From positions 57,496,866 to 57,560,865 of the forward strand of contig CM037871.1 in the NCBI GenBank assembly GCA_021292105.1: DNA of 64,000 nt, read 5' to 3'. Positions 1 to 64,000 of the stretch are shown in pieces; within the stretch, counting starts at the first letter, position 1; each line of letters opens with the position of its first letter. The position numbers and the translations under genes are program-made. The stretch comes from Anadara kagoshimensis. Taxonomy: Eukaryota > Mollusca > Bivalvia > Arcoida > Arcidae. The notes below the pieces were generated by a model that saw only the letters and a list, made by a program, of their open reading frames with translations, was not told the origin of the DNA and did not search any database.

Positions 1-535
1 TAACTCCAGTCGATGGTAACATTAACAGTGAGAAGTATGTTTCAATTCTAGATGAGAACTTATGGCCTGTTGTAGCCAGACACTTTCCTAATACCCCATG
101 GACTCTGCAAGAAGACAACGCACCATGTCATGTGTCCCGTCGGACCACTGAGTGGAAAACGGAAAATCAAATTTTAACACTCCCATGGCCCTCCCAAAGC
201 CCAGATCTCAACATTATTGAAAATGTCAGGAAAGTAATGAAAAATGATATTTATAAACGAATTTTGGAAATAAAATCGAAGGAAGATTTAATCAGAGTTG
301 TGACTGAAATTTGGAGTGGACTATCATTGGTCTACATTAGGACATTATACAGGACTATCCCAAGGCGAATTCGATCTGTGATAAGGGCAAGGGGATTTAT
401 TAAGTACTAAATACTGACATCATAAGGTAAGTTTGTACATATTTTATTCAAAATAACAAGTTTGAACCCCAGCTACATTGGATAGGTTCGTAATGACGTC
501 GGCCATCTTGCGCCAATATATATGGCCAAGCACTG
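1..535 (+). mobile_element. Tc1-like DNA transposon, 3' part with terminal inverted repeat
   Basis: The window opens inside a Tc1/mariner transposase. Reading from base 1 through the stop at 408-410 gives a Tc1 C-terminal catalytic part: QEDNAPCH (second catalytic Asp region), then WPSQSPDLNIIENV (the DDE-box region with its final Glu) and a basic tail. After the stop there is about 125 bp of 3' UTR, then an end whose reverse complement begins CAGTGCTTGGCCATATATAT and is followed by TA at 536-537, the usual Tc1 target. The 5' half lies outside the window, so whether the element is complete cannot be judged. The catalytic part seen has no stop in it. Confidence 0.9.
132..410 (+). CDS. Tc1 transposase, C-terminal part
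   Basis: This is the carboxyl part of a Tc1-family DDE transposase, the enzyme that cuts and pastes the element. Visible marks are the WPSQSPDLN motif followed by IIEN, where the Glu is the third catalytic residue, and a C-terminal run rich in Arg. The Met at 132 is internal: the same frame is open upstream to base 1 and contains the NSEKY and DNAPCH motifs, so the true start is off the left edge. It belongs to the element ending at 535. Confidence 0.85.
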   Translation: MSRRTTEWKTENQILTLPWPSQSPDLNIIENVRKVMKNDIYKRILEIKSKEDLIRVVTEIWSGLSLVYIRTLYRTIPRRIRSVIRARGFIKY

Positions 536-650
536 TACATACATGTTTAAAGTCTACTGCTACCAATAAACTGTTGGACAACGGAAATAAATAGGTAGGG
601 AAACAAAGTTATGATCAAATTTGGATACGACTTAAAACATTAAAAACATA

Positions 651-1105
651 TACAATACAGACATGTTGGAAGTTTAACACTAAGCTAGCAAAAAATGCCA
701 AAGCGCCACTGCCAAGAGTGATTGAGTAATGGTGCTAAACGTCCCAGTCAAGAATATTTCACTTATATCGAGACGTCGCCAGCTATAGGCCAAGGTGCAG
801 AAGTTTTGCCTGTGCGTTACGTTCATGGCATTATAAAGCAGGGTTCTTTAGCGTGCCAAGCCCACCGTGACACGGGATCTCGTTTATTTTTAGTTCCCAT
901 CCGAAAAAACCGTGACTTTCATTTTGTAACGCCGAGTGGTTGGCGAAAGAACAGTTACTACCCACTTTCAAGTCTTGGGTCAGACCCGGCCGGGGATCGA
1001 ACCCACGACCTCCCACTTACGGAGCAAGCACTCTACCAACTGAGCTACCGCAGTGGTTTCGCCGCTGCCGAGATATGAATAGCTAGCTGCCAAGAGATGT
1101 ATAGC
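651..1105. mobile_element. Short TIR element (family A), split by a SINE
   Basis: The left end matches the family-A terminal repeat, whose consensus in this window begins CAGTACAGACCTGTCGAAAG and is followed by a TTTAACACTAAGCT-like stretch. The interior continues on both sides of an inserted SINE (718-1059). The right interior (GCCGAGATATGAATAGCTAGC) resembles other copies, but a clean right terminal repeat was not found, so the right boundary is approximate. No coding capacity; non-autonomous. Confidence 0.65.
718..1059 (-). mobile_element. tRNA-derived SINE, near full length
   Basis: On the minus strand this starts with a tRNA-like head carrying a Pol III A box, TAGCTCAGTTGG (1036-1047), and a B box, GGTTCGATCCC (993-1003). 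A roughly 260-bp body follows that recurs at 1524-1875 and 56109-56395, including a conserved CACGGTGGGCTTGGCACG segment. It is flanked by a near-perfect 14-bp target duplication (704-717 and 1060-1073, CGCCRCTGCCRAGA). The body looks like one of the conserved-core SINE superfamilies known from bivalves; which one is not certain. Open frames across it are not genes. Confidence 0.85.
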
Positions 1106-1171
1106 AACGGACGCATTACATTTGGGCAAAATTTTCAGAATCCCTAGATACTGTTCACACAAATTAGATTC

Positions 1172-1340
1172 AGTATGTGTAGTATCGCTTTTAAAAAGTT
1201 CAGTCAAGAAAGAAGTTTGGCGTCACCATTTTGGATTAAGAAACACGCCAAATAAATAAATAAAATAATAAATGAAATAACTACAATTAAATAAGTAAAT
1301 AAATAAAAAAAAATGAAATTCTTTATCGTGCCACGATTTA
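1172..1340. repeat. Duplicated segment, copy 1
   Basis: The stretch GTGTAGTATCGCTTTTAAAA, then a GTTCAGTCAA run, then GCGTCACCATTTTGGATT and an AAATAAATA-rich tail, is repeated with small differences at 2534-2760. It lies directly beside the SINE-bearing family-A element. Confidence 0.7.
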
Positions 1341-1523
1341 TTTTAACCATATCATGTATTGATGCAATACAAAGATATGTAATTATCTATATTAACAGTT
1401 GTCTCTTATGCAATCGATAAGTTGTTTTGTGATGACATAATTTATTGAAATTTTTATTTACTGACCGTGGGGGAATGGAATATAGATAATGATCAGTGCC
1501 TAAAATTACAACCGAATATATGA

Positions 1524-1875
1524 AAGGTACCAGTCAAGATTATTTCACTTATATTGAGATATCGCCAGCTATAGGCGCAGGTGCAGTCATTTTGATTGTG
1601 TGTTATTTGATATACACAAATGATTGGCCCAAGAGTTGATTCTTTCGAGGGGCTTTTGAAGTCAAGTGGTATTAGGCACTGACGGACAGATCAGACTCAG
1701 AGTCAATCCAACTTTAGCAGATACTAATATATATCAGCTACATATACAACAGGTCTCTTTATCGTGCCACGTCTACCGTGACTTAGGACTTGAGTTTATT
1801 TTAAGTTTCCACCAGAAAGAACCATGACTTTCATTTCGTATTGCAGAGTGCTTGGCGAAAGGATTTTTAAAACAT
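1524..1875 (-). mobile_element. Older SINE copy, interrupted, without its tRNA head
   Basis: Two blocks (about 1524-1615 and 1745-1875) match the body of the SINE at 718-1059 in the same order and orientation. They are separated by about 130 bp of unrelated sequence. No A or B box lies beyond 1875, so the Pol III head is gone. More diverged than the copy at 718. Confidence 0.7.
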
Positions 1876-2533
1876 GTAACAAAATCACTGTCATGTACGT
1901 GTCACAGTACATTACAAGAAACACGATACAATATTAGCATATGTGGAGAACATCGATTAAGAAAACTCGAGTTTTCGAGGTAAGGGTAATTTGTAATGAC
2001 ATATATCATCCAGTGCTGTTATATTTCCCCTCACCACCCTAAATCAGAACAGCGTATTTAGCTTAGCGTGACAAGGGATTTCATCACGTATCTAGACAAT
2101 CCTTTGTATCTCTCAAGTCTACCAACATACATAATTTCTAATTCTTTGAAGCATTTCAAATTATAATCGGCAAACAGTGATAGAAAATCTAAATATTCAG
2201 TTCAGTCAGACATTTATGAGGTTCTTCATAAAAGCAGTATCAAAGGTATAAAATGCCAACGAAATTCACAGGTTAATGGTCGAGATATACGGTGATAATA
2301 TTTTTCAATATTCAACTATGTCAAAATGCTGAGCTGAATTTAAACATGGAGGCACCTCATTCGGCCATTACCTACGGTTAGACCAACTGATGCCATGACA
2401 AAAGACTTAATGTCTTTAATTTTATCTTGAATGATCACAAACTTTTCAGATTTATGACATAGGAGGTTTTGATATTCCATATGCAAGTACTTTCACCATT
2501 ATCGTGAACATGAGTTTCCACAAGTTGGATCTT

Positions 2534-2760
2534 GAATGTGTAGTATCGCTTTTAAAAAGTTCAGTCAATAAAGAAGTTTTTTATATTTATAATGAGGAAA
2601 CAGAGAGCTTCATATACATTTTCGGACTAGTGATAACATTTTGCGTCACCATTTTGGATTCAGAAATGCGCTAAATAAATATATAAATAAATAAAATAAC
2701 AAATAAAATAAATACACTCAAATAAATAAATAAATAAAAATAAAAAAAATAAATAAATAA
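2534..2760. repeat. Duplicated segment, copy 2, with AAATA-rich tail
   Basis: Second copy of the segment at 1172-1340. It holds about 60 bp (2580-2640) absent from the first copy, and its AAATAAATA tract is longer, which suggests insertion plus slippage. Confidence 0.65.
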
Positions 2761-3761
2761 AGTAATGTAAAATAAAAAGGGTCATACAATGAAAATTACC
2801 TGACTCAACCCGCCAAATAAATTCTTAACCAAATCATCAGCTGGCAAAGTCATAGTGTTCATGGATGTTAAGCGTATTTTGTTAAATAACTGTCATCTAA
2901 AATACTGTTATATTTCTGTAGCAGAATTTACATAAAGGAAAATAGAAGGTGGAGTTCAGTCAATTTATGTTGCTTCTCCCCAACTGTTCAACTCAATGAT
3001 TGCACAAGCTGTTTTTCGCACATATGTAAGTTTCAACAACTAATTCACCTATCATATTGTCCATGGCCAGATCTGCCCCAGTGTTTTTGGTTTATTTAGA
3101 AATTCAAATTCTCAGTTCCTGGGAACCCAATTTCTTTATTCTTATCAACGCAAGACTGCCACAAAGGAATGGGTTGAGAACCCAAAACGTCTGTTTCAGT
3201 GGTATAGGCTATTTGAAAACGATATGTTGGCTAAGGGAGATGTCTTGAAAACTAACAAATGCTATATATAGTCTGTTGTTGTCATATATATTATGCAGCT
3301 TATGTAACTTCCGCTAGTATATTGTATTTTTTGCTTTTAAAAGGAAAATAGAAATTCCATTTTATGTTAATAAAGAAGTCTACTTAATTTTTTCTAATGA
3401 AACGTGGTTGAAAAATGATCTCTATGACGCTTAAGAATGAAATCTAAGTTAATGTTCATTCTCTTGAAATTGAACATTTTACTTGTTTAAATGATTTTAT
3501 TTGGTGAAAATGGTTTAAATTCCTTTATGATATAGAATGTATGTAAATAAGTTAATTTTTTTCTGTTTCTCCTCTCAATAATTTCTTTTCTGCTTGTCTT
3601 TCTATCCTTAATTACAATGTTGTGTCTGCAGCGCCAATTGACGTAAAAATCACAATTTACTTATGGAAAGATTGTTAATATTGAAACTTGAAAAATGTTT
3701 GATAGACTAGATCCATAAACATAAATATGTAAACTAATAGAATGAATACAATTCTCGGTTG
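2761..3761. other. No gene or repeat recognised
   Basis: AT-rich sequence with only short chance open frames. No splice-compatible coding stretch, tRNA or known repeat was seen. A poly-G run at 3767-3777 abuts the mariner end. Confidence 0.6.
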
Positions 3762-4347
3762 TACGAGGGGGGGGGGTCAATAAGTAACCAGTCTAATTTC
3801 TTTTCGTTTGAGATTCGCCTCTTTTTTTTCGATGTAATTATCCTCTAGTGTGATGCTTTTAGACCTTCGGTGTTCAAGTGTCATCAGAACTGAAAAGACT
3901 AAATCAGGATCCTTTACATTGACCATATCCTGAAATGTCTTCAGGACTTCTTCGTCAGACCGGAAATGATGACGTTAACGGTTTTGGGAATAGGAAGAAG
4001 TTGCTAGGGTTTAGGTCAGATAAATAGTCAGATTGTGGTATTAATTAATACCAGCTTCGCTCTACAGCATTTATTTCAACTTTGCAAGTGTAAATTTCTC
4101 GCGTCATCTTGTTTTACTTTTTTAATACAAGTACCGAATTGCAGCACGGTACTCAGACTTAGATGAAAAGCATGCCTTAACATCATTTGTCATGTTTGCC
4201 ATTCAATATCTTATTAAAGAATGACTCGATACACATGCGATTTTGTATCCAAGTATAAGGCATGTATTGAAACATGGAAGGAAAATCATGACCGTGTCGG
4301 ACAATCGAAAATGGGATAGACTGGTTACTTATTGACTCGTCCTCGTA
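3762..4347 (-). mobile_element. Deleted mariner-like transposon
   Basis: Inverted ends: the left begins TACGAGG and runs into GTCAATAAGTAACCAGTCTA; the right ends with the complement (TAGACTGGTTACTTATTGAC, then a CGTCCTCGTA end). Both end in TA, the mariner target. On the minus strand the interior keeps pieces of a mariner transposase: an NPSNFFLFPK stretch, which corresponds to the D(x)APCDFFLFPK region, and a C-terminal stretch ending near KSITLEDNYIEKK. At 586 bp it is less than half the usual 1.3 kb, so most of the transposase is deleted. Non-functional but with good ends. Confidence 0.8.
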
Positions 4348-4830
4348 GCATGAAATATACAATCTTTGCATTTATATATTAAAACACATAGATTACTTGG
4401 CACCAAAGCTAGCCAACACATTCAAAAATATTACAAAAGGTTTATATTCATATGATTGGTTCTTGGTTTGGTAAAAAGGATTCATTGTTTACATAAGTAT
4501 TTATGTCGAATTTGTAGTGGGATAATTGGATGGTTAGGACTCTCCCAATATTACGATAACCGTATCACTAAAAGGTACTTCAGTGTCCGTCCAATGTCAG
4601 AAGTTTTATCATCATTGGCTCCAATATGCATTTGTCTTTTCTTGGAATTTCTAGTTGGATGTTGTATTTTGACGTATACTTGGTTGTGTTGGATATTGCT
4701 AAGGTTTTTCTATTCTTACATGTTACCTAATAGTTCTTTTACTTTATTACATACTATCGCTTAGTTGTCATAATCATTTAATCAGACAACGCGTGAAAAA
4801 ACGTTAATTAATTATTTTATTAATGATATA

Positions 4831-5017
4831 CAGTAATACCTCGATTCATCGCCACCATTTGTTCAGTCAAATTTTAGCTTTATAAAGGGGTTTGACGATA
4901 CATTTGGGGAGGGGGATAAAGAAAAACATAAACAAAATGGATTTTGGGACTTCAAACTAGTGTGGCGATAAGCGAGGTGGCAAAGTTATTGAGGGGCATT
5001 ATAACGAGGTTTTACTG
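4831..5017. mobile_element. pogo/Tigger-like MITE
   Basis: A 187-bp element with ends CAGTAATACCTCGATTCATC and, inverted, CAGTAAAACCTCGTTATAAT, flanked by TA on both sides. The ends resemble pogo/Tigger terminal repeats. No coding capacity. Confidence 0.75.
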
Positions 5018-5640
5018 TATTGGCTAGTAGTGTGTTGGGTTCGAACCCTTTTGCAATGTAATGTTACGTCCTTGTTTACTTGTTCGGTAATTCAGAGTCT
5101 GGTTTTATTTAGTGCTGTAGATATCAAGTTTATAAATAACCAATGGTATTGTTATTGTGTGTAAATGACGAAGCATTAAAACAAAATGGAAATTGTCTTA
5201 ATCTTGTCAAATAATTTATCAAAACGTTTAGAAAAAATGCAATAAATTTTAAATCATAAAGTTTTTACTGTGAAAAATATGAGATTAGCAAATACATTGG
5301 AGATGACTTTGATAGAATTTTCAATAGTTAATGAATGATACGGTTAATGTTTCAACTTTAATATCTAATACTATCGAATTTCAAATGTAAATTTAACATA
5401 GAACTCCTAATAAATATGATTCATGTTGTATCAGATTATCAACATGATTGCTGTCATATTTAGCTCTACTTAATAACTTCGGTGTTCGTCTACAGGTGTT
5501 TCAATTTAATCGAACTGATGTATTTGCATTTTGAAATATTACCTTTATATCTTCATTGTGTTTGTTTTATTAGAGGTATCACATTCACATTATTCCAGTT
5601 GAGAATAATTGTAATTAATTATTTCTGGTATTGAAGATGT
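5018..5640. other. No gene recognised; possible tRNA-like B box
   Basis: AT-rich. A GGGTTCGAACCC at about 5037-5048 fits a Pol III B box, but no A box lies at the right distance, so it is at most a SINE remnant. Confidence 0.4.
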
Positions 5641-5649
5641 TGATATTGT

Positions 5650-5895
5650 TGTTTTTGTCGCTGATTATTTTATTGATGAAGGTGATATAACGCTTATTAT
5701 TGTTATAAATTTGGTGCTTATTATTATTTTTGTAGTGACCGAATGGTCAGCCGTGTATTGAAGCCGCTGATGTTGTTGTTTTTGTTGTTATTAATTTGGC
5801 AGCTTATGTTATTGATGAAGGTTATATAGCGCTTGTTATTGTTATAAATTTGATGTTTAATTTTTTCTAGGGTGACTGAATGGTTCAAAAAATAT
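5650..5895. repeat. Diverged tandem duplication, about 139-bp period
   Basis: ATTGATGAAGGTGATATAAC at 5672 recurs as ATTGATGAAGGTTATATAGC at 5811, with the same flanking order (TTATTGTTATAAATTTG, then GTGAC, GAATGGT). Two copies. The sequence around it is rich in GTT/TTG triplets. Confidence 0.6.
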
Positions 5896-5980
5896 TTCAC
5901 AATTCTTCTCACCAAATAGGTACGGATCTTAATCTGAAATATCTCAGTATGAGGATGTTGTAGTTCGCTTGCTGAAGGTA

Positions 5981-6191
5981 CAGTACATTCCCCTGTCAAA
6001 CATTTTAACACTAATCTCGTAAATAAGTGACGAATATACAGCTCATCTTGGCCCCCGTAAGCTATATCTACAGCTTTTTGGCAGCTGGTACCTATCTCTC
6101 GGCAGAGACTAGGTATCCATATCTCGGTCACTCTGAAGCCTAGCCTTGATGCCATTTTTGTCAGCTTAGTGTTAAACTTTCGACAGGACTG
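5981..6191. mobile_element. Short TIR element (family A), 211 bp
   Basis: The left end CAGTACATTCCCCTGTCAAA and the right end, inverted, CAGTCCTGTCGAAAGTTTAA are flanked by TA at 5979-5980 and 6192-6193. The interior keeps the family's TCTATATCTC/GGCAGC words. Confidence 0.8.
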
Positions 6192-6193
6192 TA

Positions 6194-6909
6194 CGGAAGA
6201 TGATTTTTCCGGCTGCTTTCAAGAACTAACCGCCTCTTTATACGCGAAAAGTTATGAGCGTAAAAACTCAACTACACCTGTCACTAGTTTCTTGCTGTCG
6301 ATAGCGGTGCGGTTTCTACTGTTGTTGTTGCTGCTTTTGTTATTCTTTTTGTTGTAATATGTTTTGTTGACACATGTTTTTAATGTTATTGTTGTCAAAT
6401 GTTTTGAAATCATTTGTAATATTTATGTTATAACGGTGACGTTATTACTATTACTGTTGTTGTGGTTAAACTTCTGTTGATATACTGTAGGTTGTTGGCG
6501 CTTAGTGTTGTTGTTATTCACCATGTTGTTGTATTGTGATTTTTTGGTATTAAGGGTGCTCTTGTTTTTGTTTTGGTGCTGCCACTGTTCCACGCTGTAT
6601 TAGCCAAACAACACTGTCCTGTCCGCTTCACCTTTCATAAGGAATATACGACGACTCAGCCTATACATGGATAGTTTTAAAATTTGCAGTTAATACATGA
6701 TATTTAAACGAAATAAACACACGTGTTTCCAATAAAATAACTACATGTAAATGTACGTGTCCATGATAAATATATATTAACTCAATAACCAATTGTGAAT
6801 TTTTGTCTAAATCTGAATGTGTGTCACTATGATCCTTTTTAAGTTTTTCTTTTCTTTTTCAAATTAAGAATAGTCAGTAAGATACCGTCTTACTAGATAT
6901 AGCGGCATA
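6194..6909. other. GTT-rich sequence, no gene
   Basis: Imperfect TTG/GTT triplet runs at about 6310-6570, then unremarkable AT-rich sequence. No open frame with family features. Confidence 0.55.
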
Positions 6910-7502
6910 CAGTAGAGACCTGTCGAAAATTAACCGTGAAGAAGCTGATGAAAAGGAGTGACAGCTCGGCTGCCGAGTGGTCGATATATCAATAGCTAGC
7001 GATCGATAGATAGAAAACAGCTGCCGTAAAGGGCTGTCGAGGTAACGATAATGAGCTGTCGATTTGACACTACTCAGTGTTGGAACCACTCTGTTTTTGA
7101 CAGTGAAATAATCTTTATTTCCATAGAAAAACAAATACATTTAAATAAAGATTGATATTTTTCACATAGTTGTATGTGCATCGGCGATTGTCATAAAGTA
7201 TTTCTGTAGAAAGGAAAATATTGCCGCTATATGGATTTTACACGGCGAAAATGGCGATGTTTACACTGGAGGTGATGTCCTTGGTGACGTTTAACGTCTT
7301 ATATGCAACAGAATCCGCAATTTGCCTTGTTTTCCAACATGTTAAAACCCCATAGCGCCAACGTTTTACCCTGTGCAGATATATTCTAGGCGTATCGCGG
7401 ATGATTTTCTACGGGAAAAAAAGAATATTTCATTGTCACAAACAGAGTGGTTCCAATAGTAATTCGTTACCTTATTGTTAAATTTTCGACATGTCTGTGG
7501 CG
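6910..7502. mobile_element. Short TIR element (family A), split by another TIR element
   Basis: The left end CAGTAGAGACCTGTCGAAAA follows TA at 6908-6909. A family-A right end (GTTAAATTTTCGACATGTCTG) lies near 7476-7497 with TA at 7503-7504. The roughly 380 bp between 7079 and 7459 are a separate element inserted in it. Without that insert the length fits other copies. Confidence 0.65.
7079..7459. mobile_element. Non-autonomous TIR element nested in family A
   Basis: Inverted ends TTGGAACCACTCTGTTTTTG (7080-7099) and the complement of TGTCACAAACAGAGTGGTTC (ending at 7456). The interior of about 330 bp has no coding frame. A target duplication is not clear, so the superfamily is undetermined. 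Confidence 0.65.
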
Positions 7503-8745
7503 TACATGTTTTTACGGTACATGCAAACATTAAAATAACAAAATCATAAAAATACACCCAGAGGATCATAGATCTGATAATTCCACATCTTCTATGTAAA
7601 ACGTTATTATGACATAGTATTACTTCGGGTAATACACGTTGTATAACTAATGAAATGAAAAGTAAAATTTGAACCCAGAGTTAAAGGACAGGTTTTGTAT
7701 TACGGCGTATTTATGTTTAAACTTTATGCATAAATCTTATCTAATTGGCCCTTGGTTATAAAATGTTTTCTACCATTTAATAAAATATTCAAAGACAGAG
7801 CTTTGGTTTAAAAAATTGAGAATATTTCGAAAAAGTGGATAAAATCTGAATATGTAGAATTATACATTAATAAATTTACGGTACACCTGCACCTAATTGC
7901 GGATAATTACGAATGGTTGTCGGGGGTGACTGGTGCCATTGTTTAGACATAAGTTCCTTATGACTGGATGTATACGGAAAACCCTTAGATTCAATAATTG
8001 ATATTTTGTTTTTGTTAAGAAGCTCATAATAATACCATGATTTTTGTCAGTATGCAGTATGCAGTAAACAAAAAGACAAGATTACATTATTTTGCTGAAG
8101 CCAAAAATGAGTCAAAATCTACGGTCCAATTTTAAAAGTTTTACCAAAGCATCAATAACAAACATACCAATCCATTAAACCTTTTTTCACACATTTTAAA
8201 AATTATTGTACTGCAGATTGGTTGCTATGGCAACAGAAATAGTCTTTTTGACCAATATTATTTGTCATTGTACATGTACATTGTATTTCCAAAATTATTT
8301 TATATATGAGGCTATTGGAAACGATTCCAAAATATATAGATATAGATGGATATCACCTTAAGCACAGTGTAACTGGCATCCGACTTTACCCCAAAAGTGT
8401 AATATTTATAAATCAATGTCTTTGAGGTATGATTTTTTAATTTGTTTTGATGAATCTTTTTCAAATATGAAAAGTAATAAAAAACATATCGACGTAAAGT
8501 AACTAAGGGGAGATAACCATGATATATAACAACTATCAAAGTGGAAATTTTACAATATGTCGCGCCATGTTTAAATGGTGTTTTTAAATTATTCTTAACT
8601 ATCATGGGCTGTGACTTTGTATGTAATGCGGCTATATAGTTTGAAAAGTGTTTTACATGTTAATGTGGATTTCATTGTATAAAGGTTACGTGTGTCGGAA
8701 TAAATTAGTGTCATTATTGCAATTTGTTCGACAAAACAAAAGAAG
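7503..8745. other. No gene or repeat recognised
   Basis: AT-rich sequence with short chance frames on both strands; none shows a domain, splice context or repeat match inside this window. Confidence 0.55.
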
Positions 8746-8749
8746 ACCA

Positions 8750-8922
8750 GTTACACAACATGTTAACTAAATTACAATCAAAGAGGTTCACTTCAGCCTC
8801 ACCAGTTACACAACATGTTAACTAAATTACAATCAAAGAGACTCACTTCAGCCCCACCATTTACACAACATGTTAACTAAATTACAATCAAAGAGGTTCA
8901 CTTCAGCATCACTAGTTACACA
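8750..8922. repeat. 55-bp tandem repeat, three copies plus a start of a fourth
   Basis: TTACACAACATGTTAACTAA begins at 8751, 8806 and 8861, and a partial start recurs at 8916. The copies differ by only a few bases. Confidence 0.9.
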
Positions 8923-9434
8923 AAAACCGGGAAATAATAAACGCTAATTATTATGAATTTAAATATCTTTATCGCAGTAGAGGATCTAATTAAAGAATGT
9001 GTAATAGCTTCTGTAGAAATTTCTATATCCACCACGGAACCAGAACTGAACATCTTGATATTCATGACAAAAGAATGCAATGGGTTAACACTTTTTGATA
9101 GAGAAAAAATGTGAAAAATTCTAAATATTACTCCAACCCAATTTGGAGTCAGAGTAAAGACTTCTATTAACACATGAATATTCAATACACCTGGTTGATA
9201 ACTAACATTTCCTATTGATTAGATCAGTCCTTTTCTTGTTATTACCTTACCTTTCAATTCAATTTCATCTACGAATCTTCAAAATTTAGGTTTTACAAAT
9301 AAGCGCTCATACTAAAGAAGCTTTGAACGTTTCTAAGATGGAAGAGTTATCTCTCTTTGCGAGAAAAACCTTACTATCATTATAAATCGTTTTCTGAACA
9401 ACTCCGTAAAGTAAACTGCTTGCTAAAGCATGAG

Positions 9435-9562
9435 ATCGCACTCATGTAATCACAGTCTGTATTTGATCTAACGAGACACAATGTAATACATGAAAGGTAT
9501 CGCACTCATGTAATCACAGTCTGTATTTGATCTAACGAGACACAATGTAATACATGAAAGGT
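9435..9562. repeat. 64-bp exact tandem duplication
   Basis: ATCGCACTCATGTAATCACA starts at 9435 and again at 9499; the two 64-bp copies appear identical, which points to a recent duplication. Confidence 0.9.
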
Positions 9563-9792
9563 ATCTATCTTCGTTTGTGCTTTAATGAAAGTCAAATATA
9601 TCAGTACATGTCAAAACCACGGTGTCTTAAGCAGCTTGTTAAAATTGCTAATTGTTGTTACCATTTTTCAGCAGAAAGACAAGCAACGACTTGAAATCAA
9701 CTAGTTTATCAATTGAAATATGCAGATGGCAATCCAACTCTAAATAATCCTAAACTTGATATTCCACCGAAGTAAATTTTAACTAAAAGATA

Positions 9793-10100
9793 CGACTGAT
9801 TCCTACTTACGTCCTATATTGACTTGTACCAACGAAAGGTTACATTTGAATCTGTTTGACAAACTTCTATGTAACAATATACCACTTAACATGGCTCTAA
9901 TAACGTTCAACGGCCGTCATCACAATATTGTTGATAAGGATAAATTTAACGTCGAACAGCTTCTTTTCAATGTCAATTTTGATTTTACACGAGGCAGGTT
10001 TATCTAGCAAAACAGAAGGTGCTCGCGTACCCTTTTGAGGCATATGGCCTAAGTTACCTTGTGTCAGTTCACGTGAGCTGTTTCTTACTTCCAAATCCAA
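9793..10100 (+). mobile_element. Penelope-type retroelement relic, RT end and 3' tail
   Basis: Short, eroded copy of the 3' end of the element seen at 10985-12805. It matches the region coding RLHLNL(Y/F)DK, then the GRHH region, then the shared 3' tail (TCTAGCAAAACAGAAGGTGC, and TTCACGTGAGC further on). Much of the middle is missing. Confidence 0.7.
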
Positions 10101-10304
10101 AACTATATTTTTATAACATTATACGAGTAACGTACCTTCGTTAGCCAGGTATCAGTAGCAATGATCTTAGTGTGTCGAAGTGATGTTTTTGCCGTTCCAA
10201 AACAATATAGAGGAAAAAACACTTACTACGGTCTCATGGTTGGCGGTAGGAAACAGTGTATTCTGCCAATGTAATTATAATTTCACCACTTAAACCAAGT
10301 TCAT

Positions 10305-10480
10305 AACTTAGCAACGACCGTGTCGGAATTAAATTCGTCATCAGTAGTGCTGGGGCCAAAATTGCTCAATATACGCGTTTTAATTTTACAGCACTAAACG
10401 GTCGTTTCGGAATACATTCACTCATCAGTAGTGCTTGGAACAAAAATTTGAAACTAAAATGTATTCAACGGGTAGAAAAA
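10305..10480 (+). repeat. Family-B dispersed repeat, two partial copies
   Basis: Two successive matches to a repeat whose core is GCACTAGACGGCCGTTTCGG then AATACAATTCCTCATCAGTA and GTGCTTGGACCAAAATTG. The same family occurs at about ten other places in the window. Class unknown; no ends with inverted repeats seen. Confidence 0.65.
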
Positions 10481-10984
10481 AATATCCAAAGAACACAAAT
10501 ATATTTAACTAAATTTAGCTAAGGAAATACTTTGATTGATGGAGTATGTGGAAATCTAAATGGTTTTAAGATGTTTAAATAAAAACAATAGAAATATAAA
10601 AATGCATTTTATCAAATAATATTTCCATAAATTAAATTATTCCACTTGCGTAAATCGCAAGTAGTTATTTCAGGTAGCATAAAATGTGACCTCGTGTGGT
10701 AATTGGTCAAGCTAGATCTGAATTATAAAGGGAGATAAATGTGATTTCAGATAAATATTTTACGTTGAATTATTTCTTAATCAACAATTGTCTAAGAAAA
10801 TATGGAATTGTTTTTTCGCTACATTACATGTTTTCACTATTAAATCTCTATTTATACACAAAAAGAGGTAAGAATTACTTTTGTACCCCCTCCTTTTAAA
10901 TTCTATGTAAAATGTTTGAAATTTTTTCACAGAAATGTTCAAAATTGCTTGATTCCGTCATTCTTAGTTTTTTTCAGTCAAAAA

Positions 10985-12805
10985 TTCTAAAGAATTTCTT
11001 GAACTTCATAATTGTGAGAACCTAAAATTAGAATTAATGGCTGCAAAGTCTACTAAAGAAATTAAAAGAATATTTAAGAATATTGCCACTGTTTCATCCT
11101 GGCATAATGTAAAGAGGAATATAATGAAACAAATTCTGACTATCAATTACTTGAACTTGATACCTTATCCGACTGGATAAAGGTTGTGAGATCTTTCGTT
11201 AAAACTAGGATGCCAAACTTAAGTAGTCTATGAGTACTAAACTGTCTTCAGTACTCAAGGATCCAGAAATCAAGACAGACATACACAACAAATATGTTTT
11301 TGTCCTAGCTGATAAGGCTTCCAACAACATTATTCTCGTTTGTAAGAGATTCTACCTTGAATGTCTTATTAAGGAGTTTGGTTTAGATAGTATATCAAAT
11401 AACCCTGCATATACTAGAACTAATTTTACCAAAAATGAAGTTCTTTCCAATCATAGGGGAGTTCTCGAGTCTTTCGGTATCAATCTTATAGAGGAAGATC
11501 TCGATCTTCCTTACTTGTATTGGATTCCTAAACTCCATAAAAATCCATACAAGGAAAGATATATAGCAGGCTCATCTAAATGTACTACTAAATCATTATC
11601 GGTAACTCTTACACAAATTTTAACAATCATCAAAGATGGTCTTTAGTCTTATTCAGAAAAAGTATATTTTACATCTGGAATCAACCAAATGTGGATTCTC
11701 AAAACTTGAACATCTTGCTTCTAATACTTTATCTCATGTAAAAAGTATAAAAACATTTGATTTTTCTACACTATACACCACTATCCCTCATTCTAAATTG
11801 AAAGAACGTCTTAAAGAAATTATTCACTTGTCTGTCTTTTACAAAAACGGTGAGCCAAGATACAAGCATCTGGTGCTGAACAGGGATTCTTGTTATTTTG
11901 CCAAGCAGCATACGGATTCCAAACAAAAATATACTGAAGATACCATCAACAAAATGCTGGAGTTTTTGATAGATAACATTTTTGTTGTGTTTGGTAATAT
12001 AGTTTTTCAGCAAACAATCGGTATACCAATGGGTACAAACTGTGCACCATTGCTTGCTGATTTGTTTCTTTATTCTTATGAAGCAGAATTTATGCAGAAC
12101 TTTGTTGAATCTGGAGATAGAAATGTCGCCAAATCATTCAACTCAACATACAGATATATAGATGACGTTCTGTCTCTTAGCAATCCTAAATTTGGAGACT
12201 ATGTAAATGTCATCTATCCTAGTGAGCTTGAAATAAAAGACACTACTGATTCCTCAAGTTCTGCTTCATATTTAGACTTATACCTCAATTATGACGCACA
12301 TGAAAGCCTACATTTGAATCTTTATGACAAACGTGATGACTTCAATGTCTCTATTGTCAACTTTCCTTTTTTATGCAGCAATATACCTGCTTCTCCTGCT
12401 TATGGTGTATTTGTTTCCCAATTAATACGCTATGGTAGAGCTTGTTACCATTACAAGGACTTTGTACAACAAAGTAGGCTGCTTGCAAATAAATTGTTGA
12501 CTCAGAGATATTGCAAGCCTAGGCTTATCAAGGCCCGCAAAAAGTTTTATGGCCGTCATCACAGTATTGGTAATAAGTTTGATGTCTCTGTGTCCAGAAT
12601 TGCCCTGGATATATTTGACGTCTAATAGTTCCATGTTCCTTTACACAATTTTGATTACACACGTGGCGGGTGTAGCTAGCTAAAAAGGAGGTGCTTACCC
12701 TTCCGGAACACCCTGCTTCACTTTTCTGGTGGAAGTTCACATGTCTAACCTAACTTGTCAGTTTCAAAGTTTTTACTTTGCTTCTGGATTGTGATTCGGA
12801 CATAG
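10985..12805 (+). mobile_element. Penelope-type retroelement, longest copy in the window
   Basis: Reverse-transcriptase retroelement with 3' tail. In order: an N-terminal stretch with ADKASNN (about 11310), LYWIPKLHKNPY (about 11520), DFSTLYTTIPH (about 11758), the fingers/palm motif IPMGTNCAPLLADLF (12020-12064), the catalytic YIDD (12155-12166) and ASYLDLYL. The coding part ends at 12625, then a 3' tail of about 180 bp (AGGTGCTTACCCTTCCGGA, CTGGTGGAAGTTCAC, GATTGTGATTCGGACAT) that recurs alone elsewhere. The order of motifs fits Penelope-like elements. No GIY-YIG endonuclease is visible 3' of the RT; invertebrate elements with an N-terminal endonuclease (Naiad type) are known, so a lost 5' end is the likely reason. 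The frame is broken. Assignment to Penelope-like rather than another RT clade is inference. Confidence 0.75.
11636..12625 (+). CDS. Reverse transcriptase, main open stretch (Penelope-type)
   Basis: An open stretch of 329 codons covering the RT palm and the thumb-side region. It would copy element RNA into DNA. DFSTLYTTIPH gives the first catalytic Asp region, IPMGTNCAP the template grip, YIDD the catalytic pair, and SASYLDLYL the following motif. The C-terminal third (FPFLCSNIPASPAYGVFVSQ and then GRHHSI) is shared with the copies at 13 kb and 19 kb. The start Met is not the true start: homologous coding sequence continues upstream. Because it is a piece of a broken element, it is not expected to make a working enzyme. 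Confidence 0.7.
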   Translation: MVFSLIQKKYILHLESTKCGFSKLEHLASNTLSHVKSIKTFDFSTLYTTIPHSKLKERLKEIIHLSVFYKNGEPRYKHLVLNRDSCYFAKQHTDSKQKYTEDTINKMLEFLIDNIFVVFGNIVFQQTIGIPMGTNCAPLLADLFLYSYEAEFMQNFVESGDRNVAKSFNSTYRYIDDVLSLSNPKFGDYVNVIYPSELEIKDTTDSSSSASYLDLYLNYDAHESLHLNLYDKRDDFNVSIVNFPFLCSNIPASPAYGVFVSQLIRYGRACYHYKDFVQQSRLLANKLLTQRYCKPRLIKARKKFYGRHHSIGNKFDVSVSRIALDIFDV

Positions 12806-12825
12806 ATTATTATGTTTGTTTATGA

Positions 12826-13935
12826 TTGAACATCTTGCTTCTAATACTTTATCTCATGTAAAAAGTATAAAAACATTTGATTTTCTACACTATACACCAC
12901 TATCCCTCATTTTAAATTGAAAGAACGTCTTACAGAAATTATTCACTTGTCTGTCTTTTACAAAAACGGTAAGCCAAGATACAAGCATCTGGTGCTGAAC
13001 AGGGATTCTGGTTTTTGTCAAGCCTCATACGGATTCCAAACAAAAATATACTGAAAATACCATCGACAAAATGTTCGAGTTTTTGTTAGATAACATATTT
13101 GTTGTGTTTGGTTATATAGTTTTTCAGCAAACAATCGGTATACCAGTAAGTACAAACTGTTCACAATTGCTTGCTGATTTGTTTCTTTATTCTTATGAAG
13201 CAGAATTTATGCAGAACCTTGTTAAATCTGGAGATAGAAATGTCGCCAAATCATTCAACTCAACATACAGATATATAGATGACATTCTGTCTCTTAACAA
13301 TCCTAAATTTGGAGACTATGTAAATGTCATCTATCCTAGTGAGCTTGAAATAAAAGATATATCTGATTCCTCAAGTTCTGCTTCATATTTAGACTTATAC
13401 CTGAATTATGACGTACACGAAAGGCTACATTTGGAATTTTAAGACAAACGTGACGACTTCAATTTTTCTATTATCAACTTTCCTTTTCTATGCAGCAATA
13501 TACTTGCTTCTCCTGCTTATGGTGTATTTGTTTCCCAATTAATAAGCTATGATAGAGTTTGTTCCCACTACAGGGACTTTGTACAACGAAGCAGGTGGCT
13601 TGCAAATAAATTGTTAATTAGGGATATTGCAAGCCTACTCCTATCAAGGCCCTCAAATAGTTTTATGGCCGTCATCACGGTATTGTTGATAAGTTTAATG
13701 TTTCTGTGTCCAGAATTGCCCTGTATATATTTGACGTCTAATAGTTCCATGTTCCTTTCACGCAATTTTGATTTCACATGTGGTAGATGTAGCTAGCTGA
13801 AGGTGCTTACCCTTCCGGAGAACCCGGCGTCACTTCCCTGGTGGTAGTTCACGTGTCTAACCTTACTTGTCAGTTCCAAAGTTTTTGTTTTGTTTCTCGA
13901 TGTGATTCGGACATGAATTAGTTTGTTTGTTTTTT
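12826..13935 (+). mobile_element. Penelope-type retroelement, second copy, 5'-truncated
   Basis: Starts abruptly in sequence equivalent to 11698 of the neighbouring copy (GAACATCTTGCTTCTAATAC) and runs to the shared 3' tail. It sits directly behind the first copy in the same direction. The RT frame is degraded, more so than the neighbour. Confidence 0.8.
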
Positions 13936-14092
13936 TTACTTATCCATGTCCAAATCACAATCCAGAAGCAATGTAAACACTTTGGAACTGACAAGTTAGG
14001 TTAAACACGTGAACTTCCAACAGGAAAGTGAGGCCGGATGCTCCTGAAGGGTAAGCGCCTCCTTTTTAGCTATCTACACTCGCCACGTGTTT
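13936..14092 (-). mobile_element. Solitary Penelope-type 3' tail, inverted
   Basis: Reverse complement of the 3' tail of the copies at 12.6 and 13.8 kb (CCATGTCCAAATCACAATCC, GGAAAGTGAGGCCGGATGCT, GTAAGCGCCTCC). It joins the end of the second copy tail to tail. Confidence 0.85.
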
Positions 14093-14096
14093 AAAA

Positions 14097-14166
14097 TAGT
14101 TTGCCAGTTTGAAAGTTAAACTTTGCTCTGTGATTGTGAGTTGGACATGGATTTTTATGTTGGTTT
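14097..14166 (+). mobile_element. Last 70 bp of a Penelope-type tail
   Basis: Forward match to the terminal part of the tail (TTTGCCAGTTTGAAAGTTAA, GATTGTGAGTTGGACATGGA). The third tail end in succession here. Confidence 0.7.
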
Positions 14167-16647
14167 TAGATGGGCTTGTTGTCGTTACATTCTTACGTTT
14201 GGTATGACCAAGTGCACTGTAGCCAGTTTGTTGCGTGGTTTTAAAACAATGTTATTGTAAATAAACGAACAAACGCAGCACAGCAGTTGCTTAAAAATCT
14301 TGATTGAATCCTGATCCTGAAGAGTCGTATTAGATTGAAAACAAGAAAGACATTTATAACTGAAAAGACGACACCAGCCATCAGAATGGACATGACACAA
14401 GCAAAAGCATGTTTGATTCAAAGAAAAAGGGAACGTTTTACAGGTAACCAGACTTCTTTTAAACCTTTTATATAATAAAGATCCGTTTATGTTTCTTTAA
14501 AATATGTCGGTATATATCATATAGTATACATTGAAATGTAACTGTATGTAAAAACACAACTAAACAACAAGCTCTTTATTTTTTGTACTTTTTATTAAAT
14601 CTGACACTGACTCGTCAAATATTGATACATTTACAATATAATATTTTTATCAAGATATCTATACAAATGACTGGATGAACACAGGTGTTTTTAATCAGGG
14701 AGAGAAATACTATATTTCTATATTTTAGGGGATATAAAGATCACAGAGCGGTATTACGTGACATGACATTACAACAATGTTAATTATTTATTTTGGTTAT
14801 TAAATTTCTGTAAAGATTATTGTTTAAACATAATATTAAATCTGTATTGCAATTTGTTTACAGATCCGAAGATCAAATCTTTATTCAGTGCCAACAACAC
14901 AAAATTTTGAGTTGTCTCCCATAGATCATAACCAAGAAGGTTATGTCTATATACAGTCTCAATAGCATCGAAGCCGAAGAAAAATCGTCGACCTAAAAAG
15001 TCTACGAGATTCAAAATTGCTAAAGAAATGTGTTGATACTCTTGCAAATACGACAGTTAACTTCATGTTCTGCCATTTAATTTAGCATACAAATGAAATT
15101 AAATTGTTGTTGTCAGAATTTTCAATGTTTGCATAGTTTATTTGCTGCATGCATGGTATGAACTCCTTTATATCTATGACGTATTTGATTTATTGCCAAT
15201 ATTAAATGTAGGATAAAGAATATATCATTATAATTGCCCAATTTAGTTTAAAAAAAACTACCAAGTTCTTTCAGACTGTAAAAACCTCACCTCAATGTAC
15301 TTGACAAGATACAGACCCAATAAGACTGAAAATAAGTTAATCCACATGGACAAGGAAATATTTGTGAGTCAATGGATATAACAGGCGGAAAATTTACGAA
15401 ATAAAAGCAATAAGCGTGGTTCAATTGCTATTTTGTGTACTCGTTTAATTCAAAATGAAGTAGTTCTGGAATATGAATACATTTAAAATTTGGAAAGAAG
15501 GTCTAGAACAAATACTGAAATCGTAAAGGTTCTAAAAGTATTTATACAATCATTATGTACATAAAGCTAACAATTTCCTAATTTGGCCACAGTATAAACA
15601 AAAATGGTTCCATTAAAAGGCTTGTTTACCTGTGTATTTATTAATTAAAAACAAGGGCACATCCTAAATATGCTAAAAAACAATTGTCTTTTAAAATTTA
15701 TGATACAATACAAAAAATTAAAATGCGTTTGACATAAAAAGTTTCTGTATGCTCATACATGACATACAGATACAAATATTTGGGCATCATCAATGTGTTT
15801 ATAAAATACATCAAATGATAACAAATAACAAAATAAGAATATATTGAAGTTCTTAAAAACAAATTTACAATATTTTACATACATAACAATATAAAACACA
15901 AACGTATTCAAAATATCCTAAAGATATGATATATATTAACAAAATATAAAACATAACATATTTTATTTTAAATATATAGTTGCGTCTCAGAAGCCTGCAA
16001 AAGCAAAAGATAAGAGAAAAACATGTTTGTACCGCTTTGCTTGCTTTTACATATTTTTGTATTGCTTTTTTAAAATTGATGTCTCTACAAAATTAAATTA
16101 AATTTGTTCAAAGAAACATGTGTTATAGGGAAAGGAGTTGTTTGGGTATATAATGCCGACATATTGCTTCATTTGTCTCAAATGTCCAAATCTAACGTCT
16201 GAGCACACAAACAAAACATATTCATACAGAACAAAATATGCATTATATGAAAAGATCATTTGAAAACAGAACAAATATTTTAATACACAAGGCCTTATGA
16301 ACACTCCAATGTTCCTCTTGTAGGCATGATAATTAAATATGAAAAACATAGTATATGCTTGATTGACAGAAGCAACATAGTTGAACGTTATTATGTGGTT
16401 AAATTCCATAACTGGAAATTCCATTAGATAATCCATTTTGTCCCTCTGGGTTCACGACTTTGAGCTACAAAAAGACACGAAAAAGCAATTAAAGATGCAA
16501 TTCAAAGCTAGATTAGTTAAATTGTTTGGCAAGTTACGTTCCAACAGTCTTTTTTAAATAAGTTTAAGTGAATAAGGTTTTTTCAAACTGAATCACTTTG
16601 GTGTTTAGATGGGTTTTTTTCACCAACATTAATTGTTTTGTTGATTA
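14167..16647. other. No gene recognised downstream of the ankyrin gene
   Basis: AT-rich sequence with short chance frames (for example on the minus strand at 14185-14421, 14817-15047 and 16098-16436). None shows a domain or continues the ankyrin frame. Confidence 0.55.
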
Positions 16648-16661
16648 TTTATTCGTTTATT
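16648..16661 (-). terminator. Candidate polyadenylation signals of the ankyrin gene
   Basis: Two AATAAA hexamers on the minus strand (16648-16653 and 16656-16661), about 255 bases past the stop codon. Position fits a 3' UTR end, but the sequence is so AT-rich that chance copies are common. Confidence 0.35.
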
Positions 16662-16915
16662 AAACTAATTTAATTTGAACAACTGAATCCTGGTTGTAAA
16701 CTATGGCTAAACAATTTGAGAAAAAACAGAAAAGACATTGTGATCTTCAAGACCATCAAATTTAAAAATTTATGTCAAAACATAAAGTAAGTGTATATAC
16801 AGCTATTGGTTAAAGTAATCACCATGCTTTTGCATTTTTCAGCCTATTTGTCATGTATAAGAAGGTACGATAGTCCTAATTCAAGAGAAGGTGTTAATTA
16901 AATTTAAACTACAAA

Positions 16916-17065
16916 TTAAGTTTTAACCTTTCCTGACGTTGCTTCTTCTATAAGCTGAACTATTTCGTCGCACTTCTGTTCCATTGCTCTACTTTTTAGT
17001 GATGACATAGAATGGCCACATTCCATCATAGCACACATGGGATCTGATGGGTCACATTTGGTGTA
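16916..17065 (-). CDS. Ankyrin gene exon 10 (last coding exon)
   Basis: 49 codons plus TAA. Acceptor TTTTCAG just upstream (17066-17072), frame phase 0. It encodes a Cys- and Met-rich start (KCDPSDPMCAMMECGHS) and a helical, acidic end (KCDEIVQLIEEATSGK) that looks like the cap after the last ankyrin unit. A GTTAAA follows the Lys-codon AAG at 16928, but it is a poor donor, so I take the TAA at 16916-16918 as the end. Confidence 0.75.
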   Translation of the reverse strand, partial: YTKCDPSDPMCAMMECGHSMSSLKSRAMEQKCDEIVQLIEEATSGKVKT

Positions 17066-20000
17066 CTGAAAATAAAATAACAATATATTATTATCCAGGA
17101 CTAATCATCACATACATCTGTACATTTATACTAATGGATTTAACGACAAATTGTAATACTGTGCCAAAAAAGAGTTCAGACTAGTACCGTTACTTGTCGT
17201 GTTCTAAATGCAATAGAAGAGTTATCATTTTGAATAACATATTATACCAGTTTCATTTTTACAGCACTAGACGACCGTTTCGAAATACAATTCCAAATCA
17301 GTAGTACTAAGACCAAAACTATGAAACCAAAACTGTTTCCAAAGATGTTGAAAAGAAACCCAGAGGACCAAAAAATATTTCACCAAAATCAGTTAAGGAA
17401 ACACTTCCAATGAGGAAGTATACCTTTGTTTCTAAGGAATTTCAAATTTTAACTAGCAGCAAATTTAGACAATAGTATATTTCTGAATATGGTACACAAT
17501 TATTGCCTATTGAGTTTGTAATATCTTTGGGAAACCAGCCACCAGCAGAGATAAAGGCCAAGGGGTTTAAATTACATATTATACAAGTTTAATTTTAACG
17601 TATGAAATGAATAAATTGACATAATCAGCAGTTTAACTGTACTAAGGATTAATGTATATTCAGCATGCAGTTAGGTTCAGAAAAAATATTGTCCTGGAGG
17701 TTGCAATATGGTGTTTTAACCAACATATGCCAGTCTGGACTTAAATATTACATTGAGGTTTTCATTTTCGATTGTGATAAGAACATAAACAAAGATCAAG
17801 TATTTTAAATATTAAGTTTTCCAAAAAATTCTTTTCAGCTATTTTTCAAAAATATGCAACACTGTTAGAAACCATGAATGTGTAATTAATTAAACAACTA
17901 TGATGACCCCATTAAATTATTTAAAAATATATTAACCTAAAACAAGCAGCCTTTGAGTATTGTAATTTACAATTTCTTTTAACTAGAAAGGCTCAATGGT
18001 GTCGGGATGCAGTTAATGTCTACAAAAATGGGCTTTACATAATTAATGTACATTCTATAATTATAGTTTTTTTCAAAATCCATTTTTACAAGAAGTGGTA
18101 ACCAAAACTTATCTATATTCTATAAATATCGGATATGCAGCATGTCATCGTATTTACCTGTTTGTATATATCCACTTTAAATCCGTTTATGATAAGATAT
18201 TTGCAATTTCTGTTTGTTTGTTATCCACACAATCAAATAGTTTGTTGCTGTATCGAGATACATCGCCGAAACCCCTCAATCCTAATACCAAACTCTTTAC
18301 AGTTTCAATATCTCCTTTCTGTAAACAAATATAAAAAAATGCTTAATTTGGATGTATGCTTCGAATATGTTTATAAATTTACACTCAACTACTATTGCCT
18401 TATTTCTTACATTTACAATCATAAAAAATATTGATAGCATGTACGAAATGTAAAATTATCGCTAAAATAATTTATTTCATTCAAGATTCGGACAAATATA
18501 AAGGATTGATGGAACAGCATTGCTCCAAATAAAGATAAAACAGATATCATTTTTTCGTCATATTTCAAACCATCTTGATAAGTTTTGTAACTATTCAAAA
18601 CAATTCTGGTCCATTCTAAGAGGGCTTAATGGTACTGTAAATAGTGTTTGTGATACTATTAGCTCTGATGATAATTACGTCGGGACTAGACTTGGATGCT
18701 GACCAATCAAACAATGCATAATGTGATAGGATGGCATTCTGAGACGTAATTGGATAGTTAAACGTTACCAGTTAGAGGTCAAACCCCACACTGTATTCAA
18801 GAGCAATTGAATGCCAGTAAAAACAAATAGGTCCATCTAAAGAACGCCAATTATAATTGTATATACATTTAAAATCAACGCACATTTACAATATTTTTGC
18901 GCTATTTGGCGCCCTATGTTTCTGTTTGAAGGTATTTATTGGTTTTTACACTTTACACCACAATCCCTCATTCTAAATTGAAAGAACGTCTTAAAGAAAT
19001 TATTCACTTGTCTTTCTTCTACAAAAACGGTAAACCAAGATACAAATATCTGGTGCTGAACAGGGATTCTGGTTATTTTGTCAAGCAACATACGGATTCC
19101 AAACAAAAATATACTGAAGATACCATCAACAAAATGTTGGAGTTTTTGATAGATAACATATTTGTTGTGTTTGGTAGCAAACAATCGGTATACCAATGGG
19201 TACAAACTGTGCACCATTGCTTGCTGATTTGTTTCTTTATTCTTACGAAGCAGAATTTATGCAGAACCTTGTTAAATCTGGAGAGAAAACTGTCGCCAAA
19301 TCATTCAACTCAACATACAGATATATAGATGACGTTCTGTCTCTTAACAATCCTAAATTTGGAGACTATGTAAATGTCATCTATCCTAGTGAGCTTGAAA
19401 TAAAAGACACGACTGATTCCTCAAGTTCTGCTTCATATTTAGACTTATACCTGAATTATGACGCACAAGAAAGGCTACATTTGAAACTTTATGACAAACT
19501 AGATGACTTCAATGTTTCTATTGTCAACTTTCCTTTTTTATGCAGCAATATACCTGCTTCTCCTGCTTATGGTGTATTTGTTTCCCAATTAATACGCTAT
19601 GGTAGAGCTTGTTCCCACTACGGGGACTTTGTACAACGAAGTAGGCTGCTTGCAAATAAATTGTTGACTCAGAGATATTGCAAGCCTAGGCTTATCAAGG
19701 CCCTCAAAAAGTTTTATGGCCGTCATCACAGTATTGTTGATAAGTTTGATGTCTCTGTGTCCAGGATTGCCTTGGATATATTTGGCGTCTCATAGTTCCA
19801 TGTTCCTTTCACACAATTTTGATTACACACGTGACGGGTGTAGCTAGCTAAACAGGAGGTGCTTACCCTTCCGGAGCACCCGGCCTCACTTCCCTGGTGG
19901 AAGTTCACGTGTCTAACCTAACTTGTCAGTTCCAAAGTTTTTTGCTTCCGGATTGTGATTCGGAAATGGATAAGTATGTTTGTTTTTGATTTTGAATGAT

Positions 20001-23000
20001 AAATGTATTACAGACCTAATCAGGTGTTTATATTCATTATATACAAACTACAATATAAATGTAGTTACAACAATAAAAGATACCACTAAATATTTATTGA
20101 ACTAGTCTGAAATGTCAATTAAATAAAATGTAGTTTGTATAGCTATCGATATCAATTCTGTATTTCAATATATATAGAAATTCATTATCAATGCTTGTAG
20201 TTCTAAAATATCCATATACATCCTTTTTTATTTCCCTTAAAGATTTTCATTTATCATTTGTTGACTGTGTTCATAAGAGAGTAGCTGATTTACCTGTATT
20301 GCAGAATCAAATGTTTGGTCAAAATCGTTTTCAGATAGATATATATTCAAATCGAAATCTGAAACTTCTTTCTGTAATGCCGCATATGTCTGGTTTCCAC
20401 AGTTCTCCAATTTATATTCACTTGGCTTTCTACCTCTCTGGAAAAGATAAATTCATTTGACTTCTTAATGACAAGAAAATGTTTTTCTGATTTTTAAAAC
20501 AAATACGTCAAAGACATATTGAAACACATTTCTGTAATCCAAAGGGTGCAAACTAATGTATTTATAATATGAAAAACATTCTATTAAAATGATGCAGAGG
20601 CCTTATTTTTATATGAGTAATTTGAAAACGTTTTCTCTTAAAATGAGTCAAAGGGCTGAAAGTTTTATATTTATACTTTGAAAACCATGATACAGAGGCC
20701 TTGAATTATTATATTTATAATATGAACACTTTTTTTAAAATGAAATCGAGAGCTTAAATTGTTATATTAATAATGTGAAAACGTTTTCTCGTAAAATGAT
20801 TCTATACTTTGAAAACCATTTTAAATGATACAGAGGTCATTAATTATTATAATTGCTGGTTTTTTACTTCTTTTAAAGACTTCGAACATTTTGAAGGATG
20901 TTAATGTTAATTATTTATACATTAAACGAAAAATTTATCTAAATTTAGAAATCTCTCTTACTTATATTCATACGTTTATATTTTAGGCATTTAGAAAACG
21001 TCAAAAAATTGCGTCATTGCCAAAAAGATTAAAAAAAATAAATTTACATCATAATTATTTTAAGTTTGTGTATATAAGAAAATCAAGTGATTCTAAAACG
21101 GAAACACTTTTACTTTAAAAATTGTAATAGTTGGATATTTTGAAATAAAATTTATTAATTTTATTGTTTTGCCAATAAGGCCACGTAGACATCAATAAAG
21201 AACGAATTTAAAAGCAAAAACTCATTTAATTTTGTATTGTCTGAATATACTAATGTCTAAATTTGCTGCCAGTAAAAATCTAAAATTCCTAAAAAAAATA
21301 TAAAATATACTGCCTCATGCAACGTATTTTCTTAGCTAAATTTTGTAAAATATATTCTGAATCTTTGGATATCTTTTTCAACAAATATTTTAAAATTGGT
21401 TTCACAATTTTTGTCAAATCACTGACGAGGAAATGAATTCCGAAACAACCGTCTAGTGTTGTAACTTTCAAAGCTTGTATATTATGTAATTTACCAGCTA
21501 AACGATGATTTACAACAATAAATTAATTACAAAACAACTACATGTATATGTCAGAGTTATCATTGGACATCCAAAACAAACATACCATATTTTTGGTAAT
21601 AACGTTTATCTCAAAGACATTTTGTAAAATTGTAGAACAATGACAATTAGTTCAAACATTTTCAATGATTTTAAAAATACCTATCAAAGACATTCAAAAG
21701 CTACAGTTGATACGAGATGTACATATATTTTTAAGAAAAAATAGACCTCCACGATTTTATCCCTATTTCGGCTAAAGTTATATGCTATTTCAAGTTACAA
21801 GATTAAAATTAAGAAACCATAAAACTACATGTTGAGAATAAAACCTAAACGGACAATAATCATTTGTACATGCACTAATATTTTTTACCTTTGTTGCATA
21901 TTTAACACTAAATTTCAACGAGACTAGAATATCGGTACGCACCCTTTAAATAGTTAAACGAAACTATTTTATTTCAAATATTTTTATTTTTTATAACAAA
22001 AAGGATTTAAAGGATTACTAAACTTATTTAAATTTTGAAGTTCTAGACTACCGGATTAAAATCTCTCGTCATATGTCTTCAAACCAAAACTGTGTAAATC
22101 CAAACATAATGAAGATATTGAAATAAAAAAATAGAAGGAACAAAATTCATTTTACCAAACCCATCCTAATACAATTATTTAGAAATTACATATTACACCA
22201 GTTTTAATTTTAAAGAATTAGACGACCATTTCCAAAATTGTGAAACAAGTTTTTAAAGATGTTGAAAAATACTCAAAGGATCAAAATACATTTTAACAAC
22301 TATAGCTGAGAAAATACTTTGCATGAGGGAGTAAACCATAGCGGGAAAACATCTACCGGCCCATTTGTTTAAATTACATATTACACCCGTTTTAATTTTA
22401 CAGTACCACACGAGCATTTCAGAATACAATTATCAAATCTTATAATTTACAAAAAAAAAAGATTTTTACATGGCTTTTTGATGAATGTCAAAACATATTT
22501 TTAATATTTTACAAATAGTTAAATTAGGTTATTTTTTCGAATGTGTATTTTTATGTTTACAACTAAGAAAATGCATATTGTAAAACCGTATTTTTCCGTA
22601 ATAATAAGTAAAAGGTTTTGCATCACTAGACAGCCGTTTCGAAAAAAAATTCCTCATTAGTGTTGCTCGGACCAAAATTGTTGAAAACAAAATATTTTTA
22701 AGGTGTTTTAGTGAAACAAAAGAAGTATTAAATTTATTGTAAGAAATCCAACTTTGTCAATACTTTGAACGATATAATTTTGGAATCAAATCCAAATAAT
22801 TTTAATTGCTGTACAAAAACTATAATTATTATTAATGTCACAATACAAGTATATATTATATATTTACAAAATATCAGAATAAGAGCATTCTTTTACATTC
22901 AAAGAATATTTAAATTTAAAATAAAATAATAACGAAAAGAATTACATCTATTGCAGAAAATATAGAAAATGTCATTACTGTATTATTAATTATTGTTTAA

Positions 23001-26000
23001 ATTACATATTATAACAGTTTTAATTTCACAGCGCTATACGGCAGTTTCGGAATACAATTCCTCATCAGTAGAGCTTTTTCCAAAATTGTACAACCAATAT
23101 TTTCCCAAGATGTTGAAAAGATATATAAAAGACCTAATTTATATTTCACCAAATTTAGCTAAGGAAATACTTTGCAGTAGGGAGTAAACATAAAGTGGCT
23201 AAACTTACTGTGTCTGTCAAATCTGGGTTTGCTCCTTGTTTGATCATCACATTTATGATGGAGTCTTCTGGCATAAAGAGATAGGCGTAATGCAAAGGCA
23301 TTCTGTCAAGCTGAAATATTGATGTATCAAATTCATTTTAAATTTGTTATAATTGTAATTCTTAAAAATTTAGGCAAAAACAGATAAACGTAAGGCAAAA
23401 CGTAAGCTAAACTATAGATATATTACATATAATACAAGTTTGAATTTTACAGCACTAGACAGCTGTTTCGGAATACAATTCCTCATCAGTAGTACTTAGA
23501 CCAAAATTGTGAAACAAACAAAAAGTTTATATCAAATTCATTTTGATATACCTTGTTGTCAATAATTAAAATGAACGTGAAAAAAACAGGTTTTGGCTGA
23601 AACAGTTTATTTGAACAATGTTTCTTAAATAGCTTGCTTGAAGGAGGTTACTTTGTTTTATTCATTAATGTGTATGGTCGTTTTAAAAATATCATAGAAA
23701 TTAAAATTTACATGTTTACTGTAATTAATTATGTAAAAGCAGTATAAGTAAATGTAAGAATAAAATCGTCTCTTTTGCAAATTTGAGAATATATTTAATG
23801 TTGTACTTACGCTATCACCAAGATTGAAAATGTGAGAACAGTCCTCCATTAAATACTGGACAATTTCCTTCTTGCGACGAAGTAATGCTTTGTGTAATAA
23901 TGATCGACCACATCGGTCACGAACATTGCTATACTTTTTACATGATAAAAGTTTGCGTACATCTTCAATATTGCCGTCCTCTATAGCTGTGTATATTCTT
24001 CGTACGTATGCCTTAAATCAAATAAATTCAGATTTGAAAAAAAGAAAACAGTTTGTTTTGGATAAATGTTATGATAAACATATTTTGTTTAGAAATGGAG
24101 TAATCTGATAATGTTTGTTGTAATGCTTCCCCGTGTAGAAAACAGCTGCATGAGCATCAATGCTTTAGAAAAAATGTTATAAAAATATTTGACGGGCGAG
24201 AATCATGACCATTAATGTGAAACCACGCACCTTCGCAATATGGACACATATATTCTGCATTTCATTTTAATTTACACAATATTTTACCTTAAAAAAAATC
24301 AGATAAATATTTTGCTAACAAAATTTTGATCGCCTTTATAACTACATGTATTTCTAAAACTGAAATATTTATATTCATTTATTTCTGTGAAAGCACTGGA
24401 TTTTTAAATGAAATATTAACAGAAAAACAATGGAAAAAATGTTTGTGTAATTCGTAAGATTTTTTTTCAAAAAAATTGCATTTCACTGTGTATGTTATAG
24501 AGAAGCACACACAGAAAAAATTCCGCAAAAATATTGATAAACTCCAAAAGACAGCAACATGTTAAAAGAAACTATTGTTCGGGATCCGACAAATCGTTAC
24601 ACGGATGAGATTAGTATCATTACAATATTTTATAACATTTTATCTCTTTAAAACAAATAATAGTTAAACTCAGAACTTTTCATGGGTGATAAATTAACAT
24701 ACCTGGATTGCTGCTGTAAGTTTAATTATTTCGTAAATTTGACGGGTACTATGCTTCTTTGCAATATCAACCATGGTGCGCTTGGAATTGTCTGTAATAT
24801 CCAGTAAATGGTCATAATTGTGTAAAATTAGTCTTTCAATTTCATCAAATTTTTTGTCCTTGACTAGTTTAATTATATATTCATCAATGCACTTGATACA
24901 GTGTTCTTTTTTATGTTTTTCAGCAAGATCTCTGGCGGTCTTGCCTTGTCTATCTCGTGCAGCTATATCGGCCCCATACTGCATCAACAATTTCATTGTT
25001 TGTTCCGGTTGATCATGCAAAACACATTTATGAAGTATTGTATGCCCTTGCGAATCACGTGCGCTTAAATCGGATCCTTTAAAAACTCTTAGTTTTATTC
25101 TTTCATCCCTTGGAATTGAATTTCCACACACCAACTGCAATAAATTAAAAGTAACATGGTAAGACAAAATCGTCACAATAGCATTTGTTCTTTTTGTTTA
25201 ACATTATTTTTAGAATACTATTTGGCAGATAAAGGCAATTAGGATAGAGGGTGAAATTTGCGCTCTTTACGCCAACAGATAAGGGTCAATAGCTATAAAA
25301 ACGCTGACATTAAAACTATGAACCCACAACGTAACAGATTAAAGCCAGTGTGATCAAAAACAAGCTAAAACAAAACCCACAAAACGAATTAAAAGCAAGA
25401 CAATGTCATACTATTGAATCATTGTATGGTATCTTTTGTCCATATTAAGTCATATCTATTCATGACTGAAAGAGATATGAATAATTATATTATTATTATT
25501 ATTATCCAACGGAAATAAAAGTTCTTCATACGAAATGAACATTTATTAGCTTATACACATAATTCAACTTAATCCTCTATTACAACCTATAATGCTAAAC
25601 AAACGCCTATTGTAGTGGGCATGTAGGAATAGAGGGAAGACACTTCGATGCCCAAACTTTGTAAGATAAAAGATGCACGAAGGTTGGTCCAGTTGCTTTA
25701 ACCATTAACAAATTCTTTTTGGCTATAGCATTATTTTCTATTTGTTTTAATTTTTGTTTACTGCTAGATACTGCGAATTTGGGAATTTGAGATCAAGATG
25801 AATAATATGCTTATTAAATAGATAATAATAAAAACGAAATCACCATAAATAAAACTCATGATTGCAGAAAGATTTCCCTTATGTCTACTACGATATGTTG
25901 ATCACCAAAACATTGTAAACAATGCAACAGTTGACACAAATCATATCTAGTAATTCAAAATTTAGACAAAAATTCTTTGTCATTTTTTTTTCTAAAGCAT

Positions 26001-29000
26001 AGCAATGGCTTTGTATATATCAAACTAATAAAAATGAGAAAGATGCAAATTGTGTCTTAGAATAACAGTGGAACAATGTCATGTTCGCTATTTTAATATT
26101 TTAATACAAAACTCTCATAATTTCAAACAATTTTAAAAGATGTTTCCATAGTTCGTAACAGCATCGAATTATTTAAGTGGATCATTGCATTTCTGGACAC
26201 CATGCAATAACTGTGTATGATATCAAAATACCTGAAAAAATATCGGCTTTGGTGGATTTAACTTTTCATCTTCATTTGAATACAGCATACGGGTATTTGG
26301 ATTCATATCCATAAGAACATCAACAGCATCATAGTTATTAGACTCCCATGCTGCCGCCAGTAGAGGGCGCGGTACTTCCGGGTATTCTGGGTAAGAATGT
26401 TGGTACGAAAAATCCTTTGCATTGGGATCGACATGCTTCATCAATTCGGTACCTGTATACAACATATAATATGTATCAAAAAGTGTTGCTGGAAATTGTT
26501 TGACCAAACAGAAACAATAGATAACAATGTAAATTTTACCAGCTTGATTGAGATGTTTATCTAGTCGGTAATAATAAAATAAAACATTTTGGTTTTGACA
26601 TGGATTGGTATGTTTTGGGGTTTTTTGTTATATTTAATGGACCAGAACAATTCAGTGTTGCTTAGTTCAACAAAATAACCTTTACCAAACATCAAATATT
26701 ACTGAAATGATATGAAAAACAAATATGCAAACCCATGTCCAAATTACATTTTCAAAAAAGTAAAAACTTTGAAACTAAAATTTGCACGCTGTAGTATTGT
26801 GACAGCTGCCACTAAACTGTTTTATTCCTTTGTTTTGCGAGAAAAAAACAGCGGGTTGAAACAAAGACATACATGTACGTATAAAGTAATTTTTTACAGT
26901 TTAGTTTGAATTTATAGTTCACAGCTTTGATTCCTATTCCAACATAATATTGTTTTAAAATATTAATAACAATGCTACTTTTCCCATTGAACTAATCTCA
27001 TAGCGAAAAGTATTATTATTTATACCACAAGGAAGTAGAATGACTTTAATGTATAACCGCTCATTATATCGTCAAACATTATTTGGTTGGTTTTAAACAA
27101 AATCCTCAAAAGCTGTATTCTACTCATTGACTCAATGTCATATTATGTCATCCGTTTAAGAAATGTTATACTTTTATCTCCTTAAAACTTTAAACAACTA
27201 TAGTGTTCTAAATGTAACAGAACTGAAAAATGAAATCTTTTGAACGTATTTGCGTTATTGAAATTCTCACCTTGCTGCACCCAGGACTTCACAATGAAAC
27301 CAAATCCTGCGTTAAGAGCTAATGCCATCTCGTTTGCATTTTCATACTGTTCTATCATTTGTAGTAAGTCGTGTTTGTGGATATCATCTTTAACCAGTGA
27401 TTTGATGCTCGTAATTTTACCATTTTTCACACATGTCAGACGACACCAATTCCTAAGCAGACGTTCAACTAACTTTCTATCTGGATCTGGAACTGACAGA
27501 GCTCGCCATAATCCTAAAGACAAAACAGAAGAACAATTATAATTTTATATTTTAAAACTAAAGCTAAATTTCAATGGGTTTTAAAGCTAATGTGCATTTG
27601 TCTTAAGAAGTCCAGATGTCGCAGTGGTCTAAAAAGCGTTTATATGGATCACAGTTTCCCAACTCCAATTCTCTTAAAAAATCAGTCTGCATTGTGATGT
27701 AGTTATGGGATAAAATAACGTATATATTTGGGACCACAGGACAACCAAAACTTATAATCAAAGGCTATACATTGTATATGAAGCCGTCCCAGCTCAATCC
27801 CTTCCTCGTTTTAAAATTGATTGTAACCAACTAGTCATTTGGTATGCCTTTTTCACACTACATAATGGCATATACCATTCTGTCTCAAGAAATATTGCAT
27901 TTTGTGCATTTTTAAAATCACTTATAACTTCATATAACGAAAAAGTAAAAACAAATGGCGTATGTCTACAAACAATTTCTATATGCATATGGTATAGTAT
28001 AGAAAATGTGTACGTTTTCAGACATGCTTCTTTTCAATGTTTACATTACAGGGCAATAATGAATAAAAAATTTGCAGAAAATGAAATGAATTCGATTTCA
28101 AGATGCAATAATTAATTCAGATTCAAATTATGTAATATGTGATTATTATAAACAATATTCTGTTGTTTGAAAAGTTACAAAAAAATCTTGAAGCGAATTG
28201 TAAGCCACGCCCACTTTTGTGCTGAATGGAACAGAGTAAACAACGTCCATTCAGGTTCAATTAACAACAAAATAGAATGATAAAAAGTTTATACATGAAA
28301 AAGATAATACACACGAATAACTCAAGTATATAATATTCAAAATTAAAACACAATTACTATAGTCATAAAACGCAGCATAAAAGCGACATCTGATCATAAA
28401 ACAATTATTTTCTTTTTTCGTCAAGGAAATTCCATATATTTCTGCTCTGGTTAGCGTACAGATGCATTTTAATGAAGCTTTGACTTCTATCATTGGGATA
28501 AAAATGTTTAACGATTTCAAAAACAACTTTGAACATAAAAGAATTAGATAAAAAATTATATTGCAATTTGAGTTTGGTCAAATTCAGGCCAAAAAAGTCA
28601 CGTGTTAAAAAGTAATAGAAAAAACATGTATTTGCAATAAGCGAGATAAAATGCCCATTGAAAGTAATATTTCTGAATGTGTTCCCGTTTCTTTAAACTT
28701 AATTGTTACATAAAAATTTGCACTGTCATTGCAACTATAATATTAACTCTCGTCAAAAAATACATTTTTCGTGAGAAAGTCACAATGAATTGTAGGTGTT
28801 ACTTAATTTCAAAATAAACATTAATTTTTTATGAAAAAAGTAACTGATATTTTTCTAATGTTATTATTTACTTTAAATTACTTGGATTCGTTTCCAGATA
28901 CAGTACTTACAAAAAATCCACTGTTCTGTATAATAAATGAATGGACTCAAAATATACGGACTCCTCCCCAAAACTTTACGTAAATGTAACTGGTTTTTCA

Positions 29001-29448
29001 GTAACCGAACTAAGATCTACTTTTTACCTTTTCTAATCTTATCTTCATTTTTTTCAAATTTCATACCAATAAATTAGGTCATAGATCGATAAAATAGTTC
29101 GATATATCGAACACAAATAAGGATAACTTTAAGGGGAATCGCAATAATATCTAAATAATGACGGATACAATAAATAACCTATGATTTTATTCTGGAAACT
29201 GCCGTCTAGTGCTGCAAAATTAAAGCAGATTTAGAAAAAAAATCAAACTTAAGAGATATAGTTGGCATATAATATTTTTATTGTATTTATAAATGATAAT
29301 TTAAAATAAATACAGTGAATCGAGGTATATGCAGTAGTTGATTTTTAATTACATTTGCATGTAACCACACTGGACAATATTTGTTAAAACGAAAAAACAT
29401 CCAGTTTGTAATAAACTATACCTCAGAAATCGGGTTTTCTTGTAATTT

Positions 29449-29479
<31 letters not shown>

Positions 29480-32400
29480 TGCAATTCAGTAATTATTATA
29501 TATCAATTAATTTATTTATTTGATATTTGTAATTTCATGTTGATTTATATATTGCGATACTTTATATTCAAGGAGACTGGTTTATATAAGAGTTTCACTC
29601 TTGTTCCGGAATCCTTTATTGTTTGTATCATGTATGTCATCAAAATAAAGTATTGTTTAAACTAACAATATACAAAAACATATAATCGGATTGATATTAA
29701 TAATATCAAAATGAAGATATTATTAACATTTATGTAAATGATATATCCCATTGTATCCTAACAAACTTTAGCATTTTATTAAGATTATGGTTGCCCTTTC
29801 GCACAGTATAATAATAATTGCATATTTATTATATATGATATCAGCCTTCAGAAATATTTAATAAGATACAAAACCCATTTGAACAAAACTCATTCTCCTC
29901 CATATTATAGTTTCCATGGCAACTTATAGATTAAACAAGATCCTTATTATGAATAGATAAAAACTTCAAATTTCATATATATATTTTATTTTTCGCTGTT
30001 CCTTTGGTGACTGCACTTCATCTAACACCTGGTAACCATGACGTAAAGCATACGAATTCAACAAACATTTTGAAAAAAAGATGTAAAAAAAATAAAGTTA
30101 TCAGAATACAAAAGTTAAATATATTGAGTCACCAGGATATGACGTCATGTCTAAATTTACTCGAACCATTTCCAATACTTTTGGTTTAATATACTGTCAT
30201 TTGAATATGATAAATGTCTGGCATTGGATACCTGTCAACTGCAGATCTTTGTGATAAAATTACCTGGTTTAAATTTGTTGTACCAGTGTTGCATTTCTTC
30301 CCAACCATCAGGTTTTTCCGTTATAAGAACATCCTCTGCAGTTTTCCCATCGTTGTTTAAAATGGCAGTGTCAGCACCACATCTAAAACACAAAAACAAT
30401 TCAATTTAAAAAAAGTGGTATATTTTTTTTCATGTAACAATAGTTCTACATATTGGTTCAGTATGTGTATGTAACATGTTTTCACATGCACGTTGCATCA
30501 GTTGTAACACTGCCTTTTTACTGTTAGTACAAGTAGCAGTTTAACTATGATATTTTGAAACACTGAAACCCCCCTGACGTCCATGCTGATCTGTGCATAT
30601 AACCATGACAAATTTCATTAGAATTACCATTTAATGTATAAGAATACTTGACTAAAATGATATATTCAAAATTAGCATTTGGCAACAATTAGCACCTGAC
30701 AACAATTAAACATTAAAATTAGCAAATGAAAAATATACTATAAAATTAGCACATGGTGACCATAAAACATTCAAAATTAGCACATGACAAAAACGAAAGA
30801 TATAAAATAATCATTTGACAATTATACATGTATATTTTTGTATTTTTTTTTTTTTTTTAGTTTTATTGTATTCATGCTTCTATTCCTGTTTAATGCTGGC
30901 TATTTGTTTATTTGTTGATATGGAATTCCCATTTTTTACAAAAAAACGAATAAGTAGCGGGTATTCCTTTTTTTTGAGAAAGTAACTATGCACCCATATT
31001 TTTCAATTTAAAAAGAAGTTTTTGACAATTCCTGCATATAACAATTGTCTTACTGGAACGACGGAACTGAAAGACCTTTAACAATTGTCTTACTGGAACG
31101 ACGGAACTGAAAGACCTTTAACAATTGTCTTACTGGAACGACGGAACTGAAAGACCTTTAACAATTGTCTTACTGGAACGACGGAACTGAAAGACCTTTA
31201 ACAATTGTCTTACTGGAACGACGGAACTGAAAGACATTTAACAATTGTCTTGCTGGAACGACGGAACTGAAAGACATTTAACAATTGTCTTACTGCAACG
31301 ACGGAACTGAAAGACCTTTAACAATTGTCTTACTGGAACGTCGGAACTGGAAGACATTTAACAATTGTCTTACTGGAACGTCGGAACTGAAAGACCTTTA
31401 ACAATTGTCTTACTGGAACGTCGGAACTGAAAGACATTTAACAATTGTCTTGCTGGAACGACGGAACTGAAAGACATTTAACAATTGTCTTACTGGAACG
31501 ACGGAACTGAAAGACCTTTAACAATTGTCTTACTGGAACGTCGGAACTGGAAGACATTTAACAATTGTCTTACTGGAACGTCGGAACTGAAAGACCTTTA
31601 ACAACTGTCTTACTGGAACGTCGGAACTGAAAGACCTTTAACAATTGTCTTACTGGAACGACGGAACTGAAAGACCTTTAACAATTGTCTTACTGGAACG
31701 ACGAAACTGAAAGACCTTTAACAATTGTCTTACTGGAACGACGGAACTGAAAGACATTTAACAATTGTCTTACTGGAACGACGGAACTGAAAGACCTTTA
31801 ACAATTGTCTTACTGGAACGACGGAACTGAAAGACCTTTAACAATTGTCTTACTGGAACGACGGAACTGAAAGACCTTTAACAATTGTCTTACTGGAACG
31901 ACGTCGAAACTGAAAGACCTTTAACAATTGTCTGACTGGAACGACGTCGGAACTAAAAGACCTTTAACAATTGTCTTACTGGAACGACGGAACTGAAAGA
32001 CATTTAACAATTGTCTTACTGGAACGACGGAACTGAAAGACCTTTAACAATTGTCTTACTGGAACGACGGAACTGAAAGACATTTAAAGAAGTTTAATGC
32101 AACTGCCATTAACTGATTAAGGATAATTTTAGTACACTACCTATGCAGCATTTTTAGTTAGAATTTTTTTAGACTAATCCTGCATATGGTAATTGCCTAA
32201 CTGGAACCACAGAACTGCTAGACCTTTAAAAGCAGTTTATTAATCGATGTGACAACCATAAAATGATTAAGGATAACTTTGAGATAGCGAATGGTTTGTG
32301 TGGATTTTTTTCTAATGAAATGATCTGAAATGGTAGGAAGTAAACATAGAAATATTACAAATGTATTATTTACGTAATTAATTCAGATGTACACCAATAT

Positions 32401-35400
32401 CTGTGGATACATTATGTATACTTAAATAGAGGCGGAACTTAATAATCTGTTGTCATGGTGATAATACTACAAACATGTAATAATATACATTCTTATTTAT
32501 TACAATATCAATCATATATATATATATATATATACCCTGATTCATGGTTGCTGCTAGAAATAATGGCGTCTTAATGTATAATATTAATTTTAAGAACAAA
32601 TGACGTATACTAATATGGTATATACATGTATATATACAATACAGGCCTGTCGAAAGTTTATAATGAATTAGTGCCTATAAATCAGCAACTCTTCTGGGCT
32701 TATCGTTGGCTATATTTTGACAGTTTTTTGGCTGATACTGTATATCTCTCCTTCATTAGTTATCCATATTTCGTCCACTCGTCAGCCGAAATTCGACTCC
32801 TTTTCTTTAGCTCGGTGTTGAACTTTAGACCGGTCTGTACTGTAAGCATTATGCATAATAGTCTCTATATTTGGCAAAGGAATATATTATTATTTTCTAT
32901 CATAAGCCATGCTTCTATCTCCTTTGTAAAAGTTATATCTGTTTGTTTTGTCTTGGTGAAACGCGTATTCATTTCGATTACCACTTCCCGATTCCATCAC
33001 AATCGACATTAGCTAGCAACATGCAACCCAGCCACGCATTTATCGGTCATGTAGACTTGATTGGGAAACTATTAGCTACTTACTCAATATTTTGTTCTTG
33101 TTCGCATTTTTTTAAAAACAAAATGCAGAGAGGGTCATTTATATTGTTATAATTATGTTTTCATGGTCATTCAATAATACCAAAGAATAATATCGTGATT
33201 TAAGAGTATTTATTTTTTATGTCATGACTATTATTTAATATTGATAGTCGTCAGTATTTAACGAAACACGTTGTCGTGCCTGCTATAACAAATCAATTAC
33301 AAACTGTTTGTATATCAAAAGACTTGCTAAATATTTTATTAATTAAGAGAAATATGTATGTGTGTTTGTGGTACAAAATATGTATATATATGACGTAAAT
33401 AGGTATATAGGCATTAAGTATTCAGCTCTTGATTACATAATTAGTAGTATTTGTATAGGTTTATGGTTAGTATACTGTGTAATGGCCTTAATTCTTTATA
33501 AAAAAATCAAATGAGCGTGAAACAACCTTCTCGTTATAATTCACACATTGATTCAGCAAAATATGAAGGATTTCTCGTTCTGCTTGTGTTTTAAGTGTAG
33601 TGTTGTGCATATGGTCTAAGTACATACGTACAAAAACAAAGGCTGAAACATCCTTTATGTGACATCGGTGATTGACTGACAGAATGTTGCTGCTCACCAA
33701 ATAGACGAATTTGAAAATGGTCTCGGTACAAACACCCCAAAACAAAGGTTTAAACGTCCTTTGTGTCGCTGGACATGAAACGGAAGAATAATAAAATGGT
33801 CTCGGTACAAACACCCCAAATCAAAACCTGAAGCATCCTTTATGTGGCATCAATGTTAGAAAAAAGAAAAGGTTGTTGCTGGACATCAAACGGAAGAATT
33901 TAAAAATGGTATAGCTACATACACACCAAAACTAAGGCTGAAACATCCTACATGTCATATTAGTGACTGACCGAAACAGTTATGAGCAAGATTGTCGCTG
34001 GACATAAAACGGAAGTGATCTCGGGATATAAACACCAAAACAAAGGTTTAAACGTCAGTGAGTGGCGGACAGAACAAGATTGTCGCTAGACATGAAGCGG
34101 AATAATTTGGCAATGATGTCGGTACACATACACACCAAAACAAAACCTGAAACATCCTTTATGTGACATCAAAAACTGACTGGGGAAGTTATTAAATAGA
34201 AAAGGTTGTTGCTGCTGACCAAACGGAAGAATTTGAAAATTACACCAATACTAAGACTGAAAAATCCTACGTGTCACATCAGTGACTGACCAAGACAGTT
34301 ATGAGTCGCTGGACATGAAGTGGGAGAGTTTGAGAACGGTATCGATACATACACGGCAAAACATGGGTTTAAACATCCTTTATTTCACATCAATGAGTGA
34401 CTGAGAGAGTTATAAAATGAAAAATATAATTGCTGCTCCCCCAACGGAATAGTTTGGAAATAGTCTCGGTACATACACACCAAAAGAAAAAACCTGAAAC
34501 ATCCTTTATGCCGTAATGTTCAGTGACCGAAATAGACATACAATGACAAAAAGTGTTTCTGATCATGAGACGGAATAATTTGAAAACGGTAACTCTGAAC
34601 TTTTATGTTCAAATTACAAAAAAATGTGTGTTTACCACGGGCTGTGTTCGTTTTGATTGTTGGTTAATTAAGAATATTGTTTGTAGCTTTAACATAAACT
34701 TGAAACAAAACTAACTTACCAAGAATACTACACAACAAATAAAAGAAATCACAAAAATACAAAAGAAAACAAGGTAATGCTCGTAACATACAATCCATCA
34801 CCAATTCACTCTGTTTCTACTTCTGCTTAACAGTATTAGAAGATTCCTGGAAATAGGCACTATGAAATGATTTTGGGGCTGATAAAACGATATTTTACAA
34901 TAGTAAATTAAATAGTGTGCAATGACATATTCAGTAAAACCTTGTTATAATGTTCCTCGATACCTATAACTTTGTTACATAGATTATTGCCAAAGTTTTC
35001 TAAAGTCCCAATGTTTTCCTCGATTTATCGCCAAAAATGCTGACGATGAATGAAGGTTTTACCGTATCTATATTTTTCTCAAAACGGTTTGATTATAAAA
35101 CAATATATCAACAAATTTAGTTGAAGCGTGTACTTGATAACAACAAATGAATCCACGGAAACATAAAACAATAAAAGAAAGACAAAAGCAAAAAATAAGA
35201 AGACAGGGCTGAATCATAACAAAAACACAGACAACTGATTATAGACAGGCACTGTTCATCAAAGGATGCTCAGTATTGCGGTTCAATTACTTTAGTGGTT
35301 TCCATTAATCGCAATTATTGTATAAGCAGTGGTGCATAAACAAGCATTTATTTCTGTATATTTTTGTAAAAAAAAAGTTTTTATGAATTAGTAAACCATC

Positions 35401-38400
35401 AATCCGGCACGGTTATGTTATATATAAAAATAATTCTCTTTTATAAGGTAAATCTTTTATAGGGAATATTGGTTAAATAATATCCAGTACATGTGTACTA
35501 CATTGTTTACATGAGAACGGTCGATGCACTTAGGAGTAATAATCAGATCCCAGTCGCAAAGTGGTCCCATTACTACAGTACATGCCTGTCGAAAGTCATA
35601 AACTAAGCTAACATTGTAGCACTGAATTGGCAGTTAAACTTGCCCGCCGTTGCCTATATCTTGTCGATTGAGTGCTCTGTATCTCTTGGCAGCTTTTTGG
35701 GCACAAGCTTTCCATATCTCGAATACTTGGCAGCTAACCTTCGACATTTTTGTTAGTTTAGTGTTAAACTTTCAACAGGTCTGTACTGAAATTCCAAAGA
35801 CAATATAATGAAGACGTAACGGTTGACTGAATGACCGTGCCCAGTAAATTTGCTTGAGATTACAGTTAGTAAATATTGAATAAAAAACAAACATACTAAC
35901 CCATGGCCTAATCACAATCCAGAAGCAAAGTAAAAACTTTGGAACTAACAATTCAGGTTAGACACGTGAACTTCCACCAGGGAAGTGAGGCCGAGTGCTC
36001 CGGAAGGGTAAGCATCTCCTGTTTAGCTAGCTACACCCACCACATGAACATATTTATTTTGTTTTAATCACTTTCGACAACAAATCACAAATCACTTCAA
36101 TAAAGGAGTTAAAATCTCATTCCCGTTGCTTCTCTTGACCACTGTCACATATCGAATCTTAACCTTATATCAACATTTAAAAAGAAACATATAGTATTCA
36201 ATAATTCACTAATTTGCACTTTAAGATAAATCTTTATTTGCAGCTGTAAAACATGTATTTGGTAACAGCCAACGCAACCACGAGCACGAGACATTACAAG
36301 TTAATAATAGAAACAACTAAAAAAGACAAGATAAGGAAAGACAAGCACATAAAAGGACAACTGGTGATGAAGTCCCCGGCTTTGGACGGGCACTTGAGTG
36401 AATTTTACATGTGCAGTGATGTGGTTTTAATACTACTATTTGAGGACACTAACCCTCCCCTAATTTTACAACCAGTGATCCATCAATATACACATTTAAA
36501 AATTAAAAATTAAATCTAGTTTTAACAAACAATCAAATAAACTAACAAGCTGTGTTTGTAAACCTAGTTTAAAATATATATCGAATCCCCTTTCAAAGGC
36601 CTCCTGAGATTTTAATCAACAGTTATATATTCTATTGTTGACCTTGTGTCCTTACGTTAAATTACCAAATATCTAGTTATTTCTGTAAAACTTTAAAGGC
36701 ATAACTAAAACGTTAAAATCACGGTATATTTTACTTTTTAGTGGTAATTATTCTCGAAAGATACTTAAAAGTAATTGGAACTCTCTAAGATGACAAGGCA
36801 CAAAATTAAATAACTTTACATTTTAGCTTTTACAATTTAATTTCAATAATATGACCCCACCTTATAAAATATATGGCTACCTTGATAAAATCCAGTTTTT
36901 AAGATCGTACGAATTTTAGCACTTTAATGTCAAAAATGGTCCTCTCTACTAATATTATTTCACGGCTTTATAAGGGTTTTTCTTAAGCAAAATATTAAAT
37001 AACGTTACATGGTTAATGCTAGTTTTAAGTATACTCTGTGGACAGTAGAGCCGGGTGTCCTTGTCTCTGTTATCCTTTTACAAGTGGTGCTTCAGAGTTT
37101 AGTCAATTTTGAAACAGCATCTTAATTATGAGCCACTCACAGATTTGAAGTGGTGTGGGGTACATATCGCATCAAATGTCAAGTTTTGGGGTTCGAATTT
37201 GACCATAAAAGTCATTGATAGTGTTATTTATATATTCGCATAAGTCTGTTTTTCTAGATCTTACAGCAAGTATCGGTTTATCTTTTCTGGCGTTTTAATA
37301 GCCAGGTCCGACGTTTCAAAGCTTTGCTAGTTTACCGAAAATTAAAAAGGAGTTAAAATATCATACAAAAATTTTTTTAAAAAATATATACTGATATTAG
37401 TAATTCTATGCAATATGTTTCACAAAAGTGAAAAATGGCGACTGGAGATACAAATTTTCAGTGTTAAATTGGTTGTGCTATCCGTGCTTTGAACAACCAT
37501 ATCCAAGAAATAGTTTCAAAATTCTGAAAGAAAAGTAGAATTTTTACTTGATTAACATATATAATCATAATTTTATGTTTTATTTGAGAAAATTGTAATT
37601 ATACATTGGAGTTAAGTATGAAACTAGATATAAATTAATAAAATAGTTGTCATTTTTTACTTGAGCGAAACCAAATTCGAATTGGGAAAATGAGCTTTGA
37701 TTATAGAATTCGTTTTATAGAATAAAACTTATACGTATGTAAATATTTCATAAAGATTGGAAAAATAGGACCAGGAACAAAACGAGAAAACACAGAATAT
37801 CGAGGAAGCTGACAGAATATATAGATACAGTCAAACCTGCCTTAAAACCCACCTCTATATAAAGACCACCTGACTTTGAAGGCAACTTTTACCCCAACTA
37901 GTCTTTGAACATATATATAAGGATCACCTGTCCATAAAGGCCACTTTTCTGGTTCTCAGGTGGTCTTTATAGAAAAGTTTGACTTATATAAACAGTGTAG
38001 ATAATAAGTGACATTCATTACAAAAACCATTCAATTACACTCATGTACACTTGTTAAACTAAGTTCAAAGGTCAGGAACATTTTTTTTCAGTCGGGATTA
38101 AAAACCATTTTTTCCGGCCGTCTTTTTAAAACATGTTTTATATAGTTACAGCAATTGTTTCATGTGTAAATTTTTTGTTTAAAATTTATCTTTCTTTTCT
38201 GTCACATACGCACTTCTTACGATTTTTTTAAATAGCATGCATATAATACCACTTCCGGATCAGAAATAAAAACATTTATATACAGTAGACTAGGTCTATT
38301 GAGACCAGTAGACATGATATACTCATGTAGACTCTGGCGATCAGTGCAGACACGTTAAAGTCTTCAGTATTGTGGTTTTTCTCTTACGTACAGGAGTGAC

Positions 38401-40413
38401 AGTTAGGGTGAGACAAGTTCTTAATACATAAATAATGATGTCAGATCTAGGTAAACTCGCTAACATACTTCATTAACTGATAAAAATATGTAAAATAAAA
38501 GGAAACAGAAAATATGTACTTGTCAACAGTCAGTACAACCAACATATAAAATAAAAACTACAGAAAAAGAGTATAAACTAAAACGATACAAGAGAAGACA
38601 AAGAGAAAGCATTGAATGATAAACATCCCGACTCCTGCATATCATGATAGATTATGTTGACTGTTGTTGCTAAAACCTTTTGTAGTAAGCTGCAACCAAT
38701 ATATCGCCAGAGCTCAAACTAGTATTGGCATGGGGAAGTAAGAATACCATTAACGAATGATAACGAATGATACCCACTGATGAAATTGTTTATGGAAAGC
38801 AGACCGTATGATTCTTCATTGTTTATCAAAATTAAACAGACCTTTACAAAGTTTTGTGTTTAGTTTCATAAACATTTTCTTAATTTATATTTTTGCAGTG
38901 AGTTAGGAAAACCTTATACAATTTATGTTAATACAACTAACTGCCCACGATTTTAACACGGGTAAGGTCCAAATGTGGAAAGGAAATCCGAGAACCAAGG
39001 ATAAGGTTCAAGTGTGAAATTGAAAACTGAGAATCACGGGCTAGGTCTAAGTGTGAAAGTGAAATCAGAGCATCACGGGCTGAGTGTGAAAGGGAAAACT
39101 GAGAACTTACAAAAAATCACCTGCTTGTTAAAGCACGTGACCCATTGCCTTCTCACATTCGAAGGTTTTAATAGTCATATTAAGCCTTTGCATTAGATGT
39201 TTGTGTAGGTAGATGGATCACATGGTATTGTCAAGATTGTTTTACTCAGTTCGAGGCGATAAGCTTAGGTATGGTGACGAAACAGGAATGCCCAGAGAAT
39301 ACTAAAGACCTTCGAAAGTTGTTGTAGCAACTGGCTGTATTAATCTCTCTTGAGGACTGATCCGAACGACCATTTCTAATCACAAAGGGATGTCTAGATT
39401 TCAACAATTGCCATTTTGATTACTAGTATAAACTATGTCTGATCGTTTTTACAGTCCAAAACTTCCGAAATCTATGCATTGCTTGGCTTGGTGCTTCTAG
39501 TTTTTGCATTAACATGCATTAACATTAACATACATTAACATTTGCATGTTCATCGTAACAAAATAAATTTTACAAGACTGTCTTGCAAATACTTAACTTA
39601 ATAGATAAAGTTTTATGTATAGTTTTTGTATCTTTTTATATTTTATTCTGTCATGGAAAATATGGTTTCCTATTTTTAAAAATCAGTTTATTTCAATAAA
39701 GTAATCTTGACCTAATTTCCAGGGTTCAGTGTATGTACAATTTCTTAATGAGTAAAACACAACGGATATGGATTTTAAAAGAATACAAGTGACATTTTGT
39801 ATCCAATAATCAAAATAAAGGAAAGACCTTTATGAGATTTTGATACGATAAGGTTGTTTTTACTTAGTTTTTACTCCTATAAATAATGTCATATTCACAT
39901 CAACAAGTTGTGATAATAAATTGTAACATTTACAGTACAGACCTCTCGAAAGTTTAACACCGCTTGGCTGTCAAGTGGCCGGGATATGGTTGATAAGTTA
40001 CAGAGATAAAGATAGCAGTTGTCGAGATATATAGGTAACGAAGGACGGAGATTATCTGCTGATTCGGTACTAATTCGTTTGCCTAGTTTATAAACTTTGG
40101 ACAGGTCTGTCTATAATTCTGTGTCCTGTTATCATCTCATTAAACTTTCCCGGAATCACAGCTTTTGTTCGTCATAAACAGGTGTTATCTATGTCAAAAT
40201 CACAAATTAATGGTGTAATGATTCCACATTTTTACACTTTTAATTATTCTAAATCGCAGGTGTATGTGAAAGTTCGCATACTGAGGACTCGTTTTTCCTA
40301 GTTTGTTAGTTTCCAAGGTCATATTTAAAATCCTTTAAATTATTTGTATAAATCACATCAATTTTCTCATATATTGTTGTACGTGTACCGTGATGCCACG
40401 GGGTCATCAACGA

Positions 40414-40471
<58 letters not shown>

Positions 40472-43400
40472 ATTTTGCGTCTGTACATACAGTGTATTTG
40501 TATTGTTTAATCTTGTGTAAAAAAAAAAAAAAAGGTCCCCAGCTAGGGGTATTCTGCAAAAGTTTGAAACAAACATCAAAACATAGAGTCAGGCAACATT
40601 TCATGCAATTCATAAACATCGTTCATCAAAATTTTATGCTTCCTAATTTTATAAATCCCCCACCCCCAAAAAACCTAAGCTAATTGTATGCCTTAAAGTT
40701 CAAATTATTACCTTAGGTGGATTTAGTAAAATACATTATGGTCTTTCTATTTTCTTATTTAAACATCTCAAAAAATATTTTGATTTCCACAATTTTGGTC
40801 TACTGTTGAAGAATTTGATTCCTAAACGGCCGTCTAATGCTGCAAAATTAAAACGGGTTTAGTAATATTTAGAACTGTAGACTGCAGGCGTTTAAAACAT
40901 AGTGTTGCATGTAGGTATATATTTCTCAATAATATCCGCCGAACAATTTCAAGGTCTGATAATTTTAACGAAATTTAACGTCCTATATTATAACCTTGCA
41001 CACTATATTTAATACCTAAATGAAATTGCCAAGAGTATATGGTCCTTTGATAAGATCAGATGTTTTAAAAAACTCAATCAATAGCGGGCAAACTATAACT
41101 ACAGTATTATGCATCATACATGTGTGTGCAAGCTTAATAACTGGTATATGTGTATTTTTACCACATGTTGTTGTTAAAGTCTGGTTTGACCTTACACTGT
41201 GCTTTTAGGTCAGTGGTAATTACACTTTCGGTGATGTAAACCTACTAAAGCACAGAATCTCACCCCAGATGGTACGCACCTTCATCGCAAAAATAAACAC
41301 CAAACATATCTACAGGTACAAATACATATGGTAATGTTGGAAATAAAATGTTCTTGCTACTGCCAAGCCACATGTCAAACTTACAGAAATACAGGAGCAA
41401 TTGGCAATCACAGAAGATCGTGTTAATGTATCCAACACAAATGCATTTCACCAAACTGACATTCATTTTCACTCACTACGCCGGGTAGTCCTAAGTTACA
41501 TATACAGGACGATTTGACCAATCTCCCATCTTAAGAACTGAGACCATTACCTTGAACTTGTAGTCTTACAAGGCAGACAAGATCGTAGATCGTATGTCCG
41601 CAAGTATTTGATTTACACATTTTTAGTTTTCCCCTACGCGACTAGGTAAGTGTAATAATCAAAGACAAATACTAAAACATGTCCATATCACAATCTCAGC
41701 AAATTAAAATTTTGAGAAGACAATTAAACACGTGGACTTCCACGCGGAAAGTGAACCCGGGTGCTTCGGAAGGATAAACACCTCTTCTTTTAGGTAGAAT
41801 TTTTTTTCAATTATACTTTTGATGGACCCTGTGTGATTTATCGAGTTTTGTTACAAATTCATTGCCATATAGTGAAAATTCAAGAACCCGAATGTCACCT
41901 TGTGTCCAAACATGTGTGATGTCACTTTGTCCTACTTGGATTGTTCATCAATTTGTCCTATTAGAACTTGTTCACCTTTATTATCTGAGGTAGAATCCGT
42001 CAAGGATGAAAGAATATTTACAGTTCAAATAAATGAAAGGAAGGACATGATTACACATAGAAACCTGATACACTAATCCAGAACCGCGGGGAAACATTTC
42101 TAAATCCATTACATACATGTGTCAAATAAAAGAATATTATGCAATCGAAAACTTTCTCATAAATTGAATATTTAAGTTTTAAAGAATTGCTGGGAGAATT
42201 TTAATGGCTTTGATGAAAATTCCTTTGGCGTTTATTCAATGATCAAGCACCTGCAAAGGGAAAGCAAAGCAACATATATATAGGACCGGAAGTGGTAAAA
42301 CCTCCGCTCCAACAAACGGCTATTGTATTGAAATTGATTACGTTGATGTTTATTTCTTTTAGGTCTGGTGATTATAGGAAATGATATCCTATCTTGTAAA
42401 ATGAAAACACAGTGTATGTATTACCGCTAAATTTAAACAAAATAATCCTCCATTCATTAAAAACTGTTTAAATTCACTTATGTTAGAGATAAAGATCTAT
42501 GATGTAATATATTTGATATTTATGATGTAATCAGAGATCTGGGTTTACTAGTAAAAGAAACATCATTATAAATGTCAATTAAAATGAAAACTTCTGTGTG
42601 ATAAACGTATAAAATCAACGGTACGCCAAAGCAATAAATTCTACAGAAGAAAAGAAGAACCAAGAACTATCGCCAAAACAAATTATAGCACACAAAAAAT
42701 AAATATAAATAATTTTAAAAAATAAAAAAAAAAAATTGGTCAAAGTGTGGCTCATAAAAACAATTTGTTGAATTCTTTATGACTAGCTGTTTACAAAGAA
42801 CCTAGTGAAAAATTTAAAAATATGACACGGTCCAATATATATTTCTTATGTATCTTATTTTCCTCTTCAAAGACAAACGACATGTACATAATTGTTGTTA
42901 TACTGAGTTATTTTATTCTTGTTTTCACTTAAACTTTGTATGAATAAAACAACGGTTGTATACGTGCGTTGGTTAGTGTCCTATAAATGTGCAAAACCAC
43001 ACCACCAAATCTTATTTTGTAATTAAGTATTCGGTGCCCGTTCGAAGTCGGGATATTAAAACCAAATACTCTCAGTGGTATGTCTCTGTCAAATATTCCA
43101 TTTTGTTATGTTATTGGCTAGAGAGATAAGAATAAACATTGAAATCAGACCGAAGTTCATTATAAAACAATCAAGTCAGATACCGAATATTTCTAAACTG
43201 CAATCTAAGATAGATGAATAATAGTGAATATTAAGAAAGGCATTTAAAATCACAGACAAATACACATTAATTCAGGCACCCAGTCTCACTTCCCTGGTGG
43301 AAATCAAACACCGAATATTTCTTAAATGTAATTTACGATTAGATGAATAATAGTGAATATAAGAAAAGGAATTTAAAATCACAAGCAAACACACATAAAT

Positions 43401-46400
43401 TCAGGCACCCAGTCTCACTTCCCTGGTGGAAGTCAAACACCGAATATTTCTTAATTGCAAACCAAGCTGAATAATAGACAATATTAGGAAAGGAATTTAT
43501 GATCACATGCAAATACACATAAATTCAGGCACCCAGTCTCGCTTCCCTGGTGGAAGTCAAACACCGAATATTTCTTAACTGCAAACCAAGCTGAATAATA
43601 GTCAATATTAGGAAAGGAATTTATGATCACATGCAAATACACATAAATTCAGGTACCTGGTGTGATCGATCAAGATCTATTGTTTAACTTAATTCGCCAG
43701 TTTTCATTGTTTTTACTTTGTTTTTTGACTGAATTGGGATTGGGACACGGACAGGTATATTTATGTTTGATGAATATATTGTAGTCATATACTTTTTGTT
43801 AATTATAATGTCACTTGTACTCATAAAATTTAAATAATTGAATAGCGATATCTCATCGAAGTGACACTTTAAAAAAACAAGGATACTCATTGAAAGTAAA
43901 CATCCTCTTTACACATCATACAGTAATGATTACCCCACACCTTAATGAACCCCAGGTTGACCTCATACCTACTCGAGGAAATAAATAGTAAACATATGTA
44001 GTAGGTCTGATTCACGATATAAATGTGAATCATACGTACTGTGTAACAAACAAAAATGTACTAAACTGTAGGTAATTCTTCAGTTCTCAAAATCGCTTTA
44101 AATTTTATAAACTAATTTTTATATATATTTTTTTGATAATTGGACCGAAACCATATAAGAGAATTGCTAGCTAATTTGGTTATAAAACCTGAACAAAGTA
44201 ACATTTGGGAACAATTTAATAATTTAGATATGCGAATCTTTTACTCTCCCCATGTGACAAAGATCGTTTTTGTCCCATATAAATGTTGAATTAATTCAAA
44301 AGGTTTTAAAAAGGGAAACAATATATATATATATATACACTAATATAAATATTAATTAATTCACCACATACATGCATATCCATGTTCAAATGCAAAAAGT
44401 TAAATTTAAAAAAAAACTGCGGATTTAAGTGAAATACAAGTACATTGAAGATGGAAGTGAGACCGGGTGCCTCGGAAAAGTAACGACTTCCTGTCCAAAT
44501 AGCCAAACCCACCATATGTGTAAAATAAAAATGGAGAAGAAAAGGAATATTGCGAAGTCGAACTGAAAACTTTTTGAAGGCGTTTATAAGCCTAGACTTG
44601 CATTAGGAAGCAAAGTATTCAAAATTAGCACATTACAGATCAATAAAATACTTTGTTTTCTGCATATTGTTTACATTATGTCTACATATCGCAACAATGG
44701 CTGGGGCCATTTATCAGGAATATATCCCTGCTCTTACTCTCATTTTTAAATAAATTAACATAATACTTGAGTATGTGTGGCATTTTTTTCGAATATTTTG
44801 CGGTTTGGTAATTCTAATAATTGTTAAGAACATGATGTTCTGATTGTTCTAAAATACACACGATAGTAGTGGTCGCTCTATTAATCTGTATGTCTCCCAT
44901 GTGTCCGACCTTTTTAACTAAATTTAGAAATACTTAGTAACATATCTGTAAAAATCCATACTTAAAGCATACTTAATTAGAAAAATTAAACTCAACTGAA
45001 CAATAAGGTTTGTGTCAGTTTTACAACTACTGGATCAATTTTAGATATTTTTAAAATTATAAGTGGAACCCTACTGATGACATTTATGGAGATTAAAGTT
45101 CTATATTGTGACACATTTTGAACTGTAACGGAAACTGGTTTTTGGTCACATAGATTTAAACAACATAATTTAAAAAACAGTTTTACTCAAGACATCTAGT
45201 GACAAAACGTAAAAAGCAATGTATAAATATATAATATATGCACCATACGGAAGGTAAAATGATGTTCAGTTGTGGTGGCCCTGTGTTATTTAAGTCTCGC
45301 TTTTAAATGTGTACATGTCTTCAAACTTTTTGGTTATGGATGTAGCTAGCTGAACGTGAGATTCTTACCCTTCTGGAGCACCTGGTCTCACTTCCCTAGT
45401 GAAAGATAATTTGTCAGTTTTCTTTGGGATTGTGATTTGGACATGGATTGACATGTTTGTGTTTACTTTGCTTTGGAATTGTGATTTGGACATGGATTAG
45501 TATGTTTGTTTTTTCATTTACTTTGGCATTGTGATGTTGACATGGATTGGTATGTTTGTTTTTACTTTGCTTTGGAATTGTGATTTGGACATGGATTTTT
45601 ACTTTGCTTTAGAATTGTAATTTTGACGTGGATTGGTATGTTTGTTTTTCCTTTGCTTTGAGATTGTGATTTGGACATGAATTGGTATGGTTGTTTTTTA
45701 CTTTGCTTTTAGATTGAGATTTTGACATGGATTGGTATGTTTGTTTTTTACTTCGTTTTTGGATTTTGATTTGGACATGGATTGGTATGTTTTTTTTTAC
45801 TTTGCTTTTGGATTTTCATTTGGACATGGATTGGTTTGTTTTTACTTTGTTTTTGGATTTTGATTTGGACATGGATTGGTATGTTTGTTTTTTACTTTGC
45901 TGTTGGATTTTGATTTGAACATGGATTGGTATGTCTGTTTTTTACTTTGCTGTTGAATTTTTATTTGGACATGGATTGGTTTGTTTTTTATTGTTATTTA
46001 ATATTTAAGAATGTAACTACAAACTAGCGTCCACATACTGTTTCACGATATGCCATTTAATAAGCTAAAAGTACACATTATTTAGCTCCAATTTTACATG
46101 TTAACCGGTAACGTATATCAATTGGACGTATTGACTAGCTACTGATTGAATAAAAAAGCGTGTTGAGTGAACACACACGTGATATCAATCAAGGCTGACC
46201 TATATCTGTCAAATATGTGATGTTTTAATTGATGTTTGCCATACAATTTATTCGGAAATAAATGAAAACAATACATATTATTATTAAATACTAATATAAA
46301 GTGACCTATTTTTTTCTTTCATGTTTTTCTGTGTATGTTGCATTTTATATTATATGTTTTATTATTTATTTTACTAAAACAGGAATTGAAGTCTGAACGG

Positions 46401-46993
46401 ATCTACTAACTACGTTTATACACCTTAATAATCCCTAAAAGGTAAACAACACCTGTTTGTTTCGAGTCATATAATACATCTTGCCCGTTCTAATATCTAA
46501 AGCAATGCCTTCCACCACATGTCGGAGTTGGAAAAATTATATCACATTGATAATTTTCGATATTGTGCTAACTAAAGTCTTAATTTTTCAGTTTAAGAGG
46601 AGACAGCTTTTAAATGAGGCTAAAATTTAAAGAAGACAAAATTAGGAAAGTATTTAAAGAAAGTATTTTATGAGCTATTCCTACATTTTGAATCCGTATT
46701 TTTTTTTATTGTTGATAAATGTAATTTGAAAAGTGGTGCATAAACACTATAATTTATGGAACCCGGTCTTCTTAACATAATTAATATGAATGAGTTGACT
46801 TGACCAAGTGGTTTACTGCCCATGGCGCCTCTTACAGGCTAGATTCAAATCCCACAAGGACAGATTGTGTGGAGAAGTTTGTCATTTTGCTGACTGAATT
46901 TGTTCTCAGACTGTCCTATTACTATACAAGACCTGACAGCAGCGTATTATAAATGAAATAACCGTGATTAGGACATAAAACACAATTACTCAA

Positions 46994-47038
<45 letters not shown>

Positions 47039-50000
47039 AAGACAAAAATACAGCTTGAGAGTCCAATAAACTTTTAATTATATCGTGTATTGCTAAAAAG
47101 ACTTTTTAAATGGGAAACAACCCCCTTCATAGTTTTATACAAAAACATTGAATCAGCAATATGACTTTGTGGTAGGAAATTGCGGTCGTTTTTAAATCTT
47201 CCCATGATCTGGCCTGATGCATGACGTGGTCTGTCATGAAATCATATATCGGCAAAAAGCGTAGCTACTAAAGAAGAAATATAGGCATACATTCCATGAA
47301 ACAATACTTTAATTTATTTACCAATTAGGCTCTTAACCGAGTCATACTCATTGCGTGATCCAGACACTTAACAAATACACCACCCCGTTCAAGTGGTCCA
47401 AACTGTTTATACCAAAGTTGTGGACAACAACTAAAAGGAGGCTGCTACCCAGATTACACATATAGATGATATTATGTCCATATTCTATATATAATTTAAG
47501 TCCATACAAAAATCAATAAATCTCCATCAGACATTGATCAAAATGATCATCTAATCAAGTTCTAATAAACATGAGTGAATCTGGTGGTTGCCATGTTACT
47601 AATTACTCTTTCGTCATGTGGTCAGTTCTATATCTACAGTATATAGCCCTGTCCAAGGTTTCACACTAGTTTGAATTATATATAACTAGTACCGACAGCC
47701 GCTTGCAGCAGTTGTGAACTATCCTTGGTAGTTTTTTTACGACCATTAGGAATCCAAAATTCAGCAACTTGGCATCCGTACTTTGACTTTTTTTCGTTAG
47801 TCCAGTGTTAAACTTTCGACAGGTCTGTACTGTAGTTGTTGCCTGGATATCAGAAGGACAGAGAGATGCAGACACAGAAATACCAATCATTTAATTGACG
47901 AATGTCCATTAGCGTCGCAGGTTAACAATAACGTGTAGTCTACGATACAATAGCATATGCAAGCTATTATAATTGTTTTATTTATTAAGATAAAACAGAG
48001 AGAAAAAAACACGATTTGGTGATTCTACCCACGAATCCGGGCACCAATTTTGCGAGAGAGAGAGAGAGAGAGAGATTAGGTGATTACCATCTCGCGAAAA
48101 AATTTGTTTTACTTTGCCAAATTGTCAACCAATGAATTTAAATGAAGTATCTTTTCATTTCTTGTAATATACAAAATATTTTCGATTCATTGTCACACTT
48201 CTCAAATTATCTTGGTCTTTCGAGTGATACCTGCAAATTCACCATCTCGCCTCAGCTCTTGAAGAAGCCAACCAACAAATATAAATACTTTTTCTTTACT
48301 TTCTATGTACATATATTACATTTTCGATTCATTGTCATATTTCTTACTCTTTATCAGGTGATGCTACATTTATTTTCAACTATTTTAACGAATTTTGAAG
48401 GAATGGATTAATTTTTTAAAAAAACGAATCTCATACAATGTTAATGCATGTTTCAGTATGTAAACAGGAAATTACATTGTAAATGTAACCTAACACTGCA
48501 CTGCATACAAATGATCATCAATAATGCAATAAAACATTCAAGCTACGAAAATCCCCATATATGTGATATATATTTATTATAATTAATGAGAAAATAACGT
48601 GAGGTTAAGATTTAGGACGACAAAGGCATGTAGCAGAACGATTTTCTCGTATGAGACACAGTATTTTATTTTGTTTTCGCCATAAAAGGAGTCTGACTTT
48701 TTACTTAACTATATCGATAAGATCATTTTGAAAAGTGGGTTTTTTGTTTATTTTTGTAGTCTTTGTCCCTTGTGTTTAAATATTGATGTGAAAGGATAAA
48801 CCGTGTTTTATGGACCGGAACCATACAACTTATTATGTAATCCAAAAACCGATACAACATCTGGTTTTGTTGCGGAAACTGCGCGTAAGGACATTTTATA
48901 GCGGGACATTCAGCAACTAGTAAATATGGCCCCAGTTTCAAAATCATTCCTTAACTAAGATTTTCCATAACTCAAATTTAGCCAATTATGGCGAGTCTTT
49001 TTTAAATACGAATAAATATTTTTTTGTCAAATTAAATGCAGGTGTCATAAGCATAATATAATTTTAAAATTACACCTTAAATTCACCAATATCTGAACAA
49101 TTAGCAAAAGGTTTGAAACTTGCCAGATTTAAGTTAAGGAATATCTTAGTTAAGAAATGGTATTGAAACCTGGCCCTGTCCCTACGATGAGTGTTCGTGA
49201 AAAAAGGTACAATATCATTGAACGAGGATTTAAGAATTCAGCTGACATACACATGTACATAATGCACATATCAAGATACTCAAAACATATCTGTAACCAC
49301 GTAAAACTGATAATAACGTTTATTGAAAAAAGTCCGAGAAAAGGTGTAAGTTTACAGATATCAAAAACAATATATCATTAGAATCATTAAAAGTCATCCG
49401 AATATTCCTTGATTTAAACAATAAAATAAAATCATATCTTGACATTGACACAGCTGACAAATTTGTTTTACAAAACAAACATTTATTAGCAAAAGGACAT
49501 AGTTGTTGTATGCTCATTTTCTTCTAGAGCTGAATTTTTAACCTATATTTTGGTTTAATATGCAGTTTTAGTGACCACGTAAAACATGTTTACAAGCCGT
49601 CTCGATACACTGCCACTTAAATAAACACAAACATAAACAATAAGGAAATGGCATTAAAGATTTGGATTTTGTAAAAGTTAAAATTTTAAAGTTGACAACT
49701 GCTTTCTGATTCCCATGCTATCTCAAAGATTTAGAATGATAACCTGTTGGTTAAAGTCCTAGTCGTACCAGGTAAGTTGTGTTTTTTTAAAATAAAATAA
49801 AAACTACACGTTTTTTTGGTAGAATTTTTTTTCAAAAAAGCAAACAGTAAAATATAAAGAGTACACAATGTGTTATAAACTTGAGACTTTTCTTACACAA
49901 AGAAAACTATGACTGGTCTTTGTGTTTTGTTCTTTCTGAGTAAACTTAAGGATATTTAAAACCATAACAGGTTCTAGGTCATGTTTTAATTTCACGTTTG

Positions 50001-53000
50001 AATCTAGGTCAGTTAATATATATATATATATATATATCTTTTATTTTCTTCGTTTGTTTATGGTGATATTGGTGATACTGGACAAAGTACTATTAACATA
50101 AACATATGAATTTTTGAAAATAAAAATAAAAAACATTAAATGGGTAACAGTTGTCATGTTGTGTATGACAGATACAGTATTCTGAATGTCTAATTGTATT
50201 GTAATTTCGCCTTTTTCTCTATTTTCTTTAATCGTTTGATTAAACATACCTAAATCAAATATATATTAAATATTATTGTATGACAATTAATGTTAGACAG
50301 TATGAACTATTGCATATTTTATTTGGCGTTTTCAATTTTGAGTATTGTTTAGATAGGATATTTTGTTTAAACTTTTTGTTTTTTGTCCTACATGTTTCGT
50401 ACTACTTTGTTTTCTGCCGTTCATACATAATCGTAATATATGAACCATGTTAAGACAAATTTTGATTTAAATTTCCTATTAATTCGACTGATTTTTTTTT
50501 TCATTACTTTCAATTATCGCGTTATCTCCTGTTATTTTAAGCGTAAAATGTGCTGAATGTTTTTATGTTTCAGTTATAGTATATTCAGACTAACTTAGTA
50601 TTTCATACAATTTCTACTTACAGTTTTTATACTATATAGTCTTAACATAATTATGTCTATTTTGAACCTTGCTTATGTTTATTTATTTTACGCTTGTGGT
50701 ATGTTTTGGCTTTATCTCATGGGACACGTTGTTCAACTGTATGTTTTGAACTCTGTCTTGACCTTCCTGAAACTGTCACGTGGAATTTGCCTTGTTCGAA
50801 AATGAGGAGCTGATAACCAGTTAATTACTGGACAATTTGATAATTGTAATGTCTGCATCAAAACATAAACATCAACAGGTGTTTCATTTTTCGAAATTCT
50901 GATGCACCACACATGATTCCCTCAAGGAGCTGAAACTTTGTTTTCCGGAGCAGCGGCCGCACTTTCCTGGTGGAAGCTCAGGTGCTTATCCTAATTTTTC
51001 ATTTTCAAAGTTTCTGCCTTTCGTTGGGATTGTGATTTGGACATGGATTTATATGTTTGTTTTTAAGTTTCACCCTTTTATAAGAATAAACCTGTAGGTG
51101 TCAATCAACTACTACTCAAACTACAAAACATTACACCTAAATTATGTAAACAGATTAACTTCAGAAAAGGAAGGAAGTTTCGAATCGAGTCTTTGGATCC
51201 TACCGGGGTTCGACACTATAAAAATGTTACCAAAACTGTTCACATGATAATAACGTATCAATTACTGGTGTGAACTTGAACGTACCAAACGTCTTGCATA
51301 TTTTCTTCATAAATTAGAAAAATAATTACCATCCTAAATTGGAAGGGGGTGTTTTTTCTTGTTTGTCGTGTATTTTATATGTATTGTCTCTCATGTCTAT
51401 TATTTGTAACAGATAATTTTAACTCATCTTGGTCTTTCTGTCTACTGAAAAGTAAAGAATATTCAGCTGACGTTTCAAGTTCAAACCATTTGTCATTTAA
51501 ATTCAAAGCCGTGAACTTAGTGGTAATAAAATACAAGTAACAGATTTTTGGTTTAACGGTTAAGCAAGAACTTATGTTTGTTTATGAACTTGCTCTTTGA
51601 CGGTTTATGAACCTGTTCTTTGACGGTTTATGAACCTGTTCTTTGACGGTTTATGAACCTGTTCTTTGACGGTTTATGAACCTGTTCTTTGACGGTTTCA
51701 GCTTCGCGTACCCCTGTATGTCTTTAGTTGAGATCCTTCAGATTTATTTGCATTTTTGTTTCGTCTATACACTTCCAAATTTTGTTTGTAAAAGTGTGAG
51801 GTCTCTATTTTACGGTTATGTTTGTGTTTTGACAGATGGGTAGTGTGTTTCTGTATCTATGACCTTACAGATTCAGTTATATACGCACTTTGCAGTTGTG
51901 TGCCATGTCGTCGTATTACGGTTGTATTTGTGTGTTTAGTTTTTTCTTACAGTATTTACACTCATGTTTTTCTATAGATTCTCTACAGTTTTAGTTTTAT
52001 TCAATGGAATACTGTTTTGTGTGTAACATTCGGTGTTGAACACGCTAACGCAATGTATTCTCAAAAATATGAATATAAAAACTAATTTTATGCTTTTGTA
52101 AAATGTTTATGGAGTAACACGGTGCTAGTATGCTCTACAGAGACTAGGCACATAATTGGACGAAGAAGTAGACAATATACGCTCGGCTGTGTTTGGTTTT
52201 TGATGAGGTTAGAAGCTAAACTGATACACAACAAACAAGAGGAAGTCTCACTGTTTTAATGTTAAATGACTTCACTCTCGTGTGTAAAATATCCCAAGGT
52301 ATTAATTATGTTTAAGGTTAAAGCAATTCATTACATCAGTAAGAGTCTTAAAACTAGTTCCTTGTATTTATATTCTGACTGATTAAAGTGTAATGATATA
52401 AAATCTAATCACAGTGGTAGTACGTAGAAAACCTTCAAAATGTCAAAACTTTTATTGTGTTTTTGTTTTGATATTTCAGAAAAGGGGGAGAAAAGGGAAC
52501 ACTATGTTAAAAAGAAAAGCCTTCTAAAAGTATAAAAACATTAAAATGTGAAATAAGTGTCTGTTTTGTGTATGAAATAAGAAGGGAATGTCTGACACGG
52601 ATGTTAGCACACGACTTGCTTGAACAATGAGTCTTATGTATTTAAATAACGATAAAAATCCGAGTGTAAATACTGGGACAAGGAATTCATTGATGACTGG
52701 TATAATTACCAACAAACAAAATACGCCACAATTTACTTACCTTACCAGCGCCATCATTATTCTGTAGGCCCCCTTCTTTCTCATAACCTTGTGCAATCCG
52801 GTGTCTCCAGAAGTATCCTGGGCATCAATTTCAATATCTTTACATACAAGCATATAAACTGCCTGTACCGTTTCTGGACTGCAGAAACGTTCACCATTTT
52901 CAACCAATAAGTGTAACAGTGTCCCACCTGAAACCTCATCTTTGATATTCACATCTTTACCACTTTTAAGATATTCCCATAAATTTTTCATAACCGATTC

Positions 53001-53051
53001 CGAAGAACCAGTCATAATTGTTTTATAGAGTTTGGTTTTCCTGAAATTCAT
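16916..53051 (-). CDS. Ankyrin-repeat protein gene, ten coding exons
   Basis: Spliced host gene. Coding exons in transcript order: 53051-52741, 30382-30264, 27513-27271, 26452-26232, 25134-24703, 24011-23811, 23310-23209, 20437-20294, 18318-18158, 17065-16916. Every junction is GT-AG and every phase fits; the predicted protein is about 694 residues. Ankyrin units are seen near residues 41-115, 250-290, 320-385, 445-540 and 590-640; the middle region (145-225) is non-ankyrin and charged. No signal peptide or membrane helix was seen, so a soluble scaffold or binding protein is likely. No kinase, SOCS, death-domain or ion-channel part is visible, so I give no name. An in-frame TAA 21 bases before the ATG supports the start. 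Exon 9 is one base short (161 where 162 is expected), which stops the frame early; see that exon. The function beyond protein binding is unknown. Confidence 0.85.
17066..18157. other. Ankyrin gene intron 9
   Basis: Holds a family-B repeat (17240-17535) and the start of another at about 17565-17610; otherwise AT-rich sequence. Confidence 0.7.
17240..17535 (+). repeat. Family-B dispersed repeat, long copy
   Basis: The longest version: an AACATATTATACCAGTTT entry, the core around GCACTAGACGACCGTTTCGA, GATGTTGAAAAGA, a CACCAAAATCAGTTAAGGAA stretch, AGCAGCAAATTTAGACAATA and an ATTGCCTATTGAGTTTGTAA end. The same order of blocks is found at 55240-55572 and, inverted, at 21250-21490. Confidence 0.75.
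18158..18318 (-). CDS. Ankyrin gene exon 9, with a one-base frame defect
   Basis: Acceptor TTTACAG, donor CAG|GTAAAT. The first part in the frame set by exon 8 reads KGDIETVKSLVLGL and KLFDCVDNKQTEI, clear ankyrin helices, then meets TAA at 18189-18187. The remaining bases, one frame over, read KYLIINGFKVDIYKQ, the usual second helix and turn of an ankyrin unit, and join exon 10 in phase. The exon is 161 bases, while exons 5-8 are all multiples of three. One base appears missing in or beside the A run at 18200-18202. It could be a sequencing error in a homopolymer, a polymorphism or a real null mutation. Confidence 0.8.
18917..19990 (+). mobile_element. Penelope-type retroelement, third copy, 5'-truncated, inside an intron
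   Basis: Starts abruptly in sequence equivalent to 11740 of the longest copy and runs through the RT (MGTNCAPLLADLF at 19196, YIDDVLSLNN near 19320) to the full 3' tail ending near 19985. The last 200 codons of RT are open. Very similar in sequence to the copy at 11-12.8 kb, so both are fairly young. Orientation is opposite to the host gene. Broken. Confidence 0.85.
19196..19795 (+). CDS. Reverse transcriptase C-terminal half (Penelope-type)
   Basis: 199 codons from MGTNCAP through the catalytic YIDD, ASYLDLYL, the NIPASPAYGVFVSQLIR block and GRHHSI to the natural C-terminus (SRIALDIFGVS). It aligns codon for codon with 12029-12625. The Met used as start is the internal Met of the template-grip motif, so this is a fragment and not an independent gene. 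Confidence 0.7.
   Translation: MGTNCAPLLADLFLYSYEAEFMQNLVKSGEKTVAKSFNSTYRYIDDVLSLNNPKFGDYVNVIYPSELEIKDTTDSSSSASYLDLYLNYDAQERLHLKLYDKLDDFNVSIVNFPFLCSNIPASPAYGVFVSQLIRYGRACSHYGDFVQRSRLLANKLLTQRYCKPRLIKALKKFYGRHHSIVDKFDVSVSRIALDIFGVS
20294..20437 (-). CDS. Ankyrin gene exon 8
   Basis: 48 codons in phase 0, acceptor TTTTCCAG, donor CAG|GTAAAT. It starts RGRKPSEY, the end of an ankyrin unit begun in exon 7, then runs into an acidic linker (KEVSDFDLNIYLSENDFDQ) and ends with DSAIQ, the start of the next ankyrin helix. Confidence 0.8.
20570..20860. repeat. Diverged short tandem repeat, about 60-bp units
   Basis: Words TTATATTTATAATATGAA, AAAACATT or AAAACGTT, AAAATGA and CAGAGGCCTT follow one another four or five times with many differences. 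Confidence 0.5.
21250..21490 (-). repeat. Family-B dispersed repeat, inverted copy
   Basis: Reverse complement of the block order at 17240-17535, including ACACTAGACGGTTGTTTCGG and AATTTAGCTAAGAAAATACG. Confidence 0.7.
22195..22445 (+). repeat. Family-B dispersed repeats, one and a half copies in tandem
   Basis: TTACATATTACACCAGTTTT at 22186-22205 opens a copy ending near GGCCCATTTGTTTAAATTAC, which runs directly into a second opening (ACACCCGTTTTAATTTTACA, about 22384) and core. Confidence 0.65.
22615..22700 (+). repeat. Family-B core copy
   Basis: CATCACTAGACAGCCGTTTC then TTCCTCATTAGTGTTGCTCG and ACCAAAATTGTTGAAA; core only. Confidence 0.6.
22985..23195 (+). repeat. Family-B repeat beside exon 7
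   Basis: ATTACATATTATAACAGTTT, CGGCAGTTTCGGAATACAAT, CCTCATCAGTAGAGCTT and a TTTAGCTAAGGAAATACTTT end. It stops about 15 bases from the donor side of exon 7. Confidence 0.7.
23209..23310 (-). CDS. Ankyrin gene exon 7
   Basis: 34 codons, phase 0 at both ends, acceptor TTTCAG, donor ACA|GTAAGT. It is almost exactly one ankyrin unit: MPLHYAYLFMPEDSIINVMI, then KQGANPDLTDT. Exon length and phase fit the one-unit-per-exon pattern seen in many ankyrin genes. Confidence 0.85.
23311..23810. other. Ankyrin gene intron 6
   Basis: 500 bp; contains a family-B core copy at 23425-23515. Nothing else recognised. Confidence 0.65.
23425..23515 (+). repeat. Family-B core copy
   Basis: Carries AGCACTAGACAGCTGTTTCG, CTCATCAGTAGTACTTAGAC and CAAAATTGTGAAAC. 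Confidence 0.65.
23811..24011 (-). CDS. Ankyrin gene exon 6
   Basis: 67 codons, phase 0 at both ends, acceptor TTTAAG, donor AGC|GTAAGT. Two ankyrin units: IYTAIEDGNIEDVRKLLSCK, then DRCGRSLLHKALLRRKKEIV and QYLMEDC. The LLHKAL signature corresponds to the TPLHxA of the consensus. Confidence 0.85.
24012..24702. other. Ankyrin gene intron 5
   Basis: 691 bp, AT-rich; no repeat recognised. Confidence 0.6.
24703..25134 (-). CDS. Ankyrin gene exon 5
   Basis: 144 codons, the longest exon, phase 0 at both ends, acceptor TTATTGCAG, donor CAG|GTATGT. Encodes residues about 299-442. The best ankyrin unit of the protein is here: SQGHTILHKCVLHDQPEQTM, then KLLMQYGADIAARDRQGKTA and RDLAEKHKKEHC. A second, weaker pair follows (KKFDEIERLILHNYDHLLDI, then MVDIAKKHSTRQIYEIIK). 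The open frame runs into the intron on both sides, so the splice sites, not the Met upstream, set the ends. Confidence 0.9.
25135..26231. other. Ankyrin gene intron 4
   Basis: 1.1 kb with a short ATT run near 25488-25502; nothing else recognised. Confidence 0.6.
26232..26452 (-). CDS. Ankyrin gene exon 4
   Basis: 221 bases entering in phase 1 and leaving in phase 0, acceptor GTATACAG, donor CAG|GTATTT. It codes a Tyr/Pro-rich segment (FSYQHSYPEYPEVPRP) followed by one ankyrin-like unit (LLAAAWESNNYDAVDVLMDM) and a Pro/Lys linker. Confidence 0.85.
26453..27270. other. Ankyrin gene intron 3, with two small Penelope-tail pieces
   Basis: At 26588-26630 a forward piece (TTTTGACATGGATTGGTATG) and at 26708-26790 an inverted piece (CCATGTCCAAATTACATTTT, AAAAACTTTGAAACTAAAAT) of the shared 3' tail. 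The rest is AT-rich. Confidence 0.6.
27271..27513 (-). CDS. Ankyrin gene exon 3
   Basis: 243 bases, phase 1 in and phase 1 out, acceptor TGTCTTTAG, donor CAAG|GTGAGA. Encodes residues about 144-224: GLWRALSVPDPDRKLVERLL, RNWCRLTCVKNG, and NEMALALNAGFGFIVKSWVQ. It has the heptad-like Leu spacing of helical hairpins but no standard ankyrin signature, so it may be a degenerate ankyrin pair or a separate helical domain. Confidence 0.85.
29180..29230 (-). repeat. Family-B core copy, inverted
   Basis: GGAAACTGCCGTCTAGTGCT then GCAAAATTAAAGCAG, the complement of the family-B core opening. Confidence 0.55.
29446..29480. repeat. (ATTT)n microsatellite
   Basis: About eight ATTT units in a row. Confidence 0.9.
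30264..30382 (-). CDS. Ankyrin gene exon 2
   Basis: 119 bases, phase 2 in and phase 1 out, acceptor TGTTTTAG, donor CCAG|GTAATT. It completes the ankyrin unit begun in exon 1: exon 1 ends IMMALV and this exon continues RCGADTAILNNDGKTAEDVL. It then encodes a Trp-rich linker (GWEEMQHWYNKFKP). The join over a 22-kb intron is convincing because both phase and motif continue. Confidence 0.85.
30660..30830. repeat. Diverged short repeat, AAATTAGCA units
   Basis: AAATTAGCACATG-like words recur at 30670, 30690, 30715, 30747 and 30774 with variable spacing and CATTTGACA or AACAATTA between them. Confidence 0.6.
31041..32086. repeat. 40-bp satellite, about 26 copies
   Basis: Unit of 40 bp beginning ACAATTGTCT and holding CTTACTGGAACGACGGAACT and GAAAGACCTTTA. 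Variants (ACGTCGG for ACGACGG, CATT for CCTT, TGCT for TACT, CTGGAAG for CTGAAAG) are not random: units 6-10 and 11-15 (31241-31440, 31441-31640) carry almost the same series, a 200-bp higher-order repeat. Two units near 31895 and 31935 have a 3-base insertion. Confidence 0.97.
32087..32280. repeat. Single old copy of the satellite with its flank
   Basis: At 32180-32228 one diverged unit (CCTGCATATGGTAATTGCCT, GAACCACAGAACTGCTAGAC) followed by AAGCAGTTTATTAAT and GATTAAGGATAACTTT. The same flank follows the array (32086-32130) and its left flank precedes it, so a roughly 170-bp duplication came first and one 40-bp part was then amplified. Confidence 0.75.
32513..32534. repeat. (AT)n microsatellite
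   Basis: A run of about eleven AT units. Confidence 0.85.
32637..32842. mobile_element. Short TIR element (family A), 206 bp
   Basis: Ends CAATACAGGCCTGTCGAAAG and, inverted, CAGTACAGACCGGTCTAAAG; TA on both sides (32635-32636, 32843-32844). No coding capacity. Confidence 0.85.
33580..34610. repeat. Diverged tandem repeat, about 110-150-bp units, roughly eight copies
   Basis: Recurring ordered words: GACATGAAACGGAAGAAT, TTTGAAAATGGTCTCGGTAC, ACACACCAAAAC, CTGAAACATCCTTTATGTGA, CATCAGTGACTGACCGA, AGTTATGA. The spacing varies and sequence divergence is large, so the array is old. Chance open frames here are not genes. Confidence 0.8.
34611..34931. other. Nothing recognised
   Basis: AT-rich intron sequence. 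Confidence 0.55.
34932..35064. mobile_element. pogo/Tigger-like MITE, short copy
   Basis: Ends CAGTAAAACCTTGTTATAAT and, inverted, CGGTAAAACCTTCATTCATC, related to the element at 4831-5017; interior shares CCTCGATTTATCGCCA. TA follows the right end. Confidence 0.7.
35576..35788. mobile_element. Short TIR element (family A), 213 bp, good copy
   Basis: Ends CAGTACATGCCTGTCGAAAG and, inverted, CAGTACAGACCTGTTGAAAG. TA before the left end. The interior has TGCCTATATCTTGTCGATTG and CTCTTGGCAGCTTTTTGG. Confidence 0.85.
35888..36052 (-). mobile_element. Solitary Penelope-type 3' tail
   Basis: Full-length match to the shared tail, inverted: CAATCCAGAAGCAAAGTAAA, CACGTGAACTTCCACCAGGG, GCTCCGGAAGGGTAAGC, TTAGCTAGCTACACCCACCA. 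No RT part. Confidence 0.85.
36240..36480 (+). repeat. Dispersed repeat, copy 1
   Basis: GTATTTGGTAACAGCCAACG, AAAGACAAGATAAGGAAAGA, GTCCCCGGCTTTGGACGGGC and CTAACCCTCCCCTAATTTTA. A weaker match, with the same order of words, lies at 38495-38640. The 86-codon open frame across it is probably chance. Confidence 0.5.
36490..37827. other. Nothing recognised
   Basis: AT-rich intron sequence with no repeat match inside the window. Confidence 0.55.
37828..37985. mobile_element. Tc1/mariner-type MITE, about 158 bp
   Basis: Ends CAGTCAAACCTGCCTTAAAA and, inverted, AAGTCAAACTTTTCTATAAA; TA flanks. Inner inverted segments (AAAGACCACCTGA and CAGGTGGTCTTTAT) make a longer foldback. No coding capacity. 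Confidence 0.75.
38495..38640 (+). repeat. Dispersed repeat, copy 2
   Basis: GTACTTGTCAACAGTCAGTA, AGAGAAGACAAAGAGAAAGC, then ACATCCCGACTCCTGCATA; related to 36240-36480 at low identity. Confidence 0.4.
38958..39107. repeat. Short diverged minisatellite, about four units
   Basis: Repeats of CAAGTGTGAAATTGAAAACT, GAGAATCACGGGCTAGGTC with unit lengths of 35-50 bp. Confidence 0.7.
39933..40112. mobile_element. Short TIR element (family A), about 180 bp
   Basis: Left end CAGTACAGACCTCTCGAAAG after TA; right end ACTTTGGACAGGTCTGTC. The interior has GTCGAGATATATAGGTAACG then AAGGACGG, the segment that resembles the 31-bp satellite at the end of the window. Confidence 0.8.
40416..40468. repeat. 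(TG)n microsatellite
   Basis: About 26 TG units. It produces false Cys-Val and Thr-His frames on the two strands. Confidence 0.97.
40795..40870 (-). repeat. Family-B core copy, inverted
   Basis: CAATTTTGGTCTACTGTTGA, CCTAAACGGCCGTCTAATGC, TGCAAAATTAAAACGGG. Confidence 0.65.
40871..41670. other. Nothing recognised
   Basis: Intron sequence; short chance frames only. Confidence 0.5.
41671..41797 (-). mobile_element. Solitary Penelope-type 3' tail, diverged
   Basis: ACATGTCCATATCACAATCT, ACACGTGGACTTCCACGCGG, GGTGCTTCGGAAGGATAAAC; inverted, older than the 35.9-kb copy. Confidence 0.75.
41798..43180. other. Nothing recognised
   Basis: AT-rich intron sequence; short A runs near 42717-42735. Confidence 0.5.
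43181..43655. repeat. Tandem repeat of 124-129-bp units containing a Penelope-tail segment
   Basis: CCGAATATTTCT starts units at 43183, 43311, 43440 and 43564. Units 1-3 end in AGGCACCCAGTCTCACTTCC then CTGGTGGAA, which is the middle of the shared retroelement tail; unit 4 breaks off at AGGTACCTGGTG. The other part of the unit (GAATAATAGTGAATATTA and an AAAATCACA stretch) is unique to this array. Confidence 0.9.
43683..43768 (+). mobile_element. End of a Penelope-type 3' tail
   Basis: TTAATTCGCCAGTTTTCATT, TTTACTTTG, ATTGGGATTGGGACACGGAC, TATGTTTG; follows the tandem repeat directly. Confidence 0.65.
43769..44377. other. Nothing recognised
   Basis: AT-rich intron sequence with an AT microsatellite near 44323-44338. 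Confidence 0.5.
44378..44522 (-). mobile_element. Solitary Penelope-type 3' tail, diverged
   Basis: ATATCCATGTTCAAATGCAA, GGAAGTGAGACCGGGTGCCT, CGGAAAAGTAACGACTTCCT, AACCCACCATATG; inverted. Confidence 0.7.
45338..45420 (+). mobile_element. Penelope-type 3' tail, first part
   Basis: GATGTAGCTAGCTGAACGTG, TTCTTACCCTTCTGGAGCAC, CTGGTCTCACTTCCCTAGTG. It leads directly into the tail-derived minisatellite at 45421-45990. Confidence 0.8.
45421..45990 (+). repeat. Minisatellite made from the end of a Penelope-type tail, 12 units
   Basis: Units of about 47-50 bp, each holding TTGTGATTTGGACATGGATT then GGTATGTTTGTTTTTACTTT. The terminal word (ACATGGATT and near forms) appears at about 45437, 45489, 45538, 45588, 45629, 45674, 45724, 45774, 45822, 45869, 45918 and 45968. 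Other tails in the window have this terminal word only once. The open frame at 45727-45918 is an artefact of the repeat. Confidence 0.9.
45991..46799. other. Nothing recognised
   Basis: AT-rich intron sequence. Confidence 0.5.
46800..46930 (+). mobile_element. Possible degenerate tRNA-headed SINE
   Basis: TGACCAAGTGG (A-box-like, about 46801) is followed at a tRNA-like distance by AGATTCAAATCCC (B-box-like, about 46848). The body after it (GTGTGGAGAAGTTTGTCATT) does not match the SINE at 718-1059. No target duplication was found. Confidence 0.4.
46998..47035. repeat. (GT)n microsatellite
   Basis: About 19 GT units. Confidence 0.95.
47637..47832. mobile_element. Short TIR element (family A), 196 bp
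   Basis: Left end CAGTATATAGCCCTGTCCAA, right end inverted CAGTACAGACCTGTCGAAAG; TA at 47635-47636 and 47833-47834. Confidence 0.85.
47833..50927. other. No gene recognised; two microsatellites
   Basis: Holds (GA)n at 48055-48075 and (AT)n at about 50017-50037. Open frames here are short and lack any domain. Confidence 0.55.
50928..51065 (+). mobile_element. Solitary Penelope-type 3' tail
   Basis: TTTTCCGGAGCAGCGGCCGC, ACTTTCCTGGTGGAAGCTCA, GGGATTGTGATTTGGACATG; the upstream TAGCTAGC part is missing. Confidence 0.8.
51066..51580. other. Nothing recognised
   Basis: Intron sequence; a short open frame at 51349-51540 lacks any domain. Confidence 0.5.
51582..51702. repeat. 23-bp minisatellite, five copies
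   Basis: TTTATGAACCTGTTCTTTGA then CGG; copies 2-5 are identical, the first differs by two bases. Confidence 0.95.
51703..52740. other. Nothing recognised up to exon 1
   Basis: First kilobase of intron 1; TTTTGTGT-rich but with no clear repeat unit. Confidence 0.5.
52741..53051 (-). CDS. Ankyrin gene exon 1 (start)
   Basis: Starts at ATG (53051-53049) in the context ACAACAATGA, with A at -3. An in-frame TAA lies 21 bases upstream, so this is the first usable Met. It encodes 103 codons plus two bases, donor AAG|GTAAGT. The N-terminal LYKTIMTGSSESVMKNLWEY, then LKSGKDVNIKD reads as a capping ankyrin unit; SGGTLLHLLVENGE and SGDTGLHKVMRKKG are the openings of the next two. Confidence 0.9.
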
Positions 53052-53130
53052 TGTTGTGGCTTTGTGTGCTTATAATCGCTATGCCACAATGATGTGCTGA
53101 ATGAATAACACTTCAGGTGAATGTATTCAA

Positions 53131-53138
53131 TTTATATA
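53131..53138 (-). promoter_or_regulatory. Candidate TATA box of the ankyrin gene
   Basis: TATATAAA on the minus strand, about 80 bases upstream of the ATG. It would place transcription start near 53105 and give a 5' UTR of about 50 bases. In AT-rich DNA this may be chance. Confidence 0.45.
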
Positions 53139-54149
53139 TTCTGAATGTCGTCTGCTATTTAACCAATTCCACTGGTGATAATATATCTACAGAGAATCAA
53201 TGGATGGTTGGATGACTGGTTAACTGACTGACTGGATTCAGATACTTGTTATGTTTTACACTCCCCAGTAGAATATGACAGTGTCCACACGAGAACTCAA
53301 ACGAGATCGCTAGTGATTTGGTGAACATAAGCTTTCTCAACCAAAACGATGTCCTCGAGCTGTTTATACCTTCTCTTATAGGTAAAGTAATGAGGTAGAT
53401 TTTGTTCCACCTGACTGCCTCTTTTATTTACCTGTTCAAGACACTTAGATCAATCCCAGTACACAAGTATAATTTCTCTGGCCTACTGTAGATTGATCTA
53501 TCAATAGTAGGTTTTTCACTTAGTTGCTAACGGACTCCCGTAAAGCGATGTATTGTCCGGAATAATAATTATATCCTTTCATTCATGTAACAATTGGAGA
53601 TTCTCAATTTCATTTCAATTACATAGAAACAGATTTTAAAATAGACTTATCCCTCACTAAAGAAGCTTTGAGTGGGCGTTAACCCAATAGTAAGAGAAGT
53701 TTTATAAAGATATTATTGAATTTTCATCGGTGAGAAAAAATAATAATACTATACTGTTTATTCCTCCAATGTCCTATAAATCAACCTTTTGAAAAGAAAA
53801 AAATGAATTAAGAACACTGCATTTTGAAATGTTTTATTTGATTTGTGCACATAAAAGCATTATATATCTAAAACTGGAATTTCAGCTTACAACTGCGCTA
53901 TTTTCAAAAGCGGCTTTTTGAACAATAACTGTAACCACAAGAGATATTAAATATATAATATACAGATCCAGGACATGTTTACCTCCCAGCTCGGAGCATA
54001 CGGATAATTTCTATTGCGCAACATCATTCATATTTCTTGTTAATCTGACGGAATTGTCTTAAAATGTGTTCATTAGCCCATCAAAATGTCCATTTAACTA
54101 CGGTTTCCGCCTCTAATTTTGTGTGTTACTCTAGATGCGTTTCGCTATA
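53139..54149. other. Region upstream of the ankyrin gene; no gene seen
   Basis: Less AT-rich than average between 53160 and 53560, consistent with a promoter region, but no motif I can name with confidence. Confidence 0.4.
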
Positions 54150-54292
54150 CATAAACAGGATGTGCTCCCCCTTCCGGAGCACAGGACCTCACGTCACTGG
54201 TGGTAGTACTTGTTTAACCTGATTTGTCAGTTTTAAAGTTTTTATTTTGGGATTGCGATTTGGACATGTATTAGTATAATTTTTTTGCTTGT
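54150..54292 (+). mobile_element. Solitary Penelope-type 3' tail
   Basis: CCCTTCCGGAGCACAGGACC, TCACTGGTGGTAGTACTTG, GGGATTGCGATTTGGACATG. Lies 1.1 kb upstream of the ankyrin start. Confidence 0.8.
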
Positions 54293-55239
54293 AATACAAT
54301 TTGCAAGAGCAAAGTTGTCTAGTCACTTGCTATGGAATTTATTTGGGTATAAGTATCTCATAGTGACCGACAAGATTAACATCTCCTATCAAATTGGAGA
54401 TTATAATACATTTTTTACATTATTTACCGTGTAAAACATATTTATCAGATCATTCTTAATATTAAAAATATTAGTTTAAGCGTAATTTAAAATATGCAGA
54501 TTTGGAGTAGAGCTTAAATGGTATTTTCCTGCCTATCGTTTATGTATATTATAAAGACTTGAAATTTATTTAGATAAAAATATCAAAATCATACGAATAT
54601 ATTGATTCACCACGAGAAATATATACCGAAGTTATAGCACCTTCAAACTCCTTTTCTTGGCAGTTTAAAGTTTATATTGACTTTTGGCATTTCATTAAAA
54701 TCTTGTTTATTTTTTGTAATCCTGACTGCAATTTAAAACACTACTGCTGCCTAAGACATGCGTGTCCAGTATCTAGAACAGTCAATAAATGACGTCAGAC
54801 GCATTTGCAAAGAAACAAATGATGATTGTGAGTTTCATAGACCAAAACATTACAAATGTAAATAGTGTTGTTAAATTAAGTAGTATTTACAAAAGAAGAA
54901 AAGAATAAATGTAGTTGGAACACATATCAGTTTATACTTATTTCCCCTTAACATCGTTATATCTTAACGGCGATATGTGATGTGCATATTGCAATTGCTT
55001 CAAATATTTTGGACTTCGATGTTAACAAGAAACATATTTTAACTTCAAAAGCAGTTTTGGAACACAAACGATGTAATAGAAAATATACAACCTTATCCAG
55101 ACGTTTAAAAGTCAATCCAATATATTATACCATTTTAAATGTACTTATAATTACAACCAATTGGTATGGCACCTGGTTTTTTTTTCTTAAACTGCAATGT
55201 CTTTACAGCACTAACGCCAATATGAGCAACCATTCCTCT
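54293..55239. other. Nothing recognised
   Basis: AT-rich; the open frame at 54982-55317 ends inside a family-B repeat and is likely chance. Confidence 0.55.
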
Positions 55240-55572
55240 ATCGTTACATATTATACCTGTCTTAATTTTAAAGCACTAGACGGCCGTTTCGGAATACAAG
55301 AAAATCCTCATCAGTAGTGCTTGGGCCAAAATTGTGAATCTAATTTTTTTATCATTATTTATTTATTTATTTTATTTTATTTTATTTTTATTTTTTTATT
55401 TTAATTTTCTGAGAAGTTGAAAAGATACCAAAACGACCTAATTAAGCTAAGGAAATACTTTGCATGAAGAGATTATACCATACAAAACTAACAACAAATT
55501 TAGATTTAGTATATTTCTGACAATAATAAACAATTATTGCCTACTGAGTTAGTAGTATACTTTGGGAAACAT
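55240..55572 (+). repeat. Family-B dispersed repeat, long copy with TTTAT insertion
   Basis: ATATTATACCTGTCTTAATT, GCACTAGACGGCCGTTTCGG, TCCTCATCAGTAGTGCTTGG, then a 65-bp TTTAT/TTATT-rich tract (55343-55409), then GAAAAGATACCAAAACGACC, AGCTAAGGAAATACTTTGCA and an ATTGCCTACTGAGTTAG end. Confidence 0.75.
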
Positions 55573-55919
55573 CCATATAAAACTACGAGGCCGTTAGTTT
55601 CTCTTGTTTCTCTTTCTTTCGTCTTATAATATAAATTGTGCTCTTATACTGAGGAGCGAATTCTCTTTTTGAATTACAAAATAACATGCTTATGTAGACA
55701 GTTCTGTTTCACTAATGAACTAACGCCTTAGATCGGATCTGGAAAGTATTATTACGGTTATCATCATTAACATTATATTGTACCCATGGAAATATATATG
55801 ATTTCAAATTACCTTGTTTTGTTCGGCATATACAAAATTATCCTGTGTGATATTTCGGATTGATCTGGATTCTGCTTTTGTTCTTGCGTTTTCTTAGGTG
55901 TATTGGTCTTAACAAAGTA

Positions 55920-56108
55920 CAGTAGAGACCTGTCAAAAGTTTGACAATCAGCTAACGAATAACTGCCAATTGGGCAGCTCATCTTGATCCCTCGTTAGGT
56001 ATATATCTTGACATTTTTTCTATGGCTGCTATCTATATCTCTCGACAGCTTTCAACCACAAGCTATCCTTACCTTAACTAAACAACGGCCAAGTTACGAC
56101 TCCTTTTC
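55920..56108. mobile_element. Short TIR element (family A), left part
   Basis: CAGTAGAGACCTGTCAAAAG after TA (55918-55919). The interior has CCTCGTTAGGTATATATCTT (complement AAGATATATACCTAACGAGG), the segment closest to the 31-bp satellite. The right part is not found beyond the SINE that interrupts it at about 56109. Confidence 0.7.
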
Positions 56109-56395
56109 AGACCTAAGACTTGAAAGCGGGTAGTCACATTTCTTTTGCCAAGCGCTCGGCATTACGAAAAGAAACTCGCGATCAATTCTTTCTGATGTGA
56201 ACTTAAGATATACGAGACTCAGTGTAACGGTGGCTGTGGTGCGATAAAGAACCCTGCTGTATAATACCATCAGCGCAACCCACATGCAAAATTTCTGCAC
56301 CTTCGCCTATACCTGGCGATGCTTCAATATAAGTGAAATATTCGTGACTTCGACGTAAAACGCCATTACTCCAGTCAACTCTCTTTTTCATGTAG
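56109..56395 (+). mobile_element. SINE body, 5'-truncated, inside a family-A element
   Basis: Matches the body of the SINE at 718-1059: GACTTGAAAGCGGGTAGTCA, AGAACCCTGCTGTATAATAC, ATATAAGTGAAATATTCGTG, to CCATTACTCCAGTCAA. The Pol III head is absent, as expected from incomplete reverse transcription. Open frames on the minus strand are not genes. Confidence 0.8.
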
Positions 56396-58595
56396 ACTTG
56401 GTGGTCTATCGAAACCTTTTCTTGATTAACCGGACAAACCATATCAACTCTCAATTTTATTTATTAGCTTTTCGTCAATAAAACTATGGAATATTTTCAT
56501 TAACGAAACACAATACAGATTTTATACAAAATTGCAAAAATCCAGGTTTCCATTTACCCGAGACATTCTAGTTTAGAATTAAAAGAAGGCGTCGAGACGC
56601 CCAATTTTTTCAAACAGATAAAAAAAAACAAATTTCCAGATACTAAACATGAACTTGGCAACGCTATTCTTCTATTGTTATGGGGAAAATATTCAAAAAA
56701 TCTACGATACAATGGTAACTATTGGAATTAGATGATTTTTTAATAAATGTTATTTGTTTTAAATGCGAATAAAATGTAAATACGACACAAAATGTTAACG
56801 AACAAGTCAGCTATTCTAGGGTAGAAAAGACAGAAGATAGAAACATATCAATAAAAACATAACAAATAATTGGTTTAAAACATCAAAATATCAACAAAAA
56901 CAAACTGAAAATACACATGTAAACGCTATTTAAAAAATATAAAAATAACAATAAAACTTTATTGATTTGAAATAAATAATAAATATCAAAATATGAAAAT
57001 AAAACACTAAGTTAAATTGATATAAATATAGCGGCATTATTACAGAAATGTTGTAAAATAAAACTACTGGAAGATATGTTTTATCGTTCAAGTTAAATTT
57101 AAATAAATAAGGATAGAATACGTCTTTGAAATATATTTCTTTGCAAACATAGTGCTTTAATCAATCTACAGTATGCCAAGGTCTATTTTAAATTTTTTTT
57201 CAAAAGAAAAAAATCCGAGAAGAATGGTAAAATATTTGTTTTTCTATTTTCGTTATATATACAGTATCCACTATAATTTTAACATTGACAATAGATGAGG
57301 ACATTTTTATTAAGGATAGTGTCAACAGTTTTAAAAAAATGTGTTCGTGAATTTATTTATCATATTTATACATTTATACATTTATTTATAAAAGTCATGG
57401 ATATTTAATCCATCAACGTTTTCTTTTTTCTAAAAGACAAGGAATGCCAAAAATATAATGTATGTATTTCAAAATGCTGTATATATACATGTATCAAAGT
57501 AAATATCTTTGATATTAATAAATATCGCCAATGATTCCCAGTTTTCTTTCACATTAAGGACATCACAAGAACTGCGAGACATGTGCTTTGGACAATAGAA
57601 AAATCCAAAATTTTGTTAATTAATACAAATCTAGTACTACAAAGTGTTATCTTTTGAGGTTTCAATTGAATGGAATATCAAATATATACTGCTATACATG
57701 AACAGAACCCATTCGTTTTACATATTAACTTCAAACAAGCATTTTGTCCAAAAACAGACGACATTCGCTTAACATAGTTTTAGCCGAAATTCGAATTTAA
57801 ACGGTTTGTTTTAAAACCTGGATTTCAGACAAACATTCATTTAATCGTCATTGTTTGAAATCACGAAATATTAAGTTAATTTCATCTTAATTTTCAGCAG
57901 ATGTCCACAACATTAATCAACCATGCATATTGGATATCTATTTTTTACCGGAATATAAGCGGTTGTCCTGAAAGTTATAGCTAATTAATTTTGCATAGCC
58001 TTTTATGAGAACAAAACAAATTAACATGAGGTATGAATGTTAGATTTTATGCACGCAATGTACACTTAAAATGAACAGTAAAAATGTGAGACAAACAATT
58101 TGAAATGATTCTATGCCCCGGATACAATTACCAGAAAACCCGACTCCATTTTACCATGAATAATCGGACAAGTCACGTGGCCTCGTGTTGGGTTGATATC
58201 ACCATCGTTTCTACACGTGACTTGGCAACTACAGTGCAATTCGTAGAAAGACAACACTATTTTTAATCACATGACATGATAAAATCACATTATTATTACC
58301 TTAAACGTTGTTCATCTTCATCAATAAAATTGCAAGTTGATATTTAAGTGAAATTCAAAATAATGAATTAATGTACCCAACAACAGCTGCATTACGTCTA
58401 GGCAGGGTATGCTACTTACAGACGTCGTATAAAGTATTAAAGGATCTATTTACCTTATTTTTTTTTAAATTTAGAATTAAGTAATACGGTTTATTATAGG
58501 AGGCTGCTGTAGAATCTCAGGTGCATTGCGAGATAAGGAGGAGTGAAAAGCTCGGAACACATGTGTGGTAAACATAGTCATTTGTTTTTATCATT
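56396..58595. other. No gene or repeat recognised
   Basis: Very AT-rich. The only structured signal is a pair of inverted CACGTG sites at 58171-58221. Confidence 0.55.
58171..58221. promoter_or_regulatory. Pair of inverted CACGTG E-boxes
   Basis: AAGTCACGTGGC at about 58170-58181 and, inverted, CCAAGTCACGTG at about 58213-58224, some 40 bp apart. GTCACGTG is bound by bHLH-ZIP factors in animals. No gene start is visible near it, so function is open. Confidence 0.35.
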
Positions 58596-59056
58596 GCCTT
58601 GTTAAATCTGGAGAGGAGACTCTTGCCACACAAACTATTCAACTCCGCATTCAGGTATTTCTATGTTTGTTCTATCCCTTCATATTTTTAAATTCAGGAG
58701 ACTATGTGAATGTCACATAAATTATACTAGTGGGCTTGGAATAAAATATACGAACGATCATTCAAGTTCGACTTTATATATGGACTAATATCTCACTTAT
58801 GACGTCCACGACAAACAACATTTGAAGCTAACAAATGTGATGACTTCAATTTTTCTTTATTAAACTGCCCTCTTTCCTACAGCAATATACCTACTTCTCC
58901 TGCTTATGGTGTATTTGTTTTACACTTAATACATAGAGCTTGTTCCCACTATGGGCCCTATATACAGAGCAGGCTGCTAACAAATGTTGATGGCTGGGGA
59001 ATATTGCAAGCCTTTGCTTATAAAGACGATCAAAAAGTTTTATTGCAGTCGCCATG
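58596..59056 (+). mobile_element. Penelope-type RT relic
   Basis: Heavily diverged match to the RT C-terminal half: TTGCCTTGTTAAATCTGGAG, CTTCTCCTGCTTATGGTGTA, ATATTGCAAGCC and CAAAAAGTTTTAT occur in the order of 19265-19720. No 3' tail follows. Oldest RT copy in the window. Confidence 0.75.
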
Positions 59057-59865
59057 CGTATTCGCGACGATATATGCTCTCTTTACCTTCTTACAGCCTT
59101 GTCAGTTTAATGCACTTGCCTTAATTTATTTAACTTTAAATATCCTGTTCAGTTGCAGTTCCAAAAATACTTTTAGAAAAATATACAATTGTTTTCATAC
59201 ATTGATAATTACGATGCAGTGCTGCAATAGATTTTACTAGAATACATGTACATTAAAAATGGTTAGAGATTGTCTATGTGATAATGTTAATGATATTAAA
59301 GTGCATTGCAGATAATTTTTTTGTACATGCATTTTTTGTTCAAAATTCTTCAAAAAAGGAATTTTGCGGTACAAATGTACTTTTATTTTTAACGTAAAAT
59401 GTTTGACAATTCAGGTAATAATTATTGCCCTTTTCGTTTTAATTGCAAAAATGAAAATAAAAAACTTATTGAAATTAGTTCTCAGTATAAAATTAACACC
59501 AACTTTTGTTCGATAAAAAATATATAATGAATTTGAAATTTGTCATTTAGATTTAAAAATTAAAATTATCACAATTCTTATTAAATTTATTAGCTACACT
59601 GATACATCATTAAAGACGAATTCATTGAAAATAGTAAGTAGATGTCAGAAAATGGCATTGGACTTTAATCAATGGACACAAAGGGAAGTGCTTCGTCATC
59701 GCCTCTTACTGTGTATGTAATTGAGCAGCACTATTATGTTATATCGGTCAAGTAAACTTGTAAAAACTGTCTTATTCTTTTGATAAGCGTTTATAATCTT
59801 TTTTAACATTGTAGCTGAAAGAAATGTGTGTTGGAAATAATCAAATCTGCTAAAATACACCTCAA
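59057..59865. other. Nothing recognised
   Basis: AT-rich sequence with a chance open frame at 59004-59240 that starts inside the RT relic. Confidence 0.5.
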
Positions 59866-60432
59866 ATAAGTACTCAAAATACGCCAAAACTAACTTCGCA
59901 AAATACGCCAAAACAAGCTTCACAAAATACGCCAAACTTAAATATACAAAATACACCAAAACTAAGAACACAACATACGCCAAAACTAAGAACACAAAAA
60001 CACCAAAACTAACTACACAAAATACACCAAAACTAAGAACACAACATACGCCAAAACTAAGAACACAAAATACGCCAAAACTAACTTCACAAAATACGCC
60101 AAAACAAGCTTCACAAAATATGCCAAACTAAAATTTACAAAATACACCAAAACTAAGAACACAACATACGCCAAAACTAAGAACACAAAATACACCAAAA
60201 ACTAACTACACAAAATACACCAAAACTAAGAACACAACGTACGCCAAAACTAAGAACACAAAATACGCCAAAACTAAGTACACAACTACACAACATACGC
60301 CAAAACTAAGTACACAACATACGCCAAAACTAACTTCACAAAATACGCCAAAACAAGCTTCACAAAATACGCCAAACTAAAATTTACAAAATACACCAAA
60401 ACTAAGTACACGACATACGCCAAAACTAAGTG
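59866..60432. repeat. 24-bp minisatellite with higher-order structure
   Basis: Units of about 24 bp, AAAATACGCCAAAACTAAGA then ACAC, in several kinds: TAACTTCAC, CAAGCTTCAC, TAAAATTTAC and CTAAGAACAC endings. The AAGCTT-bearing unit occurs at 59915, 60106 and 60355, and the units around it repeat in order, giving a higher-order period of about 191 bp (249 bp the second time). Confidence 0.95.
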
Positions 60433-60537
60433 TGCACGAAATTGGAAAGAGGACACATATCAATTACATACTGAGAACAGCATTGCACAAAAACGCTACC
60501 GGAGCATTGAGCAATATCATATTCAAAAACAAATGTA

Positions 60538-60672
60538 CTAATCTATGTCCAAATAAAAATCACAAAGCAAAGTAAAAATTTTGAAACTAACAGATAGACT
60601 TCCACCAGGGAAGTGAGGCCGATTGCACTGGAAGGTTTAGCACCTCATGTCAAGCTAGCACACCCGTTTTGG
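60538..60672 (-). mobile_element. Solitary Penelope-type 3' tail
   Basis: AATCTATGTCCAAATAAAAA, CTTCCACCAGGGAAGTGAGG, CTGGAAGGTTTAGCACCTCA, AAGCTAGCACACCCG; inverted. Confidence 0.8.
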
Positions 60673-60769
60673 TGTAATTTGACAACAAAGTTTTATCCAT
60701 TAGTATACTTCATGGTATTTTGTTAGTCTTAACCATTCGAGTTTTTATAGTAAGTTGTGGACAATCAGC

Positions 60770-60905
60770 AACAAAACAACACGACACGTATATCAAGCCA
60801 TCAGAGAGTAAACAACGACACGTATATCACGCCATCAAGCCATCAGAGAGTAAACAACGACACGTATATCACGCCATCAAGCCATAAGAGAGTAAACAAC
60901 GCCAT
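60770..60905. repeat. Short minisatellite, three units
   Basis: ACACGTATATCACGCCATCA, AGCCATCAGAGAGTAAACAA, CG; units of 36-45 bp, the first lacking one CGCCATCAA segment. Confidence 0.85.
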
Positions 60906-61728
60906 TCAATAATGAATCTTCGTGACACGTTCAGTGTGAAAAGTGCCAAATATTCAGTTTATCCATTACCTTCTTGAAGCATTGCTATCTCCAAAGTTGT
61001 TCGCCGCTGTATCACGTGATACCCTCTAACGTTTGTGCGGAACACTTATATCCAATTGATATCAGGTCGTATGAGAATATATTTTCCTGTAAAAAACGAC
61101 GCTATACCGGAAATTGGCGACGTTAAACGGTATACATGACGAGGTACACCGTCGAACCCCATTCAGTTCTGAATAAACAAAATAGTTTCATGTATATAAT
61201 ACTAAATCACGGTTTTGCTTTTTATGCAAATGACGTGCCAACTAACACTTTACCTCTATATCGAACACCTTACAAAGGTGCGCCCTAGGAAAATATTATA
61301 CCGCGAGTTGAATTTTGTGGAAGAAGGCATTTTTCGTCAATCGACAAGTTTAATGTTTTGTCCTATTCGGGACAAAATGTATGTTATGCATGCAATTGAT
61401 CGAAAGGGTGAAAGTTATATGATTACCAGAATAAAGCATAGATGGTGAAATCCATATCATACCGGGGGTGGAGGGGGGGGGTTGAAGGGGGGGGGGGTTC
61501 TTAAATATGCCATCTGATATGGGTTTACAATGTATTATTCTATACGGATCTAAATTTGCAGATCCCAAGATAACAGGATTGTCAGTGTTTGGGCGTCAGA
61601 AGCAATATAACCTACTTACTGCATTGATGATGGAATTAATTAGCGTCACAACATAAATCATAAATCTATAGTCCTGATACAGAAAGCTTGTAGATAAGAT
61701 GTGTAATTAAAACTGTGTTTTTCATCTA
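60906..61728. other. No gene recognised; G-run cluster at 61463-61498
   Basis: A stretch with runs of 5, 9 and 11 or more G lies at 61463-61498 and could form a quadruplex. The open frame at 61215-61448 has no recognisable domain. Confidence 0.5.
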
Positions 61729-61850
61729 CAGATAGTTTAACACTGAACGAAAAGGTATCAAAACTAGGTTGTCTAGTGAGCCAGATATGAATAGGTATGG
61801 TTCTAAAATAGAGCAATAAGCTGTCATAGAGCTGCCGAGAAATAGCTAAC
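61729..61850. mobile_element. Family-A TIR element, left part, leading into the satellite
   Basis: TA then CAGATAGTTTAACACTGAAC (end eroded or shortened), then GCTGTCATAGAGCTGCCGAG, words shared with other family-A copies. The sequence passes without a break into the 31-bp array. Confidence 0.65.
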
Positions 61851-64000
61851 GAAGGGATGATATGAACTAGATATAGCTAACGAAGGGATGATATGAACTA
61901 GATATAGCTAACGAAGGGATGATATGAACTAGATATAGCTAACGAAGGGATGATATAAACTAGATATAGCTAACGAAAGGATGATATGAACTAGATATAG
62001 CTAACGAAGGGATGGTATGAACTAGATATAGCTAACGAAGGGATGATATGAACTAGATATAGCTAACGAAAGGATGATATGAACTAGATATAGCTAACGA
62101 AGGGATGATATGAACTAGATATAGCTAACGAAGGGATGATATGAACTAGATATAGCTAACGAAGGGATGATATGAACTAGATATAGCTAACGAAGGGATG
62201 ATATGAACTAGATATAGCTAACGAAGGGATGATATGAACTAGATATAGCTAACGAAGGGATGATATGAACTAGATATAGCTAACGAAAGGATGATATGAA
62301 CTAGATATAGCTAACGAAGGGATGATATGAACTAGATATAGCTAACGAAGGGATGATATGAACTAGATATAGCTAACGAAGGGATGATATGAACTAGATA
62401 TAGCTAACGAAAGGATGGTATGAACTAGATATAGCTAACGAAGGGATGATATGAACTAGATATAGCTAACGAAGGGATGATATGAACTAGATATAGCTAA
62501 CGAAGGGATGATGTGAACTAGATATAGCTAACGAAGGGATGATATGAACTAGATATAGCTAACGAAGGGATGATATGAACTAGATATAGCTAACGAAGGG
62601 ATGATATGAACTAGATATAGCTAACGAAGGGATGATGTGAACTAGATATAGCTAACGAAGGGATGATATAAACTAGATATAGCTAACGAAGGGATGATAT
62701 CAACTAGATATAGCTAACGAAAGGATGATATGAACTAGATATAGCTAACGAAGGGATGATGTGAACTAGATATAGCTAACGAAGGGATGATATGAACTAG
62801 ATATAGCTAACGAAGGGATGGTATGAACTAGATATAGCTAACGAAGGGATGATATAAACTAGATATAGCTAACGAAGGGATGATATGAACTAGATATAGC
62901 TAACGAAGGGATGATATGAACTAGATATAGCTAACGAAGGGATGATATGAACTAGATATAGCTAACGAAGGGATGATATGAACTAGATATAGCTAACGAA
63001 GGGATGATATGAACTAGATATAGCTAACGAAGGGATGATATGAACTAGATATAGCTAACGAAGGGATGATATGAACTAGATATAGCTAACGAAGGGATGA
63101 TATGAACTAGATATAGCTAACGAAGGGATGATATAAACTAGATATAGCTAACGAAGGGATGATATGAATTAGATATAGCTAACGAAGGGATGATGTGAAC
63201 TAGATATAGCTAACGAAGGGATGATATCAACTAGATATAGCTAACGAAGGGATGATATGAACTAGATATAGCTAACGAAGGGATGATATCAACTAGATAT
63301 AGCTAACGAAAGGATGATATGAACTAGATATAGCTAACGAAGGGATGATATGAACTAGATATAGCTAACGAAAGGATGATATCAACTAGATATAGCTAAC
63401 GAAGGGATGATATCAACTAGATATAGCTAACGAAGGGATGATATGAACTAGATATAGCTAACGAAGGGATGATATAAACTAGATATAGCTAACGAAGGGA
63501 TGATATGAACTAGATATAGCTAACGAAGGGATGATATCAACTAGATATAGCTAACGAAAGGATGATATGAACTAGATATAGCTAACGAAGGGATGATATG
63601 AACTAGATATAGCTAACGAAAGGATGATATCAACTAGATATAGCTAACGAAGGGATGATATAAACTAGATATAGCTAACGAAGGGATGATATGAACTAGA
63701 TATAGCTAACGAAAGGATGATATCAACTAGATATAGCTAACGAAGGGATGATATGAACTAGATATAGCTAACGAAGGGATGATATGAACTAGATATAGCT
63801 AACGAAGGGATGATATGAACTAGATATAGCTAACGAAGGGATGATATGAACTAGATATAGCTAACGAAGGGATGATATGAACTAGATATAGCTAACGAAG
63901 GGATGATATGAACTAGATATAGCTAACGAAGGGATGATGTGAACTAGATATAGCTAACGAAGGGATGATGTGAACTAGATATAGCTAACGAAGGGATGAT
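61846..64000. repeat. 31-bp satellite, about 69 copies, running off the window
   Basis: Unit GATATAGCTAACGAAGGGAT then GATATGAACTA, 31 bp, almost identical throughout. Variants are at few sites: AAAGG for AAGGG, GATGTGA, GATATCA and GATATAA for GATATGA. Near 63245-63700 a series of eight variant units (248 bp) partly recurs. The right end lies outside the window. Confidence 0.98.

Follow-up and report, generated by a model that had tools for sequence, protein, structure and literature searches.

How a satellite array begins is usually argued from arrays that are already finished, and the array at the right-hand end of the DNA stretch analysed here (64,000 nucleotides, hereafter the window, C15:57496866-57560865 in an assembly of 1.115 Gb in 36 contigs) raises the question of from what, and in what way, such an array has grown. 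From 61838 to the window end at 64000, on the + strand, Tandem Repeats Finder reports a period of 31 in 69.8 copies with 97% matches and 0% indels, the unit being AGATATAGCTAACGAAGGGATGATATGAACT. The array continues past the window and stops at about 64101; when the locus was fetched with its right flank (L009) the whole array came to 73 units (L009 704-2967), and at 2.3 kb the window array is a minisatellite by length. No sign of function was seen, and we take it for a tolerated mutation product. The first-pass annotation of the window had read it as a roughly 70-fold amplification of an internal piece, not of the whole, of a short transposon with terminal inverted repeats (TIRs), and this reading stands up to what follows.

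The array sits within a single copy of a miniature inverted-repeat element (MITE) of 223 bp that has CAGTACAGACCTGTC... ends and a TA target site, and it occupies the place where other copies hold a single such segment. By eye the element starts with a CAG at 61729, the very base that had been claimed for the start, directly after the target-site TA at 61727-61728 (a direct reading, no strand assigned). Left of the array stand TTTAACACTGAAC and GCTGCCGAG, the words on which the claim of a start within family sequence was built. The left arm (61729-61837, + strand) reaches to about consensus position 136, adjoins the array with a gap of 0 bp, and scores 76 against a shuffle mean of 18.9. On the other side the right arm (L009 2968-3022; 50 against 17.8, with 300 shuffles for each arm) runs to about 64156, just past the window, where the array is closed off by the family's right inverted repeat, followed by a TA, as read from the assembly and not from long reads. 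The 31-bp unit itself is consensus positions 137-167, at which 26/31 bases are identical in an alignment to a consensus that draws on 26 copies and not on every copy in the genome, and its score of 42 is reached by 0/1000 shuffles (mean 15.2, SD 2.5).

The left terminal repeat of the window copy is damaged, 3 bp standing in place of 16 bp relative to a sister copy (L010) on the same contig. The sister locus retains both terminal repeats, and there the element reads CAGTGCATCCCTGTCTAAAGTTTAACA ... 31-bp array ... TTTTGACTGGTCTGTACTG with a TA immediately outside either end (TA/CAGT...ACTG/TA). When the array of this sister is collapsed to one unit the element aligns end to end with the consensus (162/204 aligned bases). 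Its left arm minus the first 30 bp scores 56 against a shuffle value of 18.7 (0/1000) and its whole right arm 50 against 16.6 (0/1000 shuffles), the 25 bp of the right arm inside the terminal repeat not being significant alone (14 against 14.0, with 562/1000 shuffles as good). The reversed consensus, used as a control, found no match in the window at E 1e-3. We are highly confident that the array grew in place, by expansion of a single internal segment (137-167) in a non-autonomous TIR element some 223 bp long.

The consensus of this element was built from the 12 best matches of a draft together with 14 copies on contig C1 that were picked by exact terminal-repeat match and not by array; the composite copy L036 was left out, and L025, L026, L027, L029 and L030 gave no single element. 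The family termini are CAGTACAGACC, and the TIRs are of about 40 bp, consensus 1-40 matching 184-223 inverted. Single paired-TIR copies (the 14 on C1) measure 190-257 bp, short and without coding capacity, and a TA is found on both sides of 8/14 C1 copies, 6/12 best matches and the sister copy, the others being without TA on one or both sides. A terminal-repeat pattern allowing at most 3 mismatches gave 78,224 matches genome-wide and 0 for its reversed control, a number that is not an element count because some of the matches lie inside arrays. Short, with TIRs, a TA target site and a high copy number, the element is a MITE, and on account of the TA it probably belongs to the Tc1/mariner superfamily. 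The 31-bp unit is homologous to a part of this element that is single in ordinary copies, and the arms still bracket the array, which is how a MITE-derived satellite at a young stage presents itself.

Further family copies lie in the window at 5992-6194 (- strand, consensus 3-214, 79%), 32637-32842 (- strand, 1-223, 75%) and 35576-35788 (- strand, 1-223, 75%), with partial ones at 6910-7055 (+ strand, 1-152, 74%) and 47693-47832 (- strand, 1-136, 76%). Two more had been cited beforehand for an interior resembling the satellite unit, namely 55920-56108 (- strand, 38-223, 76%) and 39933-40110 (+ strand, 52-219, 72%, plus a terminal repeat), and the quoted words are indeed found in them, at the complement of 55980-56010 and in the copy at 40030. 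Among the other contents of the window are a 329-aa open frame (11636-12625) with a weak reverse transcriptase match (RVT_1, E 2.2e-6; 27.9 bits where the cut-off is 29.6) and a 160-aa open frame with ankyrin repeats (24694-25176; Ank_4, E 6.4e-8).

An autonomous partner was sought, without being found, among transposase genes, for which there are at least 150 places each of DDE_3 and DDE_1, by comparing the termini of 30 DDE_3 loci and 3 DDE_1 flanks. A pair of family termini flanks 0/30 of the DDE_3 loci (3/30 show a single terminus near the stretch edge), and a family terminus occurs in 0/3 of the one-sided DDE_1 flanks. Six of the loci read (L061, L063, L064, L066, L071 and L073) hold elements 1351-1375 bp long, which have CAGTGCTTGGCCATATATATTGG ends beside TA and match DDE_3; as partner of the MITE they were rejected because their ends differ.

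The 31-bp array itself is homogeneous: 41/73 units at the window locus equal the consensus unit exactly, mean divergence is 2.8%, and neighbours compared with distant units show no clear divergence trend. One 5-unit block recurs, and unequal exchange is not visible by way of block duplications. The sister locus, at about 55.775 Mb on C15 and 1.8 Mb from the window copy, carries 18 units, and unit types A, B and E are common to both. The flanks of the two loci are 98.1% identical on the left (790/805 aligned bases) and 99.1% on the right (1608/1623), and the left arms agree at 101/102 bases; the neighbourhoods also share arrays of 24-bp, 42-bp and 44-bp units, which by eye do not derive from the MITE. 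The duplication is of about 9 kb or more, spanning about all of the 9 kb read, with both halves on one contig; its segments include window 57963-61800 and L010 1-4145, and also L009 4626-6167. Because the flanks are this similar on both sides and the surrounding arrays are shared, the two 31-bp loci seem to go back to a single insertion, duplicated together with its neighbourhood, and not to two. With an array in both halves, the array would then be older than the segmental duplication, lengths of 73 and 18 units having been reached since.

Is this array a singular accident, or do other copies of the family do the same? A search with the 31-bp array gave other places of at most 76% match (among the best candidates scored), and 10 further array loci of the family that were read have related units other than the 31-bp one. 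Junctions could be judged at 11 loci with an array edge in the stretch read (L009, L010, L012-L020), the flank counts being made without L011, whose array fills its stretch, without the left flank of L014 and without the right flanks of L013 and L016. The gap between array and left arm is 0-8 bp at 10/10 loci with that flank (9 if L009 and L010 count once), the arm being incomplete at L016, where it starts from position 21, and at L019, where it starts from 63. On the other side, 7/9 loci tested (6/8 with the two sisters as one) have a gap of 0-10 bp between array and right arm, the exceptions being L018, where the arm is 157 bp away, and L019, where none was found. These arm counts cover loci of the core segment.

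Besides 31 bp, periods of 22, 24, 25, 26, 33, 35, 36, 41, 48 and 57 bp occur in arrays of the 137-167 core segment. Motif searches further found arrays of a left-interior segment, with periods 22, 25 and 41, and arrays of the terminal repeat, with periods 37-52 and mostly with a few host-flank-like bases in the unit. Of the units among the matches listed in these searches, 24/24 that were mapped match the consensus, with z from 6.0 to 21.7, which is no survey because the units were picked by motif searches among the matches listed; the 24 exclude L018 and several other loci (C1:31.5 and 31.9, C11:34.5-34.7, C14:58.0 and C15:7.2 Mb). That the 137-167 segment is a hot spot, and as such the sole explanation, was rejected because left interior and terminal repeat form arrays too.

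Copies with different unit numbers, which had been suggested for a check, were found: single-segment copies, a two-copy state and array loci with about 6, 18, 19, 62, 73 and more units all exist. Among 20 C1 places taken in order from the exact terminal-repeat matches, 14 are single paired-TIR copies, none with an array, and one of these 14 (L037) has a two-copy internal duplication of 32 bp (lag 32). At one other place (L026) the terminal repeat itself is arrayed; the remaining 5/20 are lone ends, composites, and nested or interrupted copies that give no usable single element. L026 lies with L022-L024 at C1 ~824760-827446, where period-43 terminal-repeat arrays of opposite orientation lie facing one another on the two sides of a short spacer, a structure like a foldback element grown from the MITE. 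On C11, between 34.51 and 35.52 Mb, many places with a related unit are spread over 1 Mb, and at L011 one period-35 array fills all 6 kb read; this may be a true satellite field.

To what extent tandem growth is peculiar to this family was approached by counting pairs of a 17-base motif 22-52 bp apart, in which design pairs count units and not events. The core segment gave 1225 tandem pairs against 2941 motif copies, the left interior 527 against 1900, and the terminal repeat 1693 pairs; the pairs listed fall into at least 8, at least 4 and at least 9 loci, respectively, among the matches listed. In the control 3 tandem pairs stand against at least 13,180 copies, counted with a 19-base motif in which the 17 bases are included; this is a thin control, consisting of one SINE-like repeat, called a SINE by eye, and not of another MITE. 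The repeat in question is tRNA-like by eye, was taken as a SINE inside a family copy (L030 121-683), and has the 13,180 genome copies by its 19-base motif; a SINE-like stretch also follows the family copy at 55920-56108, at about 56090-56360 of the window. A genome-wide tendency to tandem growth is made less likely as the explanation by this single SINE control. Some general tendency does exist, because the window holds other arrays that by eye are not derived from the family, such as a 26-copy array of a 40-bp unit at 31039-32087 (95% matches), by eye unrelated to the MITE.

Features that could make an element prone to such growth are present in its own interior. The consensus interior is self-similar, with 26 bp at lag 32 (score 18.5) and 17 bp at lag 33 (12.0), a maximum that 0/200 shuffles reach, and exact 9-bp words recur in it at lags 21, 22, 35 and 41. 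Arrays are found on these words, four with a period of 35 and one each with 22 and 41, and two more period-22 arrays lie on a 6-bp word. The 18 interior arrays available for comparison come from motif searches, among the matches listed, and so are no fair sample; taken as independent, 8/18 show a local repeat that scores at least 6 where the array lies and at the array's period, with 1.5 expected by chance (a number of 8 is reached by 0/5000 random draws), and 10/18 are without one. With one array per period and segment the count is 4/14 against 1.2 expected (P 0.025; mean score P 0.005), and if place is ignored P for the periods is 0.011 when all arrays enter and 0.12 when no period enters more than once. 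For the 31-bp array the consensus has no direct repeat at the breakpoints (2 bp at best), and of 43 lags lag 31 comes 19th; that this array is the common 35-bp duplication minus 4 bp is a guess. As a single strand the consensus is predicted to form a hairpin of almost its full length (-66.0 kcal/mol, z -13.5). Since the interior alone folds no better than its shuffles (z -1.3; the SINE, z -2.4), this hairpin comes from the terminal repeats, and any MITE would be expected to show one.

With an interior of short direct repeats and a strand that folds into a hairpin, the family may be prone to expansion. At short repeats, replication slippage or end-joining could produce a first tandem duplication, after which unequal exchange or more slippage could make the array longer and more homogeneous. 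For the family this is our best guess, because of the self-similarity of the consensus, the period matches and the hairpin; for the 31-bp array it is unproved. A transposase-made junction had been considered for the terminal-repeat arrays, whose units run TA/CAGT, and was dropped because the search pattern forces the junction upstream of position 6. The host-flank-like bases beyond the TA in most terminal-repeat units would fit a duplication after insertion.

Growth in place by local duplication has to be set against other origins. That array and element are neighbours by chance, so that the unit would owe nothing to the MITE, has nothing found in its favour, is refuted and hardly deserves credence, given that both arms bracket the array, that the unit fills the missing segment, and that the same kind of left junction recurs at 10/10 loci with a left flank. 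Were the array mobile, the expanded element itself having transposed and spread, its presence at two loci (among the best candidates scored) and the retention of both terminal repeats at the sister locus would be natural; the two loci nonetheless have flanks that are 98-99% identical on both sides and share the arrays around them, and the other places, with at most 76% match among the best candidates scored, have other units at the 10 such loci read. Spread by transposition is largely refuted for the 31-bp array and is very improbable.

A further rival follows the model related in a review for miDNA4, a frog MITE, in which the element captures a pre-existing tandem repeat and copies with a single unit are contractions. 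The degenerate repeat in the consensus interior (lags 32 and 33, scores 18.5 and 12.0, 0/200 shuffles) speaks for something of the sort, and because of it the founder may have begun with a small array. Against capture, the usual element holds the 31-bp unit as one single segment, and the period and sequence of this unit differ from those of the arrays read in other copies; likewise 14/20 C1 places are paired-TIR copies, none having an array of the 137-167 segment, and one place is a terminal-repeat array. Capture is a decidedly unlikely source. Rolling-circle copying of a small circle, returned into the element by homology, would account for the homogeneity of the units at the window locus (2.8% mean divergence, no clear trend between neighbours and distant units), yet in-place arrays with different periods in several copies need only local duplication, and we regard a circle as unlikely. 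Local duplication within the element, at the place where the array still stands, is the reading retained here.

Bivalves are known to carry short, non-autonomous elements with a tandemly repeated core, the CvA/pearl elements, as far as the available accounts describe them. In pearl-type elements the repeated core is of about 160 bp and they stand near Helentrons, pearl/HINE elements having Helentron-type ends without terminal inverted repeats. The family described here is set apart from them by its TIRs of about 40 bp, by its TA target site and by unit lengths of 22-57 bp, and it does not have the Helentron-type feature. Tandem-repeat-containing MITEs of the clam Donax trunculus were reportedly described by Satovic and Plohl in 2013. 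A short non-autonomous element with a tandem core is common to these, to CvA/pearl and to the present family, to the extent that the accounts go.

The Xenopus miDNA4 (Scalvenzi and Pollet 2014, as related in the reviews PMC12628747 and PMC9659126) is a Tc1/mariner-type MITE whose internal unit is single or in an array of variable number, and for which capture of the satellite monomer is proposed, per review. The present family is similar in being a MITE of (here probable) Tc1/mariner type with an internal unit single or arrayed; it differs, as far as the reviews portray miDNA4, in that miDNA4 has one satellite monomer, and here several periods come from three segments of one family in which single-unit copies are common. 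Xstir, also of Xenopus (Hikosaka and Kawahara 2004), is a MITE with tandem-array and composite forms, whose repeats may derive from the MITE interior and for which, in the portion of the account available, two nearby elements folding together are proposed as mechanism. By contrast most of the arrays with read edges here are enclosed by the two arms of a single element, and direct repeats inside the element agree with some of the periods. In the foldback element Tetris of Drosophila virilis, as far as the source (PMC4079207) was available, it is the terminal repeats that become satellite arrays, to which the terminal-repeat arrays at C1:0.825-0.827 Mb are alike, in contrast to the window array, which derives from the interior. 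On these partial accounts the 31-bp array fits the known MITE-derived satellites (Xstir, miDNA4 and the bivalve repeated-core elements).

The terminal word CAGTACAGACCTGTC was not found in the literature searched, and a search by name and topic in titles and abstract openings, with subscription papers mostly outside it, found no description of this MITE family. Nor was a description of so many units, segments and stages in one family found in the literature searched, part of which was available only in extract. The breadth of units within one MITE family is the interesting part. It is quite possible, if a little short of an even bet, that the family is a general satellite nursery, in which every copy is a candidate by virtue of an interior that is already a degenerate repeat with many short direct repeats, in which many have independently arrayed the core, the left interior or the terminal repeat with some host flank, in which periods are largely set by the built-in spacing of words, and in which foldback-like structures come about through tandem growth of both terminal repeats.

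Overall the genome looks like a natural replicate series of satellite beginnings, with one-, two-, few- and many-copy states of several segments and periods in one genome, the arms often in place. Since these stages coexist in one family, control by sequence of the start site and the period of a satellite becomes directly testable. A caution also follows for this genome, where arrays may share one source even when their units differ. If the nursery reading is true, satellite birth in this genome would be predictable from the sequence of the element.
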